DNA of 33,369 bases, from assembly GCA_024401305.1 (NCBI GenBank), contig JAKSLI010000037.1, forward strand, positions 1 through 33,369. The letters run 5' to 3'. The notes under the pieces are model-generated. The model searched no databases. It was not told where the DNA came from and saw nothing but the letters and a program-made list of their open reading frames with translations. Shown piece after piece: positions 1-33,369 of the stretch (position 1 is its first letter; each line of letters begins with the position of its first letter). The position numbers and the translations under genes were made by a program. This DNA comes from Bacteroidaceae bacterium (GTDB lineage: Bacteria > Bacteroidota > Bacteroidia > Bacteroidales > Bacteroidaceae).

Positions 1-135
1 TCTGTATGATCTGCTACATCGAAGTTGGTAGCGATAAAGGATGGCCAAGGGCAGATAGTTGGCACACTTGCCTACATACTCATGGGCATTTTGATTTTTT
101 CACTGATTGACAACAAGAAATGGGGTTTTATATGG

Positions 136-175
136 ACACTAGTACTGGTGCGATTTATCGCACCAGTACTAGTGT
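136..175. repeat. perfect 40-bp palindrome (19-bp arms, 2-nt centre)
   Basis: Bases 136-154 are an exact reverse complement of 157-175, with only TT between them. A short T run follows on the plus strand (177-180). It could act as a terminator for a gene lying left of the window, as a protein-binding palindrome, or as the remains of a small mobile element. The symmetry is certain; the role is not known. Confidence 0.85.
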
Positions 176-277
176 GTTTTGAAGAAAGCAAGGTCATTTA
201 TCTGTGTGTACGACCAAGCTTTTAGCACTTCTTAAGGTCATGTTTCATGGTAGAGAATAAGAAAAAACGCCAATTGT

Positions 278-308
278 TTTGTTGGTAAGAAATAAAATAT
301 TAACTTTG
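278..308 (+). promoter_or_regulatory. Bacteroidetes-type promoter for the Rpn-like gene
   Basis: TTTG at 278-281 and TAACTTTG at 301-308 are 19 nt apart, which fits the -33/-7 pattern of the Bacteroidetes primary sigma factor. The ATG of the downstream gene is 26 nt after the -7 element. Confidence 0.75.
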
Positions 309-334
309 CACACAATAATCAACCCATTTATACT

Positions 335-1348
335 ATGTTGACCGTAGCAAATCCTATATATGATATAGTGTTCAAGTATCTCATGGAAGATGAACGCATT
401 GCCAAGACTCTTCTTTCTGCCTTGCTGAAGAAGACTGTTGTTGAAGTCAATGTGCGCAGACACGAATACACAAACGGCAACAGGGATAACATATCCATGT
501 TCCGTATAGATTTTGCTGCGACCATAGAGGAAGCTAACGGCGAAAGACATCTTGTGCTCATCGAACTGCAGAAGACATGGTTGGAAACAGAAACACTGCG
601 TTTCCGTCAGTATCTTGCCATGCACTATTCTAACCAGGAGAACATCATAAAGGAAGACAATCCGATGGGATATGCCATTCCGATGATAGCAATCTACATT
701 CTTGGACATAGGATAGGCAACGTGAATGTTCCTGTAATATACTGCAACAAGACCGTCACGAACTATGAAGGTGAACCTGTGACGCATGGACTTCCTCATC
801 CTTTCGTGGAAAGCCTAAATCATGATAGCATCTTCGTTCAGATCCCATTGCTGAAAGGACATTTCAACAACCGTTTGGAAGAAGTTCTTAGCATATTTGA
901 CCAATCAAAGAAATCTGCTACTAACCGTCAAGTATTGACCATCGATGATGACCAATATAAGGATGATGTGGAAATGATGCATATAGTTCATCGACTCCTT
1001 TCGGCAGCTTCCGATGCAGAACTTCGTCAGACCATGAATGTCGAAGATGAGTATTACAGTGCAATAGAAAATCGAGATACGGCAATCATGAAACGTGACG
1101 AGAAAATTGCGGAACAAGATAGGCTTATTGATGAGCAGAACAATCAGATAGCGGAGCAGAACAATCAGATAGCGGAGCAGAGCAACCAGATAGCGGAGCA
1201 GAGCAATCAGATAGCGGAGCAGAGCAATCAGATAGCGGAGCAGAGCAACCAGATAGCGGAGCAGAACGAGAAACTTTCTCAGAAAGACGAACAATTGTCT
1301 TTGCTGCAAAAGGAATTGGAACGCCTGAGAGCTATGATGCAACAATAA
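335..1348 (+). CDS. Rpn/PD-(D/E)XK nuclease family protein with coiled-coil tail
   Basis: This 337-residue protein begins with the pattern typical of Bacteroidetes PD-(D/E)XK proteins annotated as Rpn or 'nuclease family transposase' (NPIYDIVFKYLMEDE, then LLSALL). The likely catalytic core is D59 in RIDF followed by E77-L-Q79-K80 in VLIELQK, a known Glu-x-Gln/Lys variant. Family members are DNA nucleases, and E. coli Rpn proteins promote recombination; a role for this copy is inference. Residues 250-335 are a heptad-rich coiled coil that includes six exact-phase copies of EQ(N/S)NQIA, likely for oligomerisation. A good promoter lies just upstream, and the gene stands alone before lepA. No inverted repeats mark it as an active insertion sequence. 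Confidence 0.85.
   Translation: MLTVANPIYDIVFKYLMEDERIAKTLLSALLKKTVVEVNVRRHEYTNGNRDNISMFRIDFAATIEEANGERHLVLIELQKTWLETETLRFRQYLAMHYSNQENIIKEDNPMGYAIPMIAIYILGHRIGNVNVPVIYCNKTVTNYEGEPVTHGLPHPFVESLNHDSIFVQIPLLKGHFNNRLEEVLSIFDQSKKSATNRQVLTIDDDQYKDDVEMMHIVHRLLSAASDAELRQTMNVEDEYYSAIENRDTAIMKRDEKIAEQDRLIDEQNNQIAEQNNQIAEQSNQIAEQSNQIAEQSNQIAEQSNQIAEQNEKLSQKDEQLSLLQKELERLRAMMQQ
1133..1268 (+). repeat. 21-bp in-frame tandem repeat (6 units plus a partial)
   Basis: Six 21-bp units start at 1133, 1154, 1175, 1196, 1217 and 1238, and a partial unit follows at 1259. Units differ at only a few bases. Each encodes one heptad, EQNNQIA or EQSNQIA, so gain or loss of a unit keeps the frame and changes coiled-coil length by one heptad. 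Confidence 0.95.
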
Positions 1349-1395
1349 CTTCACTGTTGGTTATTTTAAAATCTTCGCGTTTACAAGAAGCATGT

Positions 1396-1443
1396 CTGGC
1401 GCAAATCCAAGCATTAACATTTGTATGTTGGGATTTGCGCCAG
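1396..1443. terminator. hairpin downstream of the Rpn-like gene
   Basis: A perfect 13-bp inverted repeat (1396-1408 with 1431-1443) encloses a 22-nt loop, 48 nt after the stop codon. The only following T-rich stretch is short (CTTTGTT), so it could be a terminator or simply a stable 3' mRNA structure. Confidence 0.45.
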
Positions 1444-1561
1444 CTTTGTTACTCAGTATTACACGATTACGCATAGTTTTTGCCTAAAATCAAGTCAATT
1501 TGCAACCCAAATTGTACAAAAATGCCTGAATTTTTGATTTTTGTTTATTTTTTTTGCGTTT

Positions 1562-1595
1562 TTTGTTGCAAATAATAAAAATAGTATTAATTTTG
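1562..1595 (+). promoter_or_regulatory. Bacteroidetes-type promoter for lepA
   Basis: TTTG at 1562-1565 and TAATTTTG at 1588-1595 are separated by 22 nt, slightly longer than the usual 19-21. The lepA ATG is 62 nt further on. The surrounding leader is AT-rich and carries the short motif AAAATCAAG at three places (about 1487, 1602 and 1634) with no known meaning. Confidence 0.6.
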
Positions 1596-1657
1596 CATAT
1601 CAAAAATCAAGTATTGACAACTTTTAACGACAAAAATCAAGCGAAACAGTACTCTTT

Positions 1658-3448
1658 ATGAGCAAGATGGACCACATTAGAAATTTCTGTATCATTGCTC
1701 ACATCGATCACGGAAAATCTACCATTGCTGACCGACTTCTGGAGAAGACAGGCACAATACAGATTACGGAAGGTCAGATGCTCGATGATATGGACTTGGA
1801 GAAGGAGAGAGGCATCACGATAAAAAGCCATGCCATACAGATGCAGTACAATCACGGCGGTGAGGACTATGTGCTGAATCTGATAGATACTCCGGGACAC
1901 GTTGACTTCTCGTACGAAGTCTCTCGTTCAATAGCTGCCTGCGAAGGCGCACTTCTCATCGTAGATGCTTCGCAAGGCGTTCAGGCTCAGACCATTTCAA
2001 ACCTCTACATGGCCATTGAGCACGACCTCGAAATAATTCCTGTCATCAACAAGATCGACATGCCATCGGCAATGCCTGACGAGGTTGAAGACGAAATAGT
2101 GGAACTTCTCGGTTGCGACCGCTCCGAAATAATCCGCGCTTCGGGCAGGACTGGCGAAGGCGTAGAGGAAATCCTTGAAGCAATCGTGGAACGAGTGCCG
2201 GCACCTACTGGCGACGAAGAAGCACCGCTCCAGGCTCTGATATTCGACTCCGTATTCAACTCTTTCCGTGGAATCATTGCATATTTCAAGATTGAAAGCG
2301 GCAAGATTCGCAAGGGCGACAAGGTGAAACTCTTTGCAACAGGCATGGAATACACCGCCGACGAAATCGGAATCCTGAAGATGGACATGGTGCCAAAGCA
2401 AGAACTCTCTACAGGAGATGTAGGCTATATAATTAGTGGTATAAAGGACTCGAAGGAAGTGAAGGTGGGCGATACAATCACCCACATCGCCCGTCCTTGC
2501 GAGACTGCCATAGAAGGTTTCCAGGAAGTGAAATCAATGGTCTTTGCAGGTGTTTATCCTATAGACCCGACTGACTATGAGAACCTTCGTGCATCGCTCG
2601 AAAAACTTCAGCTCAACGATGCATCACTGACATTCATGCCAGAGTCTTCAGTAGCTCTCGGCTTCGGTTTCCGTTGCGGATTCCTCGGTCTTCTCCACAT
2701 GGAAATTGTTCAGGAGCGCCTGGACAGAGAGTTCAACATGGATGTCATCACTACGGTGCCTAATGTGTCTTACATGGTTTATGACAAGCAGGGCAACTCG
2801 AAGGAAGTGCATAACCCTTCCGGTCTTCCTGACCTCACGATGATCGACCATATTGAAGAGCCTTACATCAAGGCTTCCATCATCACGCTGACCACTTTCA
2901 TCGGACCTATCATGAAGCTTTGCCTTGACAAGCGAGGCGAACTTCTAAAGCAGGAATACATCAGCGGAAACCGCGTTGAACTGCACTTCATGATACCGCT
3001 CGGCGAAATCGTGATAGACTTCTACGACAAACTGAAGAGCATCTCAAAGGGCTATGCTTCATTCGATTACCACATCGACTGCTACCGCCCTTCAAACCTT
3101 GCTAAGCTTGACATCCTGCTCAACGGCGAACAGGTGGATGCACTCAGCACTCTTACACACCGCGACAACGCCGAAACATTCGGTCGCCGCATGTGCGAGA
3201 AGCTGAAGGAACTCATTCCACGCCAGCAGTTTGACATCGCTATCCAGGCTGCCGTTGGAGCGAAGATCATCGCCCGCGAAACAATCAAGTGCGTCCGCAA
3301 GGATGTAACGGCAAAATGTTACGGAGGCGACGTCAGCCGAAAGCGCAAACTCCTTGAGAAACAGAAGAAAGGAAAGAAGCGCATGAAGCAAATCGGCAAT
3401 GTGGAAGTACCACAGAAGGCGTTCCTTGCAGTGCTCAAACTTGACTAA
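1658..3448 (+). CDS. lepA: translation elongation factor 4 (LepA)
   Basis: A 596-residue translational GTPase of normal LepA length. EF4 acts on the ribosome, where it is thought to help back-translocation or assembly and elongation under stress. The GTPase motifs are all visible: P-loop AHIDHGKST at residues 14-22, the switch I region around KERGITI (49-55), DTPGH at 77-81, and NKID at 131-134. The C-terminal part contains the LepA-specific region with [10 protein letters not shown] and a basic end rich in [16 protein letters not shown], which marks it as LepA rather than EF-G or TypA. The ATG at 1658 gives the expected N-terminus; a second Met is only three codons later. Its own promoter lies upstream and a regulator gene follows 45 nt downstream on the same strand. 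Confidence 0.97.
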
Positions 3449-3493
3449 ATTGTACTAATAACCCGATAATAAATATTAAATCCATATTATATT

Positions 3494-4132
3494 ATGTTAA
3501 CACCAAACAGCGAACCAAACAAAAAGACTAAGACAATGAGAGACTTGCAGAAGCTCAGCCGCGATGTAGCTCGTGAATTAGCACGCTTGTACTCAACTAT
3601 GTCTCATGAGGATCTTGACGAGCTCGAGAGCTTGCTCATTCCTATGAAGTTCAAGAAGAACCAGCTCATCCTCGGCGAGGGCGAAATCTGCGAAAACTTC
3701 TATTACATCCACAAAGGTCTTATTCGCCAGTTCTATGTAAAGAACGGCAAGGAAGTTACTGAACACCTTGGTGTTGAAGGTGGTATGATCTACTGTATCG
3801 AAAGTCTCTTCAAGGAGGAACCTACTCGCCTTCAGATTGAGTCACTCGAGCAGAGCATCTTGTTCGCAATTCCTAAGAAGAAGCTCGAAATCGTTGCTAT
3901 GCACAACCAGAACATCCAGATTCTCTACCGCAAGATTCTCGAGAGATCATTGATCAACTCTCAGGTTCATGCTGACCTCGTGCGCTTCGAAACAGCTCAG
4001 GATCGCTACAAGAGATTCTTCAAGATGCATCCACAGGTATCGCTCCGCGCTCCGCTGGTTTACATCGCAAGCTATCTCCAGATGACTCCAGAGACACTTT
4101 CTCGTGTTCGTGCTGTCACTCTCATCGACTAA
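3494..4132 (+). CDS. Crp/Fnr family transcriptional regulator
   Basis: A 212-residue regulator. Residues about 40-135 match a cyclic-nucleotide-binding-type beta-roll (KKNQLILGEGEICENFYYIHKGLIRQFY), and the C-terminus has the short helix-turn-helix usual in Bacteroidetes Crp/Fnr proteins (IASYLQMTPETLSRVRA, residues about 189-207). No cysteine cluster for an iron-sulphur centre is apparent, so oxygen sensing in the Fnr manner is unlikely. The ligand and targets cannot be read from the sequence. The ATG at 3494 is used here, but the Met at 3536 (MRDLQKLSR) is a plausible alternative that would remove a polar 14-residue lead. It lies 45 nt after lepA, with a hairpin terminator after it. Confidence 0.85.
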   Translation: MLTPNSEPNKKTKTMRDLQKLSRDVARELARLYSTMSHEDLDELESLLIPMKFKKNQLILGEGEICENFYYIHKGLIRQFYVKNGKEVTEHLGVEGGMIYCIESLFKEEPTRLQIESLEQSILFAIPKKKLEIVAMHNQNIQILYRKILERSLINSQVHADLVRFETAQDRYKRFFKMHPQVSLRAPLVYIASYLQMTPETLSRVRAVTLID

Positions 4133-4158
4133 ACTCCACATTAATTATACAATTCCAG

Positions 4159-4200
4159 CAAGGATGAACCTTACAAAAAAGGCTCATCCTTGTGGAGTTT
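4159..4200 (+). terminator. terminator after the Crp/Fnr-type gene
   Basis: A stem formed by 4159-4172 and 4179-4192 (9 bp, one mismatch, then 4 bp) closes a small A-rich loop and is followed by a T-rich stretch (GTTTTGCTTT). It sits 27 nt after the stop codon. Confidence 0.65.
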
Positions 4201-4284
4201 TGCTTTAGTCAGATAGCAAACTGCCTTCTCTTAGGCTTCAAAACTCAACAATAATCAACTTTCAAGAAATTATCTACGCTTTTA

Positions 4285-4316
4285 TTTTACAGTATAAAGA
4301 AAAAGCGGTATCTTTG
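4285..4316 (+). promoter_or_regulatory. probable promoter for purB
   Basis: TATCTTTG at 4309-4316 matches the TAnnTTTG -7 element. The -33 element is weak: only a T-run around 4285-4288 lies at the right distance. The purB ATG is 55 nt downstream. Confidence 0.5.
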
Positions 4317-4370
4317 CCCAAAATTAACAACACTAAGGATAATTCTTCAACAACACATTATCATTAATTT

Positions 4371-5726
4371 ATGGAACTTAACTTGCTTACTGCAATATCG
4401 CCGATAGATGGCAGATATAGAGGTAAAACAGAAAAACTTTCAAACTACTTTTCAGAATATGCGCTTATTCGCTATCGTGTCAGAGTAGAGATTGAGTACT
4501 TCATCACTCTTGCAGAACTACCTCTTCCTCAGCTTGAGGGCGTTGAAGCAGCCATCAATGGTGGCTACGAGACTCTTCGCAACATCTACAAGGAGTTCAC
4601 TACTGACGACGCACAGCGCATCAAGGACATTGAAAAGATCACAAACCACGATGTCAAGGCCGTTGAATACTTCATCAAGGAGAAGTTCGACGCCATCGGT
4701 GGTCTTGACCAGTATAAGGAGTTCATCCATTTCGGACTCACTTCACAGGACATCAACAACACAAGCGTTCCACTCTCTGTAAAGGAAGCTGTAGAAGAGG
4801 TTTTCACTCCACTTCTCAAAGAGCTCATCGACCAGCTCCAGGCTTACGCTGACGAATGGAAAGAGGTTTCAATGCTCGCAAAGACTCACGGACAGCCTGC
4901 CTCTCCTACCCGACTCGGCAAGGAAATCATGGTTTATGTCTATCGTCTTACTGAGCAGCTCGAGACTCTCAAGGCTTGCAAATACACAGCTAAGTTCGGC
5001 GGTGCAACAGGCAACTACAACGCTCACCATGTTGCTTACCCACAGTACGATTGGAAGGCATTCGGAAACAAGTTCGTAAGCGAGAAGCTTGGTCTTCAGC
5101 GCGAGCAATATACAACCCAGATCTCAAACTACGACCACCTCGCTTCTGTATTTGATGCTCTCCGTCGTATCGGCACAATCATCATCGACCTCGACCGCGA
5201 CTTCTGGATGTACATTTCTATGGAGTATTTCAAGCAGAAGATCAAGAAGGGTGAGGTTGGTTCAAGCGCTATGCCTCACAAGGTTAACCCTATCGACTTC
5301 GAGAACTCAGAAGGTAACCTCGGCATCGCAGGAAGCATCCTCGAGTTCCTCTCTCGCAAGCTCCCTATCAGCCGTCTCCAGCGTGACCTTACAGACTCAA
5401 CTGTTCTCCGCAACATCGGCACTCCAATGGGTCACATGCTCATCGCTATGGAGAGCACTTTGAAGGGTCTTCGCAAGCTCATCCTCAACGAGCAGGCACT
5501 CTTCGACGACCTTGACAACACATGGGCTGTAGTGGCAGAGGCTATCCAGACAATTCTCCGTCGTGAGGCATATCCAAATCCTTACGAAGCCCTCAAGGCA
5601 CTCACTCGTACAAACACTAAGATGACTCCGGAAATCATCCACGAATTCATCGAGACTCTCGAGGTTTCTGAAAGTGTGAAGGAAGAGCTCCGCGTCATCA
5701 CTCCACATAATTACACTGGTGTATAA
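4371..5726 (+). CDS. purB: adenylosuccinate lyase
   Basis: A 451-residue member of the fumarase/aspartase superfamily, of the size and type of E. coli PurB. It catalyses two steps of purine synthesis: SAICAR to AICAR plus fumarate, and adenylosuccinate to AMP plus fumarate. The N-terminus LTAISPIDGRYRGKTEKLSNYFSEYALI... is diagnostic in its first part for this type, KTHGQPASPT is the second conserved block, and the superfamily signature SSAMPHKVNPIDFEN lies at residues 298-312. It has its own promoter and a 136-nt gap before the pseudouridine synthase gene. It is separate from purL, the other purine gene in the window, which lies 5 kb to the right. Confidence 0.97.
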   Translation: MELNLLTAISPIDGRYRGKTEKLSNYFSEYALIRYRVRVEIEYFITLAELPLPQLEGVEAAINGGYETLRNIYKEFTTDDAQRIKDIEKITNHDVKAVEYFIKEKFDAIGGLDQYKEFIHFGLTSQDINNTSVPLSVKEAVEEVFTPLLKELIDQLQAYADEWKEVSMLAKTHGQPASPTRLGKEIMVYVYRLTEQLETLKACKYTAKFGGATGNYNAHHVAYPQYDWKAFGNKFVSEKLGLQREQYTTQISNYDHLASVFDALRRIGTIIIDLDRDFWMYISMEYFKQKIKKGEVGSSAMPHKVNPIDFENSEGNLGIAGSILEFLSRKLPISRLQRDLTDSTVLRNIGTPMGHMLIAMESTLKGLRKLILNEQALFDDLDNTWAVVAEAIQTILRREAYPNPYEALKALTRTNTKMTPEIIHEFIETLEVSESVKEELRVITPHNYTGV

Positions 5727-5862
5727 CAAATAAACTAGTAATAAACCCAACCTTAAGAACCTTAACTACATTTAAGTATCTAACAAGTATTTGAAAGAAA
5801 TTAAGCATCTTAAGAAAGAGATTAATTAACCAAAAAACAAACATCTAAACTGAACAGAAACA

Positions 5863-7317
5863 ATGTCAGACGAAATGAACTTCGAGTTTGATCACCACCT
5901 GGCAGGTAGTGACGAACATCACAACAATGAAAGCCGTGAGGCTCGCGATGAAAACAACTCAGGATACAGACCTCAGCGTCAGCGTATTCGCACTTCTCGC
6001 CCAGCAGGCAGCAGCTATGGCGGCGGTTACAGCAGCAATCGTGGTGGTTACAACCAGGAAGGCGGCTATCAGCAGCGTCCTCGCTACAACGGCGGCGGTT
6101 ACAACCAGGAAGGCGGCTATCAGCAGCGTCCTCGCTACAACAACGGCGGTGGTTATAACCAGGAAGGTGGTTACCAGCAGCGTCCTCGCTACAACGGCGG
6201 CGGTTACAACCAGAACAAGGAAGAAGGCTTCAACCAGGAAGGTGGCTATAACAACGGTGGTGGCTACGGTCAGCAGCGTGGTGGCTACAACAATGGTGGC
6301 GGCTATGGTCAGCGCGGCGGCTACGGTCAGCAGCGTGGCGGTTATAATAATGGTGGCGGTTACGGTCGTCCACAGCGTGGCGGTTACAACAACGGTGGTG
6401 GCTATGGTCAGCAGCGTGGTGGCGGCTACGGTCAGCAGGGCGGTTATGGTCGTCCACAGCGTGGCGGTTACGGTCAGCAGGGCGGTTACGGTCGTCCACA
6501 GCGTGGCGGTTACGGCGGCGGTCGCGGTGGCTATGATCCAAATGCAAAGTATTCTAACAAGAAGCGCATCGAATACAAGGAGGCTAACATCGATCCAAAT
6601 GCACCAATCCGCTTGAACAAGTTCCTCGCTAACGCAGGCGTTTGCTCTCGTCGTGAGGCTGACGATTTCATCCAGGCAGGTGTAGTAAAGGTTAACGGCG
6701 AGGTTGTAACAGAACTCGGAACAAAGGTACTCCGCACAGATACAATCCTCTTCCACGACCAGAACATCTCTCTCGAGAAGAAGGTTTATGTGCTTCTCAA
6801 CAAGCCAAAGGATACAGTTACAACTTCTGACGATCCTCAGAACCGCAAGACTGTCATGCAGCTCGTTGAAGGTGCATGCCCAGAGCGTATCTATCCTGTA
6901 GGTCGTCTTGACCGCAACACAACAGGTGTTCTTCTCCTCACTAACGATGGTGACCTCGCTTCTAAGCTTACACACCCTAAGTTCCTCAAGAAGAAGGTTT
7001 ACCATGTACAGCTTGACAAGAATGTAACAGCTGCTGACATGCAGCAGATTGCTGATGGCATCCAGCTTGAGGATGGCGAAATCCATGCAGATGCTATCGA
7101 ATATGCTCACCCAACAGACAAGAAGCAGGTAGGCATCGAGATTCACTCTGGTCGCAACCGTATCGTGCGTCGTATCTTCGAGCACCTTGGCTACCGCGTT
7201 ATCAAGCTCGACCGCGTACTCTTCGCTGGTCTTACAAAGAAGAATCTCCGCCGCGGCGACTGGCGCTTCCTCACAGAGAAGGAAGTTGACATGCTCCGTA
7301 TGGGTGCGTTTGAATAA
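5863..7317 (+). CDS. rRNA pseudouridine synthase (RsuA/RluB family) with long Gly-rich N-terminal tail
   Basis: The C-terminal half (residues about 247-484) is a complete RsuA/RluB/RluE/RluF-type enzyme: an S4 RNA-binding domain starting PIRLNKFLANAGVCSRREAD at 248, and the catalytic block GRLDRNTTGVLLLTND with Asp350 as the nucleophile. These enzymes isomerise a specific uridine in ribosomal RNA; RluB or RluF-like action on 23S rRNA is likely, but the exact site cannot be told. The first 225 residues are not part of the enzyme family core: they are low-complexity repeats of GGYNQEGGYQQRPRYN and GGYGQQRGG type, rich in Gly, Tyr, Gln, Asn and Arg, like RGG or prion-like RNA-binding tails. Similar but shorter tails occur in Bacteroidetes homologues. 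The ATG at 5863 is the only start that includes the acidic lead MSDEMNFEFDHH. Confidence 0.93.
   Translation: MSDEMNFEFDHHLAGSDEHHNNESREARDENNSGYRPQRQRIRTSRPAGSSYGGGYSSNRGGYNQEGGYQQRPRYNGGGYNQEGGYQQRPRYNNGGGYNQEGGYQQRPRYNGGGYNQNKEEGFNQEGGYNNGGGYGQQRGGYNNGGGYGQRGGYGQQRGGYNNGGGYGRPQRGGYNNGGGYGQQRGGGYGQQGGYGRPQRGGYGQQGGYGRPQRGGYGGGRGGYDPNAKYSNKKRIEYKEANIDPNAPIRLNKFLANAGVCSRREADDFIQAGVVKVNGEVVTELGTKVLRTDTILFHDQNISLEKKVYVLLNKPKDTVTTSDDPQNRKTVMQLVEGACPERIYPVGRLDRNTTGVLLLTNDGDLASKLTHPKFLKKKVYHVQLDKNVTAADMQQIADGIQLEDGEIHADAIEYAHPTDKKQVGIEIHSGRNRIVRRIFEHLGYRVIKLDRVLFAGLTKKNLRRGDWRFLTEKEVDMLRMGAFE
6007..6534 (+). repeat. coding low-complexity repeat region (Gly/Tyr/Gln/Arg)
   Basis: Residues 49-224 of the pseudouridine synthase are encoded by imperfect tandem repeats. 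From 6043 about three units of GGYNQEGGYQQRPRYN(N)G occur (45-54 nt each), followed by many shorter units of GGY-GQQRGG and GRPQRGG. Copies are very similar at DNA level, so slippage and unequal recombination could change the length. Confidence 0.9.
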
Positions 7318-7334
7318 GGGGACCTTCCCCCTTA

Positions 7335-7445
7335 CCCCTTCCTTTTAGGACGGGGAGAAATTAGTCTTATCTAAGGTGTATTCAAAGATTTACACCTATA
7401 TTTACTAAATAAAAGTAGATTGTTCCCCTCTAAATACTATCTACT
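7335..7445 (+). promoter_or_regulatory. structured asnS leader with three small hairpins
   Basis: Between the pseudouridine synthase stop and asnS are three inverted repeats: 7335-7342 with 7348-7355 (one mismatch, C/G-rich), 7374-7380 with 7391-7397, and 7414-7420 with 7439-7445. No TAnnTTTG promoter is seen, so asnS may be read from upstream, with these structures acting as partial terminators or leader elements. No known riboswitch is recognised. Confidence 0.4.
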
Positions 7446-7478
7446 CCCCTCCTTGAAAGGGAGGGGCTGGGGGTGGGT
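7446..7478 (+). repeat. G/C-rich hairpin repeat, copy 1 (before asnS)
   Basis: A 9-bp stem (7446-7454 with 7458-7466) is followed by GCTGGGGGTGGGT. The same arrangement, CCCTCC stem then GGGAGGGGGCTGGGGG, is found at 14409-14446, so this is a dispersed repeat family. It ends just 3 nt before the asnS ATG. Confidence 0.75.
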
Positions 7479-7481
7479 CTT

Positions 7482-8903
7482 ATGAAAAGAACAAAGATTG
7501 TTGAAGCTTTGGCTTCAGAAGGATGCGGACAGGACATCACAGTAATGGGATGGGTTCGTACTCACCGTAGTTCAAAGGCTGTTGATTTCATCCAGCTTAA
7601 CGACGGTTCTACTATAAAGAACATCCAGGTGGTTATCGAGCCACAGAAGTTTGACGCAGAAATGCTCAAGCAGATCACTACAGGTTCTTGTATCTCTGCC
7701 ACTGGTAAGCTCGTAGCAAGCCAGGGCGCTGGTCAGGCAGTAGAGATTCAGGGCGAAAGCATCGAACTCTTCGGCGGTTGCGGCAACGACTATCCAATGC
7801 AGAAGAAGGGTCAGAGCTTCGAATATATGCGTCAGCACGCTCACATGCGTCTTCGCACAAACACTTTCGGAGCTGTTATGCGTATTCGTCATAACATGGC
7901 AATGGCTATCCACACTTACTTCCACGAGCATGGGTATTTCTATTTCCACACTCCACTCATCACAGCTTCTGACTGCGAGGGTGCAGGCCAGATGTTCCAG
8001 GTAACAACAAAGAACCTCTACGACCTCAAGAAGGACGAGAACGGTTCTATCATCTATGATGATGACTTCTTCGGCAAGCAGACTTCACTTACAGTGTCTG
8101 GTCAGCTTGAAGGTGAGCTCGGTGCTACTGCTCTCGGTCAGATCTACACATTCGGCCCTACTTTCCGTGCTGAGAATTCAAACACTCCACGCCACCTCGC
8201 AGAGTTCTGGATGGTTGAGCCTGAGGCATGTTTCATTGACCTCACAGACCTTATGGATCTTGAGGAAGACTTCATCAAGTATTGCGTACGCTGGGCTCTC
8301 GACAACTGCAAGGAAGACCTTGAGTTCCTCAACAAGATGATCGACAAGACTCTCCTTGAGCGTCTTAACTCAGTGGTTAACACAGAGTTCGTTCGTCTTC
8401 CATACACAGAAGGCATCAAGATTCTCCAGGAAGCTATCGCAAAGGGCAAGAAGTTCGAATTCCCATGTAACTGGGGCGATGACCTCGCTTCTGAGCATGA
8501 GCGCTATCTCGTTGAGGAATACTTCCAGAAGCCAGTCATCATGACAAACTATCCTAAGAAGATCAAGGCATTCTACATGAAGATTGATGCAGAGAAGCCT
8601 GTTCTCAACGGCGAGGAAATGGAAGAAACTGTTCAGGGTACAGACGTACTCTTCCCAGCTATCGGCGAAATCATCGGCGGTTCTGTTCGTGAAGAGAACT
8701 ACGACAAACTCGTGAACGAAATCCAGGAGCGCAACATCCCTATGAAGGATATGTGGTGGTATCTTGACACTCGTAAGTTCGGTTCTTGTCCTCACGGTGG
8801 TTTCGGTCTCGGTTTCGAGCGTCTCATCCTCTTCGTAACAGGTATGCAGAACATCCGCGACGTGATTCCTTTCCCACGTACTCCAAAGACCGCAGAGTTC
8901 TAA
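7482..8903 (+). CDS. asnS: asparagine--tRNA ligase
   Basis: A 473-residue class IIb aminoacyl-tRNA synthetase that charges tRNA-Asn. The N-terminal OB-fold anticodon-binding domain (about 15-105) is followed by the class II core. Motif 2 is [21 protein letters not shown] and motif 3 is [21 protein letters not shown], both in the AsnRS form rather than the AspRS form. The ATG at 7482 ([10 protein letters not shown]) is preferred; a GTG at 7473 lies inside the hairpin repeat and would add only VGL. The gene ends at a strong terminator shared with the leftward MATE gene. Confidence 0.97.
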
Positions 8904-8930
8904 TCAAGGAAAATAGCATCAGAAATAAAC

Positions 8931-8969
8931 AAAAAGCGTTGCCTCATCATGTGTGAGACAACGCTTTTT
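8931..8969. terminator. bidirectional terminator between asnS and the MATE gene
   Basis: An 11-bp perfect stem (8931-8941 with 8959-8969) with A5 on one side and T5 on the other, plus 4 extra inner base pairs. It lies 27 nt after the asnS stop and touches the end of the convergent MATE gene, so it can end both transcripts. Confidence 0.9.
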
Positions 8970-10313
8970 CTATACCGCAAAACTCTTTCCTGCCCATTTC
9001 TTGCTATGCCAACGGCGAGTAAGGATGACACCTCGCGTATTCTCATCAAGGGCAAAGGCGCACCAGATGCCAAGCAATCCGAAGCCACACCAGAAGCCGA
9101 AGATATAAGCAACGCCTACAGCTATCAGCCACTGGAAAGTAACGCCTATTACAACCGGGTATATCGTATCGCCCGTAGCACGCAAACTCCCAGTAGAGAA
9201 AATGTTGCGCGTGCGACCGAGTTCAAGGAAGATGTTGATAACAAATATCCAAGTTCCAAGAGAGATAATCTCAGGATTTTCCGTGAAGAAGGAAAGTATT
9301 GGTCGTCCTACGCAAGCCAATGCTGCAGCCATTGAAAGACAGCAGATAAGTTCCACGCGCAGGATATAATTGCCAAGGATATAAGCCACTCGGTTCCTGC
9401 CTTCGCCTACATAATGACCGATGAGAATGCTGCCACCCTGAGTGAAACTTGCAGAGAAAAGTACGCAGTAAGCAAGTATGTTCCAGCAATAAGTTCTTGT
9501 GGCAACGGCGGCATCACCAAGTTTGTTAATCATGTAAATACCAACAACTTGCGTAAGGCAATAGCTCAATTCCTCGCTCATTGCCGGTATGCCGACAAAC
9601 AGCAAGTTTCTGAGTTCCTTGAAAGGGAATGGACGGAAATAATGAAGAGGGAAGGACGGTATATGCTTCTTGGTATGGAAGACTGCAAGCAAAACCATCG
9701 CGATGCCACGACTGAAAGCCGTTGAGATGGCAGCACCTTCAACGCCAAGCTCAGGGAAACCGAACTTACCGAAAATAAGACAGTAGTTTCCTATGAGATT
9801 AAGCACATTGCTTATCAGCGTAACAATCATCGGATAGAGAGTCTTGTCAGCACTTCTAAGCGATGCCGAGAGGGTAAATGATATCGCTTGCGTGAAAGAG
9901 AACAAACCGGTTATCTTCATGTAAACCAACCCATTAGGCATCAGCGCATCACTCAAGCCCATGAGTTTCAAGATATTCTCTGCCTGGAACCACATGACAA
10001 GACTCACGGCAACACCAATGATAAGATTCATCATCAGTGATATTCCCACAACCTGCACAAGTCTTTTCTGCAGTTTTGCTCCGATGTATTGCGCACAAAG
10101 AATGGCAGCACCCATCGAGATAAACTGATAAACGAGGAATATGAGAGAGAATATCTGATTGTCAACGCCTACAGCAGCAACAGCCTCATCACTATGCTGA
10201 CTGAGCATGATGATGTCAACCGTACCAAGCATCATGACAAGAGCAATGTCTATGAAGATAGGCAAAGTGAGTGCGCGAAGTTTTTTCTTTATGTCGTTAT
10301 TCGTATTGAACAT
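8970..10313 (-). CDS. MATE family efflux transporter
   Basis: A 447-residue inner-membrane protein with about 12 hydrophobic segments in two similar halves, as in MATE (multidrug and toxin extrusion) antiporters. The N-terminal half begins LTLPIFIDIALVMMLGTVDIIMLSQHSDEAVAAVGV, the usual first-helix pattern, and PILSFFTENPEIISLGTWIF is a typical second-half block. Members export drugs, dyes or metabolites using sodium or proton gradients; the substrate here cannot be read. The start at 10313 gives a normal short cytoplasmic lead (MFNTNNDIKKKLR). It is transcribed away from purL, with a shared 309-nt intergenic region. Confidence 0.92.
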   Translation of the reverse strand: MFNTNNDIKKKLRALTLPIFIDIALVMMLGTVDIIMLSQHSDEAVAAVGVDNQIFSLIFLVYQFISMGAAILCAQYIGAKLQKRLVQVVGISLMMNLIIGVAVSLVMWFQAENILKLMGLSDALMPNGLVYMKITGLFSFTQAISFTLSASLRSADKTLYPMIVTLISNVLNLIGNYCLIFGKFGFPELGVEGAAISTAFSRGIAMVLLAVFHTKKHIPSFPLHYFRPFPFKELRNLLFVGIPAMSEELSYCLTQVVGIYMINKLGDAAVATRTYCWNILAYCVLFSASFTQGGSILIGHYVGEGRNRVAYILGNYILRVELICCLSMAAALACVGRPILSFFTENPEIISLGTWIFVINIFLELGRTRNIFSTGSLRATGDTIYPVVIGVTFQWLIAVGVAYIFGFWCGFGLLGIWCAFALDENTRGVILTRRWHSKKWAGKSFAV

Positions 10314-10390
10314 CCCAAAACAATTTTCCGTTGATTAGCATTTATCAACACATCCATGAAACAATTAAGAATCTTCATTTTAAGGGAGTG

Positions 10391-10398
10391 CAAAGTTA
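10391..10398 (-). promoter_or_regulatory. -7 element of a likely MATE gene promoter
   Basis: On the minus strand this reads TAACTTTG, a perfect TAnnTTTG element, 78 nt before the MATE start. No good -33 TTTG is seen at 19-21 nt, so the call rests on the -7 box alone. Confidence 0.45.
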
Positions 10399-10499
10399 CA
10401 CTTTTAACGCCAACAATCCGCTAATTGCGTCTCTAAAAATCGTCACATCTCACAGAAAAATATACCACATCAATTTTGTTTTCACGATAACGCGAGAAA

Positions 10500-10531
10500 T
10501 TTGTCAATTAAACCTTTTTTGTGTAACTTTG
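10500..10531 (+). promoter_or_regulatory. Bacteroidetes-type promoter for purL
   Basis: TTTG at 10500-10503 and TAACTTTG at 10524-10531 are 20 nt apart. The leader to the purL ATG is about 90 nt. No purine riboswitch-like structure was recognised in the leader. The rest of the 10314-10622 gap holds nothing else recognisable besides the MATE promoter element. Confidence 0.75.
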
Positions 10532-10622
10532 CGCACGATTTATGTCTATATGATTGACATACAAATTCGCTATTTAACTCAGATAATAATAATTTCAAAA
10601 ACATACAGCCACATAAGTCCGT

Positions 10623-13600
10623 ATGATAAAGTTTTTCCAAACCAAAGGCAGCGTAGTTGCTGCAGCTCTCAACCATCAGCCTTCAGCAGAGGAAACTGCT
10701 GCTATGGAATGGCTCTTTGATGGTAAAGTAATTAACGAAGATTGTCTTCAGGGTTACTTCGTAGGTCCTCGCCGCGAGATGATTACTCCTTGGAGTACAA
10801 ACGCTGTTGAGATTACTCAGAACATGAGTCTCCAGGGCGTTCAGCGTATTGAGGAATACTTCAAGGTGGATTCTGCCGATGCAGAGCACGACCCAATGCT
10901 CCAGCGTATGTACGAAGGTCTCGACCAGAAGATTTTCGATGTGAACATCCAGCCTGAACCTATCAAGCATGTTGACAATCTTGAGGAGTATAACGAGACA
11001 GAAGGTTTGGCACTTTCTGCCGAAGAGATTGAGTATCTCCACAAAGTGGAAGGCCAACTCGGTCGTCCATTGACAGACTCTGAAATCTTTGGTTTCGCCC
11101 AGATCAACTCAGAGCACTGCCGCCACAAGATCTTCGGTGGCGTATTCATCATTGACGGTGAGGAGAAGCCTTCTTCACTCTTCTCAATGATCAAGAAGAC
11201 TACAAAGGAGAATCCACACAAGATTCTCTCTGCATACAAGGATAACGTAGCATTCTCTGAAGGTCCAAAGGTAGAGCAGTTCGCTCCAAAGGACCAGACA
11301 ACTTCGGACTTCTTCGAGGTTAAGGAGGTTGAATCAGTTATCTCTCTCAAGGCAGAAACCCACAACTTCCCAACAACTGTTGAGCCTTTCAACGGTGCCG
11401 CTACAGGTACTGGTGGTGAAATCCGCGACCGTATGGGTGGTGGTGTTGGTTCTTGGCCTATCGCTGGTACTGCCGTTTATATGACAGCTTACCCTCGCAA
11501 GGAATCTACAGAGAACGCTTGGGAGCAGATTCTTCCTGTTCGCAAGTGGCTTTACCAGACTCCAGAGCAGATTTTGATTAAGGCTTCAAACGGTGCTTCC
11601 GACTTCGGTAACAAGTTCGGTCAGCCACTTATCACTGGTTCTGTGCTCACTTTCGAGCATCAGGAAGGTGAAGAGAAGTATGCTTACGACAAGGTTATCA
11701 TGCTTGCCGGTGGTGTTGGTTACGGCACAAAGCGCGACTGCCTCAAGAAGGAGCCACAGAAGGGCAACAAGGTTGTCGTGGTAGGTGGTGACAACTACCG
11801 CATCGGTCTTGGTGGTGGTTCTGTTTCTTCAGTAGATACAGGTCGCTACACAAGCGGTATTGAGCTCAATGCCGTTCAGCGTGCAAACCCAGAAATGCAG
11901 AAGCGTGCCTACAACCTCGTTCGCGCTCTTTGTGAGGATGTTGAGAATCCTGTTGTTTCTATCCACGACCACGGTTCAGCAGGTCATGTAAACTGTCTCT
12001 CAGAGCTCGTTGAAGAGTGTGGTGGTGAGATTGATATGACTAAGCTTCCTATTGGCGACCAGACTCTTTCTTCTAAGGAAATCATCGCAAACGAGAGCCA
12101 GGAGCGTATGGGATTGCTCATCGACGAGAAGCATATTGACCGCGTTCGTCAAATTGCTGAGCGTGAGCGTGCTCCGCTGTATGTTGTCGGTGAGACTACT
12201 GGCGATGCTCACTTCTCATTCAAGCAGGGCGACGGCGTGAAGCCATTCGACCTCGATGTTGCCCAGATGTTCGGTCACTCTCCTGTAACTTACATGAAGG
12301 ACGAGACTGTTGAGCGCCTCTATCGCAATGCAGAATACAAGGCTGAAAACCTTGAAACATATATTAAGGATGTCCTCAAGCTCGAGGCTGTGGCTTGTAA
12401 GGACTGGTTGACTAACAAGGTTGACCGCTCCGTAACAGGTAAGATTGCCCGTCAGCAGTGTCAGGGTGAGATTCAGTTGCCACTCTCTGACTGCGGTGTC
12501 GTAGCTCTTGACTACCGCGGAAAGACTGGTATCGCTACTGCTCTCGGTCACGCTCCACAGGCAGGTCTTGCTTCTCCTGAGGCTGGTTCTGTACTTTCTG
12601 TTGCAGAATCTCTCACAAACCTCGTGTTCGCACCACTCACAGATGGACTTGACAGCGTTTCACTTTCAGCAAACTGGATGTGGCCTTGCCGCTCACAGAA
12701 GGGTGAGGACGCTCGTCTCTACGCTGCTGTTAAGGCACTTTCTGACTTCTGCTGCGAGATTGGCGTGAATGTTCCTACTGGTAAGGACTCTCTCTCAATG
12801 ACTCAGAAGTATCCTGACGGAAGCAAGATCATTGCTCCTGGTACAGTGATTGTTTCTTCTGGTGGTGAGGTTTCAAATATCCGTGGCGTTGTTTCTCCAG
12901 TTCTCAACCGCGACGAGGACACAATGCTCTTCCACATTGACTTCTCTTACGATCAGCATCGTCTCGGCGGTTCTGCTTTCGCTCAGAGCCTCGGCTTCGT
13001 TGGTTCAGATGTACCGACTGTTGTAAACCCAACATACTTCGCTGATGCTTTCGAGGCAGTTCAGTCACTCATAAAGAAGGGTATCGTACTCGCAGGTCAC
13101 GACATCTCTGCTGGTGGTCTTGCTACTACTCTCCTTGAAATGACATTTGCTAACGCTTACAAGAGCGGACTTGCTAATGACCTCTACATCAACCTTGACG
13201 GCATCACTGACGGTGATGTTGTGAAGACTCTCTTCGCCGAGAATCCTGGTGTTGTCATCCAGATCAAGGAAGCTGACAAGCAGCGCTTCTTCGATGTAAT
13301 GGAAGACCTTGAAGTGCAGTATGCTTACATTGGTAAGCCTGCCAAGATTTCTGCTGCCGACGGTTCTGAGAAGCGTGTTGTTGAGATCTACAACGGCGAG
13401 ACAAAGGTTGCAAGCCTCAACATCGACGAGATGCGCGAGACTTGGTACGAGACTTCTCACCTACTCGACCGCAAGCAGAGCTTTAACGGAATGGCAGACG
13501 AGCGTGCAAAGAACTATGCTAATCAGCCACTCGAGTTTAAGTTCAACGCTGACTTTACTGGTAAGCTTGAGCAGTTCGGTCTTGAGAAGAACCTTGGCTC

Positions 13601-14372
13601 ACGCAAAGTTGGCGAGCGTCCTGTAGCAGCAATCATCCGTGAGAAAGGTACTAACGGTGAGCGTGAAATGGCTTACACTCTCTATCTCGCAGGTTTCGAT
13701 GTAAAGGATGTCATGATGACAGACCTTATCACAGGTCGCGAAACTCTCGAAGAAGTTCAGATGATTGTCTTCTGCGGTGGTTTCTCTAACTCAGACGTTC
13801 TCGGTTCTGCTAAGGGTTGGGCTGGTGCATTCCTCTATAATCCAAAGGCAAAGGAAGCTCTCGACAAGTTCTACGCTCGCAAGGACACAATGTCTCTCGG
13901 TATCTGTAACGGTTGTCAGCTCATGGTTGAGCTTAACCTCATCAACCCAGAGCACGAGCAGCGTTCACGTATGCTTCACAACACATCTCATAAGTTTGAG
14001 TCAACATACGTTGGTCTCCGCATCGCTCAGGACACTAACTCTATCATGCTCAGCAGCTTGAAGGGCAACAAGATTGGTGTTTGGGTGGCTCACGGTGAAG
14101 GTAAGTTCTACCTCCCTGAGAATGTTGAGAACTACGACATCGCAGCTCAGTACAACTACTCTACATACCCAGGCAACCCTAACGGCTCTGACTATTCAGC
14201 AGCTGCTATCTGCTCAAAGGACGGCCGTCATCTCGCAATGATGCCACACCCAGAGCGTGCCATCTTCCCTTGGCAGTGTGCTAACTATCCTGCTGACCGC
14301 CGCTTCGAGGAAATCACTCCTTGGGTTGAAGCTTTCGTGAATGCAAGAAAGTGGTGTGAGAAGCAAAAATAG
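10623..14372 (+). CDS. purL: phosphoribosylformylglycinamidine synthase (large single-chain form)
   Basis: A 1249-residue, single-chain FGAM synthase, the form found in Proteobacteria and Bacteroidetes rather than the PurSQL set. It converts FGAR, ATP and glutamine to FGAM in the fourth step of purine synthesis. The N-terminal PurS-like part is followed by the two AIR-synthase-like halves (for example MGGGVGSWPIAG and SPEAGSVLSVAESLTNLVFAPLTDG). The C-terminal glutamine amidotransferase domain starts near RPVAAIIREKGTNGE; its nucleophile is Cys1095 in LGICNGCQLM, with His1209 and Glu1211 in MMPHPERA. It has its own promoter, and a chrA-type gene begins 3 nt after its stop, so the two may be cotranscribed. 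Confidence 0.97.
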   Translation: MIKFFQTKGSVVAAALNHQPSAEETAAMEWLFDGKVINEDCLQGYFVGPRREMITPWSTNAVEITQNMSLQGVQRIEEYFKVDSADAEHDPMLQRMYEGLDQKIFDVNIQPEPIKHVDNLEEYNETEGLALSAEEIEYLHKVEGQLGRPLTDSEIFGFAQINSEHCRHKIFGGVFIIDGEEKPSSLFSMIKKTTKENPHKILSAYKDNVAFSEGPKVEQFAPKDQTTSDFFEVKEVESVISLKAETHNFPTTVEPFNGAATGTGGEIRDRMGGGVGSWPIAGTAVYMTAYPRKESTENAWEQILPVRKWLYQTPEQILIKASNGASDFGNKFGQPLITGSVLTFEHQEGEEKYAYDKVIMLAGGVGYGTKRDCLKKEPQKGNKVVVVGGDNYRIGLGGGSVSSVDTGRYTSGIELNAVQRANPEMQKRAYNLVRALCEDVENPVVSIHDHGSAGHVNCLSELVEECGGEIDMTKLPIGDQTLSSKEIIANESQERMGLLIDEKHIDRVRQIAERERAPLYVVGETTGDAHFSFKQGDGVKPFDLDVAQMFGHSPVTYMKDETVERLYRNAEYKAENLETYIKDVLKLEAVACKDWLTNKVDRSVTGKIARQQCQGEIQLPLSDCGVVALDYRGKTGIATALGHAPQAGLASPEAGSVLSVAESLTNLVFAPLTDGLDSVSLSANWMWPCRSQKGEDARLYAAVKALSDFCCEIGVNVPTGKDSLSMTQKYPDGSKIIAPGTVIVSSGGEVSNIRGVVSPVLNRDEDTMLFHIDFSYDQHRLGGSAFAQSLGFVGSDVPTVVNPTYFADAFEAVQSLIKKGIVLAGHDISAGGLATTLLEMTFANAYKSGLANDLYINLDGITDGDVVKTLFAENPGVVIQIKEADKQRFFDVMEDLEVQYAYIGKPAKISAADGSEKRVVEIYNGETKVASLNIDEMRETWYETSHLLDRKQSFNGMADERAKNYANQPLEFKFNADFTGKLEQFGLEKNLGSRKVGERPVAAIIREKGTNGEREMAYTLYLAGFDVKDVMMTDLITGRETLEEVQMIVFCGGFSNSDVLGSAKGWAGAFLYNPKAKEALDKFYARKDTMSLGICNGCQLMVELNLINPEHEQRSRMLHNTSHKFESTYVGLRIAQDTNSIMLSSLKGNKIGVWVAHGEGKFYLPENVENYDIAAQYNYSTYPGNPNGSDYSAAAICSKDGRHLAMMPHPERAIFPWQCANYPADRRFEEITPWVEAFVNARKWCEKQK

Positions 14373-14375
14373 GAC

Positions 14376-14990
14376 ATGCAAGAAAATTCCTCTTCACAAA
14401 ACATATCTCACCCCCTCCCCCTAAACGGGGAGGGGGCTGGGGGGAGAGGCTTGTTCTCTCTCTTCAGTTGTTTCTTCACCATTGGCCTTTTCACCATTGG
14501 CGGTGGCTATGCCATGATTCCGCTGATGCAGGAGAAGATCATTGACAAGAACAAGTGGATTGAGAAGGGCGAGTTTCTCGACTTGATTGCCATTGCGCAG
14601 AGTTGTCCTGGAGTATTTGCCATAAACATCGCGATATTCGTAGGCTACAAGATGGGAAAGATAAAAGGTTCCATTGCAGCTTGTCTCGGAGCAGCCTTGC
14701 CTTCTTTCCTTATCATCCTGCCTATAGCAATATTCTTCACGCAGTTTAAGGATCTGCCGATTGTGAAGTCCATCTTTGCCGGCATCCGTCCTGCTGTCGT
14801 AGCCCTTATTGCAGTGCCGACATTCAAGCTCGCAAAGTCAGCAAAAATAACTTGGAAGACAGTCTGGATTCCAATCCTTTCCGCTCTTCTCATCTGGCTG
14901 CTTGGCGTTTCGCCTATATATATAATAATGTGTGCAGGCGTGGCAGGGTATCTCTACGGCAGGTTCTGTTCAAAAGAACAAAAACGCTGA
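14376..14990 (+). CDS. chromate transporter family protein, first half of a pair
   Basis: A 204-residue membrane protein of the ChrA (PF02417-type) family in its short form, where two half-size genes act together. The conserved block FFTIGLFTIGGGYAMIPLMQ is followed by AQSCPGVFAINIAIFVGYKMG, and there are about six hydrophobic segments. The family exports chromate, but in anaerobic gut-type bacteria the real substrate may differ. The start is uncertain. ATG at 14376, 3 nt after purL, would read through the hairpin repeat and give a lead of MQENSSSQNISHPLPLNGEG type. A TTG at 14451 would begin at LFSLFSCFFTIG, close to the family's usual N-terminus. I list the longer form. Confidence 0.85.
   Translation: MQENSSSQNISHPLPLNGEGAGGRGLFSLFSCFFTIGLFTIGGGYAMIPLMQEKIIDKNKWIEKGEFLDLIAIAQSCPGVFAINIAIFVGYKMGKIKGSIAACLGAALPSFLIILPIAIFFTQFKDLPIVKSIFAGIRPAVVALIAVPTFKLAKSAKITWKTVWIPILSALLIWLLGVSPIYIIMCAGVAGYLYGRFCSKEQKR
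14409..14446 (+). repeat. G/C-rich hairpin repeat, copy 2 (inside the chrA-type 5' end)
   Basis: A perfect 10-bp stem (14411-14420 with 14427-14436) with loop CTAAAC, followed by GCTGGGGGGAG. It matches the copy at 7446-7478 in stem and tail. In the long reading of the gene it encodes HPLPLNGEGAGGRG, a peptide commonly seen where such repeats are translated in Bacteroidetes. Confidence 0.8.
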
Positions 14991-15016
14991 CTCCCAATCC
15001 TACAAAGGTAATCATA

Positions 15017-15044
15017 CTTATTACTTAATACTTATTACTTAATA
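15017..15044. repeat. 14-bp tandem repeat (two copies) between the chrA-type genes
   Basis: CTTATTACTTAATA occurs twice in a row, followed by a partial CTTA. It lies just before the TTG start of the second chrA-type gene. It is AT-rich and may be simple slippage; similar spacers are common in this group. Confidence 0.75.
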
Positions 15045-15055
15045 CTTAGTAAACT

Positions 15056-15649
15056 TTGGTTTTCCTTAAACTCTTCTATACATTCTTTTCCATCGGTCTC
15101 TTCGGTTTCGGAGGAGGTTACGGAATGCTGTCGCTTATCCAAAATGAGGTTGTTAGGCACCACAAATGGATGAGTTCGGGAGAGTTCACGGATATCGTTG
15201 CCGTATCGCAGATGACCCCGGGACCTATCGGCATAAACTCTGCTACTTATTGCGGCTACACCGCTGTGCATCACGAGTTTGCAGACAGCTTGACGGGCGT
15301 GCCACTTGAAGCAATATCTGTTCTTGGCAGCCTTACAGCAACCTTCGCTGTCGTTCTGCCTTCGCTTATCCTGATGCTCCTGATAGCAATGCTCTTCTTG
15401 AAATTCATGAAGACAAAGCCTGTTCAGGATGTATTCAAGGGATTGCGACCAGTAGTTGTAGGACTCCTTGGCTCAGCAGTCTTGCTTTTGATGACCACAG
15501 AAAACTTCTCTTCACCAAACGAGAATCTCTACCAATTCATCATCTCCTGCGTGCTCTTCATCGGAGCTTTCGTCGGAGTATGGTTCAAATGGATTAGCCC
15601 AATAAAGATGATTTGCGTCTGCGCCATCATCGGAGCAATATTACTTTAA
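15056..15649 (+). CDS. chromate transporter family protein, second half of the pair
   Basis: A 197-residue ChrA-type membrane protein. FYTFFSIGLFGFGGGYGMLSLIQ and VAVSQMTPGPIGINSATYCGY are the second-half versions of the family motifs; the PGPIGIN block is typical of the second partner. There is no usable ATG before position 15125, in the middle of the first conserved helix. An in-frame stop at 15050-15052 forces the start to the TTG at 15056, giving the expected MVFLKLFYTFF lead. It follows the first chrA-type gene by 65 nt and probably forms a heteromeric transporter with it. Confidence 0.85.
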   Translation: MVFLKLFYTFFSIGLFGFGGGYGMLSLIQNEVVRHHKWMSSGEFTDIVAVSQMTPGPIGINSATYCGYTAVHHEFADSLTGVPLEAISVLGSLTATFAVVLPSLILMLLIAMLFLKFMKTKPVQDVFKGLRPVVVGLLGSAVLLLMTTENFSSPNENLYQFIISCVLFIGAFVGVWFKWISPIKMICVCAIIGAILL

Positions 15650-15650
15650 T

Positions 15651-15705
15651 TCAAATTTCGCTTTGCTCAATTTGAGGCTAAAGGCCCCCCTCGTGCAAAG
15701 CACGA
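15651..15705 (+). other. two small hairpins before lptD
   Basis: Inverted repeats 15651-15657 with 15669-15675 and 15691-15696 with 15700-15705 (TCGTGC-AAA-GCACGA) fill the 66-nt gap between the chrA-type gene and the LptD gene. No promoter element is seen. They may weakly end or slow transcription from the left. Confidence 0.35.
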
Positions 15706-15715
15706 ACTCAAAACT

Positions 15716-18574
15716 ATGCGAAATCGCCTCTTCATATTCCTCATGCTTCTTGCCGTTGTTTGTACAATGGCAAGTCCTCGCATGTCAAGAGGCAACTATC
15801 GCTTTTATGCTGATGACGACAGCATCGCCATCGATTCCACTAAACCACTTCTTATTGATTCCACAAAGCCGCATCTCCTTGACTCCATTGCAAAGCCGAA
15901 ATCCATGGACGATTCCATCGCAGCCATGATTGCCGCCCACAACAAGGCGATCGACGATTCAATCCGTCTGGACAGCCTTAACCGCAAGAAAGCAAACGGC
16001 ATCGACGCTCCTGTGGAGTTTGAGGCAAAGGATTCCATGGTTTATTTCGCTGGCAGCAAGAATGCCTTCTTCTACGGTAACTCGAATGTGAAATACGAGA
16101 ACATGGACCTGAAGAGCGACCGCGTAAGCCTTTCCATGGACTCATCGCTCGTTCGTGCTACACCTTCCGTTGACTCTCTCGGCAACAAGATTGGTATGCC
16201 AGTCTTCAAGATGGGTAGCGAGGAGTACGAGAGCGACACGATGGCATTCAACTTCAAGACAAAGAAGGGCTTCATCAATGATGTCTATACAGCGCAGGAA
16301 GACGGGTTCCTTACTGCCAAGATATCAAAGCGCGACTCTACGGGCGTGATGTATCTCGCCAAAGGTCGTTACACCACTTGCGATGAAGACCACCCAGACT
16401 TCTACATCGCACTCTCACGCGCGAAGGTGCGTCCAGGCAAGGATGTTGTCTTCGGTCCTGCTTACCTTGTCGTTGCCGATGTGCCGCTGCCATTGGCTAT
16501 TCCTTACGGTTTCTTCCCATTCTCGAAGAGCTATTCAAGCGGTTTCATCATGCCAACCTACGGCGATGAGAATGCTCGTGGTTTCTATCTCCGTGATGGT
16601 GGCTATTACTTTGCCATCAGCGACAAGATGGACCTCAAGCTCATTGGCGAGATCTATACAAAAGGATCGTGGGGAGTCTCTGCCGCATCCAACTACAAGA
16701 AGCGCTACAAATACAGCGGTTCCTTCCTCTTTTCATACCAGAACACGAAGAATGGCGAGAAAGGAATGCCTGACTTCATGGAGCAGAATTCATTCAAGCT
16801 GCAATGGAGCCACCGTCAGGATTCAAAGGCAAATCCGTTCAGCACGCTCTCTGCCAGCATAAACTTCGCGACCTCAAGTTACGAGAAGAACAACCTCACC
16901 TCGATGTACAATCCGCAGACGATGACACAATCCCTGCGAACTTCTTCCGTTTCATGGAACACCTCGTTCTCTTCTCTCGGCATGACACTGAGCAGTTCTG
17001 CCAACCTTGCCCAGAATATGCGCGACACAACTCTCGCCATCACGCTTCCTGACCTCAACATCAACATCTCACGCTTCTATCCGTTCAAGCGCAAGCATGC
17101 TGTGGGCAACGAGCGTTGGTACGAGAAGATTTCCATGTCATATACCGGACGCCTCAGCAACTCCATCACGGCTAAGGAAAGCGAGTTCTTCAAGTCAGGA
17201 TTCATGAAGTTGATGAAGAACGGTATGCAGCACAGCATTCCAATCTCCGGTACTTTCAATGTGCTCAAATACATCAACGTATCTCCAAGTGTTAGCATCA
17301 CAGGTCGCACCTACACCCAACGCAACAAGCGCCATTGGGATGTAGAGCAACAGAAGGCAGTGGAAGAGGAGACGGAATACGGCGTCTATAACATGTTCGG
17401 ATGGAACGCAAGCGTTTCAGCCAACACAAAGCTCTATGGTTTCTACACGCCAAACCGCAAGATCTTCGGCGACAAGATCCTGATGGTTCGTCATGTCATG
17501 ACACCACGCGTCACCTTCTCTTATGCTCCTGACACAAAGAACCACTTCTACAGCGGTTACGACTCTTACCTCGTTTATGACGAAGAAGGCAGACCAAAGT
17601 TTGACACGTCAGGCAATCAGGTGAGAGAATACTACTCTCCTTATTCAAACGGAATGTTCGGCGTGCCAAGCGTCAATAAGTCAGGCTCCTTCAACTTCGA
17701 CCTCTCAAACAACATCGAGATGAAGGTCAAGTCGGAAACCGACTCCATCGGTTACAAGAAGGTCAGCATCATCGATGAACTCGGAGCTTCCATGACATAC
17801 AATCCTCTTGCTGAAACCCGCAAGTGGAGCGACCTCAACATGCGCATTCGTCTCAAACTCACAAAGAGCTACACCTTCAACCTTAACGCCATCTTCGCCA
17901 CTTACGCATACATCATGCAGAACGGACGACCAGTAATCAGCGACAAGACAGAATACAGCTATGGTCGTTTCGGTCGTTTCCAGGGCATGTCGCAGAACCT
18001 TTCCTACACTCTCAACCCACAGAAACTCCGTGAGCTGTTCACTGGCGAAAAGAAGAAAAAGAAAGACAGTTCCAACGACGATGAATACGACACAGGCGTA
18101 AACACCAATGTTGATGATGTGATGGAGAAGGGCAAGCATGCTGCCGAGAACCAAAGTTCAATGGCAGAAACAGACGAAGACGGTTATCTGCTGTTCTCTA
18201 TGCCATGGTCACTCACCTTCGGCTACGGCATTTCCATGCGCGAGGATCTCAGCAACAACTACAAGGAACGCCCTGACGGAACCGTCAGTTTCGGCTATCG
18301 CTTCACGCAAACGCTGAACATGAGCGGAAACATTCAGCTCAGCAAGGGTTGGAACATCAACTTCTCTTCTGGTTACGACTTCGACATGAAGCGTCTCTCC
18401 ATGACCACCGCTTCACTCTCGCGCGACCTCCACTGCTTCAGCATGTCGGCATCCGTCGTCCTTGCGCCTTACACAAGCTACAACTTCTCTTTCCGTTGTA
18501 ACGCAGCGACACTCACCGATGCCCTTAAATACGACAAGCGCTCAGGCTATACGAATATCATTCAGTGGTATTAA
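15716..18574 (+). CDS. LptD-type LPS assembly outer-membrane protein
   Basis: A 952-residue protein that fits the Bacteroidetes 'putative LPS assembly protein LptD' family. A signal peptide (residues about 1-20, MRNRLFIFLMLLAVVCTMAS) is followed by an N-terminal stretch of D-S repeats (about 35-85). Next comes an OstA/LptA-like periplasmic part (FYGNSNVKYENMDLKSDRVSLSMDSS split across 105-135), then a long beta-barrel rich in alternating aromatic and polar residues that ends in NIIQWY. LptD inserts lipopolysaccharide into the outer leaflet together with LptE. A key block is VADVPLPLAIPYGFFPFSKSYSSGFIMP around residue 250. It is larger than E. coli LptD (784 aa) but usual for this group. The ATG at 15716 is required for the signal peptide. 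Confidence 0.85.
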   Translation: MRNRLFIFLMLLAVVCTMASPRMSRGNYRFYADDDSIAIDSTKPLLIDSTKPHLLDSIAKPKSMDDSIAAMIAAHNKAIDDSIRLDSLNRKKANGIDAPVEFEAKDSMVYFAGSKNAFFYGNSNVKYENMDLKSDRVSLSMDSSLVRATPSVDSLGNKIGMPVFKMGSEEYESDTMAFNFKTKKGFINDVYTAQEDGFLTAKISKRDSTGVMYLAKGRYTTCDEDHPDFYIALSRAKVRPGKDVVFGPAYLVVADVPLPLAIPYGFFPFSKSYSSGFIMPTYGDENARGFYLRDGGYYFAISDKMDLKLIGEIYTKGSWGVSAASNYKKRYKYSGSFLFSYQNTKNGEKGMPDFMEQNSFKLQWSHRQDSKANPFSTLSASINFATSSYEKNNLTSMYNPQTMTQSLRTSSVSWNTSFSSLGMTLSSSANLAQNMRDTTLAITLPDLNINISRFYPFKRKHAVGNERWYEKISMSYTGRLSNSITAKESEFFKSGFMKLMKNGMQHSIPISGTFNVLKYINVSPSVSITGRTYTQRNKRHWDVEQQKAVEEETEYGVYNMFGWNASVSANTKLYGFYTPNRKIFGDKILMVRHVMTPRVTFSYAPDTKNHFYSGYDSYLVYDEEGRPKFDTSGNQVREYYSPYSNGMFGVPSVNKSGSFNFDLSNNIEMKVKSETDSIGYKKVSIIDELGASMTYNPLAETRKWSDLNMRIRLKLTKSYTFNLNAIFATYAYIMQNGRPVISDKTEYSYGRFGRFQGMSQNLSYTLNPQKLRELFTGEKKKKKDSSNDDEYDTGVNTNVDDVMEKGKHAAENQSSMAETDEDGYLLFSMPWSLTFGYGISMREDLSNNYKERPDGTVSFGYRFTQTLNMSGNIQLSKGWNINFSSGYDFDMKRLSMTTASLSRDLHCFSMSASVVLAPYTSYNFSFRCNAATLTDALKYDKRSGYTNIIQWY

Positions 18575-18586
18575 GACAATAACAGC

Positions 18587-18631
18587 AACTCCCACGACTC
18601 TGAATATCAGAAATCGTGGGAGTTTATTTTT
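18587..18631 (+). terminator. strong terminator after lptD
   Basis: An 11-bp perfect stem (18587-18597 with 18614-18624), rich in G/C at its core, is followed by TTATTTTT. It begins 13 nt after the lptD stop. Confidence 0.9.
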
Positions 18632-18691
18632 CATTCAATTCCCCAAATCTTCGGCAAAGAAAAAGGCATGTGATACTAAAATCCCTAAAGA

Positions 18692-18735
18692 ATTCCGCAT
18701 AACCTTGTAGTGTTTACTGCAAAGATATGCGGAAT
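18692..18735 (-). terminator. hairpin downstream of hsdR
   Basis: A perfect 10-bp inverted repeat (18692-18701 with 18726-18735, ATTCCGCATA/TATGCGGAAT) with a 24-nt loop lies 76 nt past the hsdR stop. Read leftward it is followed by CTTTAGGG, a poor T-tract. It probably ends the defence operon, but the loop is long. Confidence 0.4.
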
Positions 18736-18810
18736 CTGTTAATAGCATTTCATTTGTCAGAGCTGATTACATTCAGTCTCAATGGTAGGTTTATCGTGGG
18801 ACGGATCAAT

Positions 18811-21800
18811 TCAAACCTTATTAACAATATTGTCGTATATTTCGTTAAACCAAATGTCTTTGAAGAGGTTGTTGACTCTGTCTTCAGTGAGTTTATTATA
18901 TAGGTCTAGCTTTGAATTGATGAAGTCAAGAAGTTCGTCATCTATGACCCCATCAAACTTATCTCGTATGTCATCACGACTGTTTTTCTTGTTGAAGAAA
19001 CCAAGCAATTCCTCATTACTCATGATACGGTCGCGCATACTTTCAAGGTCTGCCTTATCGTCATCGTCCAGATTAAGTCCGTATTGCTCGTTGAGTTGGG
19101 CGATAATCTTGCTGAGATATTCCATCTCTGGCTCTTCATGTCCACCACCTTCACCACCGTTAGGACTCTGACCTTTCATCTTCGTATCCTTACCCTTCAA
19201 TTCCAGTTTCTGTTCTTTCAGGAACTTCACACGGTAGTCTTGCAGACGAGCCTCATTAAGCACCTCGTATGGAAGTTTCTCCTTTTCGCATTCTATCTTC
19301 TTTTGAAGAGCGTATGCAAACGGATAGAGACTCATCAACTCTGTGTCAGTAAAAGATATTATCTGGCTAAGGAATCCGAAAAGTTTGTAGTATCTGCCAC
19401 ATGTCTTGCGAAGTTCCTTCTGAGTATCATTGTCAAGTTTCTCCTTAACAACATCACTTATACGATCAAGTACAACGTTCATCTGGGAACGGTACGCTGT
19501 ATCTTTGCTTGTAGAGAAGTAATACTTAGCAAACTCCTGAACGTCGGTCAGCGTGAACACATTGAATGAATATAACTTATCCTGAATATCATAAAGCGTG
19601 TCAGGATCAGTCTCGTCACTTTCATCCATCTTGTTCTTTCCATAATATTTCTGGAAGTCCTTGCGTATCTCTTCTGGATCATTGACGAAGTCAAGCACCA
19701 TCGTAGAATCCTTACCACCCGTCTTGCGGTTAAGGCGTGAAAGAGTCTGCACACTACTTGTTCCACCAAGCTTCTTGTCCACAAACATGGTGTGAAGCAG
19801 CGGTTCGTCAAAACCTGTCTGATACTTGTTGGCAACAATCAGGATTCTGTATTTAGGAAGCTTGAAAGCGTCTGGGATTGACGTACCCTTAGGAAGATTA
19901 TTCATCATTGATTCTGTATAATCCTTATCATCATCTTCCCTTACGGAACCAGAGAATGCCACCAATGCCCTATATGGCAGTCTCATTTCCTGCATTATGC
20001 TGTCAAACTTCTTCTTGTATCTTACAGCATGAAGACGGCTCCTTGTCACGAGCATAGCCCTTGCCTTACCACCAATCTCCTTCTCTGTCTGGGACACGAA
20101 GTGTTCGAGCATAATGCGTGTCTTACGCTCTATTGCCCTATCCTGTATGTCGGCATAACTGCCAAGCAGTCGCATAGCCTTCTTACGTTCATACTCCTTG
20201 TCCGGCATCTTGACATTCTGCACAAGATAATAGTAACGCTCGAATGACATATAGTGCTCCATCACGTCAAGGATAAATTCCTCCTTGATAGCCTGTTCCA
20301 TTGTGTAGGTGTCAAAAGGCTCCTTTGTGCCATACTCACGCTCGCAGAACAGTTCTATGGTTTTTCCTTTTGGAGTCGCCGTGAATGCGAAGAAAGAAAT
20401 GTTGCGCTTTCTACCGCCACGTCTCATTTCCTCTTCAATGATATCATTCAGCTTATCCTCCTCATCGTTCTCTTCTTCAATATCCTCGTCAAAGATAGAC
20501 GCTTCACGGAGAGACAGTGCCCTACGCATCTGACGTGCATTCTCTCCACTCTGGCTTGAGTGTGCCTCGTCTATGATTACAGCATACGTCCTGTCTGGGA
20601 ATCGCTTTATGGTATCGCTAATCTCCTTAAACTTTTGGATCGTAGTCACGATGACATTCTTTCCTTCCTGAATGACACGCCTCAGCGATTGGCTACTGGT
20701 CTCATCGCTTTTCAAACCCTTATCGCCAATATACACAATCTCCTGTGGCTGTCTCTCAAACTGCTTCAGGTTCGACTGCAACTGAACGTTCAATACACGT
20801 CGATCAGTTACGACGATGGTACAGTCAAACAGCGATTTCTCATCATCGTAGTTCTGATAGAAGTTGCTCAGCCTGTAAGCAAGCCATGTTATGGTGTTCG
20901 ACTTTCCCGAGCCAGCAGAATGCTGTATGAGATAGTTGTGTCCTACTCCCTGCTCTCTTACCTTATTGAGCAAAGCCTTAACTGCACGCCTCTGATGGTA
21001 GCGAGGGAAGATAAGGGCTTCCTTCGGTTCATCTTCTACGTTTCCTGTCTCCTCGTTATATTTCTTTTCGATAGTCACCTGCACACCAATGAAGCTTTCT
21101 ATAAGTTCCATCAGCGAGTCTTTCCTAAGCAAGTCTTCCCAGATATAGCCTGTTCTGTAGCCACTATCATGAGGTTTCACACCTTTGTTCTTATACTCTT
21201 TGTTGTAAGGGAAGAATCGTGTGTTCTGTCCATCCAACTTTGTTGTCATGTATGCCTCTTCCGTTCCTATGGCGAAATGCACAAGACAACGTTTGAACTC
21301 AAGGAACTTCTCACCCTTCACCTGTCTGTCCATCATGTATTGCTTGATAGCTTCATGATGTTTCTGCCCAGTGAGAGTGTTCTTTAGTTCTATCGTTATT
21401 ATAGGCAGACCGTTGAGGAATATGCAAAGGTCTATCTCGTTGTTGTTTTTACGAGAATACTGCAACTGTCGCACTATAGACAGACGGTTCTTCCTGTACA
21501 GTTCTGCGTGTTCCGGAGTCTTGTTGCTTACAGGCTTGAAGTAAGCGAGGTCAAAGTGACAACCAGACAAGTCCAACTGGTTACGAAGCAGATGGAGTGT
21601 GCCGGCAGGTGCTATTACGTCGCTGCCAGTCTTCTTCTTTGGAAGTACGCCCAAATGTTGTGTCATCACCTTATCCACTCTGTCGCAGATAGCCTTGCGT
21701 GCAACACTCTCGCTGCCCTTGCTGTTCACAAGGCGCGAATACATCTTTGGCTGACTGTCTTTCAGAAAGGCAATCAGTTCGTCGGGTATCAAACACCAGT

Positions 21801-21921
21801 CTTTGTCGTACTTTGTGTGATCCACCTGTGTGTATTCATAGTCGCTATAGCTGTCTGTGTTTGATACAAGAAAACCCACTATATATTCTTCGAAGTCCGT
21901 TTCGTTCAGGAATCCTGGCAT
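18811..21921 (-). CDS. hsdR: type I restriction enzyme, restriction subunit R
   Basis: A 1036-residue motor and nuclease subunit of a type I restriction-modification enzyme. Near the N-terminus is the PD-(D/E)XK nuclease core, D164 then E178-x-K180 in IDLCIFLNGLPIITIELK. The SF2 helicase/translocase follows: Walker A HSAGSGKS at 334-341, DEAH box at 451-454 in VIIDEAHSSQSG, then VANKYQTGFDEP and LSRLNRKTGGKDS in the second RecA-like domain. The C-terminal 300 residues should bind the MTase core. All catalytic residues are present, so the gene looks functional. It follows hsdS by 14 nt and ends the leftward operon. The order M, S, R with R last is a common layout. Confidence 0.96.
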   Translation of the reverse strand: MPGFLNETDFEEYIVGFLVSNTDSYSDYEYTQVDHTKYDKDWCLIPDELIAFLKDSQPKMYSRLVNSKGSESVARKAICDRVDKVMTQHLGVLPKKKTGSDVIAPAGTLHLLRNQLDLSGCHFDLAYFKPVSNKTPEHAELYRKNRLSIVRQLQYSRKNNNEIDLCIFLNGLPIITIELKNTLTGQKHHEAIKQYMMDRQVKGEKFLEFKRCLVHFAIGTEEAYMTTKLDGQNTRFFPYNKEYKNKGVKPHDSGYRTGYIWEDLLRKDSLMELIESFIGVQVTIEKKYNEETGNVEDEPKEALIFPRYHQRRAVKALLNKVREQGVGHNYLIQHSAGSGKSNTITWLAYRLSNFYQNYDDEKSLFDCTIVVTDRRVLNVQLQSNLKQFERQPQEIVYIGDKGLKSDETSSQSLRRVIQEGKNVIVTTIQKFKEISDTIKRFPDRTYAVIIDEAHSSQSGENARQMRRALSLREASIFDEDIEEENDEEDKLNDIIEEEMRRGGRKRNISFFAFTATPKGKTIELFCEREYGTKEPFDTYTMEQAIKEEFILDVMEHYMSFERYYYLVQNVKMPDKEYERKKAMRLLGSYADIQDRAIERKTRIMLEHFVSQTEKEIGGKARAMLVTRSRLHAVRYKKKFDSIMQEMRLPYRALVAFSGSVREDDDKDYTESMMNNLPKGTSIPDAFKLPKYRILIVANKYQTGFDEPLLHTMFVDKKLGGTSSVQTLSRLNRKTGGKDSTMVLDFVNDPEEIRKDFQKYYGKNKMDESDETDPDTLYDIQDKLYSFNVFTLTDVQEFAKYYFSTSKDTAYRSQMNVVLDRISDVVKEKLDNDTQKELRKTCGRYYKLFGFLSQIISFTDTELMSLYPFAYALQKKIECEKEKLPYEVLNEARLQDYRVKFLKEQKLELKGKDTKMKGQSPNGGEGGGHEEPEMEYLSKIIAQLNEQYGLNLDDDDKADLESMRDRIMSNEELLGFFNKKNSRDDIRDKFDGVIDDELLDFINSKLDLYNKLTEDRVNNLFKDIWFNEIYDNIVNKV

Positions 21922-21935
21922 AGCGTTACTGTTTT

Positions 21936-23285
21936 TTATTCGTTAGGAGTCCAGTCTCTTACATCCACCTGACCGGTAACGGCTTCTGTAATAAGGGACT
22001 GCTTATATGATTTCAAATCCTCTATCTGAGATTTTAGTTCGGAGATAAGAGAGTCTATCTTTGAAGTTTGTGAGTCAAGGAAAGAGGCAATCTGTTCTTG
22101 TTCGTCTATTGGGGGAACTGAAATAGTTGTATTTCCTAATTTATCCTTAGTGAAATGAGGAATTGTAGCTACATTACTTACCATTTCAATATAGCCTTTT
22201 TCAACTATAGATCTTACGAAATAACAAATGTATTTATTTTCCATTTTCTTATTTCCTCGTACAATCATAATTGAATTCTGTATCATTGTTTCAGGTGTAG
22301 GCTCTTCTATAATAGCACAGCCTCCAGCACCAGCACCACCTTCAACAATTAGCATATCACCAATTTCGACTTGATAAGAGTTTTGCTCCTTCTCCGTAAA
22401 ATACATTTCTTTAAGGTCACTTGTGTCAATACCAGAGAAATGGACATCTTTTGCACAAATGTATTTCTTAAGATGTATTGCATCAGATGTTTTTGACAAA
22501 GAGAGCATTTTCCCTAATATTATTTTTGATATTCGTCTTAAAGGCAAAGTACTCCAATGCTCTGGAATCTCCCCAATCCAATCTACTCCGCTATCTTTCA
22601 TGGGAGCATCAGGATTAAGACCTTTGGTTACAGTTTCGGATATAAGAGAAAAACGATACTTTTCCATATCACTTATCATCTTCTCCTTTTCTGTAATGAC
22701 AGCATTTATCTTTGACACCTGTGAGTCAAGATAACTGACTATTTTTGCCGCATTGTCAACAGAAGGAACTAATACAGCGACTTCTTTTAGAATAGTCTGA
22801 GTTATACTGAACACCTTTATTCCATAAACATTTGAACGAATCTGACTTCGCCATAATGCAGATTGGAATAAATAAGCCCAGTACTTTGATATAGTATTAT
22901 CGAACGGCCTTGCAACAAGAGAGTGGTAACCTGCATATATTCCTTCTCTATCTATATAGGCGCAATTACCACATCCGTCCAAATCCTCAGAAGTATCAGC
23001 AAATATAAAATCACCAGGATATACTTTGCAGTTGTCGTTATCTTTTGTTATCTTGTCAGGAACAAAACGCAACAAACAATCGTCAGTATGTACACCTGTG
23101 TTTTGCTTGCTATGTATCTGCCCATAGCTGATTACAGGATGTCCTACTTCTGTTAGATCGGCTTTTGTAATTGTAAGCCCCTTGCAAAAAGAGAAAAGCC
23201 TCTTCATCGGCATAACCTCCCAATGCTCAGGAACACTTCCCAACCACTGTACACCAGAATCCTTATATCGTTCGTATTTCTTCAT
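21936..23285 (-). CDS. hsdS: type I restriction enzyme, specificity subunit S
   Basis: A 449-residue two-TRD specificity subunit. Two half-repeats are visible: GSVPEHWEVMPMKRL (17-30) against GEIPEHWSTLPLRRI (238-252), and the spacer helices YLDSQVSKINAVI (185-197) against FLDSQTSKIDSLI near residue 405. Target-recognition domain 1 spans about 25-175 and domain 2 about 250-400. Each reads one half of a bipartite target site, which cannot be predicted here. No frameshift or truncation is seen. The start is 12 nt after hsdM. The TRD-coding parts look more AT-rich than hsdM and hsdR, as is usual for exchanged TRDs. Confidence 0.95.
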   Translation of the reverse strand: MKKYERYKDSGVQWLGSVPEHWEVMPMKRLFSFCKGLTITKADLTEVGHPVISYGQIHSKQNTGVHTDDCLLRFVPDKITKDNDNCKVYPGDFIFADTSEDLDGCGNCAYIDREGIYAGYHSLVARPFDNTISKYWAYLFQSALWRSQIRSNVYGIKVFSITQTILKEVAVLVPSVDNAAKIVSYLDSQVSKINAVITEKEKMISDMEKYRFSLISETVTKGLNPDAPMKDSGVDWIGEIPEHWSTLPLRRISKIILGKMLSLSKTSDAIHLKKYICAKDVHFSGIDTSDLKEMYFTEKEQNSYQVEIGDMLIVEGGAGAGGCAIIEEPTPETMIQNSIMIVRGNKKMENKYICYFVRSIVEKGYIEMVSNVATIPHFTKDKLGNTTISVPPIDEQEQIASFLDSQTSKIDSLISELKSQIEDLKSYKQSLITEAVTGQVDVRDWTPNE

Positions 23286-23297
23286 CTATAGTGTTTG

Positions 23298-25040
23298 TTA
23301 TGCAAAAAGAGACTTTAGCAATGATGTCACCTTCTCCTCGCTCACCTTGATTCGCTCAGCAATAGCAGCAGAAGGTTCTGGCTGCTCATACTGATAGAAG
23401 TAGCGAGTGAAGTTTATCTCGTAGTTTACGCGAGTCTTTGAGAGTTCTAGCCATGACTCTGGGTCGATGTGTGGCAGTACCTCCGTCTTGAAATACTCAT
23501 GCACGTTCTGAATGTCGAGAGGTACAGACTCCGTATCGCGCTTTGAAGTGTCTGCCACCTTCTTGCCAGCCTTCATCACTACATTACCACTCTCATCGCG
23601 AAGAGGTTGCTCTACGACAAGCTGATAGTTGCCGAAGAACTGATTAGGAAATATCTTGCAATGCTCACCTTCTTCAAACGCAAGATAAATCTTCAGCACC
23701 TCTCTTACGTCCTCCTTTGGGCGAATCTTATTGCGCTTGTTGCCAAAGCTCTTTGGCTCAGATTCGCAGAAGGATGTTGCATCAATAAGTTGCACTTTAC
23801 CTCTACGCTCCGCACTCTTGTTATTGGTGAGGAACCAAATGTATGTATTGATACCTGTGTTATAGAAGAGGTCCTTTGGCAATGCAACAATACACTCCAA
23901 CAGGTCGCTCTCTATTATCCACTTGCGGATATAGCTTTCACCACTGCCAGCACCACCGCTGAAAAGAGGAGAGCCATTGGTAACTACTGCCATGCGGCTT
24001 GTGCCGTCCTTCTTCATCTTGCTTATCATGTGCTGGATGAAGAGTAGCTGTCCATCGCTGGTGCGTGGAGTTCCAGCATAAAAGCGACCTTCAGGATCTT
24101 GACATTCCTTGAGAATGGTATCCTGATCCTTCTTCCATGTCACACCGTATGGTGGGTTCGCCATGATATAGTCAAAGTACTTTCCCTTGAACTGGTCATC
24201 GGTAAGGGTGTTGCCAAGCCTGATGTTGTCAGCATCGCCATCAGTAACGAGAGCTTCACTCTTTGCTATGGCATACGACATCTCGTTGAGTTCCTGACCG
24301 AAGGTGATGATGGTAGGCTTGATACCATCTGCACAAAGTTCCTCAAGGATATACTTACGACCGAGGTTCACCATACCACCTGTTCCGCAGGTAGGGTCGT
24401 AGATGGAGCGGATAACATTTCCTCCTGATAGAGTCTCCTTGTCTGGGGTGAAGAGAATAGCGTTTATCAGTCGGATAACATCACGAGGGGTAAAGTGCTC
24501 TCCGGCAGTCTCATTGCTGAAGTCGTTGGCTATACGCAGAATCTCCTCAAAGACATAGCCCATGTCGTGGTTGTCCATGGCAGAGAGTGAGAAGTCAAGT
24601 CCTTCAAACTCCTGCACCAAGGCGAAGAGGAGTTTGTTGCGATTGAGGCGAGCGATGACCTTGTCAAACTCAAAGTGCGTAAAGATGTCACGCACCTCCT
24701 CGTTGAAACCGTTAAGGTAGTTCGTGAAGTTGATGGTGATGTTGGCAGCATCATCCTTCAGAGTCTTGAAAGTATGGCGGGAGGTATTATAGAACTTCAA
24801 TCCGCCAGCAGCCTTGCGGAGCACAGGTTTCAGTTTGTCCTCCGTTAGCTTCTCGTGGAACTTCTCATACTGCTCACGCACCTTCTTGTTGACTGGTGCC
24901 AACATGCAGTCAAGACGTCGCAGAACGACGAAAGGCAATATCACATCACCAATCTCGTTCTTCTTGAATGTATCTCTCAGCACAGTGTCCAGAATGTTCC
25001 AGACAAAGCTGAGGTCTGGTTTCTTATTATTGTTGTCCAT
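23298..25040 (-). CDS. hsdM: type I restriction enzyme, methyltransferase subunit M
   Basis: A 580-residue N6-adenine DNA methyltransferase. An N-terminal helical domain (about 8-150) is followed by the AdoMet-binding motif I DPTCGTGG at 215-222 and the catalytic motif IV NPPY at 295-298 in MANPPYGVTW. The N-terminal 'LSFVWNILDTVLRDTFKKNE' and 'LPFVVLRRLDCM' blocks are typical HsdM_N. With HsdS it methylates the host target site; with HsdR it restricts unmodified DNA. It begins 9 nt after the stop of the 320-residue gene, so it is most probably translated from the same message as that gene and the ATPase. Confidence 0.96.
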   Translation of the reverse strand: MDNNNKKPDLSFVWNILDTVLRDTFKKNEIGDVILPFVVLRRLDCMLAPVNKKVREQYEKFHEKLTEDKLKPVLRKAAGGLKFYNTSRHTFKTLKDDAANITINFTNYLNGFNEEVRDIFTHFEFDKVIARLNRNKLLFALVQEFEGLDFSLSAMDNHDMGYVFEEILRIANDFSNETAGEHFTPRDVIRLINAILFTPDKETLSGGNVIRSIYDPTCGTGGMVNLGRKYILEELCADGIKPTIITFGQELNEMSYAIAKSEALVTDGDADNIRLGNTLTDDQFKGKYFDYIMANPPYGVTWKKDQDTILKECQDPEGRFYAGTPRTSDGQLLFIQHMISKMKKDGTSRMAVVTNGSPLFSGGAGSGESYIRKWIIESDLLECIVALPKDLFYNTGINTYIWFLTNNKSAERRGKVQLIDATSFCESEPKSFGNKRNKIRPKEDVREVLKIYLAFEEGEHCKIFPNQFFGNYQLVVEQPLRDESGNVVMKAGKKVADTSKRDTESVPLDIQNVHEYFKTEVLPHIDPESWLELSKTRVNYEINFTRYFYQYEQPEPSAAIAERIKVSEEKVTSLLKSLFA

Positions 25041-25049
25041 TTGTTTCGG

Positions 25050-26012
25050 TTAGAAGTTTAAGAGGTATGACACTTTGTCTCCCTGTACTCCAGGTATTGC
25101 TGCACTTTTCTTTTGGTCGACAAGCACTTGCAGATCAGCAAGAATATCAATACTATTCTCCAGATTATCACGATCATAATGACTTACTATTGTAAAGTCT
25201 CTTCCTTTTGTAGCATTATTGTTGCCATCAAAATAAGTGAATGAATCGCCACTTTTGAATCTTTTATAGTTTGTTATTATATACCTATCATGCTCTGCTC
25301 TTGAGATATCTACAAGCGTAACATTTGATTCTTCATTTGTTACTTCCTTTGTTACTTGTTTTATCTTTCCAATAACAGTTTTGAAAGTGGTTGCAGCCTT
25401 CCCAAAATTGTAAATAATTACAACGTTTGGAGCCTTCCCATCTGCATGTTTGCATAGATTGCGTATTATTGAATACACATTATCATCATGCGTAATCTCC
25501 GGCTGAGAAAAGATGTAGGGATCTACTATAATAATGTCCGTACATGGTGAAGCGTGTGTCTCAACCAATTGCCAATTCGTCATCTTTCTTGCATTGAATT
25601 CTTTTGTGGCCACATTCTCAACAAATAGACTCATTATAGCAGGTATTTCTTTCTTCTCTTCTGCAATCAAAAGGCAACCATGTTTTGATAACGTACTTAC
25701 ATTTTCATCTGTTAAGAAGAACAAAGCATGATAATCTTCTGCATCGATTTCATCATAAAAAGAATCTGACAGAGGTCTCTTGCCAATACTTTTGTTCCAA
25801 ACAGGTTCGTTCTTGACTCCAGAGTTCATTTGTGTAGTCCATTGCTTAATCGCCTGTAGAACTTGCTTACCTTCTTTGTTTAGAGAATCTTTATCAAATG
25901 CCAGGAAGATGTCACCATGCGTCTTCAACATATTGTTGCAAGTCTTGAAGTTCTCGTTCGAAGCTGATTTTATGTAGCTACGAAAGTTTGGTAAATCAAA
26001 ATAGACTCTCAT
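25050..26012 (-). CDS. uncharacterised 320-residue protein coupled to the ATPase gene
   Basis: I do not recognise this family. It is soluble, with no signal peptide or membrane segment. Two regions stand out: DIIIVDPYIF (D164-P165-Y166) at the end of a predicted beta-strand, and AEHDRYIITNYKRFKSGDSFTYF (H241-D242-R243 onward). The spacing and look of the second part recall the single H-D-R block of phospholipase-D-like domains such as MIT_C, so a PLD-like fold without classic HKD motifs is a possibility, not a claim. The start is 2 nt after the ATPase stop (CT between), which indicates translational coupling, and hsdM follows after 9 nt. It is probably the effector or partner of the ATPase. 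No TOPRIM, HNH or TIR motif was seen. Confidence 0.85.
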   Translation of the reverse strand: MRVYFDLPNFRSYIKSASNENFKTCNNMLKTHGDIFLAFDKDSLNKEGKQVLQAIKQWTTQMNSGVKNEPVWNKSIGKRPLSDSFYDEIDAEDYHALFFLTDENVSTLSKHGCLLIAEEKKEIPAIMSLFVENVATKEFNARKMTNWQLVETHASPCTDIIIVDPYIFSQPEITHDDNVYSIIRNLCKHADGKAPNVVIIYNFGKAATTFKTVIGKIKQVTKEVTNEESNVTLVDISRAEHDRYIITNYKRFKSGDSFTYFDGNNNATKGRDFTIVSHYDRDNLENSIDILADLQVLVDQKKSAAIPGVQGDKVSYLLNF

Positions 26013-26014
26013 AG

Positions 26015-27784
26015 TTAGAATATTTCAAATGCAAGATTAGAAGCTTCATCATAAAATCCTTCACCAAAATCATTGGAGAACTTTCCATCTGTGCGGAACT
26101 CCATCTCGTATGGATCGCCATTCTGCTGGAAATACATGATACAGAAAGGATTGTTTTTGTTCAAAATCTCCTCATTCTCATACTTTTCCTGTGCAACAAG
26201 AACCTGTATCTTGCGAACAAGATACTCGGAATGAGTCTCAACAATAAAGCGACAATGATATTTCTCACTTACTTCCTTCAGGAGGTCAGCCAACTTTGTC
26301 TGAAGATTCGGATGCAGGTTCTGCTCTGGCTCTTCAATCACAATGATTGGCTTGTAAGCCAATTCTTTTGATGTCTTATTTGTAAGGTTGAAGCGACTAA
26401 GAGTAGCTGCTATGCGGAAAAGCATGACCATAATCTGGATTGAGCCCATACCCTTATCTGCAAGATTCACATGGTCTTCATGCTCCTCTTCTTCACTGAG
26501 ATACTTCTCCTTGATATCCATAGTATATGCTTCACCTTGTATAGGAGTTATCTCGTAATCAACACCAACGCCAAGTTTCTTCATCCACTCTTGAACGAAC
26601 ATTGCCTCAAGGGAACCTTTCTTGATGTTCTCGCTATAGAAGTCATGGATAGCCTTTGCGATGTGGTCGTTCTTGTCTGTTGTAGAGTATATAACGTTCT
26701 GATTTGCAGAATGAGCAGATATATACTCTATGTTGATGCTGTTGAGCAGAGAACGAAGTTCGTCACGGAATGTCTCCAGCTGTGGAAGCTCCTGTTGCAT
26801 CATTTGGTGAGACTCAACATCAATGTACTCTTCATCGCCAGCATTGAACTTCATTGGTCTCAAAGTGTCAATAAACTGATTGATCATCTCGCAAATCAGA
26901 TAGTCGGAATTAGCGAGGGTATCATTGTCCAATACGAAACCAACTGTTGACTTTGCATATTTATGCTCATTAAGGTTCTCTGAAACAAGATTTGAAACAC
27001 TATCAACCATCAGATGACGCATGAATGCAGTTTCTTTTTTGGTAGAAGTAGATTCTGACATGTCAAATAATTCGGTATTATCCAAATCATAATAACTCAG
27101 CCAACTATCATCCTCTTCATCTTCGTCTTCTTCCGGTATATGAAGTTCTTGGAGAACAGGAATAATCTGTGCGATAATCTTGTCCAACTCCGCATAGAGG
27201 GTAGTTATTGTTGACAGATTGCCATCTTCCGAAGCTTTGTTGATTTTCTCAACAATCTCAAGGTGCTGGTAGGCTAATTCCCAAATCTTATCTTGCTTTT
27301 CCTTTGGGTCAAGCAATATTTGCGCAAGGATACTATTTTCATCTCCCCAATAAGCAAAACGAAGACCATACTTCATGTTAACAACATCAATCTTAGTGAT
27401 CGTTGCTGTAGGTTCGTTACCTTTTTCATCTCCTGTCATTGCAATCGTAAACTCATAATCGCCAATGACAAAAGCAAACTCAATTTTATTGCCTAAACTA
27501 TCAGGTTTTCCAAAAGCATACTCTGGCTTATGACAAAGAGCACGGGTGTATGTACCGATCTTCACGTCGTGATATTGGTTGGCATCAAAACGGAACTGTG
27601 GTCTCTTGATTGTGTCACCACCTCCCATTCGCATTGTGCGGATGTTGTCCACTGCGAGCAGGATTGCCTTCACGAGTGTTGATTTGCCGGAGTTGTTGCC
27701 TCCAACAAATATGTTTATGTCACCAAGACTGCGAGGTGTAACGTAATAGAAACGACGAAAATTGGTTACTGATATCTGATCCAT
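26015..27784 (-). CDS. ABC/AAA-type ATPase with DUF3696-like C-terminus
   Basis: A 589-residue SMC/ABC-like ATPase of the AAA_15/AAA_21 type. Walker A GGNNSGKST is at 28-36. The signature-like loop LADKGMGSIQ is at 441-450, Walker B IVIEEPEQNLHP at 481-492 (E484/E485), and the switch ETHSEYLVRK at 516-525. The last 30 residues (TDGKFSNDFGEGFYDE) fit the short DUF3696 tail seen on many such ATPases. A long insert between the halves (about 150-440) includes an acidic stretch at 218-236. There is no TOPRIM domain, so it is not an OLD/Gabija-type nuclease. Comparable ATPases drive partner effectors in defence systems such as Septu and PARIS. Its own -7 element lies 29 nt upstream, and its partner gene follows after 2 nt. 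Confidence 0.9.
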   Translation of the reverse strand: MDQISVTNFRRFYYVTPRSLGDINIFVGGNNSGKSTLVKAILLAVDNIRTMRMGGGDTIKRPQFRFDANQYHDVKIGTYTRALCHKPEYAFGKPDSLGNKIEFAFVIGDYEFTIAMTGDEKGNEPTATITKIDVVNMKYGLRFAYWGDENSILAQILLDPKEKQDKIWELAYQHLEIVEKINKASEDGNLSTITTLYAELDKIIAQIIPVLQELHIPEEDEDEEDDSWLSYYDLDNTELFDMSESTSTKKETAFMRHLMVDSVSNLVSENLNEHKYAKSTVGFVLDNDTLANSDYLICEMINQFIDTLRPMKFNAGDEEYIDVESHQMMQQELPQLETFRDELRSLLNSINIEYISAHSANQNVIYSTTDKNDHIAKAIHDFYSENIKKGSLEAMFVQEWMKKLGVGVDYEITPIQGEAYTMDIKEKYLSEEEEHEDHVNLADKGMGSIQIMVMLFRIAATLSRFNLTNKTSKELAYKPIIVIEEPEQNLHPNLQTKLADLLKEVSEKYHCRFIVETHSEYLVRKIQVLVAQEKYENEEILNKNNPFCIMYFQQNGDPYEMEFRTDGKFSNDFGEGFYDEASNLAFEIF

Positions 27785-27812
27785 AATGGGAGTGTTTTCT
27801 TGTTTTCGGCTG

Positions 27813-27820
27813 CAAAATTA
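27813..27820 (-). promoter_or_regulatory. -7 element of a promoter for the ATPase-hsdMSR operon
   Basis: On the minus strand this reads TAATTTTG, 29 nt before the ATPase start and in the gap after the WYL gene. No clear -33 TTTG is found at the expected distance, so it may need an activator or be a weak promoter. The WYL regulator is a natural candidate to act here. Confidence 0.5.
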
Positions 27821-27846
27821 GGGACTTACTATGCAGGTTTGCTTCA

Positions 27847-28866
27847 TTATTTGTAGATTTCTGACATTTTCTTTACTCTGTCGGCTATTTTGCTCCTTAA
27901 TTCCATAGGCTTAAGTACCTCTATGTCATTGCTGTATGAGAGAAGCGTAGCGTCAAGTTCGTTGTTCAAACATACTTTGAGACGAATGACAACATGCGTG
28001 GAAGTTTCCATTTCCTTTATCTCCGTCTGCGTCCAGTGCAAAGGTTTTGACTTGATGTATGGATAACGCAACTTGTCAACCTTCAACAAAACGGACTCTA
28101 TAGTATCATTTATGGATACTCCTATGCCATTGTCGAAATATTCATCAAAGTCAATATCCGTCTCAATGAACTTTTTATGTAACGGAGCGACGGTCTCTAT
28201 TCTGTCCAATGGGTAGTTGCCAATGTAAGGCTTTCCCTCTACCTGAGCAATGAGAAACCATCGGTTGTTGTACTGCTTCAGATGGTATGGATGGAGGTTG
28301 TATGTCTCTGTTTCACGAACTACGACCTCGCCGTCCTTCATATAAGGGAAGGGGGTATATGAAACTTTCAGCGGCTGCTTATTGGCTATGGCTTTCAGTA
28401 AGGTCTCAAAGTGCTCAATGCCGTACAAGTCGGGATTGTTTTGAAAGGATATGAGCAAACGATTGTCACCCATAAACTCATTGCTTACAATCTGCTGCAA
28501 ACAGAATCTTACCCAATCATACTGCGGTGTCCCGTCAAAACGCTCCAGAACCTTTATGGCACTATCTATCCTTAGTTTCTCATCATCAGAAAACTCAAAA
28601 AGATTAATGCCTGGGTATGTTTCCGAATACCTATAAACGGTTTTATGCCCATCCTTAATCTTATCAAATCGTGCACAATATGGCGACAGTTCCATCTCAT
28701 TCAAGTCGTTCTGCAGAGTGCGCTTTGAGATAGTCTTATAGCCTTTTTTCTCCAATCCCCTATTGCACACGTCAACCAGATCATCAATAGTATAATTACG
28801 ATGACGGTTCCTCATACATTGATCTAGGAGCATGAATCGGTATGTTTTATGATTATCTACAGGCAT
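27847..28866 (-). CDS. WYL-domain transcriptional regulator
   Basis: A 339-residue regulator. An N-terminal winged helix-turn-helix (about 1-65, with YKTISKRTLQNDLNEME as the recognition part) is followed by a helical linker and a WYL domain (about 140-225). The name-giving motif is WFL at 203-205 in NNRWFLIAQVEGKPYIGNYPLDRIETV. A C-terminal domain (about 240-339) completes the typical architecture. Proteins of this type (BrxR, CapW and others) control phage-defence operons, often as repressors that also bind their own promoter and are released by a nucleic-acid ligand. The gene is first in the leftward block and 62 nt upstream of the ATPase gene, so it most probably regulates the defence genes. 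Confidence 0.9.
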   Translation of the reverse strand: MPVDNHKTYRFMLLDQCMRNRHRNYTIDDLVDVCNRGLEKKGYKTISKRTLQNDLNEMELSPYCARFDKIKDGHKTVYRYSETYPGINLFEFSDDEKLRIDSAIKVLERFDGTPQYDWVRFCLQQIVSNEFMGDNRLLISFQNNPDLYGIEHFETLLKAIANKQPLKVSYTPFPYMKDGEVVVRETETYNLHPYHLKQYNNRWFLIAQVEGKPYIGNYPLDRIETVAPLHKKFIETDIDFDEYFDNGIGVSINDTIESVLLKVDKLRYPYIKSKPLHWTQTEIKEMETSTHVVIRLKVCLNNELDATLLSYSNDIEVLKPMELRSKIADRVKKMSEIYK

Positions 28867-28890
28867 CGATTGACGGTTAGACTATTGGAC

Positions 28891-28905
28891 ATTCTTGGAA
28901 AGAAT
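28891..28905. promoter_or_regulatory. candidate operator (inverted repeat) before the WYL gene
   Basis: ATTCTT-GGA-AAGAAT is a perfect 6-bp inverted repeat with a 3-nt centre. It lies between the WYL gene's -7 element (28922-28929) and its start (28866), where a self-repressing regulator would bind. Only one copy was found, so this is a suggestion. Confidence 0.35.
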
Positions 28906-28921
28906 TCACGTATTTCGTTTG

Positions 28922-28929
28922 CAAAGTTA
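28922..28929 (-). promoter_or_regulatory. -7 element of the WYL gene promoter
   Basis: TAACTTTG on the minus strand, 55 nt before the WYL start. The usual -33 TTTG is missing at 19-21 nt; a TTTG lies only 12 nt away, so the -33 region is degenerate. The rest of the gap to 29128 is AT-rich. Confidence 0.5.
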
Positions 28930-29054
28930 GTAATATATTTTCAAAAAACACCTACTTATTCGATAATAATAAAAAAACAAGAAAAAAGAGCATTAAAAAT
29001 AAGATTGTGTCATCAATTTTCATGCAGATTATGAATTCTAATGATCCCCACATC

Positions 29055-29082
29055 TCATCACATCTTTTGGCTTATGTGATGA
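29055..29082. terminator. hairpin after the 156-residue gene
   Basis: A perfect 9-bp inverted repeat (29055-29063 with 29074-29082, TCATCACAT/ATGTGATGA) with a 10-nt loop lies 46 nt past the stop of the leftward gene. It has no strong T-tract on the minus strand, so it may be a weak terminator or a protein-binding site. Confidence 0.4.
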
Positions 29083-29128
29083 TACTCATCATTTGCAAGG
29101 CATGTCTATCCTTTGACTCCGCAATTTG

Positions 29129-29599
29129 TTAAAATGCTCCGTTGTGATAAGCTCGTGTCTGCACGTAACTTGGTTCGTAGTAGGCGCTGGAGTTGTAATT
29201 GTCAATCGTATCACAGATAGGAGAGGCATAGACGTTTTGTATTGTGCGGACGAGGTCCTGCCCTTGCTTTGACACGGAGTCAATCAGTCGCGCATACACT
29301 TTGCCCATCTGCAGATCCGTAGGAACTTTGTCTGTGAATTCTGAGTCAATGGCAGTTACATCCGTATTTCCCTCTGCAAGGTGGTATTCCTCTTTCCAGT
29401 TGCTCACCACCTGTTCTGGGTTAAGACAATGGTTGGTCTCTGCGATGGAAAGCTGTCGGGCAAGTCCATCGCTGCCTATCTGCTTAACCACATAACGGTT
29501 ACGCTGCTTGATGCTACGTGCTACACGCTCTATCATGTAGCAAACGAAATAGAGGTCGTTGAAGGTTATCTCTTCATCTGGGAAATAGATGTTTCTCAT
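29129..29599 (-). CDS. small conserved-looking protein of unknown function
   Basis: A 156-residue protein without signal peptide or membrane helices, and with no motif of known enzymes. The N-terminal half is helical (DLYFVCYMIERVARSIKQRNRYVVKQIG), and the C-terminus ends in the distinctive ICDTIDNYNSSAYYEPSYV stretch. From memory it resembles small Bacteroidales proteins that lie next to DUF3791/DUF3990 genes, but those partners are not in this window and I cannot confirm the match. It follows the symporter by 67 nt on the same strand. A weak -7-like box (GAATTTTG on the minus strand, 29652-29659) lies upstream. The ATG at 29599 is the only good start. Confidence 0.7.
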   Translation of the reverse strand: MRNIYFPDEEITFNDLYFVCYMIERVARSIKQRNRYVVKQIGSDGLARQLSIAETNHCLNPEQVVSNWKEEYHLAEGNTDVTAIDSEFTDKVPTDLQMGKVYARLIDSVSKQGQDLVRTIQNVYASPICDTIDNYNSSAYYEPSYVQTRAYHNGAF

Positions 29600-29666
29600 T
29601 GCTCGTTTTTTCTTAAGGGAAAATATGTTGTGACAGGTGACAGATTTTCTGCAAAATTCAGATTCT

Positions 29667-30866
29667 TTAGCAATCCTTGTTGGTCATCGCGCAGACGCAA
29701 GAGTCGGACCAGACGTTTTCGGCGGTTTCTATCATGTCGATGATAGTGTAGATAGGAAGGATGATGCCCATGATGCCGATTGGGGCGCCAGTGCCAGCTG
29801 CAAGGGAGAGGGTAAGGAAATAGCAGCCCATTGGTACTCCGGCGTTGCCTACAGCGGAGAATACGGAGAGGAATACCCAAAGAAGAATGGTCTGCCAGGT
29901 CAGTTCGATGCCGCCGTTCTGCATCAGCCACAAGGATGTTACGAGGATGAAGGCGGCGCAACCGTTCATGTTTATTGTTGTGCAGATAGGTAATACGAAG
30001 CGGGAGACGCGAGGCGAAACGCCCATGCGCTGCTCTGCCGACTGCATGGTGACTGGCAATGTTGCCGCAGACGACTTTGTGAAAAGTGCCATAAGCACGG
30101 CTGGCATCATCTGCGAGAGCGTCTTCAGCGGATTGATGCCACGAGAAAGGAGGAAGAGTGGCAGGACAATGAAGAACTGCACTACATTACCGCCAATGAT
30201 TACCGCCACATATCTGCCAATGGAATCCAACGCCATGCCGCCGCTGACCTGCGCCGTGAGTTGTGCGGAGAAGGCAACGATGCCGAGAGGGAGTGTCCAG
30301 ATAAGTCCGCGAATGAGCGTGAACAGCAACTCTTGCAAGCCCTGAATGCCCTTTACGACAATAGCCTTCGGCTCCGAGTCGGGCATCTTCGTCAGCGCGA
30401 AACCAATGGCGAAGGCGAGAAGCAAGATGCTCAGAACATTGCCTTCAAGGAAAGGACGGACGATGTTGTCCGGCACAACACTGAGGAAATGCTCGCTATA
30501 AGACAGCGTACCGAGATTCTCCGGCACATCCGTAGCCCCTTTGCTGATAAGTTCCTCCGGCAGATTGCCCGGAGCTATCAAGAGATAGAGCACAACGCCA
30601 ACGATGGCTGCCGCGAATGTTGTGGAGAGAGTATAGAAGAGAGTTCTGCGAAATATCTTTCCCGTTTCCTTCTGCGCACCGAAAGAAGCCAGCGTCGTTA
30701 TCACGGCAAGTGCTATCGTAGGCACGGCAAGCAGACGGAAAAGTCGGGTATAGATGGCAGCAACGAAGTCGGCAGTAGCGTTTATCCATTGCAATCCAAG
30801 CATACCAAGGGCAGCACCAACAATGAGTGCGCCGATCCAAAGAAAGAGTTGACGTTTATTGTTCAT
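29667..30866 (-). CDS. SLC1-type dicarboxylate/amino-acid:cation symporter
   Basis: A 399-residue inner-membrane protein of the DAACS (GltP/DctA/SstT) family with about eight membrane segments and two re-entrant loops. The first hairpin tip, SSAATLPVT, is at 265-273, and the substrate/cation motif TINMNGCA at 297-304. The usual NMDGT is here NMNGC, so the Asp and Thr that help bind sodium or substrate in GltPh-type proteins are replaced. A substrate is therefore not assigned; glutamate, C4-dicarboxylates, serine/threonine and cystine are all found in the family. Its start ATG at 30866 is only 4 nt from the nearest -7 box, but a second promoter copy further upstream can serve. The protein looks intact. 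Confidence 0.9.
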   Translation of the reverse strand: MNNKRQLFLWIGALIVGAALGMLGLQWINATADFVAAIYTRLFRLLAVPTIALAVITTLASFGAQKETGKIFRRTLFYTLSTTFAAAIVGVVLYLLIAPGNLPEELISKGATDVPENLGTLSYSEHFLSVVPDNIVRPFLEGNVLSILLLAFAIGFALTKMPDSEPKAIVVKGIQGLQELLFTLIRGLIWTLPLGIVAFSAQLTAQVSGGMALDSIGRYVAVIIGGNVVQFFIVLPLFLLSRGINPLKTLSQMMPAVLMALFTKSSAATLPVTMQSAEQRMGVSPRVSRFVLPICTTINMNGCAAFILVTSLWLMQNGGIELTWQTILLWVFLSVFSAVGNAGVPMGCYFLTLSLAAGTGAPIGIMGIILPIYTIIDMIETAENVWSDSCVCAMTNKDC

Positions 30867-30870
30867 GCTG

Positions 30871-30901
30871 CAAAATTACGAATAAGCGAGTGAAATACAA
30901 A
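30871..30901 (-). promoter_or_regulatory. promoter in repeat copy 1 (symporter)
   Basis: On the minus strand TTTG (30898-30901) is followed after 19 nt by TAATTTTG (30871-30878), a near-perfect consensus. The start codon begins 4 nt after the -7 box, so this promoter would give a leaderless or start-less message. Confidence 0.6.
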
Positions 30902-30959
30902 AGGAAAGTCCGAAAACTTTCATTTTTATTTCCGAGCGAAAGTAATTTAGAACGCAGTT

Positions 30960-30990
30960 CAAAATTACGAATAAGCGAGCGAAATACAAA
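30960..30990 (-). promoter_or_regulatory. promoter in repeat copy 2 (symporter)
   Basis: TTTG (30987-30990) and TAATTTTG (30960-30967) on the minus strand, again 19 nt apart. It would give a leader of about 85 nt before the symporter start and is the more believable working promoter. The partial third copy has another TAATTTTG at 31049-31056 with ATTG in the -33 place. Confidence 0.75.
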
Positions 30991-31127
30991 AGGAAAGTCC
31001 GAAAACTTTTATTTTTATTTCCGAGCGAAAGTAATTTAGAACGCAGTTCAAAATTACGAATAAGCGAAATATTACCAATATTTGCACAGGAAAGTAAGTT
31101 TTTCTTCTTTTTTAATGCAGAAATCGT

Positions 31128-31135
31128 TAACTTTG
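31128..31135 (+). promoter_or_regulatory. -7 element of the promoter for the outer-membrane protein gene
   Basis: TAACTTTG on the plus strand, 45 nt before the ATG at 31181. The -33 region is only a T-rich run around 31101-31113. Confidence 0.55.
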
Positions 31136-31180
31136 CAGCCAAAATAATTATTGCATGCAGTGGTATTAACACCCTCTAAT

Positions 31181-33163
31181 ATGAAAAGAATACTTGCCTT
31201 ATCCTTTTCCATACTTTTATCAATAGCTGCTTTTTGCCAAAACAGCGCTGCCAATGGCAATGTCGCTGACGAGGTGGCAGTGGAAAACACCGACATGGCT
31301 CGACTGCCTTACGCCATTGATATCCTGAAACAGATACCAAGACTTCGAGTTTCAGCAAACGGCGTGGTGGTCATCGGACGCGGCACGCCTGCCATTTTCA
31401 TCGGCAACAGAAAGGTCACTGACCTTACGGAACTCTACAACATTGCTGCCAACAAGGTGAAGAGCGTGAAGGTGCTCATAAACCCGGGTGCTGAATATGG
31501 CAAGGAAGTGAATGCCGTTGTGGTAATTTACCTGAAGGAAGACGATGAATACGAAGGACTGCGCATCAACGAAATGCTACGCATAGACATGACGCACAAG
31601 GCTGCCACAAACAATGAGGTGAGCATCGGTTGGAAGAAGAAGGACTTCTTCGCTGCTGCTTTCCTTGGCTACAACGAAGAGCGACGCTCGTTCGAGAAGC
31701 AGACTTTCAAGAACTACTACATCAACCAGTTGCCAGACCATCTCGACAAGGTCACGGAGCATCCTGACATAATGAAGCAGCGATGGACAGGACGCTTGAA
31801 GACTTCATACGCCTTCAACAGCAACCACAACATATCGCTCAGCTACTCCCTCCTTGACAACCGTACAAACAGGACATTCATCCCGGAGAACGGAAAGACA
31901 ACCAGAGTTCCCGAGACTCGCCACGACATCGACTTCAACTACGAGGGAAAGTTTGGCAAGTGGAATCTCTTTGTTGGCAACGACACCTATTTCGACAACA
32001 TCAACCAGCGTGCGCATTCCGAAACGTTAGACGGCCATTACCTTCGCAAGGAATACGACATTCGTACCTACGCAAAGGCAAGCAGGGCGCTATGGAGGGG
32101 ACAAATCCTGGCAGGTGCGGAGTTCGACTACAGTCACATGGATGTCGATAAATATGACGAGGACCAAATGACGAAGGAATTCATGAAGGAGTATGGCGGC
32201 ATCCATGCCTTGCATCCGGAAGAGACATACGCAACCTTTCTCTCTACCACGCAGAAGTTCGGAAAGTGGAACATTGAGGCTGGTTTCCGTTACGAGCACA
32301 GATACTCTTCATACAAGCCTTGCGCTGACGACGGTCTGATGAGGTACATAGAGACAGGAGACGTGAGCGTTAATCCAGAAGATATGGGAAACCCTATCGT
32401 ACAACTGGCGCAGAACGGCAAGATAACGTACCACCGCGACCACCTCTACCCTACCCTGAAGGTATCGACTTCCGTCGGCAAGTCGCAGTTTGCCCTTTCA
32501 TATACCCAGAGCAGCGTGCGCCCATATCTTGGACTTACACGCATCACGGTGAAGGATATTACGAACAAGCATGTGGACGACAAGATGCTTACCACGGAAA
32601 GAGTGACAACAACCTCGCTGAACTGGAAACACAGTTGGACAAGTGTCACCGCTTCTTACCTCAAGTACGCCGACCCTATATGCCAAACATTGGACGGCTC
32701 CGTAAGCTACAACGCTCCTGACTACAGGGCGATGAACATCAACGCCACACTATCGCCAAAGTTCGGCGTCTGGAGTCCGGCACTCAACGTCAACGCCTTG
32801 AAGCAATGGTTCTACATGCCTTTGGCAAACGGAAAGAACAAGCTCCGCGACATGCTTTTCAACGCCAGCTTCAACAATACGCTCGACCTCCCAAACAACT
32901 GGCTCGTCCTCATCGGCGCACAGTGGCATAGCAAGGGTGCCGAGCGCAACTGGCATTACTACTCGCCGAACCTTTGCCTCAACGCATCCGTACAGAAGGA
33001 GTTCCCACGCCAGGGACTTACCCTGACACTCAGCGGCACAAACCTTCTCAGAGGTTCTTTCACCGACATCACTCGCTACACCCAGGCTTACAACAACATC
33101 TCCGAAGGCTTCCGCGAGCAGGAGGTCCGAATGGTGTCCATGGCAGTGAAATGGAGGTTGTAA
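31181..33163 (+). CDS. outer-membrane beta-barrel protein with TonB-type plug
   Basis: A 660-residue protein. A signal peptide (MKRILALSFSILLSIAAF) is followed by a plug-like domain at about 30-125 with LKQIPRLRVSANGVVVIGRG, AIFIGNRKV and VKVLINPGAEYGKEVNAVVVIYLK. The remainder is a beta-barrel of the OMP_b-brl_3 type found in TonB-dependent-receptor-like Bacteroidetes proteins. The usual N-terminal CarboxypepD_reg domain and a TonB box are not seen: the plug starts about 25 residues after the signal. The ligand is unknown. The ATG at 31181 is chosen because it gives a clean signal peptide; an upstream TTG at 31151 would place ten extra residues before it. It converges on the RhuM-like gene, with 3 nt between the stop codons. 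Confidence 0.85.
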   Translation: MKRILALSFSILLSIAAFCQNSAANGNVADEVAVENTDMARLPYAIDILKQIPRLRVSANGVVVIGRGTPAIFIGNRKVTDLTELYNIAANKVKSVKVLINPGAEYGKEVNAVVVIYLKEDDEYEGLRINEMLRIDMTHKAATNNEVSIGWKKKDFFAAAFLGYNEERRSFEKQTFKNYYINQLPDHLDKVTEHPDIMKQRWTGRLKTSYAFNSNHNISLSYSLLDNRTNRTFIPENGKTTRVPETRHDIDFNYEGKFGKWNLFVGNDTYFDNINQRAHSETLDGHYLRKEYDIRTYAKASRALWRGQILAGAEFDYSHMDVDKYDEDQMTKEFMKEYGGIHALHPEETYATFLSTTQKFGKWNIEAGFRYEHRYSSYKPCADDGLMRYIETGDVSVNPEDMGNPIVQLAQNGKITYHRDHLYPTLKVSTSVGKSQFALSYTQSSVRPYLGLTRITVKDITNKHVDDKMLTTERVTTTSLNWKHSWTSVTASYLKYADPICQTLDGSVSYNAPDYRAMNINATLSPKFGVWSPALNVNALKQWFYMPLANGKNKLRDMLFNASFNNTLDLPNNWLVLIGAQWHSKGAERNWHYYSPNLCLNASVQKEFPRQGLTLTLSGTNLLRGSFTDITRYTQAYNNISEGFREQEVRMVSMAVKWRL

Positions 33164-33166
33164 AAA

Positions 33167-33369
33167 TCATTCAAGTGGAAGTTCGGGAAACGTTCCATCA
33201 TTAAGTTTGTCAAAGTCAGAGGAGAACAGGCGGTCTTGAATCACACGGTATTTCTCAAACTCCGACTCTGCATATTCCTTGGCGTATTCTGCTGTTATGC
33301 GACCAGCATCTTGTAGAATTTCCCTGTCCGTAGCATCAAGGAACTTGTCTATTCGCTTAGCCCAATCCT
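33167..33369 (-). CDS. RhuM-like protein, C-terminal end (cut by window edge)
   Basis: Only the last 67 residues are present; the start lies beyond the right edge. The peptide begins DWAKRIDKFLDATDREILQ, then DAGRITAEYAKEYAESEFEK, and ends SSDFDKLNDGTFPELPLE. This is the typical end of the RhuM family ('virulence protein RhuM'), first described in a Salmonella pathogenicity island and common on mobile and defence islands. Its molecular function is not established. The stop is at 33167-33169. Confidence 0.8.
   Translation of the reverse strand, partial: DWAKRIDKFLDATDREILQDAGRITAEYAKEYAESEFEKYRVIQDRLFSSDFDKLNDGTFPELPLE

Follow-up and report, generated by a model that had tools for sequence, protein, structure and literature searches.

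In the type I restriction-modification (RM) operon of a Bacteroidaceae bacterium, hsdM is directly preceded by two genes that encode an intact ABC ATPase and a 320-residue partner, C320. As judged by sequence comparison, C320 carries a PLD-like MIT_C domain with a conserved H-R-N pocket, the two genes are tightly paired, one ATPase lineage goes with RM, and C320 is repeatedly exchanged. The best explanation, which we hold tentatively and at somewhat less than even chances, is that the two genes form a module, triggered by phage and of the Menshen NsnB-NsnC/OLD-ABC kind, that serves as an auxiliary (back-up) arm of type I RM. Bacteria have probably also added the pair to other DNA-defence machines, where it would form a second defensive layer that phage sets off.

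Organization of the operon

The window (the whole stretch of DNA analysed, 33,369 nucleotides) contains an operon of six genes, all on the minus strand, in the order WYL, ATPase, C320, hsdM, hsdS, hsdR. The first gene (27847..28866) encodes a WYL-domain regulator of 339 residues (Pfam WYL 9.7e-9, WCX 6.1e-8). After 62 nt comes the ATPase gene (26015..27784; 589 residues; Pfam AAA_15 6.6e-26), followed after 2 nt by the gene for C320 (25050..26012) and after another 9 nt by hsdM (23298..25040), which encodes the N6-adenine methyltransferase (Pfam N6_Mtase 7.2e-58, HsdM_N 9.8e-21). The specificity subunit gene hsdS (21936..23285; Pfam Methylase_S 4.8e-24) and hsdR (18811..21921; Pfam SWI2_SNF2 2.7e-23, HSDR_N 1.5e-14), for the restriction/translocase subunit, complete the set, so that hsdM, hsdS, and hsdR of a type I RM system stand together in the same operon. 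These coordinates bear out the 2-nt and 9-nt gaps behind a WYL regulator that an earlier, sequence-only reading had reported. That reading also described the pair as embedded in the type I operon; the genes do share one operon, but the pair comes after the regulator and before hsdM rather than amid the hsd genes. An ORF of 156 residues upstream of the operon has no Pfam match.

The ATPase

The translation shows intact Walker A, EEPE, and ETHS motifs. Among 44 relatives, Walker A is present in 43 and both EEPE and ETHS in all 44. When compared with PADLOC, the protein matches 112 families at E<=1, with NsnB at the top (2.4e-32) and AriA next (3.9e-26), and a profile search for relatives of solved structure gave an OLD nuclease (6p74, 1.1e-12). 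Its relatives include OLD, PtuA, and retron ATPases. The ABC motifs, together with homology to OLD ATPases, place the protein among the OLD-type ABC ATPases, in agreement with the prior description of an ABC-type ATPase with a dedicated partner. The DUF3696 tail that had been ascribed to it was not found (Pfam, E<=1), and neither the ATPase nor C320 has a TOPRIM match in the same search.

The fold and motif of C320

C320 had been left unassigned, a description that no longer holds: it can now be given a fold and tied to the HKD-type domain of BrxL. In a profile-profile comparison (hhalign), the C320 family matches seven bacterial MIT_C domains with a probability of 94.6% and a score of 58.5, compared with at most 17.9 for 20 column-shuffled controls. 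The match covers residues 142-262 (25227..25589, minus strand) and corresponds to the MIT_C/PLD-like C-terminal domain of BrxL. A MIT_C profile finds 4 of 24 C320 members, the best at 5.1e-4, and gives no match to the C320 of the studied operon itself. Within the matched region, residues 241-248 read HDRYIITN, an instance of HxRx4N, a variant HKD motif that is kept in 42 of 44 C320 relatives; of the remaining two, one (L037) has HxRx4D and the other is cut off by the contig end. The canonical catalytic PLD motif, HxKx4D, was found in none of the 44. By profile and motif comparison, C320 carries a recognisable MIT_C/PLD-like fold with a variant HKD motif. As the earlier reading had held, C320 has no HNH, TOPRIM, or TIR match (Pfam, PADLOC), and these identities are rejected.

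Catalysis by C320 is unproven, because 42 of 44 relatives have asparagine where the HKD motif has aspartate. It is nevertheless very improbable that C320 is a PLD-like binding domain without catalytic activity whose role is to regulate the RM complex or recruit it, perhaps as an accessory subunit that binds DNA. The asparagine would suit such a domain, as would the eukaryotic MIT_C relatives, which are binding domains and bind membranes. However, Tdp1 uses the motif H-K-N, and D164, N178, H241, R243, and N248 are invariant in all 24 C320 members, beyond the constraint expected of a surface.

Other searches with C320 gave a match to DUF3854 (0.0011), which is below the family cut-off, and, with the family profile against the PDB, nothing but designed TIM barrels and one SDR (E 0.045-1.7); all of these are judged to be chance. 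The single sequence has no relative in the PDB at E<=10.

Pairing and genomic contexts

Of 48 distinct places with C320 (52 rows minus 4 duplicate records, with L051 entered by hand from its match), 44 have the ATPase gene immediately upstream, and therefore the pairing is not chance; two of the four exceptions begin at contig edges. The median gap between the two genes is 0.5 nt. The co-occurrence across genomes that the sequence-only reading proposed to look for is thus present, and it is seen both with and without hsdMSR: 12 of 44 pairs placed on the tree are followed by hsdM and 32 are not, 5 of which reach the contig end with no downstream gene.

The contexts of the pair comprise type I RM, a BREX operon, and PIF1, UvrD, TOTE, or SF2 helicases. 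Within the BREX operon the pair is located directly before a methylase in the pglX position. In 22 of the 44 tree pairs, a DNA-processing gene (hsdM, pglX-position methylase, hsdR-like gene, or helicase) is next or next but one; among the other 22, 5 end at a contig, 10 were outside the scan, and the rest have no adjoining DNA-processing gene. At L087, where hsdM stands without the pair, a cut ORF located downstream of it has a match to the ATPase profile (1.3e-9).

No tblastn match was found among 50,697 phage records, and single-sequence scans of viral and genome contigs gave nothing useful. Among the open-licence papers listed in literature searches, none names the ATPase-C320 pair in its title or the start of its abstract.

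The ATPase lineage and its RM partner

All 12 hsdM-followed ATPases fall within a single clade of 16 (support 100/99). The other four members are L055, cut 990 nt downstream, and L014, L056, and L058, which lack hsdM after the pair; RM rows are thus not strictly one clade, but 12 of the 16 rows of the RM-bearing clade. The label "hsdM next", set before tree building, needs 4 changes on the tree, compared with a mean of 10.6 after shuffling, and none of 500 shuffles was as low. Seven of the eight ATPases found to have a helicase after the pair are in a second clade of 11 (support 100/99), a set that was named from a quick tree, so that its cladehood in later trees is no independent test; the eighth, L046, is placed elsewhere on the tree. 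This clade also holds two contig ends (L053, L061), L052, where no helicase was found, and L066, with a UvrD-like gene upstream on the opposite strand. Of the 27 pairs in these two clades, 24 (14/16 and 10/11) have a same-strand WYL gene among the 5 genes upstream, compared with 1 of the remaining 17 tree pairs.

The RM-keeping clade spans different HsdM types, one of about 580-607 residues and an M-S fusion type of 742-749 residues. Distances between ATPases and between HsdM proteins correlate weakly over all 12 loci (0.14, p 0.18), and more strongly over only the 9 loci with unfused HsdM (0.47, p 0.005). The trees indicate that the ATPase lineage goes with the RM partner. Such co-inheritance is no proof of contact, since the same pattern could arise without it.

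These results bear on the idea that the pair is independent cargo: a defence unit complete in itself, lodged in a hot spot for defence genes and linked to RM by no more than common transcription. Consistent with this idea are the 32 pairs without hsdM next, the GC content of the pair (0.38-0.40, versus 0.47-0.50 in 14001-18000 and 29001-33000), and the other inserts seen at RM loci, such as VapC and AbiEii, to which PMC12255303 adds DarTG2. However, cargo would not be expected to give the few label changes noted above, nor one ATPase clade that stays with RM across different HsdM types. We therefore consider this explanation unlikely, and the tendency of the ATPase lineage to follow its RM partner disfavours the earlier suggestion of an independent module that simply borrows the regulation of RM.

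Exchange and divergence of C320

Tree tests, for which the groups were partly named after viewing the ATPase tree, indicate that C320 has been exchanged repeatedly between ATPase lineages with its fold unchanged. Within otherwise conserved operons, it diverges much like HsdS. Between L034 and L036, the identities are 85% for HsdM, 72% for the ATPase, and 68% for WYL, versus 33% for C320 and 38% for HsdS; uniting the two C320 proteins is not rejected (p 0.09). The exchange is not free, because C320 and ATPase distances correlate over the 44 pairs (0.46, p 0.0005).

Exchange of a partner whose fold stays constant is equally compatible with a sensor and with an effector. It is possible, if somewhat unlikely, that C320 is an infection sensor and the ATPase its transducer, with the machine encoded downstream, type I RM in this operon and BREX or a helicase at other loci, as the licensed or redirected output and a pair that does not kill by itself. 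Divergence of C320 like that of a recognition subunit, the separation of hsdM-followed and helicase-followed ATPases on the tree, and the 22 pairs with a nearby DNA-processing gene all speak for this arrangement; the 22 pairs that make up the other half do not. In addition, RM needs no sensor because it reads methylation, and at L073 RM persists beside a mere remnant of C320. A rather unlikely extension is that C320 is a fast-exchanged PLD-like sensor cassette, plugged as an alarm into a system-matched ABC ATPase adaptor that serves outputs of several unrelated kinds (type I RM, BREX, and SF1/SF2 helicases). If so, RM and BREX would acquire, next to HsdS, a second element of recognition that can be swapped.

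A proposed back-up mechanism

For the preferred reading, a back-up arm of RM, the following sequence of events may be envisaged. The WYL protein would repress the operon until infection. The ATPase would be a fixed hub that holds C320 and is matched to the RM machinery, and C320 would be the diversifying, phage-facing part. Once infection is detected, or restriction is inhibited, an ATP-driven change in the ATPase would activate the PLD-like domain, which would act on nucleic acid and halt the infection, like released PrrC or AriB. A back-up role is compatible with the data, and EcoprrI/PrrC and PARIS-type modules in BREX are published precedents for it.

One ATPase-partner family is common to RM, BREX, and helicase-bearing loci. 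Its split behaviour, in which the ATPase tracks the machine and the partner is exchanged, offers a direct way to ask which part encounters the phage and which part the machinery of the host, an issue shared by many OLD-ABC systems.

Comparison with known systems

By its PADLOC matches, Menshen is the closest named relative of the pair. The ATPase is of the NsnB type, and at L108, where a second ATPase matches NsnB at 9e-37, a pair lies between hsdS and hsdR near a gene for GmrSD_N (formerly DUF262). The sequence-only reading would have been refuted if the pair matched a named system whose effector is known. As for the partner, C320 of the studied operon matches the NsnC profile weakly (0.0024), 1 of 24 C320 members matches it at E<=1, and NsnC searches gave no match in 10 relatives and weak matches in 3 of 247 genomes of the phylum. 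PMC10952713 gives Menshen a DUF262 component and an OLD-family TOPRIM nuclease component; for the latter domain, the ATPase and C320 give no match (Pfam, E<=1), and none of the six operon proteins (18811-28866) has a DUF262/GmrSD_N match in Pfam. A full Menshen system at this locus is rejected, since DUF262 is missing.

MADS is likewise rejected: of the MAD1-MAD8 set, the NCBIfam models that match are MAD2 (47.8 bits, cut-off 720), MAD3 (31.9, cut-off 420), and MAD5 (27.3, cut-off 400), all of them below cut-off, and hsdR is present. Gabija (GajA-GajB), with an OLD-ABC ATPase, an effector, and a UvrD helicase, resembles the helicase-followed pairs. However, the match of GajA models is confined to the ATPase part, no TOPRIM match was found in the ATPase, and the studied operon has RM instead of a helicase, with no UvrD among its six proteins. 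Septu differs in that C320 has no HNH or PtuB match.

The R-linked ORFs rloA and rloB of Campylobacter are also an ATPase with a partner, at an hsd locus of type I; unlike the studied pair, they lie by hsdR, and RloB is TOPRIM-like. In EcoprrI, a latent effector, the anticodon nuclease PrrC, likewise resides within a type I RM operon. PrrC has an ABC ATPase part; it is one protein with a different effector fold, whereas the pair here is two proteins, placed before hsdM. It is held inside EcoprrI and freed on infection, according to PMC3874165.

The resemblance to PARIS (AriA-AriB) in layout, an OLD-ABC ATPase with a small partner, was part of the sequence-only reading and is upheld, with AriA as the second PADLOC match; C320 differs in being PLD-like, with no TOPRIM or AriB match. 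The C-terminal PLD-like MIT_C/HKD domain of BrxL resembles that of C320. In BrxL, which PMC12839542 describes, this HRD "HKD-endoDNase" domain is fused to the BREX AAA+ protein with the motif H-R-D, whereas C320 is separate and has H-R-N. The same paper reports that OLD-ABC plus nuclease modules, PARIS included, serve BREX as back-up effectors. Modules of an ATPase and an effector are already a known kind within RM and BREX.

Layout of the operon

The window operon reads WYL (27847-28866), ATPase (26015-27784), C320 (the 320-residue ATPase partner, 25050-26012), hsdM (23298-25040), hsdS (21936-23285), and hsdR (18811-21921), all on the minus strand and with gene identities supported by Pfam. 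The gaps described in the sequence-only reading, 2 nt between ATPase and C320 and 9 nt between C320 and hsdM, are correct, and 62 nt separate WYL from the ATPase. This last gap (27785-27846) carries TAATTTTG, which is similar to the Bacteroidota -7 promoter motif; the ATPase-C320 pair may have its own promoter there. Upstream of the WYL gene, a perfect 9-nt inverted repeat with a 10-nt spacer (29055-29082) is a possible operator.

GC content is 0.38-0.40 across the pair (25001-29000) versus 0.47-0.50 at 14001-18000 and 29001-33000, and is also low in hsdS (0.40). The lower GC is in keeping with acquired DNA. Eight proteins outside the operon were scanned: LptD, FGAR-AT, a chromate transporter, an SDF symporter, an outer-membrane barrel, MatE, a cNMP-binding protein, and a 156-aa ORF, for which the protein scan gave no family match.

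The ATPase and the fold of C320

The ATPase matches AAA_15 (6.6e-26); the DUF3696 tail that had been ascribed to it is absent from the Pfam matches at E<=1. PADLOC ranks Menshen NsnB first (2.4e-32) and PARIS AriA second (3.9e-26), with others below. Among solved structures, a 22-sequence ATPase profile matches the OLD nuclease 6p74 (1.1e-12), PtuA, retron ATPases, and Rad50.

C320 by itself has no convincing Pfam match. Scanned singly, 4 of 24 family members match MIT_C (PF16565, PLD-like), the best at 5.1e-4. A family search for bacterial MIT_C found 9/148 genomes at E<=0.001, 7 above the curated cut-off, and ten loci. In 7 of the 10 fetched loci the domain ends a protein that shares 31-70% identity with the final gene of the BREX locus L071; PADLOC assigns that final gene (1.1e-256) and L091 (1.2e-280) to BrxL. 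Against seven MIT_C domains (six BrxL-type plus that of L097), the C320 family profile aligns over window residues 142-262 with a probability of 94.6 and a score of 58.5; column-shuffled controls (n=20) score at most 17.9. The features that line up are DPY, N, HDR, and an N at the HKD aspartate position. HxRx4N with an upstream DxY is present in 42/44 C320 proteins, the exceptions being L037 (HxRx4D) and the second copy of L034, which is cut by the contig end. Tdp1 works with H-K-N, and the MIT_C of eukaryotes is membrane-binding. A passage of PMC12839542 terms the BrxL domain an HKD-endoDNase with a K to R change, likely active by its authors' inference.

Distribution and neighbors of the pair

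Single-sequence searches with C320 found 2/296 genomes of a phylum sample and 6/399 of a family sample (the window's own counted in each), 2/72,556 plasmid records, and 0/50,697 phage records. Profile searches found 17/393 genomes of an order sample (own included), 1 locus in viral contigs, and 24 in genome contigs, titled mostly Bacteroidota but also Clostridia, Lachnospiraceae, Gallicola, and Chlorobiota; the sets searched overlap. Two MAG pairs, L061 (titled Lachnospiraceae) and L063 (titled Bacteroidales), are nearly identical, so that one contig may be misbinned; recent transfer may also explain the likeness.

The 52 tabulated rows, less 4 duplicate records, give 48 distinct places; L051 was added to these by hand on a C320 profile match (E 1.3e-6), and L050/L075, a single record yielding a short piece, stands outside the table. 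The two genes travel together: a same-strand ATPase lies directly upstream of C320 in 44 of the 48, at -77 to 11 nt (median 0.5). The other four are L049 and L068, which start at a contig edge, a remnant in L073, and L074, a 159-aa ORF that has no ATPase. L034, L060, and L069 each contain two pairs.

The pair is found both with and without hsdMSR. hsdM is the next gene in 12/44 pairs (window, L009 and L010 on Prevotella and Hymenobacter plasmids, L034, L036, L047, L048, L054, L059, L060, L062, and L067), as an M-S fusion in L054, L059, and L060. Next or next-but-one in eight others is a helicase: PIF1 (L015, L040, L060 second pair, L063), UvrD-type (L057; L064, same record as L013), TOTE-type (L065, same record as L012), or SF2 (L046). 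In L072 an HsdR-like start, cut by the contig end, lies 53 nt downstream. In L071 (Mangrovibacterium lignilyticum, 1074-20525) the pair is inside a BREX operon. Its gene order is brxA, brxB, brxC, a gene of 531 aa, ATPase, C320, Eco57I-type methylase (occupying the pglX position), helicase-like gene, pglZ, and brxL; the 531-aa product has a weak pAgo match (6.8e-11). A DNA-processing gene is thus next or next-but-one in 22/44 pairs (12 hsdM, 8 helicase, 1 HsdR-like, 1 BREX). Among the remaining 22, five reach the contig end (L034 second pair, L041, L042, L053, L061) and ten lie outside the family-library scan (L037, L038, L039, L043, L044, L045, L051, L055, L056, L070), L055 and L056 also giving no tblastn match to window proteins. 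In L069 the first pair precedes the second, which precedes a gene with weak RmuC/Zorya-type matches, and no DNA-processing gene adjoins the pair in L014, L016, L052, L058, or L066.

One further pair lies beyond the 48 places, in L108 (Marinilabiliaceae, 3234-19818), a longer stretch of L068. In this restriction-modification (RM) locus one C320 precedes hsdM, and its ATPase would be located past the end of the contig. Another pair, placed between hsdS and hsdR, comes after a GmrSD_N gene, an Orf5/HEC-06/SspE-matching gene, and a PDC-S11 gene. The IMG/VR contig L034 (5313-15003), whose viral label is doubtful, carries WYL, pair, hsdM, hsdS, and second pair. Other genes seen in such loci are a DUF1016/YhcG PD-(D/E)XK nuclease between WYL and ATPase (L054, L059, L060, L015, L040), an RmuC-family gene (L067, 14186-15832) and a Schlafen AlbA_2 gene (L047, 4646-6019) between hsdS and hsdR, and PIN/VapC-type genes among hsdM, hsdS, and hsdR of an Allochromatium plasmid (L090, 1520-6675).

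RM loci without the pair

Of 295 genomes in the order sample, 6 have HsdM relatives (E<=1e-150), the window's own among them. The pair is present in two of the remaining five; in three (HsdM 47-48% identity) no pair lies directly upstream within their short contigs. A plasmid search gave 112 records at E<=1e-100, 40 of them listed; the two most similar HsdM among the matches listed (67%, 53%) carry the pair, which is absent from three inspected loci (43-45%). Thermophagus xiamenensis (L073) has kept hsdMSR while its C320 is reduced to the last ~89 residues (9986-10258), directly before hsdM. RM can thus dispense with the pair.

ATPase and C320 lineages

In the careful 44-row ATPase tree, a clade of 16 (support 100/99) contains all 12 hsdM-followed ATPases plus L055 (whose contig ends 990 nt downstream), L014, L056, and L058. 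A second clade of 11 (100/99) holds seven ATPases with a helicase next or next-but-one, together with L052, L053, L061, and L066; the eighth, L046, falls outside. The label "hsdM next," set before the test, changes 4 times on this tree versus a shuffled mean of 10.6 (0/500 shuffles as low). A same-strand WYL gene lies within 5 genes upstream in 14/16 and 10/11 members of the two clades and in 1/17 elsewhere. That the pair is independent cargo is unlikely, being disfavored by these ATPase lineages.

The C320 tree conflicts with that of the ATPase. Forced on C320, the clades of 16 and 11 are rejected (p 5.9e-42 and 5.4e-7, careful model; 1.8e-5 and 1.9e-55, quick model). The ATPase data do not reject a single clade of RM rows (12 rows versus 31, without L055; p 0.15); the C320 data do (p 2e-5). 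The long branches of L047, L048, and L051 call for caution in reading these trees. The window ATPase clusters with RM types, its union with L052/L053 being rejected (p 1.1e-4), while the window C320 clusters with L052, L053, and L055, its union with L009 being rejected (p 0.0015; quick model). On these groupings, the window pair itself is a mosaic.

Divergence was compared in three chosen locus pairs rather than by survey. Identities between L034 and L036 are 68% for WYL, 72% for ATPase, 33% for C320, 85% for HsdM, and 38% for HsdS; L047 and L067 share 81% in HsdM, 47% in ATPase, and 20% in C320. L036 and L068 (partial) share 66% in C320 versus 35% in HsdS, so C320 does not simply track HsdS. 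In this respect C320 resembles a recognition component, or something that phage counter-measures target, with a pocket that stays constant. A sensor-licensing role, which we consider rather improbable, would account for the exchange pattern as well as, or better than, a back-up effector, but gives no account of the conserved pocket. Our preferred reading, held tentatively and at less than even confidence, is a back-up effector with a coupled ATPase. Three things favor it: OLD-ABC precedents, the PLD-like pocket, and a placement ahead of hsdM and, in L071, ahead of the BREX methylase.

Comparison with known systems

It is established that modules can lie within operons of type I RM and BREX. 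Passages on them describe PrrC in EcoprrI (PMC3874165), DarTG2 inside an EPEC RM, an AAA-like ATPase that lies together with a putative RNA-binding protein in the interval from hsdS to hsdR (both PMC12255303), and BREX modules that pair OLD-ABC with a TOPRIM, HNH, REase, or PIN protein (PMC12839542). These passages name no MIT_C/PLD-like partner of OLD-ABC. The C320 family may already be described by Li et al. 2025 on Menshen polymorphism, cited by PMC12839542 for the BrxL HKD domain. The pair recalls Menshen through NsnB, the top PADLOC match of its ATPase, PARIS through the second match, AriA, and BrxL through the HKD-type MIT_C domain that aligns with C320.
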